Assembly: GCF_002205675.1 (NCBI RefSeq)
Contig: NZ_NISK01000006.1
Location: forward strand, 1 to 64,000
DNA: 64,000 nt
Origin: Sphingopyxis bauzanensis
GTDB taxonomy: Bacteria > Pseudomonadota > Alphaproteobacteria > Sphingomonadales > Sphingomonadaceae
Direction: 5' to 3'
In this document: in pieces, positions 1-64,000 of the stretch
How positions within the stretch are numbered: the first letter of the stretch is position 1
Layout of the letters: the number at the start of each line of letters is the position of its first letter
Program-made: the position numbers and the translations under genes
Notes under the pieces: generated by a model
Seen by the model: only the letters and a program-made list of their open reading frames with translations
The model's database searches: none
Told to the model about the DNA's origin: nothing

Positions 1-2
1 TC

Positions 3-413
3 TGGCTCGCCGACATCACCTATATCGCGACCGGCGAAGGGTGGTTGTATCTGGCCGCGGTGCTCGACCTTGCAACCCGCAAGATCGTTGGATGGGCAAT
101 GCGCGATCACATGCGGACCGAGTTGCCACTGGCGGCCATGATGATGGCTGCCCAGCGGCAGAGGCCCGACCGCGGTCTCATCTGTCACTCGGATCGCGGA
201 TCGCAATACGCAGCGGGCGCCTATGTCGATCACTTGGCCGTGATCGGTGCGACGCCCTCGATGAGCCGCACGGGCAATTGTTACGATAATGCCCCAATGG
301 AAAGCTTCTTCCACACCCTCAAGGTCGAACTTGTCCATCAGTGCCGATGGACGACGCAGGCCGAAGCGCGGCAGGCCCTGTTCGGATACATCGAAGGCTA
401 TTACAACCGGCAC
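3..413 (+). pseudogene. IS3-family transposase OrfB, integrase-core fragment (interrupted)
   Basis: The frame starting TGG at base 3 encodes the DDE integrase core of an IS3 OrfB, starting at WLADITYIAT and including HSDRGSQYA and NCYDNAPMESFFHTLK. It is near-identical to residues 130 onwards of the complete OrfB at 23013-23876. After the codons for YYNRH the frame runs into the IS21 element and ends at a TAG at 441-443. The missing C-terminal 20 or so codons (RMHSALGYLTPEQAEQSMTG) are present after the insertion at 2967-3029. The gene is therefore broken by insertion, not by decay. Confidence 0.92.
408..413. repeat. Target-site duplication of the IS21 element (left copy; right copy 2961-2966)
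   Basis: CGGCAC is found directly before and directly after the IS21 element. The undisrupted target in the intact IS3 copy has this hexamer once, within ...aaccggcaccgcatg... near 23806-23817. Confidence 0.9.
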
Positions 414-513
414 TGTAGCGCGACGATCTGGATGAGACGTTAGCGACGATCAGGATGAGAAGCGCTGATCGCGACGAGGTCGTTTTGGTGTGTTTGATTG
501 CCGCTGGCAAGAC

Positions 514-2915
<2,402 letters not shown>

Positions 2916-3061
2916 TCATCTAGATTGTCGCGCTGTTCTCACCTTGATTGTCGCGCAGCACGGCACCGCATGCACTCGGCCCTCGGGTATCTAACCCCCG
3001 AGCAAGCCGAGCAGAGCATGACCGGATAACCCAGTGTGTCCGCCGAAACGGGGGACGATCA

Positions 3062-3421
3062 GTTCAGCGTTGCCGCTACATGACCCTTGAGAGCGTCTCG
3101 GGATTAAGCGATGATGCCATCATCACATTGCCCGCTATGGCAGCATGATCAACCCGGCTTCGCCAGAGATCGCTAAGGCTACGCCGGCGAACCTACACCG
3201 TCAAATGGGACACGACCAAACTCCCGACCCACGTGGCCCAAGGTTGGGCAGCAGTGCATGTTTGGCATTGGCCGGGCCAGTTTCTTCGGATGAAAGAGCG
3301 CTTATTAGCAAGATGGTGTTCGTGACATCTTTCAGGGCCGATCATGCCCAATCAGCTTTTTGTCAGCCGTCAACTGCCCCGCCCGCAACCTACGGTCAAA
3401 CCCCAACCGCAGCGATCAGCG
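3062..3421. other. Gene-free stretch between the IS3 end and the transporter gene
   Basis: About 360 bases hold no convincing reading frame, recognisable RNA gene or transposase remnant. The MFS gene on the right ends towards it. No clear terminator hairpin was found. Confidence 0.5.
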
Positions 3422-4837
3422 TCAGGTCCCTGCGGCCGGGGTTGCCTCGGATTTCGCGCTGGGCGGGATGTGCCTCCTCACCAGCAGCAACGCGATCGCC
3501 GTCACGGCCATGGCGGCGGCCACTACATAATAGAAGCCCACCGGGCCGAAGCCGGACAGGGCCGCTGCACCGATAAAGCTGCTCAATACCGCACCGACCC
3601 TGCCGATTCCCGCCGAAAGGCCAACCCCGGTTGCGCGCAGCAACGTCGGATAGACGTGCGACGCGAGCACGTAGAGTATAACTTGAAGGCCTACGATACA
3701 GCCACCAAGCAGGGCCAGCGCCGTCAAGAGCAGCAGCTTGGGCGCGGCCGGGTCAAACCCTATGCGGCTCAACGCCAAGGCTCCCCCGGCACCGCCAAGC
3801 GCCATAATCAGCATTGGCAACCGCGACCCGGTGAAAAGTATTATCCAGGATACCAGCACCGCAGCCACAATCGCCCCCACATTGAACGTCAGCAGGCCGC
3901 GGCTCGATGTCGAAAGGTCGAAGCCGGCATCGGCGAGCATCGTCGGAAGCCAGTTAAACGACATGAACACCGCCAGCAGGCAGCCAAAAAATGCCAGCCA
4001 TAAGAGCAATGTATCGCCCAAGTAGGGAGGGCGGAGAAGGGTTGTCGCCGAGGGCTTGTTGACCCCCGATTCGGTGCGATCGACAAACACTGCGTCCGAC
4101 GGCACGTCTAACCGCATCCGTTCGAAGATCTGGCGCAATTCGTTCGACTTCTCCGGCCGGGTCACCAGAAATCGCGGAGATTCCGGTAGCAACAGAAACA
4201 GCGCCAATGCCAGCACCAGCGGTAAGGCGCCCGCCACAGCGAACAATCCTCGCCAGCCCAATGCCGGAAGCGCTTCGGCAGAAACAAACCCGCCGAACAC
4301 TCCGCCGACCGCCATGCAAACCAAACTAAGAGTAACCGCAAAACTGCGACGGTGCTGGGGCGTATACTCTGCAACCAGTGCGGTGACATTTGGGAGCGCT
4401 CCGCCCAGACCGATACCCGCAATAAAGCGGAATAGTCCCAGCGTCGGCAAGTCATTGGCAAAAGCGATGGCGCCCGTCATTGATCCGAAGATGATCGTGC
4501 TGACCAACAGGGCTATCTTGCGTCCAAACTTGTCGCCGAGGATCCCGCCGATTGCGGCGCCGATGGTCATGCCGATCAGGCCGATCGCCAGCACCGGCGC
4601 AAGTTCTTCCTTGGTAAGGTTAAGGTCGGGCAGCATCGCCGGGGCAGCAAACCCGAGTGCCAGTGCATCGAAACCATCGAGCACTATCACCAAAGAGCAC
4701 AGCAGCAGCACCAGCTTCTGATAGGGCGCCCACGACGATGTGTCTGAAGCAAACCCGACGTCGAATTCGGGGCGACCCGCCGGGGTGACATTAGATGGCA
4801 CGCCGCCCCCAATCTCTTTGGCACTCATAATGGACAT
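3422..4837 (-). CDS. Aromatic acid:H+ symporter, MFS superfamily (AAHS/PcaK type)
   Basis: A 471-residue inner-membrane protein with about 12 hydrophobic segments. The first membrane helix holds VIVLDGFDALALGFAAP, containing the DGFD motif characteristic of the aromatic acid/H+ symporter family (PcaK, BenK). The loop after helix 2 has GDKFGRK, the MFS signature, and a related motif follows in the second half. Family knowledge suggests uptake of benzoate-like acids, which fits the BenA- and TphA2-like oxygenases in this window. The start could also be the ATG at 4826-4828, which sits better behind GAGG. It is the most leftward catabolic gene and has no close upstream partner. Confidence 0.85.
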   Translation of the reverse strand: MSIMSAKEIGGGVPSNVTPAGRPEFDVGFASDTSSWAPYQKLVLLLCSLVIVLDGFDALALGFAAPAMLPDLNLTKEELAPVLAIGLIGMTIGAAIGGILGDKFGRKIALLVSTIIFGSMTGAIAFANDLPTLGLFRFIAGIGLGGALPNVTALVAEYTPQHRRSFAVTLSLVCMAVGGVFGGFVSAEALPALGWRGLFAVAGALPLVLALALFLLLPESPRFLVTRPEKSNELRQIFERMRLDVPSDAVFVDRTESGVNKPSATTLLRPPYLGDTLLLWLAFFGCLLAVFMSFNWLPTMLADAGFDLSTSSRGLLTFNVGAIVAAVLVSWIILFTGSRLPMLIMALGGAGGALALSRIGFDPAAPKLLLLTALALLGGCIVGLQVILYVLASHVYPTLLRATGVGLSAGIGRVGAVLSSFIGAAALSGFGPVGFYYVVAAAMAVTAIALLLVRRHIPPSAKSEATPAAGT

Positions 4838-5183
4838 CCTCGCCTTTGCTGTTTTCGCTGGCCTGCATGTTGAGCAAAATTGCGCCGTCCTGCCTAACGC
4901 CCCTTTGCTTGGTTCCCAAATACTCTTCGTCGGCCGACTTTATCCGCTCGAGCTTCGTGGGGATGATGCTCCGCCCCGTCGATTGTGCCAGCACCTTAAC
5001 CAGCCGGGGCTGGCAATCGCCTGGCTTGTGCCTTGGATCGGCGCAGTGGGACGGCGGGAACTCCCGCAGCGTAGAGCCCGTCCACGATTCGCCGAGCTTG
5101 GCCGATCACGCCGAGGGGCAGTTCGCAGCGGCAAGAACGGCGAAGACAGCAGTGATCTGACGGGCAGCCGGTCGAGCCAGCTA
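4838..5183. other. Intergenic region upstream of the transporter gene
   Basis: About 346 bases contain no frame with recognisable similarity and no clear RNA. They must contain the promoter of the leftward MFS gene, since the desaturase-like gene upstream ends at 5184. I could not pick out a convincing -35/-10 pair by eye. Confidence 0.4.
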
Positions 5184-6107
5184 TTATTCAGCAGGCTGCA
5201 ATGCCGCGTCTCTTTCCTGTCGGTAGGCTAAATGAGACGCCATGTTTTCCGGTTTGACCCCGAAGGCTGTTTGCCGACTGATGTTCTGGCGGTTTATTTC
5301 ATCGAACTTGATGAAATAGGCCTTATGCATCCTGTAAAAGGGGATCTCTGGATAAAGGTGATGGATGAGATGGTAATTCTGATAGACCAGCAACGGTGTC
5401 AGCAGCCATTCCCATCCGTAGCGCATCGTCGTCGCCATATAGGGCTCTTCATCTTGGGCGACCATTGCCGGATAGTGGGGCAGGATGACGAAAACGACGG
5501 CAATCAGGAACAGCGTGATCCGCGAGGGAAGAAACCACAGCATAAAGAGTTCGAATCCGAATCCGAAGTAAATCGCTGCCCCGAACAACGCGAACAAAGC
5601 TCCGTAAAAAGCAACAAGTTCCCTGCCATGCTTCTTTCGAACGTTTTGACCGTGCTTGATGAAGTAATAAATGTAGGCACCGTCAAACATGGTCCAGCGA
5701 AACGGTACCTGCCACCATGGCGACTCGTGTTCATAGAGATCAGGGTCTAGTGGGCCATTGGCATAGCTGTGGTGCTTGTTGTGCACCCAACGCAGAAGTA
5801 CCATCGGCGCATAGGGAAACAAAAAGAAAAGGCCGATCGCCCCAATCGTCTCGTTTAACCATTTGACCCTTGAAAGGGACATATGGGCCGCATCATGTAT
5901 TACGCTGAAAAGCAGATAGGTGATCAGGCCGTTGGCGATGGTTCCGTACCAGATCGGTATTTGCCCGGTCATTGCGAGATACCAGACAAGTCCGATGCCA
6001 CCCATCGAGGCAACGAAAAGCAAGGCGGTCGGCAGCGCTAGTAACGGTGCCCTTCGCAACTGCTCGAAATACTCTTCCTGGTTTTTTGGAAAAACACTCG
6101 CCACCAT
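5184..6107 (-). CDS. Membrane di-iron fatty acid desaturase/hydroxylase-like protein
   Basis: A 307-residue integral membrane protein of the desaturase/hydroxylase superfamily. Three histidine clusters are visible: HDAAH in the first third, HNKHHSYANG in the middle and YHLIHHLYP near the C-terminus, separated by hydrophobic helices. The start MVASVFPKNQ is chosen because GGGAGAG lies directly upstream; upstream in-frame codons lack family similarity. The substrate cannot be told from sequence. It may modify membrane lipids under solvent stress, or hydroxylate an aromatic or alkyl substrate as XylM does. It lies downstream of a Rieske pair with a 233-base gap. Confidence 0.8.
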   Translation of the reverse strand: MVASVFPKNQEEYFEQLRRAPLLALPTALLFVASMGGIGLVWYLAMTGQIPIWYGTIANGLITYLLFSVIHDAAHMSLSRVKWLNETIGAIGLFFLFPYAPMVLLRWVHNKHHSYANGPLDPDLYEHESPWWQVPFRWTMFDGAYIYYFIKHGQNVRKKHGRELVAFYGALFALFGAAIYFGFGFELFMLWFLPSRITLFLIAVVFVILPHYPAMVAQDEEPYMATTMRYGWEWLLTPLLVYQNYHLIHHLYPEIPFYRMHKAYFIKFDEINRQNISRQTAFGVKPENMASHLAYRQERDAALQPAE

Positions 6108-6340
6108 ATGATCTCTCCCAGAATCTGGTCCATCCATGGCCGCCAATTCGTATTTTAGCTGTCCATGATACGCCATCGCTCGCCAAGCGCACCCAGCACC
6201 CGAATGATAGCCGTTTGTTGGATAATATGCAACTCTTATCCCGCATTGCCTTCGCAATCGGGCAGGCCATTGGACGCCCGATCGTCCTGTACGCAGGGGC
6301 AGCCGATCTGGAAACAAGCGAGGAGCCTTTGGTAGCTCCG

Positions 6341-6838
6341 TTAGATCGGATAAACGAGGTATCGCGGCAATACCGAGGTGTCGAGTTCAGCCCGGCGTGA
6401 TAGCAGCTTGAGTTCACCGTTCTTGCCTTGGCGCACAGAATCGAGATACTGTCCCGCCGCCAGAACCTGGGTAATCCCGGTGTCCTTAGGCGTCATGAAC
6501 ACCGAAAAGTTGGATCGCATTCCCAGGGTGGTTGCATCGATACGATCAAAGCTGGTGAGCTGGACGAAATGACGGGTGCGATAGTCCTGAAAGGTTCCGG
6601 CCCAGATGTCGTTCACGAAGGTAACGCGATCCTCGAGCCTAGAGCGGCAATCGTCGTACATGAAGCCGAGCGCGAACCCGTGCTCCGAATTCTCTGCCGA
6701 ACGACAGTAGTATGAGGCAGCCTCCTCTTCCGCATAATTCCCTAACCAACCCGACATGTCTTTGCCGTCGAGTGCGTGCGCATCGGCCAGCAGCAAGGCG
6801 TTGAGCGCCGCTTCGAGCGATATATCTGCCTGCATCAT
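6341..6838 (-). CDS. Ring-hydroxylating oxygenase small (beta) subunit, pair 1
   Basis: 165 residues of the SnoaL-like fold used by beta subunits of Rieske dioxygenases (BphE/BenB/AndAd families). The subunit is structural and forms the alpha3beta3 hexamer with the alpha subunit. Features include the acidic helix region DGKDMSGWLGNYAEEE, the central RLEDRVTFV segment and a C-terminal RYLVYPI strand. It overlaps the alpha gene by four bases (ATGA at 6835-6838), so the two are co-translated. Confidence 0.88.
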   Translation of the reverse strand: MMQADISLEAALNALLLADAHALDGKDMSGWLGNYAEEEAASYYCRSAENSEHGFALGFMYDDCRSRLEDRVTFVNDIWAGTFQDYRTRHFVQLTSFDRIDATTLGMRSNFSVFMTPKDTGITQVLAAGQYLDSVRQGKNGELKLLSRRAELDTSVLPRYLVYPI

Positions 6839-8010
6839 GCCGCCGCCCTTTTGAAACCCATGACCGAACGATAATATTCCCAGCGCGGCAAGTTGCCGCT
6901 CTCATCATTCTGAAGAAACTCGGATTCCAGCTTCAAAGGGTCGTGCACGCCCTTCTGGAAAATAGCCGAACCGGGGGTGTGGTTTCCGATGTGGATGCGG
7001 TGAAAGACCGAAGCATCCTCCATACTGATCAAGCCGCACGGTCCGAGCAGGTTGGAACTTTGCCGCAGGCGATGGCGAACCATTTCCTCGTCGTCATCCT
7101 GATGGGCGAAATAGGCATAGTGGACTTCAACCGTCTCCGCATCGATCGGTGTGGCGAAGCGCAAATTGATGACATCAAGATGCTTGGTCGAAACAAAGGT
7201 TGGAAATAGCGAGACGATCCGGGAACCGACCGCCGGATCCTGGCCCTTGAACTCGATCAACGACTTGTCCTTGAGCACGGATGGGCCGGTTGCCACCGAA
7301 AGCGCCGATTCGAAGCAGATGTGGCCGCGGTGCGTTGCCGTGTATTGGCGACCCTTGCCGCCTTGCCAGTTGAGCATCTTGAACGCCTGATGCAGCAAAG
7401 GAGCATGATAGCCATCGTTATCGGTATACGACTTCCAGTTCGTATCATAACGGACCTTCTGGTAGCCCAGCAGCTTGAGCCGCCCGTCTCCCGCAAGCAG
7501 CTCGCGCAAGCAATTCTGCGAGTCGCCCAGATAATCGAGCAGCGCCTCGGTTTCCGCCGAAATCGTCACGAAGATCAGGCCGAAAAAGATGTCGAACCGC
7601 GGCTGGGCCAGCGGATAGTCGGCTTTGTTGAAGCCGGGCAGAAATTCCCGTGGGTTGGGGCACCCGACCAGGTCACCCTTGGAATCGAACAGCCAGCGGT
7701 GGTACGGGCATTCGAATTCGGTCTTGTTGCCCATGACCGCCGTCTCGAGCTGATTGCCGCGGTGCGAGCAGGCGTTGTAAAAAACCCGCACCACGCCATC
7801 GACGTCCCGACCAATAAGGAGCGGCACGCCGGCTAAGCGGTAGGTCTTGAAATCCCCTGGGTTGGGCAATTCGCTTTCATGGGCGACCGGGTGCCATTCG
7901 GTGCCATGAAAAATGCGCTTGACCTCTTCCGCATAGATATCTTCGCGAACGAAGGCTTCCTTAGGAATTTCATTATAGTTCTTCGGCCACGACAGCTTGA
8001 TGTCCGTCAT
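6835..8010 (-). CDS. Rieske ring-hydroxylating oxygenase large (alpha) subunit, pair 1
   Basis: 391 residues starting MTDIKLSWPKN behind GGGAGAAAG. The Rieske [2Fe-2S] ligands are CSH (C81, H83) and CPYH (C101, H104). The mononuclear iron site is DNDGYHAPLLH with D199, H202 and H207. The middle and C-terminal parts (LISMEDASVFH) resemble the anthranilate/salicylate/terephthalate branch rather than the naphthalene branch. The substrate is not predictable, but a carboxylated aromatic is likely. The pair has no electron-transfer genes of its own and probably uses the ferredoxin at 46855 and the reductase at 10004. A nahE-like aldolase gene lies immediately upstream. Confidence 0.9.
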   Translation of the reverse strand: MTDIKLSWPKNYNEIPKEAFVREDIYAEEVKRIFHGTEWHPVAHESELPNPGDFKTYRLAGVPLLIGRDVDGVVRVFYNACSHRGNQLETAVMGNKTEFECPYHRWLFDSKGDLVGCPNPREFLPGFNKADYPLAQPRFDIFFGLIFVTISAETEALLDYLGDSQNCLRELLAGDGRLKLLGYQKVRYDTNWKSYTDNDGYHAPLLHQAFKMLNWQGGKGRQYTATHRGHICFESALSVATGPSVLKDKSLIEFKGQDPAVGSRIVSLFPTFVSTKHLDVINLRFATPIDAETVEVHYAYFAHQDDDEEMVRHRLRQSSNLLGPCGLISMEDASVFHRIHIGNHTPGSAIFQKGVHDPLKLESEFLQNDESGNLPRWEYYRSVMGFKRAAA

Positions 8011-8038
8011 CCACTTTCTCCCATTTTTCGCGCTTATT

Positions 8039-9025
8039 TTATTTCTCGGCTTCGAGTGCCTTGCCAAGTTCAGCCCACATTCTGCCCGAAAGACGCGCGC
8101 CCTCGAGGTAGGGTTCGGGACAAAGATGGTAGGGCGGGCGGACCGGACCGGCGTTCATCCAGCCGCCTGCGTTCATGCGTGCTTTTTCAAGCGCTATGTT
8201 GTAGGTCGAGAATTCCTTGAAGCTGCCGTTAGGGAACAGCGGCGCCGCCGTTGGGCCGAGCCGGCCCATAAAAGCCCGCGCCGCGCTCCAATCACCGCTC
8301 GCGCGCGCTTGCGACACAAGGTCGCGCAATGTCGTGGTCACCAGCGGGTGACACACGGCACCGCTCGACCAAAAGGCGTCGATCGAGTCGTCCATACGGG
8401 CTGCGCCGTAGTAATCGAAGTCGATCGGCAGCAGTTTGATACGGCCCCGAATCGCTGCAAGGTCTGGCAACAGGTTGCCGACGCCGATATACTTTGCTGT
8501 GACGACCTGCGGAAGCTCAGCCACCTGGCCCCAGAATCCACGCGGGAAATCGAACTTGAAGGCTTCGGGATTGGCGTAGATGGCAATGTTCATTTCGGGA
8601 ACGGCCTCAGCGACATCCTTGTAGAACTGGACAGCAACATCAAGGCTGGGCGCGCACCACATCGGAATTCCGAGCATCGTGCCATCCGCGCCGAGTTCCA
8701 GCGCTTGCCGGGTCAACGCGACCGTGTCGCGGGTGTTGATGCAAGTGGTGCCAACGAAAATCGGCACCCGGCCGGCTGCTGCGTCTACCAGCGCCTTCAT
8801 GAAATCGAGCTTTTCGTCGTGGGTCATAGTCGCCGCTTCACCAAGCGTCCCCATGCTCAAAATTCCGTTGATTCCTGCATCAATCAGGCCGTTCACCACG
8901 CGCGCGGTCTCATCGAGATCCACCGTATTTGTCGCGCGCCAATCGGAGGCGTTATCCTTCGCCGGAGTGGGAATTATCGCCCATGCGCCTTTGACGTCGT
9001 TCGGGTCAATAAGTGTACGGGCCAT
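8039..9025 (-). CDS. nahE: trans-o-hydroxybenzylidenepyruvate hydratase-aldolase (NahE-like)
   Basis: 328 residues of the DapA/NAL class I aldolase superfamily. The enzyme would split hydroxybenzylidenepyruvate into salicylaldehyde and pyruvate. The Schiff-base lysine is K178 in VVTAKYIGVGN, the GTLGE motif lies at 59-63, and the catalytic Tyr is in IYANPEAF at about 150. The start MARTLIDPND sits behind GAGGAGAG. Length and motifs match NahE/PhdJ-type enzymes better than dihydrodipicolinate synthase. It works after NahD (48952) in naphthalene-type pathways. It is divergent from the diol dehydrogenase at 9192. Confidence 0.85.
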   Translation of the reverse strand: MARTLIDPNDVKGAWAIIPTPAKDNASDWRATNTVDLDETARVVNGLIDAGINGILSMGTLGEAATMTHDEKLDFMKALVDAAAGRVPIFVGTTCINTRDTVALTRQALELGADGTMLGIPMWCAPSLDVAVQFYKDVAEAVPEMNIAIYANPEAFKFDFPRGFWGQVAELPQVVTAKYIGVGNLLPDLAAIRGRIKLLPIDFDYYGAARMDDSIDAFWSSGAVCHPLVTTTLRDLVSQARASGDWSAARAFMGRLGPTAAPLFPNGSFKEFSTYNIALEKARMNAGGWMNAGPVRPPYHLCPEPYLEGARLSGRMWAELGKALEAEK

Positions 9026-9191
9026 TTCGTTTCTCTCCTCAAATCCGGTCCGGTGATCGCCACTGCAGCGTCCGATCATTCGACATTGCGCAACGCATTT
9101 CCTTGCATGACATAGATCATGAATATAGGCAAGGCAACCATCCAGCCTTGCGTTTCGTGGCAGGAATGAGGGATAAAGGAGGAGCCAGATT
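9026..9191. promoter_or_regulatory. Divergent promoter region between nahE and benD/xylL
   Basis: The 166 bases separate two divergent genes and must drive both. At 9093-9108 there is ACGCAT-TTCC-TTGCAT, a weak relative of the TGCAA-N4-TTGCA inverted repeat seen at 45769 and 11304, and TTGCGCAA lies at 9086-9093. No sigma54 -24/-12 pair was found. A strong Shine-Dalgarno, AAAGGAGGAG, precedes the rightward ATG. Confidence 0.5.
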
Positions 9192-9977
9192 ATGACTTTT
9201 GCCAAGAGGTTCGACAACCAGATCGCGGTTGTGACCGGTGGAGCTCAAGGCATCGGGCTAGCCACAGCCAGGCGTATGGCCGAGGAAGGCGCGATCGTGA
9301 TCATTGCCGACCGAGCGGCTGACGCAACGCAGGCTACGGTCGATCGCCTGCGGGACAATGGCTGCGATGTCCACGCCGCCATCTTCGACCTCGAGAAATG
9401 CGAGGGAGCGACCGAACTGTACCGGACGGTTACCGATCAATTCGGCCAAATCGACGTGGCGGTCCACAATGTCGGCGGCACGATCTGGGCTAAGCCCTAT
9501 TGGGATTATAAACCCGACGAGATTGTGGCTGAAATCAACCGTTCGCTGTGGCCAACTCTTTGGTGCTGCCACGCGGTGGTGCCGTACATGCTCGCGGCCG
9601 GGCGCGGTTCAATCGTAAATATCGGTTCAGTGGCCACGCGCGGCGTGAACAGGGTTCCCTATGCCGCCGCCAAGGGCGGAGTCGCTGCTTTGACCGCCGC
9701 TTTGTCGCTGGAACTGGAAACCAGCGGTGTCCGAATTAATTGTGTAGCGCCAGGCGGAGTCAACGTCACACGGGTCACCCCGCGCGATCCCGCACCGATG
9801 AGCGATGTGGTCAAGGCGGGTTTTGCAGGAGTGATGGAGCAGACCTTGCGCGACACTCCGATGGCCCGCTTCGGCGAACCCGATGAACTGGCCGCTGCAA
9901 TTTGTTTTTTCGCCTCTCAGGAGGCTTCCTACGTCACCGGGCAGACACTCTTCGTCGCGGGCGGCGGGATCGGATAA
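9192..9977 (+). CDS. benD: cis-1,2-dihydroxycyclohexadiene carboxylate dehydrogenase (BenD/XylL type SDR)
   Basis: A 261-residue short-chain dehydrogenase. It carries the NAD-binding TGGAQGIG near the N-terminus and the YAAAKGG active-site segment. The stretch GGTIWAKPYWDY followed by RSLWPTLWCC, and VATRGVNRVPYAAAKGG, are close to hallmark sequences of BenD/XylL. It would oxidise and decarboxylate the cis-diol made from benzoate or toluate by the BenAB-like oxygenase at 43696-45599, giving catechol. The gene is therefore separated from its partner oxygenase by about 35 kb. The start is set by GGAGGAG upstream. Confidence 0.9.
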   Translation: MTFAKRFDNQIAVVTGGAQGIGLATARRMAEEGAIVIIADRAADATQATVDRLRDNGCDVHAAIFDLEKCEGATELYRTVTDQFGQIDVAVHNVGGTIWAKPYWDYKPDEIVAEINRSLWPTLWCCHAVVPYMLAAGRGSIVNIGSVATRGVNRVPYAAAKGGVAALTAALSLELETSGVRINCVAPGGVNVTRVTPRDPAPMSDVVKAGFAGVMEQTLRDTPMARFGEPDELAAAICFFASQEASYVTGQTLFVAGGGIG

Positions 9978-9994
9978 GACCGCTCTCCCGCCGC
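9961..9994. terminator. Stem-loop between convergent benD and ferredoxin reductase genes
   Basis: GCGGCGGGA (9961-9969) pairs perfectly with TCCCGCCGC (9986-9994) across a 16-base loop that contains the benD stop. It lies between two convergent genes and could terminate both. No T-run follows, so intrinsic termination is uncertain. Confidence 0.45.
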
Positions 9995-10003
9995 GCCCAG
10001 ACA

Positions 10004-11230
10004 TCAAGTCGTCTGCTTAAGCAACTCGCGCAACGACACGTCCGCATCAGCAAGCCGATCCGCGCTCGCGCTCACCCGTCGTTCGACCAGCCGCTTGCCA
10101 ATCCCCATGTCGGCAGGACGGTTGACGGTCAGGACGCCGTCGATGGTTCCACTGGACAGGAAGAACGCGACAAAGGCGTTGCTTTCGGTGTCGCCGCGAA
10201 CCACAACCTCGGCCTGCACCGGGATTTGTCCGCAGAACTGTATATTCAGATTGAACTGATCGCTCCAGTACCACATTGGCTTGCAGTAATCGACTTCCTG
10301 GCCAAGCATGGCCAAAGCCGCCGCCTGTGCCTGGTCGGCCGCGTTCTGATATGTTTCCTGTCGGAAGCGACCGCCGAAAAAGCCGTCCTGTTCGGCCACG
10401 TCACCGGCGGCGAACACCACCGGATTACTGGTCTGGCAACGACGATCGACAACAATCCCGTTGTTGACCGTCAACCCGGCATCGACCGCGAGTGACGTTG
10501 CGGGAATGATACCCACGCCGACAATGACAGCGTCGCAGGCGATGAGGGTTCCATCGTCGATCTCGACGGCGGAGACGCGCCCGTCCGCAAACTTGAGCCC
10601 CGTTACCCCCCGGTTGAAATAGGTTTTGACCCCTCGCTTGCCGTGCTCCTCACCCAGCCACTGGCCGAAACGCTTGCCCAGCGCCCGCTCCATCGGCGCG
10701 GCCATCGGCTCGATCGCGGTCACCTCGCAGCCCAGCTTGATCGCGCTGGCGGCCACTTCGGCACCGATCACACCCATGCCGACGATTACGACCCGCGCCC
10801 CTTGACGAAGGTCGAGGGCCATTCTGGCTGCGTCGTCACGGGTGCGCAGATAATGGACATTGGCGCAATCGGCTCCGGCCAGATTGAGCTTGCGCGCGTG
10901 TCCGCCGGTCGCCAGCAGCACCTTGTCGGCGGCGACCAGTTGGCCGCCGGAGAGGCGCACTCCTCCCGCATTGAAATCGAGCGCTTCGGCGCGCGTATTC
11001 AGCAGAAGGTCGATCCGGTTGTCCGCGTACCAGCCCTCATCCTGCAGGAAAAATTTGTCCAGGACGTCGCTTGTATTCCATAGGAATTCCTTGGACAGCG
11101 GCGGGCGTTCGTAGGGTCTCCAGGGCTCTTCGCCGATAAGGGTGATCCGGCCTTCGAATCCTGCCTGCCGCAGCGCTTCCGCCGCCCGGCCACCTGCGAG
11201 ATTGGCACCTACAATCGCTACCGAACGCAC
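10004..11230 (-). CDS. bphA4: Ferredoxin-NAD(P)+ reductase of Rieske oxygenases (BphA4/AndAa family)
   Basis: A 408-residue FAD-dependent pyridine nucleotide-disulphide-fold reductase. The N-terminal FAD-binding motif is VAIVGANLAGGRAAEALR, the second nucleotide fold is VVIVGMGVIGAEVAASA at about 140-160, and the FAD-binding VVFAAGDVAE comes later. It passes electrons from NADH to a Rieske ferredoxin. It is the only such reductase in the window, while six oxygenase pairs are present, so it probably serves several of them through the ferredoxin at 46855-47181. A candidate operator (11304-11319) lies just upstream. Confidence 0.92.
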   Translation of the reverse strand: MRSVAIVGANLAGGRAAEALRQAGFEGRITLIGEEPWRPYERPPLSKEFLWNTSDVLDKFFLQDEGWYADNRIDLLLNTRAEALDFNAGGVRLSGGQLVAADKVLLATGGHARKLNLAGADCANVHYLRTRDDAARMALDLRQGARVVIVGMGVIGAEVAASAIKLGCEVTAIEPMAAPMERALGKRFGQWLGEEHGKRGVKTYFNRGVTGLKFADGRVSAVEIDDGTLIACDAVIVGVGIIPATSLAVDAGLTVNNGIVVDRRCQTSNPVVFAAGDVAEQDGFFGGRFRQETYQNAADQAQAAALAMLGQEVDYCKPMWYWSDQFNLNIQFCGQIPVQAEVVVRGDTESNAFVAFFLSSGTIDGVLTVNRPADMGIGKRLVERRVSASADRLADADVSLRELLKQTT

Positions 11231-11303
11231 TCGATATCTCCCAGTTTCACGGACTCACCCACCTCCTAATCCTTGCACGCAGAAGGCGGGGTCGTTGTAC
11301 ATG

Positions 11304-11319
11304 ATGCAATATATTGTAG
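11304..11319. promoter_or_regulatory. Candidate operator ATGCAA-TATA-TTGTAG upstream of the reductase gene
   Basis: An imperfect inverted repeat with the same layout (TGCAA, four bases, TTGYA) as the perfect repeat at 45769-45784. It lies between the reductase start (11230) and the end of the sigma54 regulator gene (11337). The binding protein is unknown. Confidence 0.4.
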
Positions 11320-11336
11320 AAACGTCAACGGCAACA

Positions 11337-13013
11337 CTAGCCGTCACGTTGCATTTTCTCAAGCCTGAAAGCGAGTTGCCGCCGCGTCAGCCCCAATTCT
11401 CTGGCCGCTTGAGCAACGTTGCCACCGGCGGCTTCGACTGCAGCCCGCACGATCGCATTTTCTACCGTCGAAAGCGTTTCGCCGTTCTGGCGAAGCAAGC
11501 TGACCAGCTGACAAACCGAGGACTGTTCTTCATGCCTCGGCTCCGCTTCGACGACGCGACCATCCCGGGCAAGCGTCAGCCCGCTTGGGATGCGCACTCT
11601 GTCCGACCCGATGAAAAGGTGTCGTAAATCGATAGCGCCAGATTCATCGGCAAGCAGCACGGCACGCTCGACCATCCGCTCCAATTCCCTCACGTTACCG
11701 GGATAATCGTGCATCAGCAGCGCGTTAATCGACCGCGCCGTGAAGCCGCCAACAGCACGCCCGTGGCGCATGGCATACTTGGCGCGGAAGTGCTCCATAA
11801 GTCCAGGGATGTCCTCACGCCGCTCTCGCAATGGCGGAACCCGGATGGGGAGCGTTGAAAGGCGGAAGTACAAGTCGGCACGAAAAGTCCCCTCGGCCAT
11901 AGCGACCTCGAGATCGATGTTGGACGCTGCGATCAGGCGGACGTTCACCTGGATGGTCTTGGTGTCGCCAACACGCTCGAATTCGCCTTCTTGGATGGCT
12001 CGCAGGACTTTGCTTTGTGCCAGCGGCGAGAGCATCGAAATCTCGTCAAGAAACAGCGTGCCGCCATGCGCGAGTTCGAAACGCCCCGGCCGGTCGGCCA
12101 CGGCTCCGGTAAATGCACCCTTGGCCACACCGAACAGTTCGGCCTCAATCAGGCCTTCGGGAATTGCGGCGCAATTGAGCGCGACGAAGGGCGCATCGCG
12201 GCGAAGACTGAGCCGGTGCGCCATCTTCGCAAACACCTCCTTGCCGACTCCCGTCTCCCCCAGAAACAGCAGAGTGGCATCGGTGCCTGCTGTTCGCTCG
12301 ATCAGGTTGCGTACCGCGTGGAAGCCTGCCGATACTCCCGCGACGAATTGGTCGTCCTGGCTTTTGGGGCCGGCTGACTGGAACGAAACTACCGCCGTTT
12401 CGACATCGTCCAGGTTAGGCCATTCGTCTTCCGGCTTGCCATGAAGCAGGCAGGCCGGGTGGCCCATTCCCTGGCACTCGATTTCACGCATGATTATGGG
12501 TTGACCCGCGAAAGTGCTGGCAAAGCCGCTGGCAAAGCCGGTCTGCAACCAGCACACCGGATCGGCGTTGACGCCTTCGGTCTCAAGATGGATTCCCGCT
12601 TCAATCGAATCGTGGACCAAAAACCGTCCTTCAAAATGGCCGCTCGCGGTATCGCTGTCCAAAGTTTCGATCTCGGTCCAGCCGAACCCGGTCAACGCGT
12701 GGGCTTGAGGGCCGACCGCAAAGGCTTCAAGAAAACCGCGGCCGGGCCGCAGATACTTTGCCTCGACCGCGCAACGTGCGCCTTCCGCAAAGCCCATCTG
12801 CCAGAACAACCGGCGCGCGCTGCCCAGGCCCAACTGGACAACCAGTTCGTTGCGCAACATGGCCAGGGCGGAATTGCTCAGCAACACGCAGCGCTCGCTG
12901 TCACGCCAGATGCGGCCCTGCTCGGGCGAAAAACGGAGCCGGCTGGTTAGGTCGGTGTAGGCGGGGAGATGCTTCACGCTAACTTGATAACAAATATGTG
13001 CACCAGACGCCAC
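11337..13013 (-). CDS. Sigma54-dependent transcriptional activator, XylR/DmpR type
   Basis: 558 residues with the domain order of aromatic-sensing enhancer-binding proteins. An N-terminal effector domain (XylR_N-like, then a V4R part with C154, C180 and C188) covers about 20-215. The AAA+ domain follows, with Walker A GETGVGKE (252-259), sigma54-contact GAFTGA (299-304) and Walker B GGTLFLDE (317-324). A Fis-type helix-turn-helix is at the C-terminus (AQAARELGLTRRQLAFRLEK). The start is a GTG at 13013, placed behind GAGGTGA. It probably binds an aromatic directly and fires the divergent -24/-12 promoter at 13108. It may also control distant operons. Confidence 0.93.
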   Translation of the reverse strand: MASGAHICYQVSVKHLPAYTDLTSRLRFSPEQGRIWRDSERCVLLSNSALAMLRNELVVQLGLGSARRLFWQMGFAEGARCAVEAKYLRPGRGFLEAFAVGPQAHALTGFGWTEIETLDSDTASGHFEGRFLVHDSIEAGIHLETEGVNADPVCWLQTGFASGFASTFAGQPIIMREIECQGMGHPACLLHGKPEDEWPNLDDVETAVVSFQSAGPKSQDDQFVAGVSAGFHAVRNLIERTAGTDATLLFLGETGVGKEVFAKMAHRLSLRRDAPFVALNCAAIPEGLIEAELFGVAKGAFTGAVADRPGRFELAHGGTLFLDEISMLSPLAQSKVLRAIQEGEFERVGDTKTIQVNVRLIAASNIDLEVAMAEGTFRADLYFRLSTLPIRVPPLRERREDIPGLMEHFRAKYAMRHGRAVGGFTARSINALLMHDYPGNVRELERMVERAVLLADESGAIDLRHLFIGSDRVRIPSGLTLARDGRVVEAEPRHEEQSSVCQLVSLLRQNGETLSTVENAIVRAAVEAAGGNVAQAARELGLTRRQLAFRLEKMQRDG

Positions 13014-13107
13014 ATAATCACCTCATGATCGACAGATACGTCAATTTTGAACACAGCCTCCGGCAAAGCTCGAAGGTGCCTTTCAGGAATTTCGTTTTTT
13101 TTTCAGT

Positions 13108-13124
13108 TTGGCACGAATTATGCT
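13108..13124 (+). promoter_or_regulatory. Sigma54 (-24/-12) promoter of the 13196-17022 oxygenase operon
   Basis: TTGGCACGAATTATGCT matches the consensus YTGGCACGRNNNTTGCW at all but one defined position (ATGC for TTGC), with the required ten bases between GG and GC. It lies about 72 bases upstream of the first oxygenase start and divergent from the gene of a sigma54 activator, which supports function. An imperfect dyad around 13026-13045 could be part of the activator site. Confidence 0.8.
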
Positions 13125-13195
13125 TAGCTAGGGGAAAATTAAGACATGGCTGACCGCAAGAATATTGCGGCGGCGAATGAGAGGAGAGCTTAGGC

Positions 13196-14542
13196 ATGGA
13201 TGTTTCCGGACTGGTCGATACGGCCACGGGCCGACAATCGCGGACAATATATTCCAGTGAGGAACTCTACAAGCAGGAGCTTGAACGCATTTTCGCTCGC
13301 TGCTGGCTGTTCCTCGTCCACACCAGCCAGATACCCAAGGCCGGTGATTATTTCCGCACTTTCATGGGTGAGGACGATGTCATCGTCATTCGCCAGAAGG
13401 ACGGGTCGATCAAGGCCTTCCTCAACAGCTGCACCCACCGCGGCAACCGCATTTGCCGCGCCGATCGCGGCAACGCCAAAGCCTTTACCTGCAACTATCA
13501 TGGCTGGTCGTTCGCGCCGGACGGTTCGCTCGCCGGGGTTCCGCTGGAAAATGAAGCCTATTTTGGCGAGCTCGATCGCAGCAAACTGGGCCTGGTTCCG
13601 GTAACCCATGTTGCTGAATACAATGGCCTCGTCTTCGGTTGTTTCGACCCGGACGCGCCATCGCTCGAAGACTATCTTGGCGATGCCAAGTTCTTCCTCG
13701 ACGTCTGGCTGGACGCGATGCCCGGTGGCACGTCGCTCGTTGGCGAAACCCAAAAGATGGTGCTGGGCAGCAACTGGAAGCTGCCGGTGGAGAACGTCTG
13801 CGGCGATGGTTATCATCTCGGCTGGGCGCACGCGGGGGCGATGATGGCGGTGCAGTCCTTGGACCTTTCCGGTCTCAGCGTCGGGAATTCGAGCGCCGAC
13901 CTGGACGGCGGGCTTTCGGTTGCCGGGATGAATGGCCACATGGCCCTGACCGCGCTCGACGGGGTTTCGGGCTACGCCTTCTACCCCGATCCGAAGCCCA
14001 TGCTGGACTATCTCGAGGCCAATCGTCCCGAGGTGATAGAGCGGTTGGGCAAGGTGCGCGGCGAACAGCTCTGGGGTTCGCAGATCAACATCACGATCTT
14101 TCCCAACCTTCAGTTCCTGCCGGGCCTTAACTGGTTTCGGGTCTATCACCCCAAGGGTCCGGGACAGATCGAGCAATGGACCTGGGCAATGGTCGAGAAC
14201 GACATGCCCGAAGAGGTACAGGCGACGATTCTTGACAATCAGTGCCTGACCTTCGGCCTAGCCGGGCTGTTCGACAATGACGATGGCGATAATCTTGCCG
14301 CCTGCACCGAACAGTCCCGTGGCTGGCGGACGGCACAGATGGACGTCTTCACCAACATGGCGCTCGGCCGTTCGGGACCGCGCGAAGGTTTCCCCGGCGA
14401 CATCGCCGCCGGTCTGGTTAGCGAGCACAACCAGCGTTATTTCTACCGCCGCTGGCAAGAGCACATGCAGGCTGAAAGCTGGGCCGAAGTTCCCACCTAC
14501 AACATCAACCCGCTGTCCGCTCAGGAAACAGTCGATGCATGA
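13196..14542 (+). CDS. Rieske ring-hydroxylating dioxygenase alpha subunit, pair 2 (BphA1/NahAc branch)
   Basis: 448 residues. Rieske ligands are CTH (C79, H81) and CNYH (C99, H102). The mononuclear iron site ENVCGDGYHLGWAH gives D204, H207 and H212, and a late acidic stretch NDDGDN supplies the fourth ligand region. Overall form is that of naphthalene/biphenyl dioxygenase alpha subunits of sphingomonads (BphA1 series). The start MDVSGLVDTA follows GAGAGGAGAG. It overlaps its beta gene by eight bases. The pocket region differs markedly from pair 3 (for example AMMAVQSLDLSGLSVGN after the iron site), so a different substrate is likely. Confidence 0.92.
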   Translation: MDVSGLVDTATGRQSRTIYSSEELYKQELERIFARCWLFLVHTSQIPKAGDYFRTFMGEDDVIVIRQKDGSIKAFLNSCTHRGNRICRADRGNAKAFTCNYHGWSFAPDGSLAGVPLENEAYFGELDRSKLGLVPVTHVAEYNGLVFGCFDPDAPSLEDYLGDAKFFLDVWLDAMPGGTSLVGETQKMVLGSNWKLPVENVCGDGYHLGWAHAGAMMAVQSLDLSGLSVGNSSADLDGGLSVAGMNGHMALTALDGVSGYAFYPDPKPMLDYLEANRPEVIERLGKVRGEQLWGSQINITIFPNLQFLPGLNWFRVYHPKGPGQIEQWTWAMVENDMPEEVQATILDNQCLTFGLAGLFDNDDGDNLAACTEQSRGWRTAQMDVFTNMALGRSGPREGFPGDIAAGLVSEHNQRYFYRRWQEHMQAESWAEVPTYNINPLSAQETVDA

Positions 14543-15062
14543 ACTGAGCCCCGCCCCGGTGCCGGTTGACGTACTAAACACTCTGACGCAGCGCCTTTAT
14601 CACGAAGCGCGCCTGCTCGATGCCGAACGCTTCGAGGATTGGCTGGAGCTGTTATGCGACGATGTAGGCTACCGCATGGAACTGAAGAGGCGCCGCTTCC
14701 GGGCGGATCGGTCGCCGCCTGCGGCAGTAGGAGTCGGGGTTGTTTTCAACGAGACCCTTGCCCGTCTTAAACTCAGGATCGATCGCCTGCGCTCCGGATT
14801 TGTATGGGCCGAAGATCCGCCCAATTTCGTGCGCCGCGTCGTTTCGAACGTCGAAGTAGAGCCCGCGGATGCCGAAAACGAGGCGATCGTTCACTCGGTG
14901 ATCGTCATTCACCGCAACCGCATCGACGGCCTGACGCGCGTGTTTACCGCCGGACGCACCGATCGTTGGCGCCATGGGAAGCAAGGCTGGTGTCTCGCGG
15001 CGCGCGACATCGCACTCGACCATGCCGTGCTGCATGACAGCAACATCAACGTTTTTTTCTAA
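14535..15062 (+). CDS. Ring-hydroxylating dioxygenase beta subunit, pair 2
   Basis: 175 residues, SnoaL-like fold, starting at ATG 14535 inside the end of the alpha gene (eight-base overlap). Typical segments are ARLLDAERFEDWLELL near the N-terminus, FVRRVVSNVEVE in the middle and DHAVLHDSNINVFF at the end, close to NahAd/BphA2 proteins. It forms the hexamer with the preceding alpha subunit. The next alpha gene starts 27 bases downstream, so all four subunits are one operon. Confidence 0.9.
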   Translation: MHELSPAPVPVDVLNTLTQRLYHEARLLDAERFEDWLELLCDDVGYRMELKRRRFRADRSPPAAVGVGVVFNETLARLKLRIDRLRSGFVWAEDPPNFVRRVVSNVEVEPADAENEAIVHSVIVIHRNRIDGLTRVFTAGRTDRWRHGKQGWCLAARDIALDHAVLHDSNINVFF

Positions 15063-15088
15063 GACAGAGTTATAGGGAGAAGAATGAC

Positions 15089-16456
15089 ATGCGAATCGAA
15101 GGGATCGGCCGTGAGCCGGAGTTTTCGCGTTACATGGACCTCAAGGAAGGCTGGCTCGATCGCCGGATCTTCAGCGATGCCGAGATCTACGAGGAAGAAC
15201 TGTACCGTATCTTCGCGCGGTCCTGGCTGTTCGTGGCCCACGAAAGCCAGTTGCCAAAGGCAGGCGATTTTCTGACCACCCATATGGGCGAAGACGCCGT
15301 CATCGTCGCGCGCCAGCCGGATGGCTCGATCAAGGTTTTCCTCAATTCTTGCCCTCATCGCGGCAACAAGGTGTGCTTTGCTGATGCCGGCAACACCCGC
15401 CGGTTTGTCTGCAATTATCACGGCTGGGCCTTCGATACCGCCGGTGAACTGAAGGGCATGCACGAGGAATACTGCTACGACGATAACGATATTGATCGCC
15501 GTAAAAACGGCCTAAAGCAGGTTGCCCGGGTTGCGGGTTACAAGGGGCTGGTCTTTGCGACCTTCGCCGAAGATGGTCCCAGTCTCGATGCCTGGCTGGG
15601 CGACTTCCGCTGGTACCTCGACATGCTGCTCGATAACGAGGAGGGCGGAACCGAATTGATCGGCGGCTGCATCAAGTCGGTGATGAACGCCAACTGGAAG
15701 TTCGGCGTCGAAAACTTCATCGGTGATGCTTACCATGCCGGCTGGACCCACGATTCCGGCTGCCGTTCAATGAACAATGGCCAGCCCTTCCCGCCGATCG
15801 ACATGGAAAATTCTTATCATGCCAGCGTCAACGGTCACGGGTGGGAGTTCGGTACCGAAGGGGTCGGCGATCTCTTCCTCCTGGGCCGACCGAAGGTTCT
15901 CGAATACTATGAAAGAATCCGTCCCAAGATGGCCCAGCGGCTGGGCGAGATGCGCTCGAAGATCTTCGGATCGGTCGCCTCCGCCTCGATTTTCCCCAAC
16001 GTGTCATTCCTTCCTGGCATTTCGACCTTCCGGCAGTGGCAGCCCAAGGGTCCGATGGAGTTCGAGCTCAAGACCTGGGTGATCGTCAACAAGTCGATGC
16101 CCGATGACATCAAGAATGAAATTACCAAGGGGGTCATGCAGACCTTCGGCCCCGGGGGTACGTTCGAGATGGACGATGGCGAGAACTGGAGTAACTGCAC
16201 CACCGTCAACCGAGGTGTGGTCACCCGCCACGAACGCCTGCACTACCGTTGCGGCATATCGCGCGAAATCGAACACGATACGCTGCCGGGCATCGTCTAC
16301 CGCGGCCAGTACAATGACGCCAACCAGCGCGGCTTCTACCAGCGTTGGCTCGACATGATGGAAGCCGACAAGCTGGAGGCTATGCCAGACCGGCCGGAAT
16401 CACGCCTTTCCGGCGTTGGCGAGACGCGCAACCTCCCCGGCCTATTCGCGCTCTGA
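15089..16456 (+). CDS. bphA1: Rieske ring-hydroxylating dioxygenase alpha subunit, pair 3 (NahAc/BphA1f-like)
   Basis: 455 residues. Rieske ligands are CPH (C88, H90) and CNYH (C108, H111). The catalytic site ENFIGDAYHAGWTH (D213, H216, H221) is the classical naphthalene-dioxygenase motif, and the late DDGENWSN carries the carboxylate region. The longer length and the motif agree with initial dioxygenases for naphthalene, biphenyl or larger PAHs in sphingomonads. It would make the cis-dihydrodiol used by BphB at 29907. It needs the ferredoxin at 46855 and the reductase at 10004. Position four in the sigma54-driven operon is filled by its beta subunit, 14 bases downstream. Confidence 0.92.
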   Translation: MRIEGIGREPEFSRYMDLKEGWLDRRIFSDAEIYEEELYRIFARSWLFVAHESQLPKAGDFLTTHMGEDAVIVARQPDGSIKVFLNSCPHRGNKVCFADAGNTRRFVCNYHGWAFDTAGELKGMHEEYCYDDNDIDRRKNGLKQVARVAGYKGLVFATFAEDGPSLDAWLGDFRWYLDMLLDNEEGGTELIGGCIKSVMNANWKFGVENFIGDAYHAGWTHDSGCRSMNNGQPFPPIDMENSYHASVNGHGWEFGTEGVGDLFLLGRPKVLEYYERIRPKMAQRLGEMRSKIFGSVASASIFPNVSFLPGISTFRQWQPKGPMEFELKTWVIVNKSMPDDIKNEITKGVMQTFGPGGTFEMDDGENWSNCTTVNRGVVTRHERLHYRCGISREIEHDTLPGIVYRGQYNDANQRGFYQRWLDMMEADKLEAMPDRPESRLSGVGETRNLPGLFAL

Positions 16457-16470
16457 AAAGGATCATCACT

Positions 16471-17022
16471 ATGACACAGAACGCCACGTTGGAACGCCCG
16501 CAGACGGGCCAGGGCGCCTCGCTCGAACTGACGCACGCCTTGACCCAGACGGTCTACCGCGAAGCGCGCATGCTCGACGATGAGAACTACGCCGATTGGG
16601 TTGATATGCTGGCCGACGACCTGCTGTATCATATGCCCGGCATCGAGACGCGCTATCGCCGCGACAAGACCGACCAGATCACCGATCTGACCAGGATGGC
16701 CTATTACAACGACAATCTGACCGAGATCAAAAAACGGCTTTCGCGGCTGGAAACCGGCACGGCATGGTCAGAGGATCCGGCCACGCGTTACACGCACATC
16801 ATCACCAATGTTGAGGTAGAGCTGACTGAAAAATCCGGAGAATACCGGGTCTATTCCAACTTCTATGCCTATCGCAATCGCAATGAGCGCGAGGAAGATT
16901 CACTTATCGGCAACCGTGTCGATATCTGGCGCGAAGCGGAATCTGCATTTCAGCTAGTCACACGGCGGATCATACTCAAGCATAACGTACTGCTCAGTAA
17001 AAACCTGAACATCTTCCTTTAG
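16471..17022 (+). CDS. bphA2: Ring-hydroxylating dioxygenase beta subunit, pair 3
   Basis: 183 residues, starting MTQNATLERPQTG behind AAAAGGA. Characteristic segments are ARMLDDENYADWVDMLADDL, YTHIITNVEVELT and KHNVLLSKNLNIFL, the last being the usual C-terminus of NahAd/BphA2 proteins. It ends the oxygenase operon and is followed by a strong hairpin. Confidence 0.92.
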   Translation: MTQNATLERPQTGQGASLELTHALTQTVYREARMLDDENYADWVDMLADDLLYHMPGIETRYRRDKTDQITDLTRMAYYNDNLTEIKKRLSRLETGTAWSEDPATRYTHIITNVEVELTEKSGEYRVYSNFYAYRNRNEREEDSLIGNRVDIWREAESAFQLVTRRIILKHNVLLSKNLNIFL

Positions 17023-17068
17023 GCAGGCGGTACCGCGAACCCAACGTTGGTTCGCGGAGACCCTGCCT
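17021..17068 (+). terminator. Stem-loop after the oxygenase operon
   Basis: CCGCGAACC (17033-17041) pairs with GGTTCGCGG (17049-17057). An outer stem AGGCAGG (17021-17027) with CCTGCCT (17062-17068) extends it. There is no T-run, so it may be a terminator, an attenuator before xylM, or an mRNA-stabilising structure. Confidence 0.5.
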
Positions 17069-17133
17069 GCGACCGCAACCAATTTCTGTTCTGCTCACAC
17101 AAATCTGCAGGACGGTTAGATCGGAGAGAATAA

Positions 17134-18237
17134 ATGGACGCATTGCGGTATTATCTGGTGCCCCTGATGACTCTGACGGGAATCGCAGGGTTTGTCCTTG
17201 GCGGCCCGTTCGTGTGGCTCGGCATTGCCACCTTCCCTGTGCTGATGATGCTTGACATTGCCCTACCAAGTGACAGCAAAATGCGCGCACGTGGCATTTC
17301 GTCCGCCGCCGATTTCGCGATCTACCTGCAGCTGCCGCTGCTGATCGCGCTCTATATGGCTTTCGCCCACTCGGTTAATTCTGGCACAAATCCGATACTG
17401 GGGGGCCAAGCTTCGGGTTGGCAGATCGCCGGATCGATCGCAAGCCTTGCCTGGCTTTCCGCGGTTCCGACCCTGCCCGTCGCACACGAGCTGATGCATC
17501 GTCGGCACTGGTTCCCGCGCGCTGTCGCAAAGGGGTTGAGCGCCTTCTATGGCGATCCCAATCGCGATATTGCGCACATTGTCACTCATCATGTCCATCT
17601 CGATACGGCGAAGGACAGCGACACGCCCTTGCGAGGACAGACAATTTACAGCTTCGTGTTATCGGCGACCTGGGGCTCCTACAAGGACACCTGGGAAAAG
17701 CAGGCAGAGATCCTCTCACGTCTGGGCCTTTCGAAGTGGAGCTGGCGCAATGCGATGTGGCTACAACTGGTTCTGATTGGCGCAATCATCGGCGTGATGA
17801 CGGTTCTCGCGAACCCGGTCGCTGGCCTGATGACGGTGGCCGCGATGTTCTTCGCCAAGATGATGGTAGAAGGCTTCAATTACTTCCAGCATTACGGCCT
17901 GCTACGGATCGAGGGCGAGCCAATTGCCAAACATCACGCCTGGAACCATCTCGGCATGATCGTGCGTCCGATCGGGGTGGAGATAACCAATCACATCAAC
18001 CACCACCTCGACGGGCACACCCCCTTCTACGAACTGCAACCAGAGCCCAAAGCACCCCAGATGCCGTCGCTGTTTCTGTGTTTCCTGTGCGGACTGGTCC
18101 CGCCAGTCTGGAACCGGTTCATCGCCCAGCCGCGCCTTAAAGACTGGGACCAGAGGTTTGCATCGCCCGGCGAGCGCAAACTGGCGCAGGCGGCCAACGC
18201 GCGTGCCGGCTGGCCGCAGTGGTTCTCTACCGTATGA
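17134..18237 (+). CDS. xylM: Xylene monooxygenase hydroxylase component (XylM/CymAa type)
   Basis: A 367-residue membrane di-iron hydroxylase of the AlkB/XylM family. It hydroxylates methyl groups of toluene, xylene or cymene. Histidine boxes are HELMH (118-122), THHVHLDT (151-158) and NHINHH in the last quarter, with NYFQHYGL between, all standard for the family. Several hydrophobic helices lie at the N-terminus and in the middle. The start follows GGAGAG. Its electron-transfer partner XylA is encoded 131 bases downstream. No benzyl alcohol dehydrogenase gene is adjacent. Confidence 0.93.
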   Translation: MDALRYYLVPLMTLTGIAGFVLGGPFVWLGIATFPVLMMLDIALPSDSKMRARGISSAADFAIYLQLPLLIALYMAFAHSVNSGTNPILGGQASGWQIAGSIASLAWLSAVPTLPVAHELMHRRHWFPRAVAKGLSAFYGDPNRDIAHIVTHHVHLDTAKDSDTPLRGQTIYSFVLSATWGSYKDTWEKQAEILSRLGLSKWSWRNAMWLQLVLIGAIIGVMTVLANPVAGLMTVAAMFFAKMMVEGFNYFQHYGLLRIEGEPIAKHHAWNHLGMIVRPIGVEITNHINHHLDGHTPFYELQPEPKAPQMPSLFLCFLCGLVPPVWNRFIAQPRLKDWDQRFASPGERKLAQAANARAGWPQWFSTV

Positions 18238-18368
18238 GACACAGTCCACCCGCATGAAGATGTATCTCTCCGATCATCGACATGTCACTTGAGCGTTGTT
18301 CCCCCGGGGATGACGCTCCTTTTTCCTTGCACTCCACCGCCCCACATCTAGCGTAGTAGATCGCATTC

Positions 18369-19409
18369 ATGTTTTCCTTCCTGAAAAAGCCCGGGCCCAA
18401 CAAGGTGACTTTGGCATCCGAAACCCGGACGTTGCTGGTCGCCCGCGACAAGACCCTGCTCGAAGCAATGCTCGCCGAAGGCCTGGCCATGCCGCACGAT
18501 TGCAAAGTCGGCTCGTGTGGAACCTGCAAATTCAAGCTTCTGGACGGCAAGATACGGGAGCTCAGTCCATCTGCACTGGCACTGGAACGCGACGAGCTGG
18601 CGGCCGGATACAGGCTCGCTTGCCAAGCGTTGCCGCGATCGGACCTGACTATTGCGCTCGACGCTCCCTTGCTGAGCCAGCAAGCTGTTGAAAGCTATTC
18701 CGCGACGATCGTCGCGGCCCGCAGGCTTTGCCCGGATATAATCAATCTCGTTGTCGAGCTTGACCGGCCGCTTTGCTTTACCCCCGGCCAGTACGCCGAT
18801 CTGAGCGTACCCGGCATCGACGGTCCTCGCAGCTATTCCTTCGCATTCGCACCCAAGGCCGGACCGGCCCGGCAATTGCAGTTCCATGTCCGCCATGTTT
18901 CGGGAGGCGCTTTCACCGACTGGCTGTTCGGAAGTGAGCCTATCGGAACGCAGTTGAAGGTGGCAGCGCCCTATGGCGAGTTCCGCCTCAATACGAGCAC
19001 CGCGCCAATGCTCTGCATTGCGGGTGGCAGCGGTCTCGCGCCGATCATGGCCATCTTGCAGGAAGCTCTGGCGAACGGTGCGACGCGGCCGGTTGTCCTG
19101 TTGTATGGTGCCAGGAGCCAGGCGCACCTTTATTGCCTTGGTGAGATCGGCGAACTCAAAGCCGCCTGGAATGGGCCGTTTGAATTCATCCCGGTCTTGT
19201 CCGATGAAGCACCGGATAGCCCCTGGGAAGGTGCACGAGGGCTGGTCACCCAGCAGATTGCGGGAATACCGGATCTGGCGAAGTGCGAAGCCTATCTCTG
19301 CGGTCCGCCCGCGATGGTTGACCACGCCGAAGAAGAGTTACTCAGTGCAGGCGTGTCTCGCGATGCGATCTCTGCAGATCGTTTCCTCGACCACAGCAGC
19401 GCGCGGTAA
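18369..19409 (+). CDS. xylA: Xylene monooxygenase electron-transfer component (XylA/CymAb type)
   Basis: A 346-residue reductase fusing a plant-type [2Fe-2S] ferredoxin domain (C45, C50, C53, C85) to an FAD/NAD(P)H ferredoxin-reductase domain. FAD binding is shown by GPRSYSFA and NAD binding by AGGSGLAPIMA and CGPPAMVDHAE. It feeds electrons to XylM. The ribosome binding site is weak. The gene is the last intact one before the insertion-sequence region. A degraded copy of its last codons appears at 29322-29381. Confidence 0.93.
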   Translation: MFSFLKKPGPNKVTLASETRTLLVARDKTLLEAMLAEGLAMPHDCKVGSCGTCKFKLLDGKIRELSPSALALERDELAAGYRLACQALPRSDLTIALDAPLLSQQAVESYSATIVAARRLCPDIINLVVELDRPLCFTPGQYADLSVPGIDGPRSYSFAFAPKAGPARQLQFHVRHVSGGAFTDWLFGSEPIGTQLKVAAPYGEFRLNTSTAPMLCIAGGSGLAPIMAILQEALANGATRPVVLLYGARSQAHLYCLGEIGELKAAWNGPFEFIPVLSDEAPDSPWEGARGLVTQQIAGIPDLAKCEAYLCGPPAMVDHAEEELLSAGVSRDAISADRFLDHSSAR

Positions 19410-19429
19410 TGTTCGCTTACGCGCGCCTA

Positions 19430-19529
19430 CCGCCGCCCCGCGGGATGTATGATGGCTTTCGTGATCGAGCACCATGCGCACCGCCCGCTGGCGAACCTCG
19501 GGTGCGGTCCTGTTCTTTGTCCGTTTGAC
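19430..19529 (-). pseudogene. Relic of an IS3-family OrfA
   Basis: A short stretch on the minus strand reads VKRTKNRTAPEVRQRAVRMV then LDHES, the conserved N-terminal helix-turn-helix start of IS3-type OrfA proteins. Similarity stops after about 33 codons. It marks the left edge of the insertion-sequence region, immediately after xylA. Confidence 0.65.
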
Positions 19530-19710
19530 GCCACCTGATTTTAGTAAAAGATGCAGAAGCCCCGCAGTCTGCCATGCTCCCATGGCTTGCGGGTTCCGAC
19601 GATCCCGCGCAGGGATACCGACATGATCACGCGCATCGTTCCGATCTGATGCCGCGCACGGCTCAGAGCCGTCATCGACGTGATTTCCTTTCACACTATT
19701 CGTATTTTGG

Positions 19711-20199
19711 TCAAGCAGTCTGTGGGTGCGGGCGTCGCAGCGAGTCTCCCTCGAGAGTGACGCGGTGGGCGATGTGAACGAGGCGATCCAGGATGGCGTC
19801 GGCGTAAGTCGCGTCGCCGATCAGTTCGTGCCATTTTGTCACGGGAAGCTGGCTGGTGACGAGGGTGGATCGATTGCCGTACCGGTCCTCAAATATCTCA
19901 AGCAGATGATGGCGGGCATTGGCGTTGAGCGGCTCAAGTCCCCAGTCGTCGAGGATGAGCAGGTCGATGCGCGCGAGGCTTTTCAGCCGTACCGCAATAC
20001 GTCCATCGCCGCGCGCCATGCTCAGTTCGTCGAGCAGCTTGCCAAGCCGGACGTAGAGGACCGACAGATTGTCGCGGCAGGCCTGGTGCCCAATGGCACA
20101 GGACAACCAGCTCTTGCCCGTTCCGGTTGGGCCGGTGATGACGAGATTGTCGTGACCTTTGATCCAGTCACCCTTGAGAAGGGTTTCCATAAAGCGCCG
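19711..20199 (-). pseudogene. Truncated IstB of a second IS21-type element
   Basis: About 160 residues of an IstB-like ATPase: GPTGTGKSWLSCAIGH (Walker A), LLILDDWGLEPL (Walker B) and TSQLPVTKWHELIGD. The N-terminal third is missing. The frame can be read back to DRRF before METLLKGDW, where it meets an IS256-like fragment. It is diverged from IstB at 514-1350. Its istA partner and inverted repeats are not seen, so it is a remnant. Confidence 0.85.
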
Positions 20200-20252
20200 G
20201 TCAGCAGTTGGTCGAGAAGCTCATTAGGTATAGCGGGTTCTTTGCGTCGGGA
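20196..20252 (-). pseudogene. Short relic of an IS256-family transposase N-terminus
   Basis: Read leftward, codons give SRRKEPAIPNELLDQLLTGA, matching the first 20 residues of the IS256 transposase starting at 20321 (SRRKEPAIPSDLLDQLLAGT) but diverged and with ACG in place of the start ATG. It lies in opposite orientation to that gene, so the region forms a partial inverted repeat (gttctttgcgtcgggac against gtcccgacgcaaagagc). Confidence 0.7.
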
Positions 20253-22692
20253 CGTAGGGGGACGGGACTGTCAGGATTTCCGTGTGTGGGCGGGCATAAT
20301 GGGTAAGAAGGAGTCCCATCATGTCCCGACGCAAAGAGCCGGCGATCCCGTCTGATTTACTCGATCAACTTTTGGCAGGCACGGATGCGGCGACGGCGCT
20401 GGATCAAGGCGGTTTGCTCGACAGCCTGAAGAAGGCGCTGGCCGAGCGCGCCTTGAACGCGGAGATGGATCACCATCTGGGCGGCGTGGCGGAAGCTGGC
20501 AACAACCGCAACGGCTATGGCCGCCAAACCGTGATCACCGACAGCGGCAAGATCGAGATTGATGTGCCCCGCGACCGTGCGGGTAGCTTCGATCCGCAAC
20601 TGATTGCTAAGTACCAGCGCCGCTTTCCGGGCTTCGACGACAAGATCGTGTCGATGTACGCACGTGGCATGAGCACCCGGGAGATCACTGGGCATCTGCG
20701 CGATCTGTACGGCATCGACGTCTCGCCCGACCTGATCTCGACCGTGACCGATGCCGTGCTGGAGGAGGTCGCCGCCTGGCAGGCCCGCCCGCTCGATCCG
20801 GCCTATCCGCTGGTCTTCTTCGACGCGATCCGGGTCAAGATCCGCGACGAGGGCATGGTCCGCAACAAGGCGATCCACATCGCGCTGGGCGTCCGCGCCG
20901 ATGGTCACAAGGAGGTTCTCGGCCTGTGGATCGAGCAGAATGAGGGGGCCAAGTTCTGGTTGCGCGTGATGAACGAGCTCAGGAACCGCGGCACCGAGGA
21001 TATCATGCTGGCGGTCGTCGATGGCCTCAAGGGCTTCCCCGATGCCATCACCGCCGTGTTCCCCGAGGCCGTAGTGCAGACATGCATCGTTCACCTGCTC
21101 AGGAACTCGATGGACTTCGTCTCGTGGAAGGATCGCAAGCCGCTGGTGACCGCCCTGAAGGGGATCTACCGCGCCGTCGATGCCAAGGCTGCCGAAGCGG
21201 CGCTGAGCGCCTTCGAGGCCAGCGAATGGGGTCAGCGCTACCCAGCCATCGGCCAGAGCTGGCGGCGGGTCTGGGCCGAGGTGATCCCGTTCTTCGCCTT
21301 CCCCGAGGCGGTGCGCAAAATTCTTTACACGACGGATGAGATGGACAAGACCTTTCCGTGCAAAATTGTGCTATGGCCCTCGTGCGCGGGCGACTCCGTG
21401 GCGAAGAACGGAACTCCGGCTGCAAGGTCCGTCAGGCCGCCTTATCACAGCCCTGCCGGCTTGGAGCGTCCGCGCACCTTTTCTTTTGGACGGGTCTCCC
21501 ACTGCGCGACGAACTGTTCATACGCCTGCTCGGCGCGGCGGGCGACTTCCATTTCCTGATCGCGCAGAACCTTGATGTTGTAGGCGTAAGCCGGGCCAGG
21601 CTTGTTCCCCTTCGCCTGCGGTTTGCCGGCTTTGAGTTCCATGGCCCTGCGCTTGTTCGCGATGAGCGCGGGTCTCGCCCACCGATAGTCGGCCTGATTG
21701 GTGAGCAGGTGCCAACACAGGACCGTCAGCTTGCGCGCGAGGGCGACCGCCGCGATCTGATGGCCGCGCTTTGCTCGGATTCTGACGAAGAAAGCGTGCA
21801 GCGGCCCCGGCGTCTTGGCGGCAGCCCAAGCCGCTTCAACCAGCATGGCCCGCGCGTGGCTTCGCCCGACCTTGCTGATCCGTCCATGGTGCGCCGGTCC
21901 CAGGCCGGACTGACGAACCCGTGGATTAAGCCCGAAATAGCTCACCAGCTTTTGCGGGCTGGAAAAGCGGCCGATGTCGCCAATCGCAGCAATGATTCCC
22001 GCTGCTACCGTCAGGTTGATGCCCGTTATCGTCAGCAGACGGGCAACGGCAGGATCATCGAGCGCGTCGGTCGCTATCTCCCTGTCGATGATCGCGAGAT
22101 CTTCACCCAACCGGTCCAGCTCGCGAACATGGCGCTCGATAGCCATGAGCTCGTCTTCTGGGATAGGCTGGCGTAAGAGCCAGGCGCGCCCAACACCGCT
22201 GAACAGATCTGCATGCGGGCAGCGAGGAATAAGATGCGAATGAAGGATCGCATGCACCTCATTCTTGATCCGCGTCCGGTGCCGAACCACCTGAAAGCGC
22301 CGGGCGGTCAGTCTGCGCCGCCGTTCCGTTCCCACATCCGGTGTCCAGATCTCGGGCAGATAGCCTGCCGCATGGAGACTTGCCAGCGTGCCGGCGTCGA
22401 TCTTGTCGGTCTTCACATGAGCCTGGGCAATCGCTTTCACCTGGAGCGGATTAGCGATGATCACCCGCGCCACGAACGGAGAAAGAACCCGCGATACCGC
22501 CATGCAGTTACCGGTGGCCTCGATGACCACTTCATCGGTCGGTCGCAGCCCTTTCCCGAACCCTTCCAGCGCCGTCCGGGTCATGTCGACCCGGCCCGCA
22601 TGCTTCAATATCCCCGCATCCCAAATCACCACTGATCTTCCCTCGATTTGACGGACACCGATGATAGGCTCCGCGGAGCCAGGAGGTGTAAG

Positions 22693-23016
22693 ATGACGAG
22701 TACGACAAAACGTCGGTTTACGGATGAGTTCAAGCGCGAGGCGGTAGCGCTGTGGGAGACCAGTGGTCGCATGCAGACCGAAGTGGCAGCTGAGCTCGGG
22801 ATTATGCCAACAATGCTGCGTCGTTGGCAGCGCAAGTTGCAGGATAGCAACGACATGCCCGTAAGCCCGGCGGCGAAGCCGCCAGTATCGGCGATCGGGT
22901 CGCCAGCGGATCAAGCGTCCGAGATCGCTCGTTTGCGGCGCGAGTTGGATCGGGCGCGGATGGAGCGCGACATCTTAAAAAAAGCGGTCGGTATCTTTGC
23001 GGAGATGCCGCGATGA
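22693..23016 (+). CDS. IS3-family OrfA
   Basis: 107 residues. The N-terminal helix-turn-helix (RRFTDEFKREAVALWETSGR) binds the element ends. A leucine-zipper-like coiled coil (ASEIARLRRELDRARMERDI) mediates multimerisation. The start is set by AGGAGG nine bases upstream. The gene ends with a four-base overlap with OrfB. A seven-A run near its end is a probable frameshift site. Confidence 0.94.
   Translation: MTSTTKRRFTDEFKREAVALWETSGRMQTEVAAELGIMPTMLRRWQRKLQDSNDMPVSPAAKPPVSAIGSPADQASEIARLRRELDRARMERDILKKAVGIFAEMPR
22977..22983 (+). other. Probable programmed -1 frameshift site for OrfAB
   Basis: Seven consecutive A bases in the codons L-K-K of OrfA. OrfB lies in the -1 frame, and that frame is open from the A run to the OrfB start at 23013. 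IS3 elements make the active transposase as an OrfAB fusion through such slippage; the use of this site is inferred. Confidence 0.6.
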
Positions 23017-23876
23017 AGTTCGCCTTTATCGAGCAGCATGCGTCCACCTGGCCGGTGAACGTCATGTGCTGCATGCTCGGCGTGTCGCGGAGCGGCTATT
23101 ACGACTGGTGCGTCCGTGCGCCGAGCGCGCGGACCACGGCGAACTTGGCATTGCTGCACGACGTGCGCCGGCTCCAGGCGCGGCATCAAGGACGATACGG
23201 ATCGCCCAGAATGCATGCCGCCCTGCGGGCGGAAGGTCATCGATGCAGCCGTGGCCGCGTCGAGCGCCTGATGCGTCGGCACCGTATTCGGGCACTGGCG
23301 GGGCGCCGGTTTCGGCCGTGCACCACCGACAGCCGTCACTATTTGCCGATCGCGCCGAATCTGCTGGCTCAGAACTTCGTGGCAACCGCGCCGAACCGCA
23401 TCTGGCTCGCCGACATCACCTATATCGCGACCGGCGAAGGGTGGTTGTATCTGGCCGCGGTGCTCGACCTTGCAACCCGCAAGATCGTTGGATGGGCAAT
23501 GCGCGATCACATGCGGACCGAGTTGCCTCTGGCGGCCATGATGATGGCTGCCCAGCGGCAGAGACCCGACCGCGGTCTCATCTGTCACTCGGATCGCGGA
23601 TCGCAATACGCAGCGGGCGCCTATGTCGACCACTTGGCCGCGATCGGTGCGACGCCCTCGATGAGCCGCACGGGCAATTGTTACGATAATGCCCCAATGG
23701 AAAGCTTCTTCCACACCCTCAAGGTCGAACTTGTCCATCAGTGCCGATGGGCGACGCAAGCCGAAGCGCGGCAGGCCCTGCTCGGATACATCGAAGGCTA
23801 CTACAACCGGCACCGCATGCACTCGGCCCTTGGGTACCTAACCCCCGAGCAAGCCGAGCAGAGCATGACCGGATAA
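23013..23876 (+). CDS. IS3-family transposase OrfB (DDE integrase)
   Basis: 287 residues. An HTH_21-like N-terminal region (LHDVRRLQARHQGRYGSPRM) is followed by the rve integrase core. WLADITYIAT contains the first Asp, HSDRGSQYA the second, and NAPMESFFHTLK the catalytic Glu. The C-terminus YYNRHRMHSALGYLTPEQAE is complete. Translation probably proceeds by frameshifting from OrfA, and the ATG at 23013 overlaps the OrfA stop. Confidence 0.95.
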   Translation: MKFAFIEQHASTWPVNVMCCMLGVSRSGYYDWCVRAPSARTTANLALLHDVRRLQARHQGRYGSPRMHAALRAEGHRCSRGRVERLMRRHRIRALAGRRFRPCTTDSRHYLPIAPNLLAQNFVATAPNRIWLADITYIATGEGWLYLAAVLDLATRKIVGWAMRDHMRTELPLAAMMMAAQRQRPDRGLICHSDRGSQYAAGAYVDHLAAIGATPSMSRTGNCYDNAPMESFFHTLKVELVHQCRWATQAEARQALLGYIEGYYNRHRMHSALGYLTPEQAEQSMTG

Positions 23877-23957
23877 CCCAGCGTGTCCGCCGAACCGGGG
23901 GAAGATCACCACCTCCCCGAAGGTCCGGTGGATATCCATGCCAATTACGCGTCGCAT

Positions 23958-24204
23958 AAGCGCCTCCTATCAGCCAAGATGACGGGAGCGGCGGGCGACA
24001 CGACAACTACGGATCCGCGCTCGCAGCGCAACCGGGTGAGTCGCAGAGGCGGCCAGCTAACTAACTCGAGCTCGCAGCTCATCGAGTACTTCGGCCTGCC
24101 CGCACTTTCGTGCTCCCGGTGCCTCTGTCCCGGATGGTCGCACCATATACCGCGACGGCGAGTCGCGGTAGGAACTTAGGCACCGCCATCCTCATACCGG
24201 TTAC
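23958..24204 (-). ncRNA. Candidate IS110 bridge RNA region
   Basis: About 247 non-coding bases lie between the outer IS110 end and the transposase start. They contain a perfect 9-bp hairpin (TACCGCGAC, 24148-24156, with GTCGCGGTA, 24162-24170) and further short self-complementary stretches such as ctcgagctcgcagctcatcgag. IS110-group elements are known to transcribe a structured bridge RNA from this position, with loops pairing to donor and target DNA. Identification rests on position and the hairpin only; the loops were not assigned with confidence. Confidence 0.5.
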
Positions 24205-24457
24205 CAACGCCATCGAGGCGCTGAACTCCAAGCTCAGGCGGGCGGTCCGGGCCAGGGGACACTTCCCCAGCGATGATGCCGCAACCAAGCTGCTCTATCT
24301 GATCTTGAACCGCTCGGAGAAAGAGTGGAAGATGCCCCCTCGTGAGTGGTCCATGGCCAAGGCCCAGTTCGCCGTCCTGTTCGGAGAACGCTTCATCAAA
24401 GCCATGGCGGCGTAATGTTCAACCGCCCGCCCGCACACGGAAATCCTGACAGTCCCC

Positions 24458-24893
24458 GGCCACCGCCTTTCTGCGGGTTCTGATCAAAACCGTGCCGTAT
24501 AAAATCCACACCATCCTGACTGACAATGGCGTGCAGTTCTCCGACCGCTACAAAGGCGATGGCCGCGGCTGGATCAGTCACATCTTCGGCCACGTCTGCG
24601 GGCAGAACGGAATCGAACACCGGCTCACCAAACCCTATCACCCCTCGACCAACGGCCAGGCCGAACGCATGGTCCGAACGATCAAGGAAGCGACCGTAAA
24701 ATCCTTCCACTACAATTCGGTCCAGGAACTGCGGCGTCATGTCCGCGACTGGCTGACCGCATACAACTTCGCCAAGCAGCTCAAGGCGCTCCGGTTCAAA
24801 ACGCCCTACGAAGCCATCGAGGAACTCTGGAAATCAAAGCCAGAGATCTTTAACGTCAAGCCTCTCAATCACATGCTGGGACCAAACACTTAA
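24458..24893 (+). pseudogene. IS481-like transposase, C-terminal half
   Basis: The open frame, beginning without a start codon at the IS256 edge, reads ATAFLRVLIKTVPYKIHTIL, then TDNGVQF, and continues with PYHPSTNGQAERMVRTIKEA, an integrase-core Glu region, to a C-terminal AYNFAKQLKALRFKTPYEAI. This order is typical of IS481 transposases. The N-terminal half is missing. The IS256 element abuts its 5' end. Confidence 0.82.
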
Positions 24894-24904
24894 TCCAAGT
24901 CGAA

Positions 24905-25235
24905 CTCGTTATTGCTGTAGAGCGAGATTGTATCGTTTATCTGAGGCAGAAGGCCTGGGCAGAATGATTTGCTTCAGACCGTGGATTCTGAGACGAAGCA
25001 GGTGAAGCGCATCGCCAGTTCGCGGGGCTCGTGTCGACCTCTTCCAACGCCACTTCGACGATCTGATTCTGGATTTTGACACCGACCCGGAGCCACACCC
25101 GGCTCGGCGCCAGTGCCCCTTCCCCCAGCGCTTCCGGCCCGCATTCAAGAAACGGTCATGCCAGCTATTGAACGTCCGACGAAGGGTGCCATTCTGGTCC
25201 AGTGAAAACTGCCAAAACACCGAGGCCGTAGTCTA
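24905..25235 (-). pseudogene. Decayed transposase relic (IS3/IS481-like N-terminal domain)
   Basis: On the minus strand, pieces in two frames read GTLRRTFNSWHDRFLNAGRK and, after a shift, IQNQIVEVALEEVDTSPREL then AMRFTCFVSESTV. These match the helix-turn-helix and linker region of integrase-type transposases that continue into a DDE core. Frameshifts and an in-frame stop after ESTV show it is dead. It is the last element before the hydrolase gene at 25292. Confidence 0.6.
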
Positions 25236-25291
25236 ATCCATGCTGGTCGTTCACACGCCAGGGCCCCCGGGCCATCGGAACGCAAGGAGCG

Positions 25292-26152
25292 TCAGAAGCT
25301 GCGCGCGCCGAAATGGATTTCCATCATCGGCCGCATGACATCCCAACGCTCAAGCTGCGACCAATGGCCCGACCGGTCGAGCACGTATAACTCGGCGTGT
25401 TTCAGATGCTCGATCAGATAGAGGCTGGTATCAAGCGGTACGATGCGGTCCTGCCGGCCGTGGAAGATCAGCACCTTGTGCGGCATCTTGCACAGGAGCG
25501 AAGGCGGCATGTTCAGCCCTTCCATGCCTTGCTTCATCGAATCGATCATCTTGACCGCAGTCTTCATGATCTCGGGATCGGTCGCAATCTTGTAACGGTT
25601 GTTGACGATCTCCTCCATGCCTTCGAACTTATCGGCGTCATAGGCGAAACTGTGCATCAGCTGGCGGTAACGCGACGGGCGCGGATCGGAATAGAACGAC
25701 AGCAGGCGGATAAGCTCCGGAGTCCGGGGGCCGGGAGCGCCGATCGAACCCATCAGCACCACGCGGTCGAGCCGGTCGGGCTCTTCGCTCATCATCTGCA
25801 GGGTGAGCGCGCCGCCCATCGAATTCCCGACGACGTGGGTTTTCTTGATTCCTAGAGTGTCGAGCAGACCGAAGCACTGTTCGACTCGCGTGCCGATCCA
25901 CGCCATGACGTTGTCAGGCCAGGGATCGGGAATGACCGACTGCCCGAAGCCGATCAGGTCGGGCGCGATCACGAAGAAGTTTTCTGCCAAGTCCGGCATG
26001 AGGTGGAGCCAGTTAGAGCCGGCGTGAGCTCCCGGTCCTGCCCCGTGCAGCAGAAGAACAGCCGGCTTGCTCGGGTCACCGGCCAGCAGTGTGTGCGAGG
26101 TGAGCCCTCGCCCCGTGATTTTTTCTTCTCTAACGCTGGTATCGCCTGTCAT
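25292..26152 (-). CDS. Meta-cleavage product C-C hydrolase (BphD/DmpD-like alpha/beta hydrolase)
   Basis: A 286-residue alpha/beta hydrolase. The nucleophile is S111 in GNSMGG, the acid is the Asp in HGRQDRIVP and the histidine is in SGHWSQLE; the oxyanion region is LLLHGAGPGAHAGSNW. This set marks hydrolases of meta-cleavage pathways. A second, clearly different one is at 39249. The two probably split work between 2-hydroxymuconic semialdehyde-type and bicyclic ring-fission products. It starts behind GGGAGAAAAGCAGG and is divergent from hpaH. Confidence 0.88.
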   Translation of the reverse strand: MTGDTSVREEKITGRGLTSHTLLAGDPSKPAVLLLHGAGPGAHAGSNWLHLMPDLAENFFVIAPDLIGFGQSVIPDPWPDNVMAWIGTRVEQCFGLLDTLGIKKTHVVGNSMGGALTLQMMSEEPDRLDRVVLMGSIGAPGPRTPELIRLLSFYSDPRPSRYRQLMHSFAYDADKFEGMEEIVNNRYKIATDPEIMKTAVKMIDSMKQGMEGLNMPPSLLCKMPHKVLIFHGRQDRIVPLDTSLYLIEHLKHAELYVLDRSGHWSQLERWDVMRPMMEIHFGARSF

Positions 26153-26281
26153 CCTGCTTTTCTCCCTTGAAAACTGCGTGTTCTCGCCGCGCCCGGCTGA
26201 TTATGAACAGGCGAGGGTATAGACTACCGTTCACATCTATGCAATGCGTTCGCCGTCTTTGACAGGGATGAGGAGCATTTT
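26153..26281. promoter_or_regulatory. Divergent promoter region between the hydrolase and hpaH
   Basis: 129 bases separate divergent genes. At 26239-26254 ATGCAA-TGCG-TTCGCC has the left half of the TGCAA-N4-TTGCA repeat found elsewhere. GAGGAG precedes the hpaH start. No -24/-12 promoter was found. Confidence 0.4.
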
Positions 26282-27124
26282 ATGGGCCGCAATAATGTCA
26301 GTGACGGCGAGATTACGGCGGGTCTTGATGAGGCAGATGTAGCGGCGTTTGCGACCGAACTTGATCAGGCCGAACGGACACGTCAGCAGATTCGCCAGTT
26401 CACGGCGCGCCGACCGGAAATGTCGATCGCCGATGGCTATCGCATCAGCAAAAAATGGGTCGATCTCAAGCTCGCTTCCGGGAGAAAGGTCGTCGGCCAC
26501 AAGATAGGCTTGACCTCGCGGGCAATGCAGCAATCGGCCGGAATTACCGAGCCTGATTACGGAACATTGCTCGACGATATGGTGTTCGAGCAGGGGGGCG
26601 ACGTGCCAATCGGCCGGTTCATCACCCCCAAGGTCGAGGTTGAGCTGGCTTTCGTTCTGGGAAAGCGCATCGAAGGCCCCGGTGCGACCATGTTCGACGT
26701 GCTACGGGCGACCGAATATGTAATCCCAGCGGTCGAGATCATCGACAGCCGCACCTTTCCCGTCGATCCTAAAACCGGCACGCGCCGCAAAGTGCAGGAC
26801 ACCATCAGCGATAATGCTGCCAATGCCGGGATCATCGTCGGCGGATTGCCGATGCGGCCTGACAAGATCGACATGCGCTGGGTCAGTGCCCTGCTCAGCC
26901 GCAACGGTGTGATCGAGGAAACCGGCGTTGCCGCAGGCGTGCTCAACAATCCGGCAATCGGCGTGGCATGGCTGGCCAACCGTCTCTCGCCCTGGGGTCA
27001 AACTCTGGAGCCGAGCGAGATCGTGCTGGGCGGATCGTTCACCCGCCCGGTTGAAGCCTATGCGGGCGATGTGTTCAACGCCGATTTTGGGCCGTTGGGC
27101 GCCATCGGCTTTCGATTCGTTTAA
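26282..27124 (+). CDS. hpaH: 2-oxo-hept-3-ene-1,7-dioate hydratase (HpaH/HpcG type)
   Basis: 280 residues of the FAH/MhpD hydratase-decarboxylase family. Segments [34 protein letters not shown] and [18 protein letters not shown] follow HpaH of homoprotocatechuate degradation much more closely than the XylJ and XylI paralogues in this window. It hydrates oxohepta-ene-dioate to 4-hydroxy-2-oxoheptanedioate, the substrate of HpaI, whose gene follows after eight bases. The upstream hpa enzymes are absent from the window, so its real substrate may differ. Confidence 0.86.
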
Positions 27125-27132
27125 GGCAGGGG

Positions 27133-27930
27133 ATGATGCAGACACCGCAAAACCGCTTCAAAGATCGTCTCGGCGACGGTCCGCCACAACTTGGTTTCTG
27201 GTTGGCGCTCGCCAATCCGGACATCGCGGAAATCTGCTCTGGTATCGGCTATGACTGGGTTCTTATCGATGGCGAGCACGCTGCCCAGACCCTGCCCGCG
27301 ATTGCCAACCAGCTACGCGCGGTCGATACCATTCCCACCTGCTCTGCCATCGTGCGCGTGCCCGGTCACGATCCTGTAACGATCCGCCAGATCCTCGATC
27401 TTGGTGCCCAGACAATCATGGTCCCGATGGTTGACACCGCACAGCAGGCGGTGGCTATCGTTAAGGCCTCGCGCTATCCACCGACGGGTGATCGCGGGAT
27501 CGGCGGCGCGCGCGCCGCACGCTGGGGCCGCTACCCTGCTTACGTAGCTGAGGCCAACGAGCGCCTGTGCATCATCGCCCAAATCGAGACCGCCGAGGCG
27601 CTCGACAATATGGAAGCTATCGCAGCGGTCGATGGCATTGACGCCCTGTTTGTCGGACCGGCTGACCTTGCGGCCTCGCTCGGCCTGCTTGGTCCCGCCA
27701 ATGCAACGGCTCTCGCCCAAGTGACCGGAGAAGTTCTCGCCCGAATCCGCGCCACCGGCAGCCCCTGCGGCACTCTGTCGCGCGACGAACGTTTGGTGCA
27801 GCAATATCTGGACGGTGGCGCCCGGTTCCTCGCGGTGGGGATAGATTCTTTCACCTTGGCCAAAGCAGCGGGCGATATGGCGCGGGACTGGCGCAAACGC
27901 ATTGCTTCGGCAGTCGCAGGCGCGCAATGA
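27133..27930 (+). CDS. hpaI: 4-hydroxy-2-oxoheptanedioate aldolase (HpaI)
   Basis: 265 residues of the class II HpcH/HpaI aldolase family. Segments LGFWLALANPDIAEICSGIG, VLIDGEHA, the metal-binding IAQIETAEALDN and DALFVGPADLAASLG are diagnostic. It would cleave hydroxy-oxoheptanedioate to pyruvate and succinate semialdehyde. It follows hpaH closely and overlaps the CoA-transferase gene by four bases (27927-27930). Confidence 0.9.
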   Translation: MMQTPQNRFKDRLGDGPPQLGFWLALANPDIAEICSGIGYDWVLIDGEHAAQTLPAIANQLRAVDTIPTCSAIVRVPGHDPVTIRQILDLGAQTIMVPMVDTAQQAVAIVKASRYPPTGDRGIGGARAARWGRYPAYVAEANERLCIIAQIETAEALDNMEAIAAVDGIDALFVGPADLAASLGLLGPANATALAQVTGEVLARIRATGSPCGTLSRDERLVQQYLDGGARFLAVGIDSFTLAKAAGDMARDWRKRIASAVAGAQ

Positions 27931-29099
27931 AGGGGTGTGGCTGGGGCGCAACGCCAACAGAGGCATTCACAAAGCCGCTGAGCGGCATAAGGGTTCTCGA
28001 ACTCGCGCGTATTCTCGCGGGACCGTGGTGCGGGCAATTGCTGGCCGATCTCGGTGCCGAGGTTATCAAGATCGAGCGCCCCGGCAGTGGTGACGACACC
28101 CGCCACTGGGGCCCACCGTTCGTAATGTCGGATTCAGGGGAAAACCTTGGTGCCGCCTATTATCATTCGGCCAACCGGGGAAAGCGGTCCATCGCGGTCG
28201 ATATCGCGACGCCAGCAGGTCAGGATATCATTCGTAGCCTTGCGGCAAACGCTGACATCATGATCGAGAATTACAAGGTGGGTGGGCTGGCCAAATACGG
28301 GCTTGACCATGCGGCCTTGTCTCAACTCAATCCGCGACTCATCACCTGTTCGATCACCGGCTTCGGACAAACCGGGCCCTATGCCGACCGACCGGGATAC
28401 GACTATATCGCGCAGGCCATGGGCGGGCTTATGTCGATGACTGGAGAGCCGCAGCGCGAACCGCAAAAGGCAGGCATCGCCGCCGCTGACCTGTTTACCG
28501 GGGTCTACAGTGCTGTTGCGGTGCTGGCAGCATTGAACCGGCGGCGAGAAACCGGCATGGGTGCCCATATCGACATGGCGCTGCTCGATACCCAAGTCAG
28601 TGTCATGGGCAATCAGGCACTGAACTGGATGACCTCGGGGGTGGTGCCGCGGCGGGTCGGCAATGGCCATGCAAATCTGGTACCTTATCAGGCATTCCCG
28701 ACCCGCGACGGCGATCTGATCATCGCGGTCGGCAATGACGGCCAGTTCGCCGCCCTTTGCCGCGTGCTGGACATTGCACTCGACCGCGACGAGCGCTTTA
28801 TCACCAATCCTCAACGGATCCGCAATCGGGTAGACTTGATTGAAGCGATCGAAGTGATCACGGCGCAATGGGGCCGGGAAGAGCTTTTCAAACAACTCGA
28901 ACAGGCAGGGATTCCCGCAGGCCCGATCAACGAGTTGGACCAAGTCTTCGCCAACCCGCAGGTCATCGCACGGGGCATGGCGGTCGAACGTGACGGTCGC
29001 CCCGGTGTAGCCAGTCCCATCATCATCGATGGAGTCCGAATGGTGTCGGACCGTCCCGCGCCCGGGATTCCAGAAGAGATCGAGCCAGATTTTCAGTAG
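27927..29099 (+). CDS. Class III (CaiB/BaiF) CoA transferase
   Basis: A 390-residue family III CoA transferase. The N-terminal LSGIRVLELARILAGPWCGQ and LADLGAEVIKIERPGSGDD, and the later LFTGVYSAVAVLAAL and RVGNGHANLVPYQAF, are typical. The catalytic aspartate, usually following GLL/GIDMALLDT-type segments, is likely within the IAAADLFTG region. It overlaps hpaI, so it belongs to the same operon, and may activate or recycle an acid product with succinyl-CoA. The substrate is unknown. Confidence 0.82.
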   Translation: MKGCGWGATPTEAFTKPLSGIRVLELARILAGPWCGQLLADLGAEVIKIERPGSGDDTRHWGPPFVMSDSGENLGAAYYHSANRGKRSIAVDIATPAGQDIIRSLAANADIMIENYKVGGLAKYGLDHAALSQLNPRLITCSITGFGQTGPYADRPGYDYIAQAMGGLMSMTGEPQREPQKAGIAAADLFTGVYSAVAVLAALNRRRETGMGAHIDMALLDTQVSVMGNQALNWMTSGVVPRRVGNGHANLVPYQAFPTRDGDLIIAVGNDGQFAALCRVLDIALDRDERFITNPQRIRNRVDLIEAIEVITAQWGREELFKQLEQAGIPAGPINELDQVFANPQVIARGMAVERDGRPGVASPIIIDGVRMVSDRPAPGIPEEIEPDFQ

Positions 29100-29467
29100 T
29101 TTCGGATCAAGGTTGTAGTTTCGAGTCGCCCGATTTGTCGGGTATCTTCGATTTTATTAGCCAGCTCTCGCTGGATTTGATGTAATATTAATTTGAAATT
29201 ATCACCCAACGCGGACCGTATTTGTTTGCCGTTTTGCGGACAGCGATTGATCCCAAGGCTGATTGACCAGAACTCTTCGAGCCCCTTCCACGACGAGGCT
29301 GGCGAAACTATGTTGGGAACTGGCATTACTCAAAGCCGGAATGTCTCGCGATGCGATCTCCGCCTAATGTTTCCTCGCCCGCTCCAACCGGCACGAACAG
29401 GATGTCCAGTACGCCAAGCGCTGTCAAAATGCCCGTCTATCCAGGGACGGTGGATACTGAGCCCCAG
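29100..29467. other. Region between convergent genes, containing a xylA relic
   Basis: 368 bases between the CoA transferase and the small minus-strand gene. Apart from the xylA-like relic at 29322-29381 and a weak hairpin CCCGA-tttg-TCGGG near 29130, nothing recognisable is present. Confidence 0.5.
29322..29381 (+). pseudogene. Relic of the 3' end of a xylA-type gene
   Basis: The reading ELALLKAGMSRDAISA corresponds to EELLSAGVSRDAISA near the end of XylA at 19409. The 19 bases tgtctcgcgatgcgatctc are identical in both places, and gtttcctcg follows in both. A stop codon replaces the last residues. Only about 20 codons are left. Confidence 0.55.
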
Positions 29468-29848
29468 TCAGTTATCGACTCGGATCATCTTGCTGACCAT
29501 TTCCTGGATATCCACCTTATCGGTGTTGTCGAGCAGAACTGCTACGCGGTTCATGGTCGCAATGACCGACGTGTACTGACCATGCGCGTAATAGGCGTCG
29601 ATCGGATAGACGACCGTCTTGTCAACCGGCGCGCGATGGTAGCTGAGTTGCCCAATCCCGTAAATTGCGAGCCCACCGGCTTCCGCGTGAGCCATCATCC
29701 GTTCCGCACGATCTCTTGTCAGATCTCCGCCGAATTCAACCAGTTGGGGAGGGGCAACAGTGCGTCCAAGATGCGTCGGCTTCCATCGTGCAGTTCCAAT
29801 GACACCCGAAATGACGAGCAAGTCGGAAAATTGAAATTTCTCAGCCAT
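29468..29848 (-). CDS. Conserved-looking small protein of unknown function
   Basis: 126 residues, with a clear AGGAGG just upstream of ATGGCTGAG. It lies 58 bases downstream of bphB in the same direction, so it is probably the last gene of the big minus-strand operon. Visible features are a hydrophobic N-terminal strand LLVISGVIG, a central GGLAIYGIGQLSYHRAPVDK and a C-terminal VAVLLDNTDKVDIQEMVSKM. There is no signal peptide, membrane segment or cysteine cluster. I do not recognise the family. Confidence 0.6.
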   Translation of the reverse strand: MAEKFQFSDLLVISGVIGTARWKPTHLGRTVAPPQLVEFGGDLTRDRAERMMAHAEAGGLAIYGIGQLSYHRAPVDKTVVYPIDAYYAHGQYTSVIATMNRVAVLLDNTDKVDIQEMVSKMIRVDN

Positions 29849-29906
29849 GGCCTCTATCCTCCTGTCATGCGCTTGCTTCTAACGACCTTGGCTAAATGCA
29901 AAGTAC

Positions 29907-30707
29907 TCACCCGTCAGGACGTTTGCCGATTCCGATACCGCCATCGCTGAGAAGCACCGTGCCAGTCATGTATGAAGAGTCCCGCCGCGAAGCCAAAAGC
30001 GCATAGAGACCAGTATGGTCGGCAGGTTCGGCGATCCTTCCAAGCGGGGTCATGCTGGAAATCAGATCGTCAAGCCCGGGCATCTGTTCCATCTTCGTCT
30101 CAGCAAAGCCGCCCGTCTGAGTACCGCTGAGTGGAGTCCGTGTCCCTCCCGGGGCAACGCCGTTGACCCGGATGTCAGGCGACAGCTCCCAGGCCAGTTG
30201 CTTGATCAGCCCAAGCACCGCGTGCTTGGAGGCGACGTACAGAGTTCCGCCGCCGCCGGTGTAGTAGCTCGAGGTCGAGGCGGTGAAAATAATGCTTCCC
30301 TTGGTTTTCCTTAGCTCTGGAAGCGCGGCGCGGGCGCCAAGAAAGTAGCCCTTCAGGTTTACGTCGAAGATCTCGTCGAAGACCTTGCCGAGTTGCTCGG
30401 GACCCTGCTGTTCGAGCGGGACCATGAAATCCCAGATCCCAACGTTTCCGACAAACACATCGAGCTTGCTGAAAGTCGCCACGGTTTCCGCCACGGCGCG
30501 GGCATTGTCTGCATAGGAACGCACGTCTCCCGCCACGGCCAACACGCTATCCCCATGCCGCGAACGCACGAGTTCTACCTGCTCATCGTCCTTGACCAAA
30601 ACGCCAACCTTGGCGCCCTCCTCAATATAACGCGCGACCACCGCCGCCCCTATACCGGTGGCGCCACCGGTAAGTAGCGCCACCTGTCCATCAAGCCTGT
30701 TAGACAA
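29907..30707 (-). CDS. bphB: cis-2,3-dihydrodiol-2,3-dehydrogenase (BphB/NahB type SDR)
   Basis: A short-chain dehydrogenase of 266 residues. NAD binding is by [39 protein letters not shown] and [19 protein letters not shown] with [13 protein letters not shown] are typical of BphB/TodD. It oxidises aromatic dihydrodiols to catechols, for use by BphC at 45902. The start is taken as TTG at 30705-30707, because the first ATG (30720-30722) lies inside the ribosome binding sequence GATGGAGGAGAG, whereas TTG sits six bases after GGAGGAG. Confidence 0.9.
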
Positions 30708-30746
30708 TTTTCTCTCCTCCATCTCCGGTTATCCATCAGTCTGGGA

Positions 30747-32246
30747 TTACTGATCGAACATCCCCGTGCGACCTTCTTGCAAGTTCACCACGACCGACTT
30801 GGTCTGGGTGTAGTGGTTGAGCACTTCATGGCTGAATTCACGACCGAACCCGCTCTGTTTGTAGCCGCCGAGTGGCATGTTGGCCTTCAGATTGTAGTAG
30901 CGGTTGATCCACACCGTGCCTGTTTCAAGCTTGCGTGCCATGCGGTGCGCGCGCGCGATATCGCGGGTCCAGATACCGCCGGCGAGGCCGTAATTGGTAT
31001 CGTTCGCCACCTTCATCATTTCGTCTTCGTCCTTCCAGCTAATCACGCTGGTAACCGGGCCGAAGATCTCTTCACGCGCAATACGCATCGAGTTGTTGAC
31101 GTTGGTAAAGACCGTCGGGCTGATGAAGTGCCCATCGGCAAGATTGCCGTTACGGCTGCCGCCGGTCAGAACGGTGGCGCCTTCTTCGGTAGCCAACTGG
31201 AGATAGCTCTCGACCTTGTCCATTTGCATCTTCGACGCCTGCGCGCCGAGTTGGGTCGCAAAGTCCAGCGGATCACCCTGACGAATGCCTTCGAGCGCTA
31301 CCTTGAACTTCGCAAGAAACTCGTCCTGGATCGATTCGTGCAGAAACAGGCGCGAGCCAGCCAGGCAAACTTCGCCTTTGTTGAGCACGGTCGACATCGT
31401 GGCGCTTTCGACCGCGGCATCGATATCAGCATCCCCACAAACGATGTGCGCGGACTTACCGCCCAGTTCGAGCGTCTGCGGGATGATATTGGCGGATGCA
31501 TACTGCATGACCCGGCGGGCCGTCGCCACCGACCCGGTGAAGGCGACCTTACGGACGTCCTCATGAGTCACGAGCGCCTCACCGACATCAGGACCGTAGC
31601 CGGTGACCACGTTGACTACCCCAGGGGGCAGAAGATCGGCCATTTCCACGAAGAATTCGATCACCGAAAGGCAGACCGTCTCGGCGGGTTTAAGCACAAC
31701 CGTGTTACCCGAAGCGAGCGCGGGCGCGATTTTGCAGGCCATCATCAGCATCGGCACGTTCCACGGAATAATCTGGGCGCACACGCCCAGCGGCTCGCGG
31801 TGAACGATGCCGACAGCATCGGGAAAGTCCAACGTCTGGCCGTGAAGGCCATAGGCCGCGCCGGCAAACAGCTCGAACTGGCCGATGGCCTGGGGCATGT
31901 CGAAATGCATCGATTCGCGGATTGGCTTGCCATTGTTGAGGGTCTCAAGCGTGGCATAATGCTGATGGCGCGCCTTGAGCCGACGCGCGACCTCGATCAA
32001 AATTTCCTGACGTTCGGCTGGCGAACTGTCCGCCCACTTCGGAAAGGCAGCCTTAGCCGCGGCCACTGCACGCTGAATATCCTTAGCATTGCCGGCCTGG
32101 ATTTTGGTCAACACCGCCCCGGTGGCAGGGTTAATCAGGTCGATCGTCTTTCCGCTATCACTGGAAATCCACTCGCCGCCGATAAAGTGACCGTATTCGC
32201 TCTTAATTCCGTACTCGTTGGTACCACTTTTCAACTGTGTAGCCAT
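30747..32246 (-). CDS. NAD(P)-dependent aldehyde dehydrogenase
   Basis: 499 residues, ALDH superfamily. Catalytic C294 lies in KGEVCLAG, general base E260 in LELGGKSAH, and the oxyanion Asn at 163 in PWNVPM. It lies between bphB and the meta-pathway genes in a co-directional run. Likely substrates are benzaldehyde or salicylaldehyde-type aromatic aldehydes produced by XylMA or NahE, but this is inferred from context. It resembles general ALDH of the betaine/phenylacetaldehyde dehydrogenase branch and is distinct from XylG at 36347. Confidence 0.85.
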   Translation of the reverse strand: MATQLKSGTNEYGIKSEYGHFIGGEWISSDSGKTIDLINPATGAVLTKIQAGNAKDIQRAVAAAKAAFPKWADSSPAERQEILIEVARRLKARHQHYATLETLNNGKPIRESMHFDMPQAIGQFELFAGAAYGLHGQTLDFPDAVGIVHREPLGVCAQIIPWNVPMLMMACKIAPALASGNTVVLKPAETVCLSVIEFFVEMADLLPPGVVNVVTGYGPDVGEALVTHEDVRKVAFTGSVATARRVMQYASANIIPQTLELGGKSAHIVCGDADIDAAVESATMSTVLNKGEVCLAGSRLFLHESIQDEFLAKFKVALEGIRQGDPLDFATQLGAQASKMQMDKVESYLQLATEEGATVLTGGSRNGNLADGHFISPTVFTNVNNSMRIAREEIFGPVTSVISWKDEDEMMKVANDTNYGLAGGIWTRDIARAHRMARKLETGTVWINRYYNLKANMPLGGYKQSGFGREFSHEVLNHYTQTKSVVVNLQEGRTGMFDQ

Positions 32247-32264
32247 TGCATCTCTCCTAAGATT

Positions 32265-32546
32265 TCATCCAACTTCGATCAAAAGGTCGCTCACCGGAAA
32301 CACTCTGCAGGCTAGGGCGAAGCCCGCTGCGCGCTCGGTCTCCGAAATCTTCGCCGCGCTCATCTTACCGGTCGTGTAATCTCCGCCGACCACCCTGACC
32401 CTGCAAATTCCGCACCCGCCGCCGCGGCAACCAACGCCGATATCGCTCGATCCGCATCGCTCCATGGCAAGCAAGATCCGCTCGTCCTCACCGCAGCTGA
32501 ACTCTCCGCCGCCGACAATCCGGATCCTGTGCAGCCCGGTTGTCAT
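32265..32546 (-). CDS. xylT: [2Fe-2S] ferredoxin XylT, reactivator of catechol 2,3-dioxygenase
   Basis: 93 residues starting MTTGLHRIRI. Plant-type cluster ligands are C40, C45, C48 and C80 in GVGCRGGGCGICRVRVVGG and ALACRVFP, very close to XylT. XylT re-reduces the iron of catechol 2,3-dioxygenase after inactivation by methylcatechols. The gene starts two bases after xylH. In many pathways xylT sits next to xylE; here it is at the other end of the meta operon. Confidence 0.92.
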   Translation of the reverse strand: MTTGLHRIRIVGGGEFSCGEDERILLAMERCGSSDIGVGCRGGGCGICRVRVVGGDYTTGKMSAAKISETERAAGFALACRVFPVSDLLIEVG

Positions 32547-32547
32547 G

Positions 32548-32760
32548 CTATTCCTTCCCGGCGGCCTTTGCAGCCGCTTTCGGCGCAAAGGACTGTCCGC
32601 CGACCGCGAAATGCCCGGGCGGCATTTCGCGCAAGATAATGCGAACGGATTCACGCGGCGCCCCAATCGAAGTGATGGCAGCATCGGTCAGGGCTTGGAT
32701 AAGCCGTTCTTTGTCGTCCGGCGATCTACCCTCGAGCATGTTGACCTCGATGATTGGCAT
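32548..32760 (-). CDS. xylH: 4-oxalocrotonate tautomerase
   Basis: 70 residues. The chain begins MPIIEVNMLEGRSPDDKERL, so that after Met removal Pro1 is the catalytic base. Arg residues in GAPRESVRIILRE match the active-site arginines. The Lys/Ala-rich tail (FAPKAAAKAAGKE) is slightly longer than usual. It converts 2-hydroxymuconate to the 2-oxo form used by XylI, whose gene it abuts. Confidence 0.94.
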   Translation of the reverse strand: MPIIEVNMLEGRSPDDKERLIQALTDAAITSIGAPRESVRIILREMPPGHFAVGGQSFAPKAAAKAAGKE

Positions 32761-33537
32761 TTACGCCTCCACCTGAAACATGACCGAGCCAAGCCCCTGA
32801 ATCGTCGTGCGGACGGTTTGACCGGGCGCGAGATTGGGAGCGGCGGTGATGCCACCTGCCATGACGATGTCGCCTGCTGAGAATTCTTCTCCGCCTTCAG
32901 CGACAAGTCGCGCCGCTGCGACCAACGACCGCAAGGGATGGCCGAGAATAGCTGCAGTCGAACCGACCTCGATCACATGGCCGTCGATTTCGAGAATAAC
33001 CCCGAGGTTCGAGAAATCCTTGGCCGGATCGTTCCATTGTCCGATCACAAGGCCAGAGGACGAGGTGTTGTCAGCAATAACATCAGACAAAGCGAACTTG
33101 AAGTTCTCGTACCGGCTATCAATGATCTCCATTGCCGGAGCAATCGCTTCGACCGCCGCCAGCGCCTCCATCGCTGTGACCTTTCCGGAAAGCGGCGCCT
33201 TCATAAGAAAGGCCACTTCCGGTTCAACCCGTGGGTGAACGAAACGTGCGCGAGACATCGACGCGCCTTCCTCGATCAGCATCGCGTCGGTCAGGCGGCC
33301 CCATGCCACCTCGTCGACTCCGACCTGCAGCATCTTGGCCCGGCTCGTCAGACCCATCTTGACTCCGATTCGGCGTTCACCGCGGCTGAGGCGACGATCG
33401 ACCGACAGCTTCTGCACCAAATAGGCATCTGCCACGCTCAGGTCGGGGTCGGTATGCGTCAGTTGGGGTGTTGCGCGCGCATGAAGCGCCGCGCTGTCCA
33501 GTGTTTCCGCGTAACGTTCAATCTTGTCCATTGCCAT
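32761..33537 (-). CDS. xylI: 4-oxalocrotonate decarboxylase
   Basis: 258 residues, FAH/MhpD family. Features are GVKMGLTSRAKMLQVGVDE, the metal ligands in the RVEPEVAFLM and EIIDSRYENFKF segments, and IADNTSSSGLVIG. These agree with XylI/DmpH rather than the hydratase XylJ. It decarboxylates oxalocrotonate to 2-oxopent-4-enoate. It and the hydratase normally form a complex, and both genes are in this operon. Confidence 0.92.
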   Translation of the reverse strand: MAMDKIERYAETLDSAALHARATPQLTHTDPDLSVADAYLVQKLSVDRRLSRGERRIGVKMGLTSRAKMLQVGVDEVAWGRLTDAMLIEEGASMSRARFVHPRVEPEVAFLMKAPLSGKVTAMEALAAVEAIAPAMEIIDSRYENFKFALSDVIADNTSSSGLVIGQWNDPAKDFSNLGVILEIDGHVIEVGSTAAILGHPLRSLVAAARLVAEGGEEFSAGDIVMAGGITAAPNLAPGQTVRTTIQGLGSVMFQVEA

Positions 33538-33540
33538 CGC

Positions 33541-34572
33541 CTATGCTGCCCGCGCGGAAACGAGATCGAGCGCAACATCGACAATCATGTCTTCCTGCCC
33601 GCCAACCATACGCCGTTTACCCAGTTCGATCAGAATTTCGCGGGTGTCGAGGCCGTATTGTTCGGCCGCCTTTTCCGCGTGACGAAGGAAGCTTGAATAG
33701 ACCCCGGCATAACCCAGGCTCAGCGTCTCGCGGTCGACCCGCACCGGGCGATCCTGAAGTGGACGGACCAGATCTTCCGCTGCGTCCATTAGTGCCATCA
33801 CGTCGCATCCATGGTTCCAGCCCTTTCGGTCGGCCGCAGCAACGAACACTTCGAGCGGGGCGTTGCCCGCCCCTGCCCCCATACCTGCAAGGCTGGCATC
33901 GATCCGTACTGCGCCTTCCTGAGCGGCAACGATCGAATTCGCGACACCGAGCGACAAATTGTGGTGGGCATGCATGCCGCGCTGGGTTTCTGGCTTGAGA
34001 ACGCGGTCGTAAGCCCGCAGCCGATCGCGCACACCGTCCATGTCGAGCGCGCCGCCGCTGTCGGTCACATAAACACAGTGCGCGCCGTAGCTTTCCATAA
34101 GCAAGGCCTGCTGGGCCAGCGCCTCGGCGTCGATCATGTGGCTCATCATCAGAAAGCCCGATACATCCATACCAAGATCGCGGGCGATACCGATGTGCTG
34201 CTTGGCAACGTCTGCTTCGGTGCAATGGGTTGCGACTCGTACCGAGCGAACACCCAATGCGTAAGCGCGGCGAAGCTCTTCGACAGTGCCGATGCCGGGC
34301 ACCAGCAGTGTGGTCAACACCGCCCGTTTGATCACGTCAGCTGCCGCCTCGATCCACTCCCAGTCAGTGTGGCAGCCAAAGCCATAATTGAAAGACGTGC
34401 CGTTAAGACCATCGCCGTGTGAGACTTCGATGGCGTCGACACCGGCATCGTCCAGGGCCTTGGCGATCGTGCGGACGCTGTCGGTGCCGTACATGTGGAG
34501 GATGGCGTGCATCCCGTCACGCAGGGTGACGTCCTGGATGTAAAGCTTGCCGGTTTCAGGGTTGAAGGTCAT
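33541..34572 (-). CDS. xylK: 4-hydroxy-2-oxovalerate aldolase
   Basis: 343 residues, DmpG/BphI family with HMGL-like TIM barrel. The N-terminal [13 protein letters not shown] holds the metal-binding Asp, [12 protein letters not shown] the two metal-binding His, and [18 protein letters not shown] is strictly conserved in the family. It splits hydroxyoxovalerate to pyruvate and acetaldehyde, which is channelled to XylQ. The genes overlap by four bases (34569-34572). Confidence 0.95.
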
Positions 34573-35507
34573 GCTGCCACCTTTTCTAGGTTCTGCAGTG
34601 CAAGCCGCTCGCCGGCCGCCTTGGCCGCAGCGGTCATAATGTCGAGGTTGCCGGAATATTTGGGCAGGTAGTCGCCCGCCCCCTCTACCTCGAGGAAAAC
34701 ACTGGTTTTGAGACCGGCGAACTCGCCATAACCAGGGATTTCGAGGGGCCGGTTCGAGCCGAACCGTTCGAACTGCACTTCCTGCTTGAGGCGATAGCCG
34801 GGGACGTATGACTGGACGGTCTGCACCATGTCCTGCACCGACTGGCGGATAAGATCCTCGTCAACCTGATCGGTCAACGTGAAGATCGTATCGCGCATGA
34901 TCATCGGCGGTTCAGCCGGATTGAGGATGATAATCGCGCGTCCGCGGCCCGCGCCGCCGACGACCTCGATCGCCTTTGCTGTGGTCCGGGTAAATTCGTC
35001 GATATTGGCGCGGGTGCCCGGCCCTGCCGAACGCGATGATACCGATGCGACAATTTCTGCGTAATGGACAGGACTCACGCGCGATACGGCGGCAACGATC
35101 GGGATGGTTGCCTGGCCTCCGCAGGTGACCATGTTCACGTTGCGGACGCTGCTGTCGAGCACATTTCCTACCGGGGGCACGAAAAACGGCCCTAAAGCAG
35201 CAGGCGTCAGGTCAACGACCAGCTTGCCGTCCTGCTGCAGCGCGGCATCATGCACTTTGTGGGCGTAAGCCGAGGTTGCATCGAAGACGATTCCGATCTC
35301 CGGATAAACCGGCAGCTTGCGCAGCCCGTCCATCCCTTCATGGGTGGTCGTCACACCGCGCTCGCGGGCCATCGCCAGCCCTTCCGATGCTGGGTCGATG
35401 CCGACCACCGCAGCGAGTTCGAGCACATCCGAACCCTTGAGCATCTTGATCATCAGGTCAGTACCAATATTGCCTGAGCCGATGATCGCACATTTCATCT
35501 TGGGCAT
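34569..35507 (-). CDS. xylQ: Acetaldehyde dehydrogenase (acylating)
   Basis: 312 residues when started at [12 protein letters not shown], the standard family length. NAD binding by [14 protein letters not shown], catalytic Cys in [12 protein letters not shown], and a C-terminal dimerisation part. It converts acetaldehyde to acetyl-CoA in a complex with the aldolase XylK. The longer in-frame extension upstream overlaps poorly with homologues, so the later start was chosen. Confidence 0.95.
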
Positions 35508-35529
35508 ACGCTTGCCTTTCATCAAATCT

Positions 35530-36342
35530 TCAGTTGCCGTCCGCGGCGAATTCTGCGCGAACTGTTCCAACTCCGTTGATTCTCGCCTCGACGACATCGC
35601 CGCGTTTTACCCCGGCCATCGGGCCGAGCGCACCGGACAGGATCACATCGCCTTCGAGTAGCGGCCGGCCGACCCGCGCCATGACCCGCGCCAGCCACAA
35701 CGATGCGGTGATCGGGCTGCCCAAGCAGGCGATACCAGCGCCGACCGAAATGGGTTCGCCCTTGATCTCCATCACCATTCCGCATTCACGCAGATCGAGC
35801 CCATCGAGCTTGCGCGGAACCGCGCCCAGCACGAACAGCCCGCTCGAGGCGTTATCGGCCACGGTGTCCCAGATGCGGATGTCCCAGTTGGCCACCCGGC
35901 TGTCGACGATCTCGATCGCCGGCACGACATATTCAACCGCGCGGATCATTTCTGCGGTCGTCAGATCGGGATGCGGCAGGTCGCGACCGATGACAATCGC
36001 GATCTCGGCTTCGACCTTGGGCTGAATCACCTGATCAAGCGAAACCGGTATGCCTTCAGGCACGTCCATGTCGGCAAACAGCATGCCGTAATCGGGCTGG
36101 TCGACGCCAAGCTGCCGCTGGACCGCAAGCGAAGTGAGGCCGATCTTGCGGCCTACCAGTCTTCGTCCGCTGTCGACATAGTGCCGGGTATTGACCTCCT
36201 GCACGGCATAGGCAGCATCAACCCCGCCCGCCGAAATGAGATCGCGAACTGGCGCCACGGGTGTTCCGCTTGTCGCAGCTCCACGCAGCATTTCGGCGGC
36301 TTGTTGAATGACCCGAGGGTCTATCGTGGTTTCCATGGTCAT
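35530..36342 (-). CDS. xylJ: 2-oxopent-4-enoate (2-hydroxypenta-2,4-dienoate) hydratase
   Basis: 270 residues, MhpD/DmpE family. Segments [53 protein letters not shown] and [13 protein letters not shown] are typical, including the metal-ligand glutamates. It hydrates oxopentenoate to 4-hydroxy-2-oxovalerate. It is the third FAH-type protein in the window, with XylI and HpaH. Confidence 0.93.
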
Positions 36343-36346
36343 AATC

Positions 36347-37831
36347 TCAGAGCTTCACGCAAATGTTTGCGGTTTCGGTGTAGAATTCGAGGCTGTGGAC
36401 ACCGCCCTCCCGGCCGATCCCGGAATGGCCAGACCCGCCAAACGCCGTGCGCAGATCGCGCAGGAACCAGCAATTGACCCAGCACACACCGACCTGCATC
36501 GCCGCTGCCACCCGGTGCGCGCGCGAAAGGTTTTCGGTCCACACGGTCGCGCACAATCCGTAGTCGGTGTTATTGGCCAGCGCGATAACCTCGTCTTCGG
36601 AGTCGAACGGGATTACCCCGCAGCACGGACCGAAGATTTCCTCGCGCATCACCGTGGCGTCGTGCGCAAGTCCGGTCCACAGCGTCGGCTCCACGTAGAA
36701 GCCGCGCGCCTGATCGCCATCGACTTTCGGAACGCCGCCGCCGGTGACAACCGTCGCCCCTTCTTCGACCGCTTTCGCGTAATAGCCGAGCACCTTATCG
36801 CGGTGCTCTGCGCTGCTCAGTGGCCCAAGGTAGGCCGGATCCTCTATGGCACCGGGCTTGAATGCCTGCGCCGCCAGCGTCATCCGCCGGACGAACTCAT
36901 CAAACAGCGGCCGCTCAACATAGACCCTCTCTGTGCCGAGACAGACCTGCCCGGTGTTGAGGAAGACCGAGCGTGACAGGCCCTCTATCGCCTTGTCGAG
37001 ATCAGCGTCGGCGAAGACGATCGCCGCGTTCTTGCCGCCGAGCTCGAAAGAAACGTCGCGGACCCCGACTGCAGCCTTTTGCATGATCGCCTGCCCGGTT
37101 CCGGTCTCGCCGGTAAAAGTGATCGCATCGACATCCTTGTTGGAGGTCAGAAACTCGCCTGCCGAGCCGCCGCCGAAACCATGGACGACGTTGTAGACGC
37201 CTTCGGGCATCCCGACCGCGTTCATGACTTCGCCCAGAAGCGCTGCTGTTCGGGGGGTTTCCTCCGAAGGCTTGACTACCACTGTGTTTCCGCAGGCTAG
37301 CGCCGGTCCGACCTTCCAGGTCATTAGCAGCAACGGGAAGTTCCACGGGCAGATCACCGCGATCACGCCCTTGGGCTTGCGCACGGCATAATTGATCGCC
37401 TGCCCACCATCGGGCGTCGGTGTGGTGAAGGATTCACCTGGCATCGTCGCGATAACGTCGGCGAACATGCGGAAATTCGCCGCGCCGCGAGGAATGTCGA
37501 TGTGCGAAGCGACGTGACGGGGCTTGCCGGTATCGGCCACCTCGGCATCGAGAAAATCATCCGCACGACGCTCGATTTCGGCGGCTACCGCGACGATCAA
37601 CTTGACCCTCTCGGCAGTCGTCATCTTTCCCCACGGTCCGTTGAGCGCCGCGCTCGCCGCCGCGACTGCATCGGCGACATCGGCTTCGCTTGCCTCATGA
37701 ACCGTGCCGATCGTTTGTCCGGTTGCAGGATTGACGTTGTCAAAGGTCTTTCCCTGGCTGCCCTTGCGAAAGGAGCCCCCAATGAAATTGAGTATGGTGT
37801 CGGTTACAGGTCGAGGCGGATTGGTAGTCAT
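36347..37831 (-). CDS. xylG: 2-hydroxymuconic semialdehyde dehydrogenase
   Basis: A 494-residue ALDH. Catalytic C297 in LNTGQVCLGT, base E263 in FELGGKNAA, and Asn in CPWNFPL. The C-terminal GVCWVNCWFLRDLRTAFGGS is diagnostic for XylG/DmpC. It oxidises the ring-fission semialdehyde to 2-hydroxymuconate, opening the oxalocrotonate branch. It lies four bases upstream of xylJ. Confidence 0.95.
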   Translation of the reverse strand: MTTNPPRPVTDTILNFIGGSFRKGSQGKTFDNVNPATGQTIGTVHEASEADVADAVAAASAALNGPWGKMTTAERVKLIVAVAAEIERRADDFLDAEVADTGKPRHVASHIDIPRGAANFRMFADVIATMPGESFTTPTPDGGQAINYAVRKPKGVIAVICPWNFPLLLMTWKVGPALACGNTVVVKPSEETPRTAALLGEVMNAVGMPEGVYNVVHGFGGGSAGEFLTSNKDVDAITFTGETGTGQAIMQKAAVGVRDVSFELGGKNAAIVFADADLDKAIEGLSRSVFLNTGQVCLGTERVYVERPLFDEFVRRMTLAAQAFKPGAIEDPAYLGPLSSAEHRDKVLGYYAKAVEEGATVVTGGGVPKVDGDQARGFYVEPTLWTGLAHDATVMREEIFGPCCGVIPFDSEDEVIALANNTDYGLCATVWTENLSRAHRVAAAMQVGVCWVNCWFLRDLRTAFGGSGHSGIGREGGVHSLEFYTETANICVKL

Positions 37832-37870
37832 TTGATTTCTATCGCTCCAATGTATTGAGGCACCAGCCGC

Positions 37871-38302
37871 TCACTGTTTCTCTGCGCCGATCGCGGAGAG
37901 GCCAGCATTGGCGCAGGCAATGTCGAGTTCTTCAGATCCACCAGAGACGCCAATTGCGCCGGCGAATTCGCCGTCGATCACGATCGGCAGCCCTCCTCCA
38001 AACATCACGATCCCCGGCTGAACGGTTATCCCGATGCTCAGCGCCGGATTGCCCGAAACCATCTGGTACACTTCAGGGGTCGAAACCCTGAAGCTGGCGG
38101 CAGTGTAGGCTTTGTCTTGGGCGATCCGCGACGAGGGAAAAGGTGCGCCGCTCGCGCGCAGTAAGGCCACCAGTTCACCCCCTCCCCCAATGACGGCGGC
38201 AACGACCGGGCAACCGGCTTCCTCACCCTTGGCGACGGCGGTCGAAACCGCTTGTGCGGCCAAGCCGTGTCCGATTGTCCGGATTGTCACCAAGCAGTCC
38301 AC
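37871..38302 (-). CDS. GlcG/HbpS-family protein in the meta operon
   Basis: About 143 residues of the GlcG/HbpS (haem-binding-protein-like) family. Visible are the helix AAQAVSTAVAKGEEAGCPVVA, the ALLRASGAPFPSSRIAQDKA stretch, and the conserved GIVMFGGGLPIVIDGEFAGA then IGVSGGS. Such genes recur in aromatic-degradation operons, but their role is not established. The start is uncertain: no ATG suits, and GTG at 38300-38302 or 38288-38290 are candidates directly after the xylE stop. Confidence 0.8.
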   Translation of the reverse strand: MDCLVTIRTIGHGLAAQAVSTAVAKGEEAGCPVVAAVIGGGGELVALLRASGAPFPSSRIAQDKAYTAASFRVSTPEVYQMVSGNPALSIGITVQPGIVMFGGGLPIVIDGEFAGAIGVSGGSEELDIACANAGLSAIGAEKQ

Positions 38303-38304
38303 GG

Positions 38305-39228
38305 TCAAGTGTTTACCGTCATGAAGCGGTCGGTTAGCGCCTTCTCGTAATAGAAAATCGCCTTGCCCGCGTTTTCCGCCTGCCACGTACGGCGCGGGTT
38401 GTCGGGGTAGTAGAAATAGCCTCCGCTAAACGTCTCATTGCGGTTGCCGGACGGGTCGAAGAAATAGATCGTTTGGCCCCGCGTGATGCCGTGGCGCGTC
38501 GGCCCGATATCAAGCGAAACATTGTAGCGGCTTATAATGTCGGCCGCATTTCCAACATCGTGCCAAGATTCGAGATTGAACGAAGTGTGGTGAATCCGAC
38601 CGTCTTCTGGATAGCTCAGGAAGGCGACATCATGGGCTTTGTTGCTGCATGACAAGAAGATGCCGAGACGTGCCCCGGTACTTTCGTCGACCAATTCCTC
38701 GGTTACCGAGAAGTCCAGAACTTCCACAAAAATCTTGGCGCTCGCCGAGATGTCCACGCCGTTGAGCGCGCAGTGATCAAAGCGGGTTGCCCGCATGCCG
38801 CGCGGTTCGGCTATCCAGACATCAGGATTGCGGACCGCCGGTCCGGTTTCGGACAGCTCCATTTCTGCGTATAGGTCAAACACATGCGCGGTCGGCGTGT
38901 TAAAGCGGATTTTGCGTCCGACTCCCGGATCTTCGCCAGCGGGAATGACCTCGACGTTCACACCCGCGTCGAGCAGGCGTTCGGCAAAATGATCAAGATC
39001 GGAGTCTTTCGCGACCTTGAACGCCATCCGGTCAAGCCCAGCGGTATCGGCTTCGCGCAAGATAATGCTGTGGCGGTCGAATTCGTCGAACGCCTGAAAG
39101 AAGGCACGCCCATCCTCGAAGCTGACGAGATTGAGACCAATCCGGTCACGGTAATGAACAATAGCCTCGTCGAGATCGAGGACCCGCAGTTGCACGTATC
39201 CTGGGCGGAGTACACCGGTCACAGCCAT
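38305..39228 (-). CDS. xylE: Catechol 2,3-dioxygenase
   Basis: A 307-residue class I extradiol dioxygenase of two VOC domains. Iron ligands are H152 (RFDHCALNG), H213 or H214 (RIHHTSFNLE) and E265 (GNRNETFSGG). Length and motifs match XylE/C23O of sphingomonads. It opens catechol or methylcatechol to 2-hydroxymuconic semialdehyde, feeding XylG and XylF. It stands between xylF and the HbpS-like gene, while its reactivating ferredoxin xylT is at the far end of the operon. Confidence 0.96.
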   Translation of the reverse strand: MAVTGVLRPGYVQLRVLDLDEAIVHYRDRIGLNLVSFEDGRAFFQAFDEFDRHSIILREADTAGLDRMAFKVAKDSDLDHFAERLLDAGVNVEVIPAGEDPGVGRKIRFNTPTAHVFDLYAEMELSETGPAVRNPDVWIAEPRGMRATRFDHCALNGVDISASAKIFVEVLDFSVTEELVDESTGARLGIFLSCSNKAHDVAFLSYPEDGRIHHTSFNLESWHDVGNAADIISRYNVSLDIGPTRHGITRGQTIYFFDPSGNRNETFSGGYFYYPDNPRRTWQAENAGKAIFYYEKALTDRFMTVNT

Positions 39229-39248
39229 TTCAGTTCTCCTTGTATGCG

Positions 39249-40100
39249 TCAGCCTTTGAGGCCGTTGGTGAAAAACTCAGACACAATTCGGTTAAAGCTG
39301 GCCATGCGCTCAATCTGAACCCAGTGCCCGCATTCGCCGAAAACGTTCAAGTCGACACGAGGCAAAAGACTGGCCAAGCGAACGCTCGCCTCCAGCGGGA
39401 TGACCTGGTCGAACAGGCCATGCAGCACCAACATTTCGTGCTGCAGTGCAGCAATGTCTTCTTCGCGGCTTGCCAGCATTGCGATATTGCCTTGACGGTC
39501 CGCGCCACCAAAGGTCGCATGGTAAGGTTCATGCGCACCCGGACGGATGCTTGCTTCATATCGTGACTTGACCAGATCGTCGGTCAACCTGCTATGATCC
39601 CAAGCCAGGTATTTGAGCGAGGAGCGCATGGCCTCGACGGAAGGTTCGTAGCCCCAAACTTCCTGGAGCGCGGGCGTGATCGGGAAGTTAAGACCGGCCG
39701 GTCCCATCAGCACCGCCCGCTCGACTCGATCCGGATGAGCGATCATGAACGCAAGGGTAATGCCGCCGCCGAACGAATTGCCGACCATCGACACCTTGTC
39801 GAGGCCAAGACCGTCAAGCAGGGTCGCCAACTGATCGACCCAGATCTGCTTGTTCTCAATGCGGCCCTTGGAATCGGAATAACCGAACCCGAACATGTCG
39901 GGCGCAATGACGCGAAAGCTCTTCGCAAATTCGGGAAGGTTTAGCCGCCAATTGGCCCAGGCCGTGACGCCCGGACCCGAACCATGGACAAATAGGACAG
40001 GATCCCCTTCTCCCAAATCATGGTAGTTCGTAACACTGCCACCGACCACCAGCGACTTGCCGATCTCGGGGCGTGCGACTTCATTTGTTGCGGCGTCCAT
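39249..40100 (-). CDS. xylF: 2-hydroxymuconic semialdehyde hydrolase
   Basis: A 283-residue alpha/beta hydrolase. Nucleophile S109 in VGNSFGGG, acid Asp in LHGLFDQVIP and histidine in ECGHWVQIE; FVHGSGPGVTAWANWRLNLP forms the oxyanion region. It is close to XylF/DmpD. The start MDAATNE is preferred since TGGGAG lies just upstream. It is the first gene of the catechol meta-cleavage block, behind a 180-base leader. Confidence 0.93.
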   Translation of the reverse strand: MDAATNEVARPEIGKSLVVGGSVTNYHDLGEGDPVLFVHGSGPGVTAWANWRLNLPEFAKSFRVIAPDMFGFGYSDSKGRIENKQIWVDQLATLLDGLGLDKVSMVGNSFGGGITLAFMIAHPDRVERAVLMGPAGLNFPITPALQEVWGYEPSVEAMRSSLKYLAWDHSRLTDDLVKSRYEASIRPGAHEPYHATFGGADRQGNIAMLASREEDIAALQHEMLVLHGLFDQVIPLEASVRLASLLPRVDLNVFGECGHWVQIERMASFNRIVSEFFTNGLKG

Positions 40101-40280
40101 GGCTCTCCCAATCATGTATTATCCGCCTCCGGCCCAGGGCATTGCCCGTTATACCGACGGCGATGCCCTAGCGTGGGGCGCTTCAAGCGATTTCGCTTGT
40201 TATTGCACTAAACAGAACGCGTTTGCAATTGGGGAATATATTCTGCAGTCAGCTGCCTGCGAGAATTATCCCGCGCAGAC
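40101..40280 (-). promoter_or_regulatory. Leader and possible promoter of the xylF-xylT block
   Basis: This is the only sizeable gap in the minus-strand run. It holds a perfect dyad AAGCGA-TT-TCGCTT (40185-40198), half-sites TTGCAC and TTGCAA nearby, and a hairpin AGGGCAT...ATGCCCT (40136-40169) in the presumed 5' leader. An internal promoter here would let the meta pathway be induced apart from the upstream oxygenases. Confidence 0.45.
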
Positions 40281-40886
40281 TCAGGCCAAACCCTCAGCTT
40301 TGAGCGCCGCGGCCACAGCAGGACGCTGCGCGATCTTGCCGGCATAAGCGCCGAGCGCGGGGTATGCAGACATATCGATGCCCACATATCCGGGCCATCC
40401 AAGCATCACGAACAGGTAGATGTCGGCAACGCTGAACGAATCGCTGGCGTAATGATCCCGCCCGGTCAGTTCCTTGTCGAGCGCGGCAAGGTGGTTCTTG
40501 ACCGCCACTGCGGCCGCTGCCTTGGCTTCATCGGACGTTCCGGGAGCAAACAAGGGCACAAAAGCCTTGTGGAATTCTGAGCCGAGGAAACTGAGGCGAC
40601 TCAACAACTGGTAACGCGCGAGGCTGCCCTCGGCTGGCGCCAGGCCAGCTGCGGAGCCCTGATCGGCGATATAGAGCAGGATGGCCGGGTTCTCTGTCAG
40701 GGTATCGCCGTTGTCGAGGATCAAAGCCGGGACCTTGCCGGATGGATTGACGGACAGAAAATCGTCCCCTGCCTCGGTTTTGCGGGTTGCGAGATCGACC
40801 TTGACCGACTCGAAATCCGCGCCGGCTTCGAGCAGGGCAATATGCGGCGCAAGCGAACAGGCACCCGGACTGATGAACAACTGCAT
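40281..40886 (-). CDS. bphK: Glutathione S-transferase, BphK type
   Basis: A 201-residue beta-class GST. The N-terminal thioredoxin-fold start MQLFISPGACSLAPHIALLE contains the conserved catalytic-region Cys, followed by LSVNPSGKVPALILDNGDTL and ENPAILLYIAD, then an all-helical C-terminal domain. BphK-type GSTs are common in sphingomonad and other biphenyl clusters; they can dehalogenate chlorinated ring-fission products. It lies downstream of the TphA3-like beta subunit. Confidence 0.9.
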   Translation of the reverse strand: MQLFISPGACSLAPHIALLEAGADFESVKVDLATRKTEAGDDFLSVNPSGKVPALILDNGDTLTENPAILLYIADQGSAAGLAPAEGSLARYQLLSRLSFLGSEFHKAFVPLFAPGTSDEAKAAAAVAVKNHLAALDKELTGRDHYASDSFSVADIYLFVMLGWPGYVGIDMSAYPALGAYAGKIAQRPAVAAALKAEGLA

Positions 40887-40942
40887 TCTGTTTCTCCTCT
40901 TATGTCTTATCGGCTTAAATTTGCCGTTGGAAATCCTGGCCT

Positions 40943-41422
40943 TCAGATCGGCGTTGCCAGCAGGGTCGCGATCCGATGGGTGTCGTAGACGCACGTCCGG
41001 CTCACCAACTTTGCCGTGCCGTCCGTAATCAGAAAACGGTCGACATACTTCCCGGCATTATAGATGCGCGTTTCACCGTCGTTGCGGGTTTGCAGTACGG
41101 CATAGCTGGCCTCCGCCGTCACCGTGTTCCCGTCGCTCCCGGTCACCACTGCCCGAGAGATTAGATGACGACTGAAATGTTCTGGGAATACGTTGGCATG
41201 GCGCAGGGCCACCACCCGATCAACCAGCATCCCCTTGCTATCGCAATACATCACTGCGGCAGGCAGCCCATTGTCGACATTCTCGCGCGCAATCACCTGA
41301 TAGAGGCAATCTTCAACAAAGAACTCGGGCCACTCTTCAAGGCGTCCGTCATCGAGGCATAGACCGTAAGCGGCGTTCAGGGAATCGACCAGACCTTGTA
41401 GAACGGGATCGGCGATCGTCAT
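40943..41422 (-). CDS. Ring-hydroxylating oxygenase beta subunit, pair 4 (TphA3/AndAd-like)
   Basis: 159 residues. Segments DDGRLEEWPEFFVEDCLYQV, YCDSKGMLVDRVVALRHANV and RIYNAGKYVDRF match small subunits of terephthalate, anthranilate and salicylate oxygenases. It overlaps its alpha gene by four bases. Pair 6 beta at 47183 is a close paralogue. Confidence 0.9.
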   Translation of the reverse strand: MTIADPVLQGLVDSLNAAYGLCLDDGRLEEWPEFFVEDCLYQVIARENVDNGLPAAVMYCDSKGMLVDRVVALRHANVFPEHFSRHLISRAVVTGSDGNTVTAEASYAVLQTRNDGETRIYNAGKYVDRFLITDGTAKLVSRTCVYDTHRIATLLATPI

Positions 41423-42699
41423 GCCGGCCTCTCCACTGTCGAAGAAGACAAGGCATCACCCATCAATTCCAGATACCCTTTCCAGAATCCACGCACGGCG
41501 TTCTCATCCATGCCCATCGGCGCGTAATATTCGCGCACATCGTCGCCACCCATTTCGATGAAATTATACTTGCCTTCCGCCCCGATGGTCCCTTGCTGGC
41601 AAAGCTCGACCGCTTCGCCGTCCTCCATCGATATCAGGCCGGAAGGCCCAACGAGGTTCAGGTTGCGCAGGCGGTGCCGCGTAGTTTCCTCATTATCGTC
41701 GGCATATCCAAAGTAGGTCCAGACCAGCTCTGTCTTGTCAGGGCCATGCGTCACGATCTGGCGGGTCGCCAGCGTGTTCTGGATTTGCTGCAACACCACG
41801 TTGGGGAACAGCGACTGGATGTGCAGCCCCACATCGTCGTCAATTTCGGGCCGGAATTGCAACAGTCTTTCATCCTGCAATTTCGTGGCCCCTTGCATCT
41901 CCCGATTGGCTTCGTCGCCGAACGACGTGTAATCGATGTCGCCCTTGGGCTTGGACACGGTAAAGACGTTATGGAAGCCCTGCTCGGCAAGTTCCCCCGA
42001 GCTGTCCTGGCTTTGGCGGTAAATGCCGAAGGTCGGGTAGAACAGATGCAGCAAGGCGCCGTGATAGCTGTCCCGGCTGTTTTCGGAATAGAGCTTCCAA
42101 TTGCCGGACATGTACTGCCGCGCGTAGCCCAACACTTTGATCGGGCGATGGAAAACCCGGTCGATATATTTGCGCATTACGGGGCCGAGGAAATCCTCAA
42201 GCGCCTCCATCTCGGACGAAAACGTACCGAAAATCATGCCCTTGTAGCTCTCAACCCGCAACTTTTCGAGCGAGTGATTGGCCGGATTGAAATCCTTATC
42301 ATACCCGCCGACGCCCTTCATGCCACGCCGGAACGGCACGCCAACCAGTGTCCCTTCGGAATCGTAAGCCCACTGGTGATAGACGCAGACAAAAGCACCA
42401 TCGGCCTGATTACCGCGCAGCGAGCGGCACACCGTCGCCCCCTTGTGTGCGCAGCGGTTGACCCAGGCGAAAACCTTGTCCTCTTGACCGCGCACCAGTA
42501 CCACGGGTGTTTCACCGACGTGGCTCGTTCGAAAATCGCCAGCATTGGGAATTTCGGCCTCCAGCCCCAGATAGCACCAGGTACGGCCCTTGAAGACGTT
42601 GCTCTGTTCCGCAGCGAAGATCTCCGGATCGTGATAGACCTTGTAGTCGATCGCCGTGGGGATTGATCGCTGGGCCTCAACCCGTACGTGAGAATTCAT
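41419..42699 (-). CDS. Rieske oxygenase alpha subunit, pair 4 (TphA2/AndAc-like)
   Basis: 426 residues. Rieske ligands CAH (C83, H85) and CVYH (C105, H108); iron site NSRDSYHGALLH (D210, H213, H218). Long stretches such as VGVPFRRGMKGVGG, NVVLQQIQNTLATRQIV and GPSGLISMEDGEAVE follow the TphA2/AndAc/salicylate-hydroxylase branch. A PdxA/TphB-like dehydrogenase gene overlaps its start, so the product is probably a carboxylated cis-diol that the dehydrogenase oxidises and decarboxylates. Terephthalate or another phthalate-like acid is the favoured guess; salicylate or anthranilate would not need the dehydrogenase. Confidence 0.9.
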   Translation of the reverse strand: MNSHVRVEAQRSIPTAIDYKVYHDPEIFAAEQSNVFKGRTWCYLGLEAEIPNAGDFRTSHVGETPVVLVRGQEDKVFAWVNRCAHKGATVCRSLRGNQADGAFVCVYHQWAYDSEGTLVGVPFRRGMKGVGGYDKDFNPANHSLEKLRVESYKGMIFGTFSSEMEALEDFLGPVMRKYIDRVFHRPIKVLGYARQYMSGNWKLYSENSRDSYHGALLHLFYPTFGIYRQSQDSSGELAEQGFHNVFTVSKPKGDIDYTSFGDEANREMQGATKLQDERLLQFRPEIDDDVGLHIQSLFPNVVLQQIQNTLATRQIVTHGPDKTELVWTYFGYADDNEETTRHRLRNLNLVGPSGLISMEDGEAVELCQQGTIGAEGKYNFIEMGGDDVREYYAPMGMDENAVRGFWKGYLELMGDALSSSTVERPA

Positions 42700-43688
42700 G
42701 CCATCTCTCCTTCAAATCCCTGCCCAGATGCGAGCTTCCCACAAGTGCGCATCGCACTGAGCATCATCGCCGCGTCCGCCTTGCCTGAACCGACGATGTC
42801 GTAGGCTGTGCCATGGGCGACCGACATGTGTAGATAGGGCGGCCCCATCAAGATTACGCAGTTGCCCGAAAATCCCCAGGTCTTGACAGCAATATGGCCC
42901 TGATCGTGGAACATCGCGAGGACCATGTCGTAGCGGCCCTCGATGCACTGGCGAAAGACTGAATCCGGCGCGACCGGTCCTTCGACGGCAATCCCCATGG
43001 CCTTGGCCCGCTCGACACCCGGCGCAATGGCCAGCCGCTCCTCATCGCCCATCGCGTGCGGATTGAGCCCGGCAACCGCAATGCGCGGCTTGGCAATGCC
43101 CCACGACTGCATGGCATCATTCACCTGACCGATGGCCTTGGCCACCAGATCAGCAGAAATGACATCGATCACCTGACGCAAGGACATATGATCGGTCAGA
43201 TGCGCGACCCGCAAGGGGCCGGTCAGCAAAACGAGATAGCTCTCGCCGGGCGTGGGGCTGATAACCTTGTCAAGCTTACCGGCCATCTTTAGCGAACCGG
43301 TACTGATCGGTCCCATGATCGTCGCCGCAAAGGATCTGTCCCGCGCCAGCGCATCAAGCTCATCAAGCCACTGCGCCGTCGCGTGCCCCGCCGCCTCGGT
43401 GTCTTCGCCCAGCGGCAGAACCCCGGCAGGCAAGGCACCGGTATCGATCACGTCGATCACGCCCGGATCGTCACTGGGCGTCTCGAGTGACTTCATGGCA
43501 CGCACTCGCGCTTTGACCCCAGTCATGTCGATGGCCCGTTCGACGACCGCAGACGACCCGACCAGAACCGGGACCGACACTTCGTGAACCTGCCCGCTTG
43601 CGATCGCCTTGACCGCAACCTGCGGACCGATCCCGGCAGGGTCGCCGATCATCGTTCCAACGACCGGCCGTGTGCCAAGCGAACCCAT
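42696..43688 (-). CDS. PdxA-family dehydrogenase, TphB-like
   Basis: 330 residues from MGSLGTRP; an in-frame ATG at 43712 would add eight residues and overlap the beta gene upstream. PdxA-family motifs are TMIGDPAGIGPQVAVKA, the metal-binding His in LTDHMSLRQV and in AMFHDQGHIAVK, and VAHGTAYDIVGSG. Besides pyridoxine synthesis, this family includes TphB, which oxidises and decarboxylates the cis-diol of terephthalate. Overlap with a TphA2-like gene (42696-42699) argues for that catabolic role. Confidence 0.85.
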   Translation of the reverse strand: MGSLGTRPVVGTMIGDPAGIGPQVAVKAIASGQVHEVSVPVLVGSSAVVERAIDMTGVKARVRAMKSLETPSDDPGVIDVIDTGALPAGVLPLGEDTEAAGHATAQWLDELDALARDRSFAATIMGPISTGSLKMAGKLDKVISPTPGESYLVLLTGPLRVAHLTDHMSLRQVIDVISADLVAKAIGQVNDAMQSWGIAKPRIAVAGLNPHAMGDEERLAIAPGVERAKAMGIAVEGPVAPDSVFRQCIEGRYDMVLAMFHDQGHIAVKTWGFSGNCVILMGPPYLHMSVAHGTAYDIVGSGKADAAMMLSAMRTCGKLASGQGFEGEMA

Positions 43689-43695
43689 CGCCCGG

Positions 43696-44190
43696 TCAGA
43701 TACTGTAAACATCGAGCATGGTGTTGGCGACGTCGTTGATTACGATCGTCTTCTTGCGCTTGATCACAAAGGAATTGCCCGCTGGCGCAAGGTCGTAGTG
43801 CCCGGATCCGCTGTAAACGGTGACATCTCCTTCAAGCACCGAAGTGACGGTCCATGAGGTTCGCACCTGCAAACCAGCAGCGGTGTCATCGACCGATAGC
43901 AGCGTGAACATATGCTGCGTCCGCGGAGCAGGCGTACTGGATGAAGACCGGCCGGTCCGGATGCGGAACACGCGATCTTCCAGCCCGCCCCGGTTATGAT
44001 AATAGATCAGCGAGATTTCACGCTTCGGATCGGCGGTCAGGCGTTCGCTATCATCCCAGGCCGGGACCCAATATTCAGCATCGTCGTCGTAGAGCGCCAA
44101 CCAGGAATCCCAGTCCTTGTCGTCGAGCGTTTGCGCTTCCCGACCCAGAAAGCGGCACACTGACAGCCATTTTGCATCCATGTCAGTCAC
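43696..44190 (-). CDS. benB: Benzoate/toluate dioxygenase beta subunit-like, pair 5
   Basis: 164 residues. Segments ALYDDDAEYWVPAWDDSERL, SLIYYHNRGGLEDRVFRI and TPAPRTQHMFTLLSV are close to BenB/XylY small subunits. It overlaps the alpha gene by four bases. The reductase BenC/XylZ normally next in line is absent; the next gene is the PdxA-like dehydrogenase. Confidence 0.88.
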   Translation of the reverse strand: MTDMDAKWLSVCRFLGREAQTLDDKDWDSWLALYDDDAEYWVPAWDDSERLTADPKREISLIYYHNRGGLEDRVFRIRTGRSSSSTPAPRTQHMFTLLSVDDTAAGLQVRTSWTVTSVLEGDVTVYSGSGHYDLAPAGNSFVIKRKKTIVINDVANTMLDVYSI

Positions 44191-45599
44191 GAAATCGGTT
44201 CCTTGTCCCCAAAGGCCATCAGTTCAGCGCTTTCGCGGTCGATCGCCGAATTCATGCGCTTCACCCATTCATCATGGATCGCGACATAAAGGCCTTCGTC
44301 GGCCACGGCGGGACTGCTGAGGACGGCGTCCACACCTAGTCCTGCACCGAAATGTCCAGCGTTTTTCTCCCACCTGGGAGCGCCGCGCGACATATCGTTC
44401 ATCCGGCCTTCGCCGGCAGCGAAAGAGATCTGGCAATTGTTGAACTCGGTCAGGTCATCGGGCGTCGCCATGCCGCTGGCGTTGAAGAAGTCTTCATACT
44501 GCCGAATCCGCAAGGCCCGGGCCTCAGCACTCTCACCAACAGGCGCGATGCAATAGGTCGTGACTTCCGTTTCATCGACCGAAATCGGATGAATGATTCT
44601 GATCTGGCTGCTGGTCTGGTCCATCAGGAACACATTTGGGAAAAGCTGGAGGTTGCGGATCCGCTTGTTCATCCACAATGCCTTCTCCTCTCCACAATTG
44701 GCGGTCAGCCAGTCGATCCACTCAAAATTCGGACGATCTCTAAAATTCGCAAAGTCAGCCCACAGGACCGTATGGCCATTCTTGAAAGAGAACGACCCCC
44801 CATCCTGTCGATTGAAATTGGCAAAATCGATAGCCTTGGTATCGTTCTTCGATTCACCCAGAACACGCCGCTGAACGGTCATGAAGTAGTTGGCGTGAAC
44901 AGTGCTGACGTGGTATCCGTCCAGACCGTTTTCAACCTGCATCTTCCAGTTGCCCCGATAACGATATCGGGTCGCGCCAGGGATTACCTCAAGCTCTCCG
45001 GTCTGGGATTGATCGACAAGCAGGTCGATGAACGTTTTCGACCCTGCAAGATAATCTTCAAGCGGCAAGACGTCGTCGGAAAGGCTCGCGAATATGAAAC
45101 CGCGATAGCTTTCAAGGCGCGCAATTTGCGGCAGACCAAAATCAGCCTTGTCGAATCCAGGCGCATAGCCACCAGCCGCCTCTTCCGTGACGTCCAGCAA
45201 ATCGCCTGCCGATGAATAGGTCCATCCATGAAACGGGCACATGAAATTCTTTTTATTTCCGGCCTTTTCACGGCAGACGCGCGCGCCCCGATGGGCACAG
45301 GCATTGATCATGCCACGAAGGCTCCCGGCCTTGTCTCGCGTAATAAGGACAGGCACCCTGCCGATTTTTGTTGTGATGAAATCGTTGGGCTTAGCGACCT
45401 GACTTTCATGCGCAACGAACACCCAGTTGCGTTCGAAAACGTACTTTACCTCAAGCTCAAACATTTCGGGGTCGGTAAAAGCTGCGCGATCTACCTGAAA
45501 GATGCCGCGCGTTTCATCCTTGGCCAGCCAGGATTGCAGCCGCCCCCGCAGGACCTGCAGGTTGGCAATACGCCCCACCAGTTGTTTTTTCGCGTTCAC
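44187..45599 (-). CDS. benA: Benzoate/toluate dioxygenase alpha subunit-like, pair 5
   Basis: 470 residues. Rieske ligands CAH (C101, H103) and CPFH (C121, H124); iron site ENGLDGYHVSTVH (D227, H230, H235), the BenA/XylX form. It likely 1,2-dihydroxylates benzoate or toluate for BenD at 9192. The start is taken as GTG 45597-45599 behind GGGAGAG; the ATG six codons earlier lies inside that binding site. Missing benC suggests use of the shared ferredoxin and reductase, which would be unusual for this branch, normally served by a fused reductase. Confidence 0.87.
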   Translation of the reverse strand: MNAKKQLVGRIANLQVLRGRLQSWLAKDETRGIFQVDRAAFTDPEMFELEVKYVFERNWVFVAHESQVAKPNDFITTKIGRVPVLITRDKAGSLRGMINACAHRGARVCREKAGNKKNFMCPFHGWTYSSAGDLLDVTEEAAGGYAPGFDKADFGLPQIARLESYRGFIFASLSDDVLPLEDYLAGSKTFIDLLVDQSQTGELEVIPGATRYRYRGNWKMQVENGLDGYHVSTVHANYFMTVQRRVLGESKNDTKAIDFANFNRQDGGSFSFKNGHTVLWADFANFRDRPNFEWIDWLTANCGEEKALWMNKRIRNLQLFPNVFLMDQTSSQIRIIHPISVDETEVTTYCIAPVGESAEARALRIRQYEDFFNASGMATPDDLTEFNNCQISFAAGEGRMNDMSRGAPRWEKNAGHFGAGLGVDAVLSSPAVADEGLYVAIHDEWVKRMNSAIDRESAELMAFGDKEPIS

Positions 45600-45901
45600 T
45601 ACCTGTCTCTCCCGCATCGTCCTCTTGGCCCGGCGTCGCTTTTGCGATCACTTGGTCCCGCTGCCATTGCAAATACCGGTCGCTGAACTGTTTCCGGCAC
45701 TCCAATAACCTATCAGCGAATCGACTAGCCAATCGCAGACAGCCGAGTCATAACACTAAAATTATTCTGTGCAACGTATTGCACCCTGCGAAACATTCAG
45801 CTAGAAAATTTTCGAATCTGGTAGCCGAGGCCGCATGTTTAGCGTCGTCGAGCATGCGGGACTCAGCGCCAAAAGGCGGCAATTTTGGGAGAATTCAGTC
45901 A
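45600..45901. promoter_or_regulatory. Divergent control region between benA and bphC
   Basis: 302 bases separate the two main divergent operons. At 45769-45784 GTGCAA-CGTA-TTGCAC is an inverted repeat with perfect 6-bp arms and is the best operator candidate in the window. No sigma54 promoter is present. AT-rich sequence (taacactaaaattattctg) flanks the repeat. GGGAG precedes the bphC start. Confidence 0.55.
45769..45784. promoter_or_regulatory. Inverted-repeat operator candidate GTGCAA-N4-TTGCAC
   Basis: Perfect 6-bp arms around CGTA, centred between the benA and bphC starts. The same layout recurs at 11304-11319 upstream of the ferredoxin reductase gene, which works with genes of both operons. 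Confidence 0.5.
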
Positions 45902-46801
45902 ATGTCATCGGTCACCGAACTTGGATATCTGGGCATGTCCGTGACAGATCTCGATGCGTGGCGAGCCTACGCAACCGAGGTTGCCGGAATGGAAGTCGTC
46001 GACGAAGGTGAGGGCGATCGGATCTATCTCCGCATGGATCTATGGCATCATCGCATTGTACTGCACAAAGGCGACACTGACGATCTGGCCTACATGGGCT
46101 GGCGGCTTGGTGATCCGACCGAGTTCGAGGCAATGGTTGAAAAGCTGACCAGCGCCGGGGTGGCAGTGACTGTGGCGAGCGATGCCGAGGCCCGCGAGCG
46201 TCGCGTACTAGGCCTGGCCAAGCTGACCGATCCCGGCGGAAACCCCACCGAAATCTTCTACGGCCCGCAAGTGGATGCCCACAGGCCTTTCCATCCGGGA
46301 CGCGCCATGTTCGGCAAGTTCGTCACAGGGTCGGAAGGGATCGGTCACTGCATCCTGCGCCAAGACGATGTCGAAGCCGCAGCCGCGTTTTACCGCCTGT
46401 TGGGGCTGCGCGGATCGGTTGAATACCAGTTGCACCTGCCCAACGGCATGGTTGCCATGCCGTACTTCATGCATTGCAATGAACGGCAGCACTCGGTCGC
46501 CTTCGGCCTCGGCCCGATGGAAAAGCGCATCAACCATCTGATGTTTGAATATACCGAACTGGACGACCTCGGGCTCGCTCATGACATCGTGCGCGAGCGG
46601 CAGATTGATGTCGCGCTTCAGCTCGGCAAGCATGCCAACGATTTGGCCCTCACCTTCTACTGCGCCAACCCTTCTGGCTGGTTGTGGGAATTTGGTTGGG
46701 GTGCTCGCAAGGCGCCCGCCCAGCAGGAATTCTACACCCGCGACATTTTCGGTCACGGCAATGAGGCCCAGGGGTACGGCATGGATATTCCTCTCCAGTA
46801 A
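45902..46801 (+). CDS. bphC: Extradiol dioxygenase BphC/NahC type
   Basis: A 299-residue two-domain type I extradiol dioxygenase. Iron ligands H149 (EGIGHCIL), H212 (RINHLMFEY) and E263 (WLWEFGWG). Overall form is that of 2,3-dihydroxybiphenyl / 1,2-dihydroxynaphthalene dioxygenases and is distinct from the XylE at 38305. It acts on the diol from BphB, and its naphthalene-type product would go to NahD, encoded in the same operon. The start MSSVTELGYL follows GGGAG; the earlier in-frame ATG has no support. Confidence 0.94.
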   Translation: MSSVTELGYLGMSVTDLDAWRAYATEVAGMEVVDEGEGDRIYLRMDLWHHRIVLHKGDTDDLAYMGWRLGDPTEFEAMVEKLTSAGVAVTVASDAEARERRVLGLAKLTDPGGNPTEIFYGPQVDAHRPFHPGRAMFGKFVTGSEGIGHCILRQDDVEAAAAFYRLLGLRGSVEYQLHLPNGMVAMPYFMHCNERQHSVAFGLGPMEKRINHLMFEYTELDDLGLAHDIVRERQIDVALQLGKHANDLALTFYCANPSGWLWEFGWGARKAPAQQEFYTRDIFGHGNEAQGYGMDIPLQ

Positions 46802-46854
46802 GCCGCCCCCAGAATCGCTGTTATATCAAATACATCAAAGGATTACGAAGCGCG

Positions 46855-47181
46855 ATGACAAGTAAGGTGCGTCTTTGCCCGGTTGCTGACGTCAAGGATG
46901 GCGAACCGGTCGGCGTGTTTGTGGAGCAACTGCCGGCGCTGGCTGTCTACAACGTCGATGGTGACATCTTCGTGACCGACAACATGTGCACCCATGGAAA
47001 CGCAATGCTGACTGATGGGTACCAAGATGGCGGCATCATCGAATGCCCTTTTCATGGTGGATCGTTCGATATCGCCACTGGGGCGGCGAAGGCCTTTCCA
47101 TGTCAGGTTCCGGTCAAGACCTACCCCGTCACGATCGACGACGAGTGGGTTTGCATCGATCAACCAGACGGAGTTGCCTGA
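46855..47181 (+). CDS. bphA3: Rieske-type ferredoxin (BphA3/AndAb)
   Basis: 108 residues. Rieske ligands CTH (C45, H47) and CPFH (C64, H67) in NMCTHGNAML and IIECPFHGGSFD. It transfers electrons from the reductase (10004) to the oxygenase alpha subunits. It is the only Rieske ferredoxin in the window and so is the likely common carrier for several of the six oxygenases. The pair 6 beta gene starts one base after its stop. Confidence 0.95.
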   Translation: MTSKVRLCPVADVKDGEPVGVFVEQLPALAVYNVDGDIFVTDNMCTHGNAMLTDGYQDGGIIECPFHGGSFDIATGAAKAFPCQVPVKTYPVTIDDEWVCIDQPDGVA

Positions 47182-47182
47182 G

Positions 47183-47671
47183 ATGGATCTCGCCATCTTC
47201 GAGCGCCTTCGCTTGCAGCATCTCGCAACCGAACTCAACGCCATCCACGCCGAGTGGATAGATGATGATCGACTTGAGGAATGGCCAGAGCTGTTCACGG
47301 ACGATTGCATTTACAAGATTATTGCGCGCGAGAACCATGAGCGCAATCTGAGCCTCTCGGCGATATTCTGTGATAGCAAAGGCATGCTGGTCGACCGCAT
47401 CATATCGCTGCGCAAAGCAAATATCTTTCCGGTGCACAGCTATCGGCATATTCTTGGGCCTACTCGCATCGTGTCAGAACACGAGTTAAAAATCACGGCA
47501 CAAACAAATTACACCGTATTCATGACGCGAGCGGACGGCCGTACGGAAATATACAATTCCGGCAAATACATCGACGAAATAGACTGCAGCGGAGAAAGAC
47601 CGCGCTTTACATCGAAAGTCGCTGTATTTGACACGAATGTCATAGATACAATGATGGTCCGCCCAATCTAA
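47183..47671 (+). CDS. Ring-hydroxylating oxygenase beta subunit, pair 6
   Basis: 162 residues. Segments DDDRLEEWPELFTDDCIYKI, FCDSKGMLVDRIISLRKANI and EIYNSGKYIDEI are closely similar to pair 4 beta (40943) and to AndAd/TphA3. Gene order is ferredoxin, beta, alpha, the reverse of the usual alpha-beta order, as in some sphingomonad salicylate-hydroxylase clusters. Confidence 0.9.
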   Translation: MDLAIFERLRLQHLATELNAIHAEWIDDDRLEEWPELFTDDCIYKIIARENHERNLSLSAIFCDSKGMLVDRIISLRKANIFPVHSYRHILGPTRIVSEHELKITAQTNYTVFMTRADGRTEIYNSGKYIDEIDCSGERPRFTSKVAVFDTNVIDTMMVRPI

Positions 47672-47692
47672 GAAAATTGTGAGATTTTACTT

Positions 47693-48955
47693 ATGACAGA
47701 AACGGCGCTTAGGGTTAGTCAAAATTCTGATGCATCGAAGGTCGCGGGGTACCGTGTGCCCTATCGCGTATTCACCGATCCGGAATTTTATCGGCGAGAG
47801 CAGGAGAACATCTTCCAGGGGGAAACCTGGTCTTTCGTTGCCCTGGAAGCTGAAGTGGGCGAACCAGGAGACTTCAAGTCGACTTTCGTCGGTGAGACCC
47901 CGGTCATAGTGACCCGTGCCATTGATGGTAAAGTGCATGCCGTGGTCAATCGTTGCGCGCACCGCGGTGCACTGGTTTGCCGCGAAGTGCGCGGCAACCG
48001 CCCCAATCTGGAATGCATATACCATCAGTGGGCCTATGATTTGGAAGGCAATCTGATTGGAGTCCCATTCCGCCGTGGCCTCAGGGGTCAGGGCGGTATG
48101 CCCGGTGACTTCGACATGAAGCAGCACGGCCTGAGAAAGCTCCGTGCGGAAAGCATTGGCGGCCTGGTTTTCGCCAGTTTCTCTGAAACCGTTGAGCCGC
48201 TTCGCGACTTTTTGGGGCCGATCGTGATCGAGCACATCGAGCGCATCATGTGCAAGCCTATCAAGGTGCTGGGCGACCAGCGCCAGCATGTGCACGGCAA
48301 CTGGAAGCTATACGCCGAAAACACGCGCGACCCATATCACGCGAGCCTACTCCACCTGTTCCACAACACGTTCGGACTGTACCGTTCGACACAGACGGGC
48401 AAAAGCGTGATGGACGCAAGCAAGCGTCATTCGCTGCTTTATTCGATCGCTGCTAGCAACGACGATGCCGCGGATAAGCAGGCCTATGGGGATTCCCGCA
48501 CCTTTGACACTGAGTTCAAGCTGCAGGACATGTCGCTCCTTAAAGGCCGGCAGGAATTCGATGACGGCATAACCCTCGTTATCCTAGCCGTGTTCCCGAA
48601 CCTGGTGCTCCAGCAGATTCAGAACACCCTAGCGGTGCGCCAGATCGTAACCAAGGGGCCTGATGCCTTCGAGCTCGTCTGGACTCATTTTGGCTACGCT
48701 GATGATGATGCAGAAATGCAGGCTATCCGGCAAAAACAAACCAACCTGATCGGTCCGGCTGGGTTGATCTCCATGGAAGATGGTGAAGCTGTCGAAATCG
48801 TCCAGAGGGCCATCATCGGCGAAATGGAAGCAAAATCGTACATCGCCATGGGCGGAGGCCGTGCGGAGAATGCAGATCACCTGGTCACCGAGGGCTCAAT
48901 TGTGGGATTCTGGGAAAACTACGAAAAGTTAGTGGGTTATGGAACCATGTCATGA
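47693..48955 (+). CDS. Rieske oxygenase alpha subunit, pair 6 (salicylate 1-hydroxylase/TphA2-like)
   Basis: 420 residues. Rieske ligands CAH (C88, H90) and CIYH (C108, H111); iron site NTRDPYHASLLH (D213, H216, H221). RRGLRGQGGMPGDFDMKQHG and LVLQQIQNTLAVRQIVTKGP place it with pair 4 in the TphA2/AndAc/salicylate-hydroxylase branch. Neighbouring bphC and nahD suggest salicylate (to catechol), the known role of such three-component enzymes in sphingomonads, but anthranilate or a hydroxynaphthoate remain possible. It overlaps nahD by four bases. Confidence 0.9.
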   Translation: MTETALRVSQNSDASKVAGYRVPYRVFTDPEFYRREQENIFQGETWSFVALEAEVGEPGDFKSTFVGETPVIVTRAIDGKVHAVVNRCAHRGALVCREVRGNRPNLECIYHQWAYDLEGNLIGVPFRRGLRGQGGMPGDFDMKQHGLRKLRAESIGGLVFASFSETVEPLRDFLGPIVIEHIERIMCKPIKVLGDQRQHVHGNWKLYAENTRDPYHASLLHLFHNTFGLYRSTQTGKSVMDASKRHSLLYSIAASNDDAADKQAYGDSRTFDTEFKLQDMSLLKGRQEFDDGITLVILAVFPNLVLQQIQNTLAVRQIVTKGPDAFELVWTHFGYADDDAEMQAIRQKQTNLIGPAGLISMEDGEAVEIVQRAIIGEMEAKSYIAMGGGRAENADHLVTEGSIVGFWENYEKLVGYGTMS

Positions 48956-49539
48956 CCAAAACTATTGATTTCTATTTCGATTTCATCAGTCCGTTCAGCT
49001 ACTTGGCGCAGGTGAAATTGCCGGACTTAGCCCGCCGAACTAGCTGCAAGATCGAATATTGGCCGATCGACATTCCCGAGGCAAAGATTGCCGCTGGCAA
49101 CTATGGTCCGTCCAACCGCGAAGTTGCTCCCAAGATAAAGGTCCTGATGGCCGATCTGGAGCGCTGGGCGGCCAAGTACGGGGTGCCTTTGGCGTTTCCC
49201 GCGAGCTTCGCCTGCGCGGATTGGAACTGTGCAGCGCTCTACGCCCGCAGCCAAGGCCGGGCCGAAGCATTTGTTAGTGCCGCCTTCCGCCGAATCTGGG
49301 GGCTCGGGATCGATCCGCGCGATCAGAATGAGTTGCGCGGCTGTGCCGAAGACGTTGGCCTCGATGCCGATGCACTGTGTGAATTCGTCGCGTCACCCGC
49401 GGGCCATGGCGAATATCGCAAGGCGCGTACGCAAGCCTACCAGCGGGGCGTATTCGGCGCGCCGATGATGTTTGTAGATGAGCAAATATTCTGGGGCAAC
49501 GATCGCCTCGATTTTCTTGAGAGTTATCTTCTTGCTTAA
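48952..49539 (+). CDS. nahD: 2-hydroxychromene-2-carboxylate isomerase
   Basis: 195 residues, DsbA-like kappa-class GST fold. The N-terminal IDFYFDFISPFSYLAQVKLP has the catalytic Ser in place of the thiol pair, and the C-terminal GVFGAPMMFVDEQIFWGNDR with LDFLE is diagnostic. It isomerises hydroxychromene carboxylate to hydroxybenzylidenepyruvate, the substrate of NahE at 8039. It ends the bphC operon. Confidence 0.94.
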   Translation: MTKTIDFYFDFISPFSYLAQVKLPDLARRTSCKIEYWPIDIPEAKIAAGNYGPSNREVAPKIKVLMADLERWAAKYGVPLAFPASFACADWNCAALYARSQGRAEAFVSAAFRRIWGLGIDPRDQNELRGCAEDVGLDADALCEFVASPAGHGEYRKARTQAYQRGVFGAPMMFVDEQIFWGNDRLDFLESYLLA

Positions 49540-49887
49540 GCTGCAAAGTATTAAATTTGCAAAAGATTAATACGGTTGGGAGCGTCAGAGGTGTAGGGCC
49601 AGAAATATCGTCGGTCTCGACAGCATGGCGTCTGGCTGCGCGCGATGCAAAGCTACACATATGTATCGTCGTAATAACTGCTTTCGGAGAGAAGGTGTTG
49701 AGTGCAACGAACCAATATTTCCTTAACAATTTCAAGAATTCTTTTGCCCGACATTTGGCAGCGAAGTGTGGCCGCATGAGAGCCCATGCCAGCATAACCT
49801 CTGTTAAAAGACATTGAGATTTTCTGAATGAATTCCTCACAGACACTTAGTATTTACAAAAAGAGAATTATTTAAAGGGAGAGAGAA
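49540..49887. other. AT-rich region upstream of the TonB receptor gene
   Basis: 348 bases without a gene. Its AT content is much higher than that of the flanks. It has an inverted repeat TGCAAA-N8-TTTGCA at 49542-49561, right after nahD, and the Shine-Dalgarno AAAGGGAGAGAG before the receptor ATG. It must hold the receptor promoter; no -24/-12 match was found. Confidence 0.5.
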
Positions 49888-52341
49888 ATGAATAAAAATA
49901 ATTGCAAAGTTAACAGAACATTGCTCCTGGCTAGCAGCGGTTTAGCTTTGGTCGTGTCATCCGCCCCCGTTTGGGGGCAGGATGCGGCAACTGACGAAGC
50001 ATCTGTTGCGCAGAGCAGTGGCGGCCTCGATGAAATTGTGGTGACCGCACGCAAACGCGAAGAAAATGCGCAGGAAACCCCGATCGCAATTACCGCGATG
50101 AGTGGGGACATGATTGAGAACCGACAGATCGCCAACGTCGCGCAGGTTGCTTCCTACGCGCCGAACGTGAATATCCAACCGGTTGGGAATATCTCCGGAT
50201 CAAGCGCCTCGCTCACAGCTTTTATCCGAGGCGTTGGCCAGACCGATTTCAATATCACTGTTGACCCTGGCGTGGGCATCTATGTTGATGGCGTTTACGT
50301 ATCTCGATCGGTTGGCGGACTGCTCGACATGGCCGATATCGGAAGTGTACAGATCCTTCGTGGCCCCCAGGGAACGCTTTTCGGCAAAAACACCATTGGC
50401 GGCGCGATCATTGTCAACAGCCGGGAGCCTTCCGACGAATTTGAACTCAAGCTCGAAGCCGCCACGGGTCGGTTCAACCGGGCCGACATCAAGGGCATCG
50501 TTAATATCCCCGTCAGCGACACGCTCGCTATGCGAGCGGTCGCATCCTATGAAACGCGCGACGGCTACCAGCTTCGGCTGGTTGACGGTGACCGGCAGGG
50601 CGACAAGGACAGTTTCGCGGGACGCGTAGCCTTCAAATGGGAACCCAGCGATGTTTTCACCGCGACCCTGGCAGGCGACATTAACATCCGACGCGAAGCG
50701 ACCGCAGCAAGCACTCTTGTCGAGAACCGGGATTCGCCCGATCTGTTGCAGATCGTCACCACGCCAAACGGGACCTTCGCTTTCCCCAGTTCAAATTTTG
50801 GATACAACAAGCTTGGCGGCGGGGCCGGTCAGTGCGGTGCTCCCGGCGAACTTGCACCCGTCGATAATCCCAACTGTGTCTCCTCTCGCTGGGTTACCGG
50901 TGACATCGATACTACGTGGGCCGGCGGGCCCAACCAATCCGATTTCGATTTGTGGGGGGCTAACCTGACGATGGAATATGACTTGGGCAATGTAACCCTC
51001 AAGTCGATCAGCGCGTATCGCAACCAGAAATCAACCATCGAATTCGACTTTGACGCGACCCCCTTCGAGGTGTTGCAGCTCACCAACAATATCGACCTGT
51101 GGCAGGCATCGCAGGAACTTCAGCTGGTCGGAAGCATACTCGATGACAGGGTTAAATTTACCTTAGGAGGTTTTTACCTGAAAGAAAAAGGTGAGGATAT
51201 CGAGCCATTGCGGTTCGGCTTCGCCAATTTTTTCAGCGGCGGCAAGATCAACAACGACAGCTACGCCGCCTTCTTGCAGGCTACTTTTGAAGTTACGGAT
51301 CGTCTGTCGATAACACCTGGCATTCGCTACACTGACGAAACAAAGCGCTTCGATCCTTCGGCGCAGGTCATTACCCGCGATTTTACGGCCGGCGTACTTC
51401 CGGACTATCCCGATGGTGTGTTCATTCAGTTTGCTCGCTGCATCACCGGGCAGGATGCGCCGCAGCTCCTGCCCAATGGGTTCCCTGACCCGTCCTGCGT
51501 TCCCTCGGCAACCAATCCGGGCGGGAACCACACTCTCCCGGCGGTGGAGGTTTCCGCCAAGGCCAAGGAATGGACCCCGGCGGTATCGGCAAACTACATG
51601 TTCAGCGATGATGTCATGGGCTATGCCTCTTATTCGAAGGGCTTCAAGAACGGTGGCTTCAGCCAGCGTATCTTCCCGGGCGAACTGGTAACCCCGGCCT
51701 TCACACCTGAATTCGTCGAGTCCTACGAAATCGGCCTCAAGACCGAGTTGTTCGATCGCCGCGTGCGGCTGAATCTGGCGGTGTTCCAGTCTGATTATTC
51801 CGATATTCAGATAGTCGTCAACGAGGGGATTGCCCCCAAGGTTCGCAACGGTGGTGAAGGACGGATCAAGGGCTTTGAAATCGAGGGACAGGCTGCCCCG
51901 ACCGATTGGCTGAGGATTGACTATGGCGTAGGGTACCTGGATGCCAGCTATCGCACGGTGGATCCGAGCGCGTTTCCTGTTACAGTCGACTCCAAGTTCG
52001 CTTTCGTGCCTGAGTGGACAGGAACCATTGCAGCAAACGCGACTGCATTCGACAATGAAAGTGGCAAGCTGGTAATCCGTGGTGATTGGTACCATCAGAG
52101 CGGTACTTTCAAGGATGCTGTGAACAGCCCGCAACTGTACCAACCCGCTTACAGCGTGTTTGGCGCGAACGCTTCGTACACCATCCCCGGAGATCAAATC
52201 ACGATCACCGCAGGCGTCACCAATCTGACTGACGAACGGTACATCCAAGGCGGGTATGTCGATCGGGATGTTGGCGGCGTTGCATTGGCGACATATTCCC
52301 GCCCACGGGAATGGTTCCTCAAGATCGGTTATGAATATTGA
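49888..52341 (+). CDS. TonB-dependent outer-membrane receptor
   Basis: 817 residues. A signal peptide of about 31 residues (basic start, LLLASSGLALVVSSAPVWG) precedes a TonB box region DEIVVTARKREE. The plug domain follows (QILRGPQGTLFGKNTIGGAI), then the beta-barrel, ending in the aromatic residue pattern KIGYEY. Sphingomonads use such receptors to take up aromatic compounds and oligomers; a substrate processed by the adjoining decarboxylase/flavoprotein module is a reasonable guess. It is followed by a strong terminator, so it is transcribed apart from that module. Confidence 0.93.
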   Translation: MNKNNCKVNRTLLLASSGLALVVSSAPVWGQDAATDEASVAQSSGGLDEIVVTARKREENAQETPIAITAMSGDMIENRQIANVAQVASYAPNVNIQPVGNISGSSASLTAFIRGVGQTDFNITVDPGVGIYVDGVYVSRSVGGLLDMADIGSVQILRGPQGTLFGKNTIGGAIIVNSREPSDEFELKLEAATGRFNRADIKGIVNIPVSDTLAMRAVASYETRDGYQLRLVDGDRQGDKDSFAGRVAFKWEPSDVFTATLAGDINIRREATAASTLVENRDSPDLLQIVTTPNGTFAFPSSNFGYNKLGGGAGQCGAPGELAPVDNPNCVSSRWVTGDIDTTWAGGPNQSDFDLWGANLTMEYDLGNVTLKSISAYRNQKSTIEFDFDATPFEVLQLTNNIDLWQASQELQLVGSILDDRVKFTLGGFYLKEKGEDIEPLRFGFANFFSGGKINNDSYAAFLQATFEVTDRLSITPGIRYTDETKRFDPSAQVITRDFTAGVLPDYPDGVFIQFARCITGQDAPQLLPNGFPDPSCVPSATNPGGNHTLPAVEVSAKAKEWTPAVSANYMFSDDVMGYASYSKGFKNGGFSQRIFPGELVTPAFTPEFVESYEIGLKTELFDRRVRLNLAVFQSDYSDIQIVVNEGIAPKVRNGGEGRIKGFEIEGQAAPTDWLRIDYGVGYLDASYRTVDPSAFPVTVDSKFAFVPEWTGTIAANATAFDNESGKLVIRGDWYHQSGTFKDAVNSPQLYQPAYSVFGANASYTIPGDQITITAGVTNLTDERYIQGGYVDRDVGGVALATYSRPREWFLKIGYEY

Positions 52342-52352
52342 AACTTACGATC

Positions 52353-52379
52353 AGGGGGCGGCTTCACTTGCCGCCCCCT
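52353..52379 (+). terminator. Rho-independent-type terminator after the TonB receptor
   Basis: Perfect 10-bp GC-rich stem AGGGGGCGGC (52353-52362) with GCCGCCCCCT (52370-52379), loop TTCACTT, followed by attgtct. It begins 12 bases after the stop codon. Confidence 0.8.
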
Positions 52380-52478
52380 ATTGTCTCAGACGAAGAGGAA
52401 GGGTGACAGATTGATGATAAGTGCATCTTGTCTATTCGTTGAAATTTCAGAACCAACCGTAGTGGTGGCTATTCGCTC

Positions 52479-53096
52479 GTGAAACGGATCGTGGTTGCCA
52501 TAACCGGAGCAACCGGTGCGATCTACGGGTTGCGTCTGCTGACAATGCTGAAAGACCAAGGTGGCTGGGAAACCCATCTGGTCATGTCGCAGGCCGCCTT
52601 GCTCAACATCCGCGAAGAACTTGACGATGGGCGGCGGCAATTCGAGGATGCTGCAAACGTCGTGCACAACAGCCGCAATGTAGGGGCAAGCATCGCGAGT
52701 GGTTCGTTCCTATGCGAGGGCATGGTGATCGCGCCATGCTCCATGCGGACATTAGCTGCAGTCGCCAATGGACTATCCGATAATCTGATCACACGCGCGG
52801 GGGACGTCATGCTCAAGGAGCGGCGCAAGCTGGTTCTGATGACGCGCGAAACGCCGCTCAATCTGGCGCACCTCCGCAACATGACTGCGTGCACCGAAAT
52901 GGGCGCGGTGATTTTCCCCCCAGTTCCGGCGTTTTACAATCGCCCACACGACATCAACGACATCATCGATCACAGCTGCATGCGGGTGCTCGATCAATTC
53001 GGACTTCATAACAACCTGGAGGATCGCTGGCAGGGATTGACTGGCGAAAACCCCGATCCGGCATTGCCGCTCAAGAAAATCGAAAGGCAGGCATGA
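52479..53096 (+). CDS. ubiX: Flavin prenyltransferase UbiX (VdcB/ShdB-type)
   Basis: 205 residues starting with GTG. FMN-binding IVVAITGATGAIYGLRLL, central VIAPCSMRTLAAVANGLSDN and C-terminal RPHDINDIIDHSCMRVLDQF are typical. It makes prenylated FMN, the cofactor of UbiD decarboxylases, and so supports UbiD at 56735. With UbiD and VdcD it completes the three-gene set of non-oxidative hydroxyarylic acid decarboxylases, here scattered by flavoprotein and dehydrogenase genes. The next gene overlaps it by four bases. Confidence 0.93.
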   Translation: MKRIVVAITGATGAIYGLRLLTMLKDQGGWETHLVMSQAALLNIREELDDGRRQFEDAANVVHNSRNVGASIASGSFLCEGMVIAPCSMRTLAAVANGLSDNLITRAGDVMLKERRKLVLMTRETPLNLAHLRNMTACTEMGAVIFPPVPAFYNRPHDINDIIDHSCMRVLDQFGLHNNLEDRWQGLTGENPDPALPLKKIERQA

Positions 53097-53665
53097 TGGC
53101 TTGGAAGCTAACGCGAAGGGATGTTTTGGGAGCCGGAGCGCTCGGCACTGCTGCCGTGGGGCTGGGGACCCTTGCGCGGTCGAAACCGGGCAGGGGCCGC
53201 ACTGTCACCCTGGTTGAGGAAAGTGGCGTGCCTGAAAGCCGCCAGTTCGCTGCCGCTCTGATCGACAGCGGCTTTGCAGGTGAAGTGATCCGCATCGACC
53301 AATCGCTCAATGGCTTGCTGCACGAACTTGAAGCAACCACCGGGACGATCATCGGGATGACATCTGACCCCGCCGCGATGATCGCAGGGCAGCTGCTGGG
53401 CGAACGCGGCGCCCATTCGCGGCATTTCTGGCAGCATCACTATACCAATGGCAGATGGCGCCATCGGATCGAAGGAGGCGCACGCCTGATTGGGAACACG
53501 ACACACGCCTGGCCGGTGGCGATTGCTCACCAGTTGCAGAGCGCCATTGGAAACAGATCACCTCAAGTCTCAAACGCCTGCACTTCCGGGGCCTGCGCGT
53601 TACTTGCCAGCAGTCCTGGTATGCTGGTGTCATGGGTTTATGAATTTGAAGGGCATCAATCGTGA
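53093..53665 (+). CDS. Small twin-arginine signal protein of unknown function
   Basis: 190 residues. The N-terminus WKLTRRDVLGAGALGTAAVG has a twin-arginine motif (TRRDVLG) and a hydrophobic stretch ending around LGTLARSKP, so Tat export or anchoring is likely. The mature part has a predicted alpha/beta start (TVTLVEESGVPESRQFAAAL), a HFWQHHYTNGRWRHR segment and two Cys in NACTSGACA. I do not recognise the family. It overlaps ubiX by four bases and the flavoprotein gene by four bases (53662-53665), so it is tightly co-translated with both. Confidence 0.72.
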   Translation: MMAWKLTRRDVLGAGALGTAAVGLGTLARSKPGRGRTVTLVEESGVPESRQFAAALIDSGFAGEVIRIDQSLNGLLHELEATTGTIIGMTSDPAAMIAGQLLGERGAHSRHFWQHHYTNGRWRHRIEGGARLIGNTTHAWPVAIAHQLQSAIGNRSPQVSNACTSGACALLASSPGMLVSWVYEFEGHQS

Positions 53666-55221
53666 GCAGCATTGGTCCGCAAGGGGTTGCCGCAGCCGAT
53701 TTCTCCAATGCGCTCGACGAGTTTGCAGGAGTCGTCGGAAAAGACCGCGTGTACGTCGATGAACAGCCGCTGTCGAGCTATAGGGACGCTTATTCCCCCC
53801 TCGCCGATGGTGAATTTCTGCCTTCAGCGGCCGTTGCTCCTGACGGCGTCGAACAGATTCAAAAGACCCTCAAGATCGCCAACGCCTATAAAATACCCAT
53901 CTGGACAATCGGTACGGGGCGCAATTTCGCCTATGGTGGTCCCGCCCCCCGCAAGTCCGGCTACGTCATGCTCGACCTCCGGCGGATGAACCGGATTATC
54001 GAAGTCAACGAGAAATACGGGTATGCTCTTGTCGAGCCCGGTGTTTCGTACATGCAGCTTTACCGGCATCTGCGCGCGATCGGCAGCAAGCTCTGGATCG
54101 ATCCCGCAGCGCCAGCATGGGGCGGCGTGATGGGCAATGCGCTAGAACATGGTGCAGGCTACACCCCTTATGGCGACCATTTCATCATGCAGTGCGGAAT
54201 GGAAGTGGTGCTGGCCGACGGCGAAGTGGTACGGACCGGCCAGGGAGCACTCGCGGGATCGAAACACTGGCAGGTGACCAAGCACGCCGCCGGTCCGCAG
54301 TTCGACGGCATGTTTACCCAGTCTAATTTTGGTGTGGTCACGAAGATGGGCATCTGGCTGATGCCAGAGCCTCCCGGCTACAAGCCGTTCATGATAACCT
54401 ACGAACGCGAGGAAGATCTCGAGGCGATCTTCGAGATCACCCGGCCGCTGAAGGTCAACCAGATCATCCCGAACGCCGCCGTGGCAGTCGATCTACTGTG
54501 GGAAGCATCTGCGAAGGTCACACGTCGCCATTACTTCGATGGCAAGGGCCCGCTCCCGCAGTCGGCCCGCACGCGGATCGCCTCGGACCTCAAGCTGGGG
54601 ATGTGGAACTACTACGGTGCGCTCTACGGACCACCCCCTATTATCGAGAACAACTGGAAGATCGTCGAGGAAGCCTTGATGAGCATCCCCGGCGCGAAGC
54701 TGTACCTCGACCGGGAGAATGACCCTGCCTGGGATTACCGCGTGCGGCTGATGCGCGGCGAGCCGAATATGACCGAATTCAGCATTATGAACTGGATAGG
54801 TGGTGGCGGGCACGTCAATTTCTCGCCGATCTCAGCGCCAAGCGGAGCGGAAGCGCTCGCACAGTACAACATGATAAAGCGGCGCTGCCACGAATACGGT
54901 TTTGACTATATAGGGGAGTTCCTTGTCGGTTGGCGTGACATGCATCACATCCTGATGATCATGTATGACCGGGCCGACGAGGCGATGCGCACTAGAGCCT
55001 ACGATCTCTTCGGTCTGTTGGTCGATGAGGCGGCAGAAATTGGGTTCGGCGAATACCGCACCCACCTCGCCTTCATGGACCAGATTGCCAAAACCTATAA
55101 GCACAACGATGGCGCATTGTGGGACCTACACCACCGCATCAAAGATGTGATGGACCCCAACGGCATTCTTTCACCGGGCAAGCAGGGCATCTGGCCCAAA
55201 GCGATGCGAGAAACATCGTGA
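53662..55221 (+). CDS. VAO/PCMH-family flavoprotein (4-alkylphenol or vanillyl-alcohol type oxidase/hydroxylase)
   Basis: 519 residues. The FAD-binding PP-loop PIWTIGTGRNFAYGGPAPRK spans 79-98, followed by MLDLRRMNRIIEVNEKYGYA and VEPGVSY, then GGVMGNALEHGAGYTPYGDH, all characteristic of p-cresol methylhydroxylase, eugenol hydroxylase and vanillyl-alcohol oxidase. The C-terminal domain ends with NGILSPGKQGIW. It would oxidise the side chain of a para-alkylphenol, with electrons passed to the cytochrome at 59928. No signal peptide is present. It ends 43 bases before an aldehyde dehydrogenase gene. Confidence 0.9.
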   Translation: MSSIGPQGVAAADFSNALDEFAGVVGKDRVYVDEQPLSSYRDAYSPLADGEFLPSAAVAPDGVEQIQKTLKIANAYKIPIWTIGTGRNFAYGGPAPRKSGYVMLDLRRMNRIIEVNEKYGYALVEPGVSYMQLYRHLRAIGSKLWIDPAAPAWGGVMGNALEHGAGYTPYGDHFIMQCGMEVVLADGEVVRTGQGALAGSKHWQVTKHAAGPQFDGMFTQSNFGVVTKMGIWLMPEPPGYKPFMITYEREEDLEAIFEITRPLKVNQIIPNAAVAVDLLWEASAKVTRRHYFDGKGPLPQSARTRIASDLKLGMWNYYGALYGPPPIIENNWKIVEEALMSIPGAKLYLDRENDPAWDYRVRLMRGEPNMTEFSIMNWIGGGGHVNFSPISAPSGAEALAQYNMIKRRCHEYGFDYIGEFLVGWRDMHHILMIMYDRADEAMRTRAYDLFGLLVDEAAEIGFGEYRTHLAFMDQIAKTYKHNDGALWDLHHRIKDVMDPNGILSPGKQGIWPKAMRETS

Positions 55222-55264
55222 GCGAAACGGCAGCTTGGACCCCTAAGTCAAGGATCGAAGAAGT

Positions 55265-56710
55265 ATGAAGAATATAGACCACTGGATAGGCGGAGCCCGG
55301 GTAGCGCCAGGCAGTGGCGCCTATTTCGACGACCTCAATCCAGTCGATGACAGTGTCTACGCAAGGGCCGCTGCAGGCACAGCCGATGATGTCAACCGCG
55401 CGGTTGAGGCTGGCGTGGCAGCATTCTGCATGCACCGCAACCTACCTGCCGCAGTTCGTGAGGGCTGGATGTTCAAGGCGGCGGAGATCATGGAACGCGA
55501 CGTCGCCAAGTTCCAGGAAGTGCTGATCGATGAGGTCGGCTCGCCGGTTGCCAAAGCAGGCTTCGAGACCCGGTTCGCGATCGGGTTCCTGCGTGCTGCC
55601 GCCGGGGTTCCGCGCCGGGTCCGCGGCGAAACCATTCCTTCGGACACACCGGGCCGCTTCAGCATGAGCCTGCGCCAGCCGGTGGGTGTCGTTGCCGGCA
55701 TAACGCCGTTCAATGTTCCGCTGATCAAAGGGATCAAGCAGTCCGCCATGGCGCTTGCAACCGGCAACGCCTTCGTTCTGCTCCCCTCCGAAGCCGCACC
55801 GCGCCTAGCTGACTTGCTCGCAGATCTGTGGCGTGAGGCGGGCGTTCCTGATGGCCTGTTCAACATCGTCTACGGCAATGGTGCCGAAATCGGCGATGCG
55901 CTCACCGGTCATGCCAATGTCGCTGCGATTACTTTCACTGGCTCCTCGCGCGTCGGCAAGCACATTGCCGGGATCGCAGCCAGGAACCTCAAGAAATATA
56001 CGCTTGAGCTTGGCGGCAAGAGCCCGCTGATCGTCTGCGCCGATGCCGACCTGGAAAAAGCGGTTGGAGCGGCACTCTTCAGCATTTTCATGTTCCAGGG
56101 CCAAGTCTGCATGGGCGCGTCGCGCATCTATGTCGAACGCTCCATTTTTGATGATTTTGCGAAGGCCTTCGCCGCCGCAGCTTCCAAAGCCAAGATGGGC
56201 GACTTGCGTGAACCCACCACCATGCTTGGCCCCATCATCTCCGAACGCCAACGCGATCGGGTGCGCAGCCACGTCGATGATGCCCGCGCAAAAGGTGCCG
56301 AAGTGCTGGCCGGTGCGGAGTGGACTGGCAACTACTGCTCCGCGACGGTGCTGCGCGGCGTTACTGCCGACATGACTGTCTACTACGAAGAAACCTTCGG
56401 GCCGGTCACCTCGCTCTATCCGTTCGACACGCTCGAAGAGGCGATCGAACTGGCGAACGATACCGAGTACGGCCTATCCGCCTCGATCTTCACCCGTGAT
56501 CTCGACAAGGCCTTGCGCTTTGCTCACGAGGCCGAAAGCGGGATGGTCCATATCAACGCCCCGACCCTCCATGACGAGCCGCACGTACCGTTCGGGGGGA
56601 CCAAGGCTTCCGGCTTCGGACGCGAGGGCACCGAAGCCGACCTCGAGATCATGACCGAGTGGAAATGGGTTACGATCCAGTCCGCCACGGCCAATCCCAG
56701 TGGTCACTAA
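55265..56710 (+). CDS. Aromatic aldehyde dehydrogenase (vanillin/4-hydroxybenzaldehyde/salicylaldehyde type)
   Basis: A 481-residue ALDH. Catalytic C282 in FQGQVCMGASRIYVE, base E248 in LELGGKSPL, Asn in TPFNVPL. The C-terminal HINAPTLHDEPHVPFGGTKA and SGFGREG is typical of vanillin and salicylaldehyde dehydrogenases. Placed between a VAO/PCMH flavoprotein and a UbiD decarboxylase, it probably oxidises the hydroxybenzaldehyde made by the flavoprotein to the hydroxybenzoate that UbiD decarboxylates. A secondary role as the NahF step is possible. Confidence 0.9.
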   Translation: MKNIDHWIGGARVAPGSGAYFDDLNPVDDSVYARAAAGTADDVNRAVEAGVAAFCMHRNLPAAVREGWMFKAAEIMERDVAKFQEVLIDEVGSPVAKAGFETRFAIGFLRAAAGVPRRVRGETIPSDTPGRFSMSLRQPVGVVAGITPFNVPLIKGIKQSAMALATGNAFVLLPSEAAPRLADLLADLWREAGVPDGLFNIVYGNGAEIGDALTGHANVAAITFTGSSRVGKHIAGIAARNLKKYTLELGGKSPLIVCADADLEKAVGAALFSIFMFQGQVCMGASRIYVERSIFDDFAKAFAAAASKAKMGDLREPTTMLGPIISERQRDRVRSHVDDARAKGAEVLAGAEWTGNYCSATVLRGVTADMTVYYEETFGPVTSLYPFDTLEEAIELANDTEYGLSASIFTRDLDKALRFAHEAESGMVHINAPTLHDEPHVPFGGTKASGFGREGTEADLEIMTEWKWVTIQSATANPSGH

Positions 56711-56734
56711 TCCCGCTCGCGTTAGGAACCGAAT

Positions 56735-58189
56735 ATGAACGACTTGGCCAATAAAGCGCGCGGCATTTCCTCGTTGCGGGACTTTCTTGAACTTCTTGAA
56801 GGCGAAGGCCAGGCGATCACCTGGAGCGAACGGGTGCTGCCGGAACCCGACCTGCGCAATGTCGCGGTCGCGGCTTCGCGCGATGCCAATGGTGCGCCCG
56901 CGATCTTGTTCGACAACATCGCCGGCTATCCCGGCAAGCGTACCGTGGTCGGCGTCCACGGTTCATGGGACAATATCGCGTTGCTGCTGGGCCGGCCCAA
57001 GGGCACGACAATCCGCGAGCTGTTCTTCGAGATCGCCGGTCGCTGGGGCGATGCCGAGGCACAGATCAGTTACGTTCCCGAAGGCCAGGCTCCGGTCCAT
57101 GAGTGCCGGGTCGAAAGCGGAATCAATCTTTACGACATCCTCCCGGTTTATCGCATCAACGAATACGACGGCGGGTTCTTCATGGGCAAGGCTTCGGTCG
57201 CGTCACGCGATCCCGAAGATCCCGATAATTTCGGCAAGCAGAATGTCGGCATCTACCGGCTGCAAGTACAAGGCCCGGATAGCTTCAGCCTGATGACCAT
57301 TCCGTCGCACGACATGGGTCGGCAGATCATGGCGGCCGAACGCAACGGCCTGCCGCTGAAGATCGCGGTCATGCTCGGCAACCACCCGGGACTTGCGGTC
57401 TTCGCCGCCACGCCGATCGGTTACGAGGAATCCGAGTACGCCTACGCCTCGGCGATGATGGGCGCGCCGATCAGACTTACCAAATCTGGCAATGGTGTCG
57501 ATATTCTCGCCGACAGCGAGATCGTGATCGAAGCGGAAATGCAGCTGGGCGAGCGTGTGCTGGAAGGTCCCTTCGGCGAATTCCCCGGTTCTTACAGCGG
57601 GGTCCGCAAGGCACCGATTTTCAAGGTTACGGCGGTATCGCATCGCCGAGATCCGATCTTCGAGAATATCTACATCGGCCGTGGCTGGACCGAACACGAC
57701 ACGCTGATCGGGTTGCACACCTCCGCGCCTATATATGCCCAGTTGCGCAAGGACTTTCCCGAAGTCACGGCTGTCAACGCGCTCTACCAACACGGTTTGA
57801 CCGGGATCATCTCGGTCAAAAACCGGATGGCCGGCTTCGCCAAGACCGTTGCTCTGCGTGCGCTGAGCACGCCGCACGGCGTGATGTATCTCAAGAACCT
57901 GATCATGGTCGATGCCGATGTCGACCCCTTCGACCTCAACCAGGTGATGTGGGCGCTGTCGACGCGTACCCGCGCCGACGATATAATCGTGCTCCCAAAT
58001 ATGCCTGCCGTGCCGATCGACCCGTCTGCGGTCGTGCCAGGCAAGGGCCACCGGCTGATCATTGACGCGACAAGCTACCTGCGGCCCGATCCCATCGGCG
58101 AGGCGCATCTCGTAAGTCCACCGACCGGCCCGGACATTGATGCGTTGAGCAAGGCAATTCGGTTACTTCAGCAAGGAGTTGCAAAATGA
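56735..58189 (+). CDS. ubiD: prFMN-dependent hydroxyarylic acid decarboxylase, UbiD family (VdcC/ShdC-type)
   Basis: 484 residues. The catalytic triad of the family is visible: R175 in NVGIYRLQVQG, and E277 and E282 in LEGPFGEFPGSYSG. Metal/prFMN contacts lie in GKQNVGIYR and the nearby Glu. Together with UbiX at 52479 and VdcD immediately downstream (four-base overlap) it forms a BCD-type decarboxylase for 4-hydroxybenzoate, vanillate or similar, giving the phenol and carbon dioxide. The ubiquinone-pathway UbiD is less likely because VdcD is present. Confidence 0.92.
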   Translation: MNDLANKARGISSLRDFLELLEGEGQAITWSERVLPEPDLRNVAVAASRDANGAPAILFDNIAGYPGKRTVVGVHGSWDNIALLLGRPKGTTIRELFFEIAGRWGDAEAQISYVPEGQAPVHECRVESGINLYDILPVYRINEYDGGFFMGKASVASRDPEDPDNFGKQNVGIYRLQVQGPDSFSLMTIPSHDMGRQIMAAERNGLPLKIAVMLGNHPGLAVFAATPIGYEESEYAYASAMMGAPIRLTKSGNGVDILADSEIVIEAEMQLGERVLEGPFGEFPGSYSGVRKAPIFKVTAVSHRRDPIFENIYIGRGWTEHDTLIGLHTSAPIYAQLRKDFPEVTAVNALYQHGLTGIISVKNRMAGFAKTVALRALSTPHGVMYLKNLIMVDADVDPFDLNQVMWALSTRTRADDIIVLPNMPAVPIDPSAVVPGKGHRLIIDATSYLRPDPIGEAHLVSPPTGPDIDALSKAIRLLQQGVAK

Positions 58190-58410
58190 GCGAGAGGCTC
58201 TGTCCGCGCTGTTCAAGTACAGGCGCAATCGAAGACTATCAGGGGCGCGAGGACAACACCGTTGTCTGGACGATCTATCGCTGCGTGACTTGCTGCTTTT
58301 CATGGCGTGACAGCGAACCGGCCAGCACCATCGGGGCCGGGGTCCGCTCGGCAGACTTCGCCGTCGATGCGGGAAATCTCGATCGCTATCCCAAAATACT
58401 TCAGCAATAG
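58186..58410 (+). CDS. vdcD: Hydroxyarylic acid decarboxylase subunit D (VdcD/ShdD)
   Basis: 74 residues. Two Cys pairs, CPRC (6-9) and CVTC (33-36), with TIYRCVTCCFSWRDSEP, match the small zinc-ribbon-like D subunit of vanillate/4-hydroxybenzoate decarboxylases. It overlaps ubiD by four bases. D subunits are required for full activity in several such decarboxylases; the mechanism is not clear. Confidence 0.9.
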   Translation: MSERLCPRCSSTGAIEDYQGREDNTVVWTIYRCVTCCFSWRDSEPASTIGAGVRSADFAVDAGNLDRYPKILQQ

Positions 58411-58428
58411 GCAAATGAGGAAACAAGG

Positions 58429-59895
58429 ATGATAGATCAGGCTCGCCAGGCGGCTGCACTGACAGCAATTGAAGCAGCTCTGGGCGCCGGAGCGGTCGAC
58501 CAATCGCCCGCTGCGCTGGCCCGCTACGCCACACCCCTCGCCATTCCGGTCGGTGTTGTCCTGCCCGCAAATGAAGCGCAGCTGGCAGTTGCGCTAAGTG
58601 CGGCGAAAGGCGCTGGCGGGGTATTGCAGCCTGTTTGTAATGGCGCGCATGGTCTTGAGAAAACCGGGCTGGACAAGGTTATCGTGCTCGATTTGCAGCG
58701 CATGAACCAGGTCCTCGAGGTGAACGAGGAACTGGCTTACTGCCTGGTCGAACCCGGCGTCACCTTCCGCGAGCTCGATGCTTATATCAAAAGCAAAAAT
58801 ATCAAGCTTTGGGTGGATTTCCCCGGCAAACCCGATGCGAGCGTGGCCGCCAGCTTCGTGGAACGGAGCGCGGGCTACACACCCTATTCAGATCATAGTC
58901 TGATGCAATGCGGCCTTGAGGTTATGCTCGCCGATGGCAGGCTGGTCCGCACCGGCATGGGCGCCATGCCCAAAAGCACCTGCTGGCAATTGTTCAAGTT
59001 CGGGTACGGCCCGTGGGTCGACGGACTGTTCTCACAATCCGATTTCGCCGTGCCAACCAAGGTCGGCACGTGGCTGATGCCGGAACCGCCTGCTTTCAAG
59101 ACGTTCATGGTTACCGTGGAAAACGAGGACGGGCTGGCTCCGCTGCTCGATGTGCTCGGCCCCCTCAAACTGAACATGGTTGTGGCAAATGGCGTTGCCG
59201 TAAGCAATGCGCTTCACGAAGCCGCCTTGCTCGGCAAGAAGCGCAACGACTACGGCGGCAAGGGCCCGATGGCGGCCAGCGCGGTCAAAGCGGCTGGTAA
59301 GGCGATGGGTTTGGGTTACTGGAATCTCTACGGTTCGCTCTATGGTCTGCCAGACAACGTCCCGATCCTGTGGGATCTGGTCAACGGCGCCTTCGGATCG
59401 GTCCCCGGGGCGAAAGTCATCGCAGACGGTCGTGGCGTCGATCCCCGGCTCTGGTCATGGCGAATGGGGACTATGACAGGGGCTGTGGCCAGCCCTCCGG
59501 CAGCAATCGCACAGTGGAGCGGTAACCAGGCGCTGACGGTCAACCCGGTCAGCCCGGTCGATGGTGAAGACGCGATGCGTCTCTACGAGCTTTCACGCGA
59601 TACCTGCGCAGAGCATGGTTTCGATATGGTCAGTGAAGCTGTCGCCATATGGCGTTCAGCCAACCACCGCCAGTTCCTCCCGAGCACTGGGTCGGACCAG
59701 CGCAGCGCAGCGCGCGCTCGCGCCTGCGCCGAAGCCTTGATCGAGGCACAGGCGGAGGCCGGATTCGGGCAAGTATTCACCGAACCGGGCCTGCGCGCCA
59801 CGGTCGACCAGACATTCGCTTCGGGCGGACTTTCGACACTCCACGCGAGGGTCAAAAAGGCCCTTGACCCAACTGCGCTGTTCGCGTCCGCCTGA
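58429..59895 (+). CDS. Second VAO/PCMH-like flavoprotein with a degenerate FAD loop
   Basis: 488 residues, clearly homologous to the flavoprotein at 53662: VLDLQRMNQVLEVNEELAYC, LVEPGVTF, RSAGYTPYSDHSLMQCGLEV and LADGRLVRTGMGAM align throughout. However, the glycine-rich FAD loop is replaced by GVLQPVCNGAHGLEKTG (64-80), and GGVMGNALEHG by DASVAASFVERS. FAD binding is therefore doubtful. It may be a non-catalytic partner subunit of the first flavoprotein, or an enzyme with altered flavin binding. The frame is intact, with no stops, and it precedes the cytochrome gene by 32 bases. Confidence 0.85.
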   Translation: MIDQARQAAALTAIEAALGAGAVDQSPAALARYATPLAIPVGVVLPANEAQLAVALSAAKGAGGVLQPVCNGAHGLEKTGLDKVIVLDLQRMNQVLEVNEELAYCLVEPGVTFRELDAYIKSKNIKLWVDFPGKPDASVAASFVERSAGYTPYSDHSLMQCGLEVMLADGRLVRTGMGAMPKSTCWQLFKFGYGPWVDGLFSQSDFAVPTKVGTWLMPEPPAFKTFMVTVENEDGLAPLLDVLGPLKLNMVVANGVAVSNALHEAALLGKKRNDYGGKGPMAASAVKAAGKAMGLGYWNLYGSLYGLPDNVPILWDLVNGAFGSVPGAKVIADGRGVDPRLWSWRMGTMTGAVASPPAAIAQWSGNQALTVNPVSPVDGEDAMRLYELSRDTCAEHGFDMVSEAVAIWRSANHRQFLPSTGSDQRSAARARACAEALIEAQAEAGFGQVFTEPGLRATVDQTFASGGLSTLHARVKKALDPTALFASA

Positions 59896-59927
59896 TCTGC
59901 CCTGCAATCAATCGAGTTAGAGGCATA

Positions 59928-60284
59928 ATGAAAAAACTGATCGCCCTTTCGCTGCTTGTCATATTGAGCGCCTGCGACAGCGACCAGACGGTCGAAAAAC
60001 CCGACGGCGCAGAAAATTACGCTTTGATGTGCGCGGGATGCCATGATCCCGGCCCGGGTCACCCTGGAACCATGCTGCTTGAACAAGCAGGACGACCGGT
60101 GGCATCGCTGTTCGGCAGAGACGACCTTGATCGGGAATATTTGCGCACGATCGTGCGTCAGGGGCTTATCGAAATGCCGCCATTCCGCCCAACTGAGCTG
60201 AGCGACGCAGAGATCGATGAGATTTACGCTCACATCATGAGCGCAGAACCGCCCGTGACGACACCGGCGATGCCGGTTAAATAA
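59928..60284 (+). CDS. Cytochrome c lipoprotein, probable electron acceptor of the flavoprotein
   Basis: 118 residues. Lipoprotein signal peptide MKKLIALSLLVILSAC with the lipobox Cys at 16; haem motif CAGCH (35-39); a candidate axial Met in EMPPF. It resembles the small cytochrome subunits of p-cresol methylhydroxylase (PchC) and eugenol hydroxylase, but is membrane-tethered. It would take electrons from the flavoprotein at 53662 and pass them to the respiratory chain. It is the last gene of the rightward module and overlaps the end of a convergent gene by eight bases. Confidence 0.9.
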   Translation: MKKLIALSLLVILSACDSDQTVEKPDGAENYALMCAGCHDPGPGHPGTMLLEQAGRPVASLFGRDDLDREYLRTIVRQGLIEMPPFRPTELSDAEIDEIYAHIMSAEPPVTTPAMPVK

Positions 60285-60807
60285 GGGCCTTGAGGGCCAA
60301 CCGCGTCAGCAGCGCGGCAGTATCTTCCGGAGCCGCAATTGCCGCGCGATAAGCCTCCAGGCTCAATCGCGCGGCGGATTGTGCGGACAAGTCCAGTGGT
60401 TGGCCCTGTTGCTGGCCATCATAGGCAAGACATCGGACCAGTTCGATCTGGATCTGGCGCTCCATCTGAAGTTCGCTCGCCTTCAGGCTGGTGTAAAGCT
60501 TGTCTCTCGCAGCTACCGCTTGCAGGTCCGGTGCCTGCTGAAGCCACGACTTGGCCCACCGCCGCGCACCGCGCACCGGCCAGACCATGTTTTCGTTCAA
60601 TGCAGCAACACCACCCAGCAGGTCGCCGATCTCAGATTGGCTGAGAGCCCTGCCCTCGCCTTGCGCCAGCCATAGACATAATAATAAAATGTTGACGTCG
60701 AAACCATGCTCGTCCTGCAGATCCAAGCACGGGTCAGCAACTTGCGGTCTTGCATAGACTTCCAGCGAAAATTGCCAGAATTCGTCAGCAGCGTCCTTGC
60801 TTGTCAT
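60277..60807 (-). CDS. TIGR02444-family conserved protein
   Basis: 176 residues starting MTSKDAADEFWQFSLEVYAR behind GAGGA; an ATG seven codons earlier is possible. The segment CLDLQDEHGFDVNILLLCLW is the hallmark of this conserved proteobacterial family of unknown function (also DUF2390). It is convergent with the cytochrome gene and ends inside it. It looks chromosomal or housekeeping rather than catabolic. Confidence 0.85.
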   Translation of the reverse strand: MTSKDAADEFWQFSLEVYARPQVADPCLDLQDEHGFDVNILLLCLWLAQGEGRALSQSEIGDLLGGVAALNENMVWPVRGARRWAKSWLQQAPDLQAVAARDKLYTSLKASELQMERQIQIELVRCLAYDGQQQGQPLDLSAQSAARLSLEAYRAAIAAPEDTAALLTRLALKALI

Positions 60808-60869
60808 CTTCCTCATTGCCGTGATCAACCTTCATCCTACGTTGCCCGTCCGCTGGCGGACAAGCGGAA

Positions 60870-61310
60870 TTAGAAGAAGCGATTTTCGGGCTGTGGAAGT
60901 CCGAAAAGGTGGCGCAATGTCGTACCTTCGTATTCCTTTCGGGAAATGCCCCTGCGCTGCAATTCGGGCACGACGATATCGACAAAGTCGTTCAGTCCTT
61001 CCGAAAGATAGGGGAACATGACGACGAACCCGTCTGACCCACGCTCCTCCAGCCAAATTTCCATTTCGTCGGCGATCGACGCCGGCGTGCCGACAAAGGC
61101 AAGCCCCGCATAGCTGCCGGCCTTTGCGGCGAGCTGGCGAATCGTCGGATTGTGCGCCCGGGCATCTTCGATAACCTTTTCGGGCGCAGTCTTGCTGGCG
61201 TTGGTTACGGGGATTGCCGGGAACAGGCCATCGGGATCAAAGCCCGACACGTCGAACCCAAGCATGCCACACCGCGATTGAATGCCGCTTTCGTAATGGA
61301 CCAGACGCCC
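60870..61310 (-). pseudogene. C-terminal fragment of a flavin-dependent (LLM/NtaA-type) monooxygenase
   Basis: About 145 residues. GRLVHYESGIQSRCGMLGFD, VSGFDPDGLFPA, FVGTPASIADEMEIWLEERG and FVDIVVPELQRRG are typical of the C-terminal third of long-chain LLM monooxygenases (NtaA/SnaA/DszA). A TGA lies just upstream of the fragment, and the N-terminal 300 or so residues are absent. It is a deletion remnant next to the IclR gene. Confidence 0.82.
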
Positions 61311-61360
61311 TCAACAATTTTACTTCTCACCCTGACAGTGTGATTGCTTTGGTATCGGCC

Positions 61361-62176
61361 CTAACCCTGCCAACCGATGGCCCTGCTTGCACTGCGCGCT
61401 ACATCAATTATCCGTTCGATCTTGGCCTTGCTGAAAAACGCCTTTTGTTCTGCACGAGCCAAAACACTCATTGTCGCGACCAAGCGATCTTGAGAATCCA
61501 GGACTGGCACCGACGTCGCCGATAGTCCCGGTACGACAGTTCCGTAAGTCCTGGCGAAACCCACCCGCCCAGCCTCCTCAATTTGTGCGGCAAGTTCGAG
61601 GTCATCGACGACAATACCCTCAGCACGCTCGCGTTCGACCCGTTCCCTGGTCTGTTCAGGAGGGCAATGCGCCAGAAAGAGGATCCCGGTCGACGATGTC
61701 TGCAATGGCAAGACCGATCCCGTGTGCAGAGATGTAAACAGCGGTATTCCACCATCGATCCAGCGAATGACAGTTGGGCCGTAATCGCCCCACACTGAAA
61801 GCAAGCCAGTAGTTTTCATTTCTGCCAAAAGATCTTCCAAATGCTCCGCGGCTATGCGCACGGTGTCCAGGCGTGCCATTGCCGCCAAGCCAAGACGGAC
61901 GGTGAGCCCCCCCAAATAATACCGTCCGCTCCTTTCGTCCTGTTCGGCCACCCCGGTATTCACAAAGGAAAGCAAATACCGGTGGGCTTGGCTGCGGGAC
62001 AGCCCTGAATGGTCTGCCACTTCGCGGAGAAAGGCTCCTTCACCTCCTCCGGTCTCCACTAAAGCCAGTAAAACTCGCACCCCTATTTCAACTGATTGAA
62101 TGGATTTTCTTTTATCATTGTCTTCTTTGAGCCCATTTTCAAATTTTTCACCAATTTTCTTCATATCGTGGTCCAT
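61361..62176 (-). CDS. IclR-family transcriptional regulator
   Basis: 271 residues. The winged helix-turn-helix (FLREVADHSGLSRSQAHRYL) lies near residues 45-65, followed by the IclR effector domain (GLLSVWGDYGPTVIRWIDGG, PLQTSSTGILFLAHCPPEQT). IclR proteins often control aromatic pathways, including protocatechuate and vanillate-type genes. It may act on the flavoprotein/decarboxylase module or on its own neighbourhood. The start at the ATG of MDHDMKK is preferred over an upstream TTG. Confidence 0.9.
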   Translation of the reverse strand: MDHDMKKIGEKFENGLKEDNDKRKSIQSVEIGVRVLLALVETGGGEGAFLREVADHSGLSRSQAHRYLLSFVNTGVAEQDERSGRYYLGGLTVRLGLAAMARLDTVRIAAEHLEDLLAEMKTTGLLSVWGDYGPTVIRWIDGGIPLFTSLHTGSVLPLQTSSTGILFLAHCPPEQTRERVERERAEGIVVDDLELAAQIEEAGRVGFARTYGTVVPGLSATSVPVLDSQDRLVATMSVLARAEQKAFFSKAKIERIIDVARSASRAIGWQG

Positions 62177-62402
62177 GATTTTCCAGTTTGCCAAATATGG
62201 TGATGATGAGCGAGTCGCAGACGCTTTCCCTCAAATGTAGATCGGTGTCGAGCAAAATTCGGTGCACGGGTTCGTCTGAAAAGATGATCAGCGAAGCGTA
62301 GTGGATTCATCTGCTTGCACAAACTCCTTGAGCCGGATTGTCGCGCGGAGGTCTTCGGTGCGTATGGTCGATAGTGACTTTCGAGACTGGTCTAGCTGAG
62401 GA

Positions 62403-64000
62403 TCAATGTTCATCTAACTGCGCGGCGATAGCTTTGGGTATGGCCGGGTCATCGATCGTTGGCGGCACACTGAAAGGTTCGCGATCAACGATTTTGCGCA
62501 GAAGATTGCGGAGGATCTTTCCCGATCGGGTCTTCGGCAATTGATCAACCACATAGGCAGTCTTTAACGCCGCGACGGCACCCAGTTCAGCGCGCACAGC
62601 CGAGATTGCAAGTCCGGCAATCGCGCCTTTATCCGCTGCCCCAGACTGTGCGGTTATGAACGCGACCGGTGCCATGCCCTTGACAGGGTCTTTCGCGCCG
62701 ACCACCGCACATTCGTTGACATCCGCAAGACCAGCAATAATCTCTTCGATCTGCCCGGTCGAGAGACGGTGGCCTGCGACGTTGATGATGTCGTCTGTCC
62801 GGCCCATGATATAGAGATAGCCGCTCTTGTCGCGATGGCCGGAGTCGCCCGTTTCGTAATAGCCGGGGAAACTGGCGAAGTTTTTCGCAAAATCAGCCTC
62901 GTTGTTCCACAGCGTCCGGAAGGCACCAGGCGGCAGGGGCCTTCGAATGACAACGTTGCCGCTTTCGCCTTCGTCTACCGCGTTGCCATCGTCGCGCAGA
63001 ATTGCAAATTTGTAACCGGGCACTGCTAACCCCGCGCTGCCTGGTTTGCGCCGCAAATCGCCCATCGCGAAACATGAGGCGATGGCAGGCCAGCCCAGCT
63101 CGGTCTGCCACCAGTGATCAATCACCGGCAGCCCGCTTTCCCGCTCAAGCCAGTCAATGGTTGCGGGGTCCGCTCGTTCACCTGCGAGGAAGATGACGCG
63201 GCAGTCGCCCGTGCCGATCTCTTTCAGGAATCTTGCTTGGGGATCTTCCTTGCGGATCGCCCGGATCGCAGTGGGGGCGGTGAAGAAGGTCTTGACCTTG
63301 TTGCGTGTAATCGTCCGCCAGAAAGTGCCGGCATCGGGCGTGCCAACCGGTTTCCCCTCGAATAGAACCGTGGTTCCTCCCACCAGCAACGGCCCATAGA
63401 CGATGTAACTGTGGCCAACGACCCAACCAACGTCCGATGCCGCCCAGAAAGCGTCATCCGCACCAATGCCATAGATATTCTCCATGGACCACGAAAGCGC
63501 AACAGCATGGCCTCCATTGTCGCGCACGACACCCTTGGGAATTCCGGTAGTTCCCGAGGTGTACAGGATATAGAGCGGTTCCCACGAAGCGAGCGGCACA
63601 CAGGCTGGCATTGCATCGCTTGCGGTGCGGTTGCGCAGTTCCTGCCAGTCAATATCCCGCTCGTGACCAAGGTCGGCCGCCAAGCGCTCGCGCTGCAGAA
63701 GGACGACATGTTCAACACCGAGCAACGAAAGTTCGACCGCCTCATCGACCAAAGGTTTGTAGGCAATGACCCTCGCCCCTTCGATCCCGCACGAGGCGGT
63801 CAGGATCACTTTGGGTTTCGCATCATCAATCCGCTTGGCTAGTTCCGGTGCGGCGAAGCCGCCGAAAACCACCGAATGGATCGCGCCCAGACGCGCGCAA
63901 GCCAGCATGGCGAAGGCCGTCTCGGGCACCATCGGCATGAAGATGACGACCCGGTCCCCCTTCGACACACCCAGGCTGGCAAGCATCGCCGCTACCCGTC
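62403..64000 (-). CDS. prpE: Acyl-CoA synthetase, propionyl/acetyl-CoA synthetase type (5' end outside window)
   Basis: The frame is open to the right edge of the window, so the N-terminus is missing; at least 532 residues are visible. AMP-binding motif LYILYTSGTTGIPKGVVRDN, WWQTELGWP, YYETGDSGHRDKSGYLYIMG, the A8-hinge RTDDIINVAGHRLSTGQIEE and the acetylatable Lys in RSGKILRN are all present. The size and WWQTE motif favour PrpE/AcsA. It would activate propionate or acetate, useful after meta-cleavage, but it may be unrelated housekeeping. Confidence 0.88.
   Translation of the reverse strand, partial: RVAAMLASLGVSKGDRVVIFMPMVPETAFAMLACARLGAIHSVVFGGFAAPELAKRIDDAKPKVILTASCGIEGARVIAYKPLVDEAVELSLLGVEHVVLLQRERLAADLGHERDIDWQELRNRTASDAMPACVPLASWEPLYILYTSGTTGIPKGVVRDNGGHAVALSWSMENIYGIGADDAFWAASDVGWVVGHSYIVYGPLLVGGTTVLFEGKPVGTPDAGTFWRTITRNKVKTFFTAPTAIRAIRKEDPQARFLKEIGTGDCRVIFLAGERADPATIDWLERESGLPVIDHWWQTELGWPAIASCFAMGDLRRKPGSAGLAVPGYKFAILRDDGNAVDEGESGNVVIRRPLPPGAFRTLWNNEADFAKNFASFPGYYETGDSGHRDKSGYLYIMGRTDDIINVAGHRLSTGQIEEIIAGLADVNECAVVGAKDPVKGMAPVAFITAQSGAADKGAIAGLAISAVRAELGAVAALKTAYVVDQLPKTRSGKILRNLLRKIVDREPFSVPPTIDDPAIPKAIAAQLDEH

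Follow-up and report, generated by a model that had tools for sequence, protein, structure and literature searches.

A Tat-signal protein as putative export escort of leaderless PCMH-type flavoproteins, from a sphingomonad flavocytochrome and decarboxylase module

How does a flavoprotein of the p-cresol methylhydroxylase (PCMH) type, folded and without a signal of its own, reach the periplasm? We know of no accepted answer. The question is raised by a compact module in the window, by which we mean the whole stretch of DNA that was analysed (64,000 nucleotides of Sphingopyxis bauzanensis contig NZ_NISK01000006.1). A 2025 paper, available in part, assumes that the flavoprotein is guided by the signal of its cytochrome (PMC12724174). 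In the bpf cluster a Tat-protein gene adjoins that of the cytochrome and by the numbering would be orf5017; neither 'orf5017' nor 'hypothetical protein' occurs in the main text of PMC12724174. Among papers readable without subscription, no prior mention of a PCMH escort, or of PchX as a Tat protein, was found. Our preferred reading, to which we give a probability of about 0.68 from sequence data, is that the locus encodes a PCMH-like flavocytochrome together with a hydroxybenzoate-type decarboxylase, and that the flavocytochrome would be exported by way of a Tat escort.

Eight open reading frames, all on the + strand, were read from the sequence in the order given by the sequence-only reading, which had taken them for one co-directional module with several four-base overlaps. 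This description is borne out by three such overlaps (ubiX/Tat, Tat/alpha and vdcC/vdcD), the remaining intergenic gaps in the module measuring 18, 24, 32 and 43 bases. The module and its neighbours are as follows.

49888..52341, + strand: TonB-dependent receptor, upstream partner with a probable role in uptake; conserved in five plasmid regions and many sphingomonad loci
52479..53096, + strand: ubiX/vdcB-like flavin prenyltransferase with a GTG start; NF004685, 277.6 bits (cut-off 188)
53093..53665, + strand: Tat-signal protein (T), proposed export escort; TIGR01409, 19.5 bits (cut-off 16.7)
53662..55221, + strand: flavoprotein alpha, PCMH/4-phenol-oxidizing type, leaderless catalytic subunit; 660 bits to 8s7p, 488 bits to 1dii
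55265..56710, + strand: aldehyde dehydrogenase, hydroxybenzaldehyde type by context; Aldedh PF00171, 517 bits
56735..58189, + strand: ubiD/vdcC hydroxyarylic acid decarboxylase, catalytic subunit; NF041204, 674.1 bits (cut-off 650)
58186..58410, + strand: vdcD, small decarboxylase subunit; NF041205, 62.8 bits (cut-off 30)
58429..59895, + strand: alpha', degenerate flavoprotein paralogue and putative pseudoenzyme subunit; motif losses, single clade, dN/dS
59928..60284, + strand: lipoprotein c-type cytochrome (CAGCH), putative electron acceptor of alpha; Cytochrome_CBB3, 57.5 bits, and lipobox
60277..60828, - strand: DUF2390/TIGR02444 gene, converging neighbour outside the module; family matches

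The DUF2390/TIGR02444 gene is also the next annotated opposite-strand gene in five plasmid regions (L025-L029).

Flavoprotein alpha has the two domains of its class, FAD_binding_4 (PF01565, 116 bits) and FAD-oxidase_C (PF02913, 91 bits), and the motifs GRNFAYGG, His, YRTH and SPGKQGI are intact. Its best solved relative is 8s7p, which we take to be the 4-ethylphenol oxidase, ahead of PCMH itself (1dii). Such 4-phenol-oxidizing oxidases use O2, and their surroundings differ from those of alpha: no cytochrome or Tat neighbour was found at the actinobacterial loci L079 and L093, and none is annotated around L167. Alpha shares with the oxidases a His at the column of 8s7p His387, the oxidase-type flavin-link site, and has Met at the PCMH link position, Tyr384, so it is not filed here as a PCMH in the strict sense; among intact relatives the His is common to 68 of 71, and Tyr is present in 3 of 71. 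The PCMH of Pseudomonas putida (PchCF, 1dii) likewise joins a leaderless flavoprotein to a c-type cytochrome, but its FAD is linked through Tyr384 (PMC12724174, available in part). In the window the cytochrome, which is conserved on the plasmids, shows a lipobox (ILSAC) and a heme motif (CAGCH) that can be read straight from the sequence, so the operon holds the c-type partner with a secretion signal that marks a PCMH-type flavocytochrome. Alpha begins MSSIGPQGV, without a signal, in a gene that overlaps the Tat-protein gene by four bases. Its electron acceptor, however, is periplasmic.

The VdcC and VdcD models both scored above their cut-offs in the same module, which substantiates the earlier claim of a flavocytochrome joined to a non-oxidative hydroxyaryl decarboxylase. 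The VdcB model (NF041206) reached 260 bits, below its cut-off of 290, and the general UbiX models were matched. The module resembles the VdcBCD/BsdBCD non-oxidative decarboxylases in VdcC and VdcD and differs from them in the lower VdcB score and in the link to a flavocytochrome. Judging from the families, a hydride would pass from the benzylic carbon of a 4-alkylphenol to alpha, water would add to the quinone methide and the electrons would go to the membrane-anchored cytochrome c. The aldehyde dehydrogenase would yield hydroxybenzoate, which VdcBCD, with UbiX making the prenyl-FMN of the decarboxylase, would convert to phenol or catechol. The route from 4-alkylphenol through hydroxybenzoate to phenol or catechol that had been implied from the sequence is thus upheld at the level of protein family, and the cluster probably burns cresol-like compounds.

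The identical eight-gene order was found on five plasmid records, two of which are pNL1 (NC_002033 and NC_009426), and in many other sphingomonad loci among those fetched. Rearranged versions of the module occur in beta- and gammaproteobacteria. A phylum survey, with 8 of 398 genomes, added nothing further. The recurring gene order is more than chance, and the grouping of a Tat protein, a PCMH-type flavoprotein, a degenerate paralogue and a lipoprotein cytochrome, as described by the sequence-only reading, does co-occur elsewhere, on the plasmids and at other fetched loci. The accompanying claim that this exact composition was new does not survive, since the same module lies on the two pNL1 and three other plasmid records. 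A unique composition was rejected on these five records and on the p-cresol genes of pNL1 that are already in print (PMC3946609, available in part); we infer that the pNL1 stretch compared here is the one meant there by 'p-cresol'. This catabolic plasmid, from Novosphingobium aromaticivorans, carries all eight genes in unchanged order, with identities to the window of 83% for alpha, 73% for alpha', 90% for VdcC and only 44% for the Tat protein, and differs in that a further dehydrogenase, of the succinate-semialdehyde type, separates the TonB receptor gene from ubiX.

A Tat-signal ORF, hereafter escort, adjoins the flavoprotein in 30 of 56 clusters formed at 75% identity (two share one ORF), as against 2/56 in the antisense control and 2/198 in shifted windows. 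The 56 flavoprotein clusters are 57 minus L076, whose flank was insufficient, and include one degenerate flavoprotein (L067_9953). Counted by motif together with a family profile whose own source proteins are those being counted, the 39 clusters with an adjacent cytochrome divide into 29 with an escort, four whose flavoprotein bears its own Tat signal and six with neither. An escort or own signal was present in 33/39 clusters with an adjacent cytochrome compared with 6/17 without (Fisher p 0.00045, kinship ignored). Three of the six clusters with neither are second flavoproteins of escort-bearing loci (L067_9953, L068_14920 and L072_3527); L162, L065 and L084 are unexplained. The script found no cytochrome beside L126 and L145, which have an escort, or L119, which has its own signal. 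Across 199 genomes of the host family there were 52 escort-family matches, 48 of them no more than 1.5 kb from a PCMH-type flavoprotein and four away from any listed flavoprotein; part of this search finds its own seeds, because the search profile (A7) comprises 18 of the 29 escorts and 9 of these rows were drawn from those same genomes. By genome, 32 have escort and flavoprotein, two an escort only and four a flavoprotein only, with at least 94 flavoprotein places among the best candidates (seven at most per genome), of which 57 regions were drawn. Far from being restricted to this module, the Tat protein is a usual neighbour of PCMH-type flavoproteins with an adjacent cytochrome. The PCMH operon of P. 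putida has the order pchACXF. At L147, the closest relative of this PCMH among the fetched loci (76% to 1dii), the order is ALDH-cytochrome-escort-flavoprotein, with no alpha' or vdc gene labelled in the surroundings.

With their signals cut off, the escorts form one family, 26/29 being linked at E<1e-3 and 28/29 after profile iteration; the 29 ORFs compared are 32 minus two hydrophobic ORFs and one duplicate. A scripted search for RR and a hydrophobic stretch was positive in 64/69 non-seed family members, many of them near copies, versus 37/2000 controls. For the protein in the window the NCBI model listed above recognises the Tat signal, and the Pfam Tat-signal model stays below its cut-off (16.7 against 22.7 bits). 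Its mature part matched nothing above cut-off in Pfam, NCBIfam or the PDB. Tyrosinase MelC1/MelC2 offers a similar picture, a small Tat-signal protein beside a leaderless cofactor enzyme (PMC2758597), and so does gamma/alpha of FAD-glucose dehydrogenase, in which gamma is the proposed escort (PMC6719666; both sources available in part). Neither MelC1 nor gamma, however, has significant sequence kinship with the window protein: the MelC1 model gave 15.2 bits against a cut-off of 120, and the gamma family is absent from its Pfam hits. In long escorts (alignment A8, rows chosen for the Tat motif) His124 is present in 28/28 rows and His115 and Asp69 in at least 90%, and short escorts of 113-119 aa (L127, L128, L130, L136 and L164) are without the stretch that holds His124. 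The conserved His124, His115 and Asp69 may point to cofactor binding, and so to more than escort duty alone.

Some flavoproteins carry a Tat signal themselves. At L073, L075, L077 and L103, the last with just 0.7 kb of downstream flank, this goes with no escort by motif or profile. Own-signal clusters are few (5/56), a call at L137 being left out for the charged residues after RR (judged by eye, and dropped by the script too). On the tree they amount to three changes, at least two of them forced by starred branches. The L089 flavoprotein, which is leaderless and adjoins a 187-aa escort, is 76-77% identical to own-signal flavoproteins. Alpha, leaderless and linked to a protein with a Tat signal, would qualify as the cargo of a Tat hitchhiker pair. 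The Tat protein would supply the signal in trans: alpha, already folded and loaded with flavin, would be bound by it in the cytoplasm and carried through the Tat channel, in the way that MelC1 exports tyrosinase and that gamma may export FAD-glucose dehydrogenase. The observed linkage, homology and signal-swap pattern point to this role. This suggests that the Tat protein is the missing carrier of the main enzyme out of the cell interior. A little less firmly, but still as a view we favour, an unrecognised family of trans-acting Tat escorts may export leaderless PCMH-type flavoproteins generally, including the archetypal PCMH (with PchX), a minority having swapped the escort for a fused signal, and alpha' may be a pseudoenzyme subunit, of ancient origin and free of flavin, in a heteromeric branch of these enzymes. 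Such an escort family, if true, would explain export and might explain poor recombinant assembly; the alpha' clade would add a conserved pseudoenzyme, acting as dimer partner or decarboxylase partner.

It is unlikely that the Tat protein is instead a periplasmic cofactor-binding or electron-transfer subunit that takes the Tat route on account of its own folding, without transporting alpha. The residues conserved in the long forms would suit such a subunit, as would its constant place beside cytochrome and flavoprotein, but the short forms do without the His124 stretch, the flavoprotein would still need a way out, and an escort is found in 0/4 own-signal clusters versus 29/35 other cytochrome-adjacent clusters (Fisher p 0.0026, kinship again ignored). 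Because no escort was found where the flavoprotein has its own signal, the mature part seems dispensable once a signal is provided in cis.

The Sec pathway translocates polypeptides before they fold, and the heme of c-type cytochromes is added on the far side of the membrane, so that a flavoprotein already folded should not be able to travel along. This, and the Tat signals on the flavoproteins of five clusters, makes it very improbable that alpha is exported with the cytochrome through the Sec/lipoprotein signal of the latter, as proposed for BpfAB, with an unrelated role for the Tat protein, although a cytochrome is adjacent in 39/56 clusters. In keeping with that proposal, SignalP finds a signal in BpfB and none in BpfA (PMC12724174, available in part). 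We give hardly any credence to an ordinary p-cresol module with two functionless, unrelated accessory genes, a decaying paralogue and a stray Tat protein. Alpha' and the Tat protein do diverge from pNL1 faster than alpha, but their dN/dS values are 0.11-0.20 and 0.195-0.32, respectively (three pairwise comparisons in all, dS often above 1), and both genes hold their place in the gene order on plasmids and in different bacterial classes. The Tat escort remains our preferred reading.

The second flavoprotein, alpha', has only FAD_binding_4, and the copy in the window has lost the FAD loop, the Tyr and His link, YRT and the C-terminal PGK loop. In a set of 48 relatives the FAD loop, Tyr link and C-terminal loop are kept in 0/48 and the His at the other flavin-link site in 2/48, so the label 'degenerate' was apt. 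These proteins form one clade of degenerate flavoproteins (15 rows, SH-aLRT 100), and the dN/dS values indicate purifying selection; a recent decaying copy was rejected on these two grounds. In 2008 Johannes et al. reportedly described an alpha-alpha'-beta2 composition with an FAD-free alpha' in the PCMH of Geobacter metallireducens, and the window alpha', a second homologue without a flavin link, agrees with it. The same membrane PCMH (PcmI, PcmJ and PcmG) resembles the module in having two flavoprotein homologues and one cytochrome (PMC12724174, available in part); a second flavoprotein homologue in a PCMH is therefore not new. PcmJ may not belong to the degenerate clade, as it is 39% identical to BpfA (same source). 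A search for the Geobacter locus matched 4/297 genomes, none a recognisable Geobacter locus.

Our tentative view, held at slightly under even odds, is that alpha' would be a flavin-free pseudoenzyme replacing one alpha in the dimer. It directly follows vdcD in 57/59 mapped cases, near copies counted, and in at least three gene orders, in a sample that is not unbiased because L036-L106 had been obtained by querying with alpha' (A6), the top 80 of 307 stretches being retained. An association with the decarboxylase would account for this adjacency no less well than one with alpha, and alpha' might accordingly be a cytoplasmic partner of VdcBCD and no flavocytochrome subunit. We regard that as rather unlikely: alpha' derives from the PCMH flavoprotein family, the Geobacter PCMH has a second flavoprotein (PMC12724174, in the part available), and an alpha' of the same clade comes after the cytochrome on the contigs of L105 (7.1 kb) and L118 (12.1 kb), neither of which has a labelled vdc gene.

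The eight genes at 52479-60284 (+) stand in the continuous order described in the sequence-only reading, which is confirmed here with three four-base overlaps and remaining gaps of 18-43 bases. Family searches assigned them, from 5' to 3', as follows.

ubiX (+), UbiX-type prenyltransferase
53093-53665 (+), Tat protein: a Tat signal, otherwise no recognisable family
53662-55221 (+), alpha, PCMH/VAO-type flavoprotein (PCMH, p-cresol methylhydroxylase)
ALDH (+), aldehyde dehydrogenase
vdcC and vdcD (+), VdcC and VdcD
58429-59895 (+), alpha', second flavoprotein, N-terminal FAD domain only
last gene (+), lipoprotein cytochrome c

The module would act on a 4-alkylphenol, and its pathway would lead to a decarboxylation product. 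Neither a tRNA nor an Rfam match at gathering score was found in the 64-kb window. An IclR-like gene recognised by eye at 61361-62194 (-) is a candidate regulator of the module; several transposase-like genes, also seen by eye, lie at 514-2771 and 20321-23876 amid ring-hydroxylating dioxygenase and catechol meta-cleavage genes.

Searching plasmids at the protein level recovered the identical eight-gene order on five records, all typed conjugative.

pNL1, Novosphingobium aromaticivorans (two records)
p1, Sphingobium fuliginis KK22
pF2, S. yanoikuyae SJTF8
p4, Novosphingobium sp. ES2-1

The module is thus an ordinary catabolic type already present on sequenced plasmids, and its composition is not novel as had been supposed. 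KK22 p1 matches 76% of the length of the 24.5 kb surrounding the module, and a passage in PMC3946609 attributes p-cresol and m-xylene genes to pNL1. Four of the five plasmid regions have an annotated IclR gene several kb past the module; the fifth is truncated by the record end. Public genomes scanned using alpha' as query (best 80 of 307 stretches, giving 71 loci) showed the window's gene order in many sphingomonads and a rearranged order, (escort)-alpha-cytochrome-(ALDH)-vdcC-vdcD-alpha' with ubiX at either side, in Cycloclasticus, Porticoccaceae, Rhodocyclaceae, gammaproteobacterial MAGs and Paraburkholderia plasmid pBN2. Plasmid pBN3 of Paraburkholderia (L032; L-numbers denote loci fetched for comparison) carries a second module copy, in which an IS5 transposase gene immediately precedes alpha, whose annotated length is below that of its pBN2 counterpart.

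A small Tat-signal gene was repeatedly seen near PCMH-type flavoproteins in the regions examined, in the order cytochrome-Tat protein-flavoprotein in Sulfuricurvum and Massilia; the bisphenol F cluster has flavoprotein-cytochrome-Tat protein. We sampled 60 further regions, 57 from a survey of 199 Sphingomonadaceae genomes (94 flavoprotein places) and three from a phylum survey, which with the earlier loci made 141 loci and 57 flavoprotein clusters at 75% identity, 56 of them flanked. A same-strand Tat-signal ORF (85-270 aa) adjoined the flavoprotein in 30 of the 56, one ORF serving two flavoproteins at L151. Antisense windows gave 2/56, both later matched by profile as divergent copies, and shifted windows 2/198. 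With signals removed, 26 of 29 Tat proteins formed one homology group at E<1e-3 (28/29 after profile iteration); the best E among 1450 shuffled controls was 0.019. Once the profile of this family of proposed escorts was added, 33 of 39 cytochrome-adjacent clusters had either an escort (29) or a Tat signal carried by the flavoprotein (4), leaving six with neither. Among the 17 clusters lacking an adjacent cytochrome, six had an escort or own signal, including the window's cluster, whose cytochrome is the last gene of the operon, and three others (L126, L145, L119) with no cytochrome detected beside the gene; the 11 with neither include two actinobacterial flavoproteins. The profile matched 52 times in the same 199 genomes, and 48 of these matches lay no more than 1.5 kb from a flavoprotein place. 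The 42 of 94 places unmatched within that distance include own-signal forms, alpha' copies, cut contigs and forms without an adjoining cytochrome, and some that do adjoin one (L113, L162). The four matches farther than 1.5 kb from any listed PCMH-type flavoprotein are, as genome:contig:position, G034:C10:14341, G117:C97:3010, G038:C1:903172 and G108:C1:1501139. KR replaces RR in the otherwise Tat-like signal of two family members (L123, 6216-6704 (-); L129, 8402-9457 (+)).

Own signals occur in five clusters, and a separate escort was detected in their loci by neither motif nor profile. Accounting for these signals on the tree takes three changes, and starred branches force two or more of them. 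L073, L075, L077 and L103 (the last with only 0.7 kb of downstream sequence) have flavoproteins that start MV[TS]RR.FL and then run on into the usual core sequence, whereas that of L089, 76-77% identical to them, starts at the core and adjoins a 187-aa Tat protein. A flavoprotein with a cis signal thus seems able to do without the mature part of the escort. We infer that alpha is exported in trans by its Tat escort, a specific, testable new claim on the export of this PCMH-type enzyme class. The same mode is known for the pair MelC1/MelC2, as described in PMC2758597, and is proposed for glucose dehydrogenase gamma/alpha in a passage of PMC6719666. Family and structure-database searches found no kinship of the Tat protein to MelC1 or glucose dehydrogenase gamma. 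In our set P. putida PCMH has its closest match at L147 (76% to structure 1dii), where the order is ALDH, cytochrome, 172-aa Tat protein, flavoprotein. This matches what we take to be the P. putida operon order, pchACXF, and we therefore propose, by gene order, that PchX belongs to the escort family.

The best solved relative of alpha is the 4-phenol oxidase 8s7p (660 bits), followed by VAO-type enzymes and PCMH 1dii (488 bits). In the alignment alpha has its FAD loop, YRT and PGK loop intact, with Met at the column of the PCMH flavin-link Tyr384 and His at that of oxidase His387; it is therefore PCMH-like in context but not a PCMH by the Tyr test. Its His is presumably the flavin link, as in the VAO family. 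Among 71 intact relatives the link residue is His in 68 and Tyr in three. Both flavoproteins of L033 (S. yanoikuyae SJTF8 pF1; 2379-3947 and 5830-7398) also have His at the oxidase-type column. The passages on DN12 BpfA in PMC12724174 report it as 100% identical to an SJTF8 oxidoreductase and infer, from a glycine-rich motif and the absence of the Tyr, that its FAD is non-covalent; a link through the His appears possible.

The motifs of alpha' are lost throughout: the G[RK]N loop, Tyr, YR pair and PG[KR] loop are each kept in 0 of 48 distinct sequences, and His at the oxidase-type column in two (L073, L067). GYTxYxD is kept in all 48. The intact relatives keep the loop and one or other link residue in 71/71, YR in 67/71 and PG[KR] in 70/71 (one sequence cut). 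Fifteen alpha' representatives lie on one side of a single branch (SH-aLRT 100) in a quick, midpoint-rooted tree in which one of them is a long row; they cover alpha-, beta- and gammaproteobacteria plus a single MAG with a Myxococcota label. Three comparisons gave dN/dS of 0.11-0.20. The descent of alpha', together with the Geobacter example of a PCMH with two flavoprotein homologues, leads us to prefer reading it as a heteromer partner of alpha. A serious rival is that alpha' is tied to the decarboxylase instead. It lies directly 3' of vdcD in 57 of 59 mapped cases, the exceptions being L069, which is cut, and L105, where it is 3' of the cytochrome; it is also 3' of the cytochrome in L118, a 12 kb contig on which vdc gene labels are absent. 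Mapped loci combining vdcC with an intact flavoprotein numbered 60, and alpha' was labelled in 54 of them. Of the others, L067 has a degenerate flavoprotein under another label, L072 a second flavoprotein, and L103 is a short contig; L068, L071 and L091 each carry a second flavoprotein that is intact and paired with a cytochrome of its own. In these last three, all gammaproteobacterial MAGs, a 438-aa ORF resembling a Rieske oxygenase by eye occupies the expected alpha' site 3' of vdcD, ahead of that second flavoprotein.
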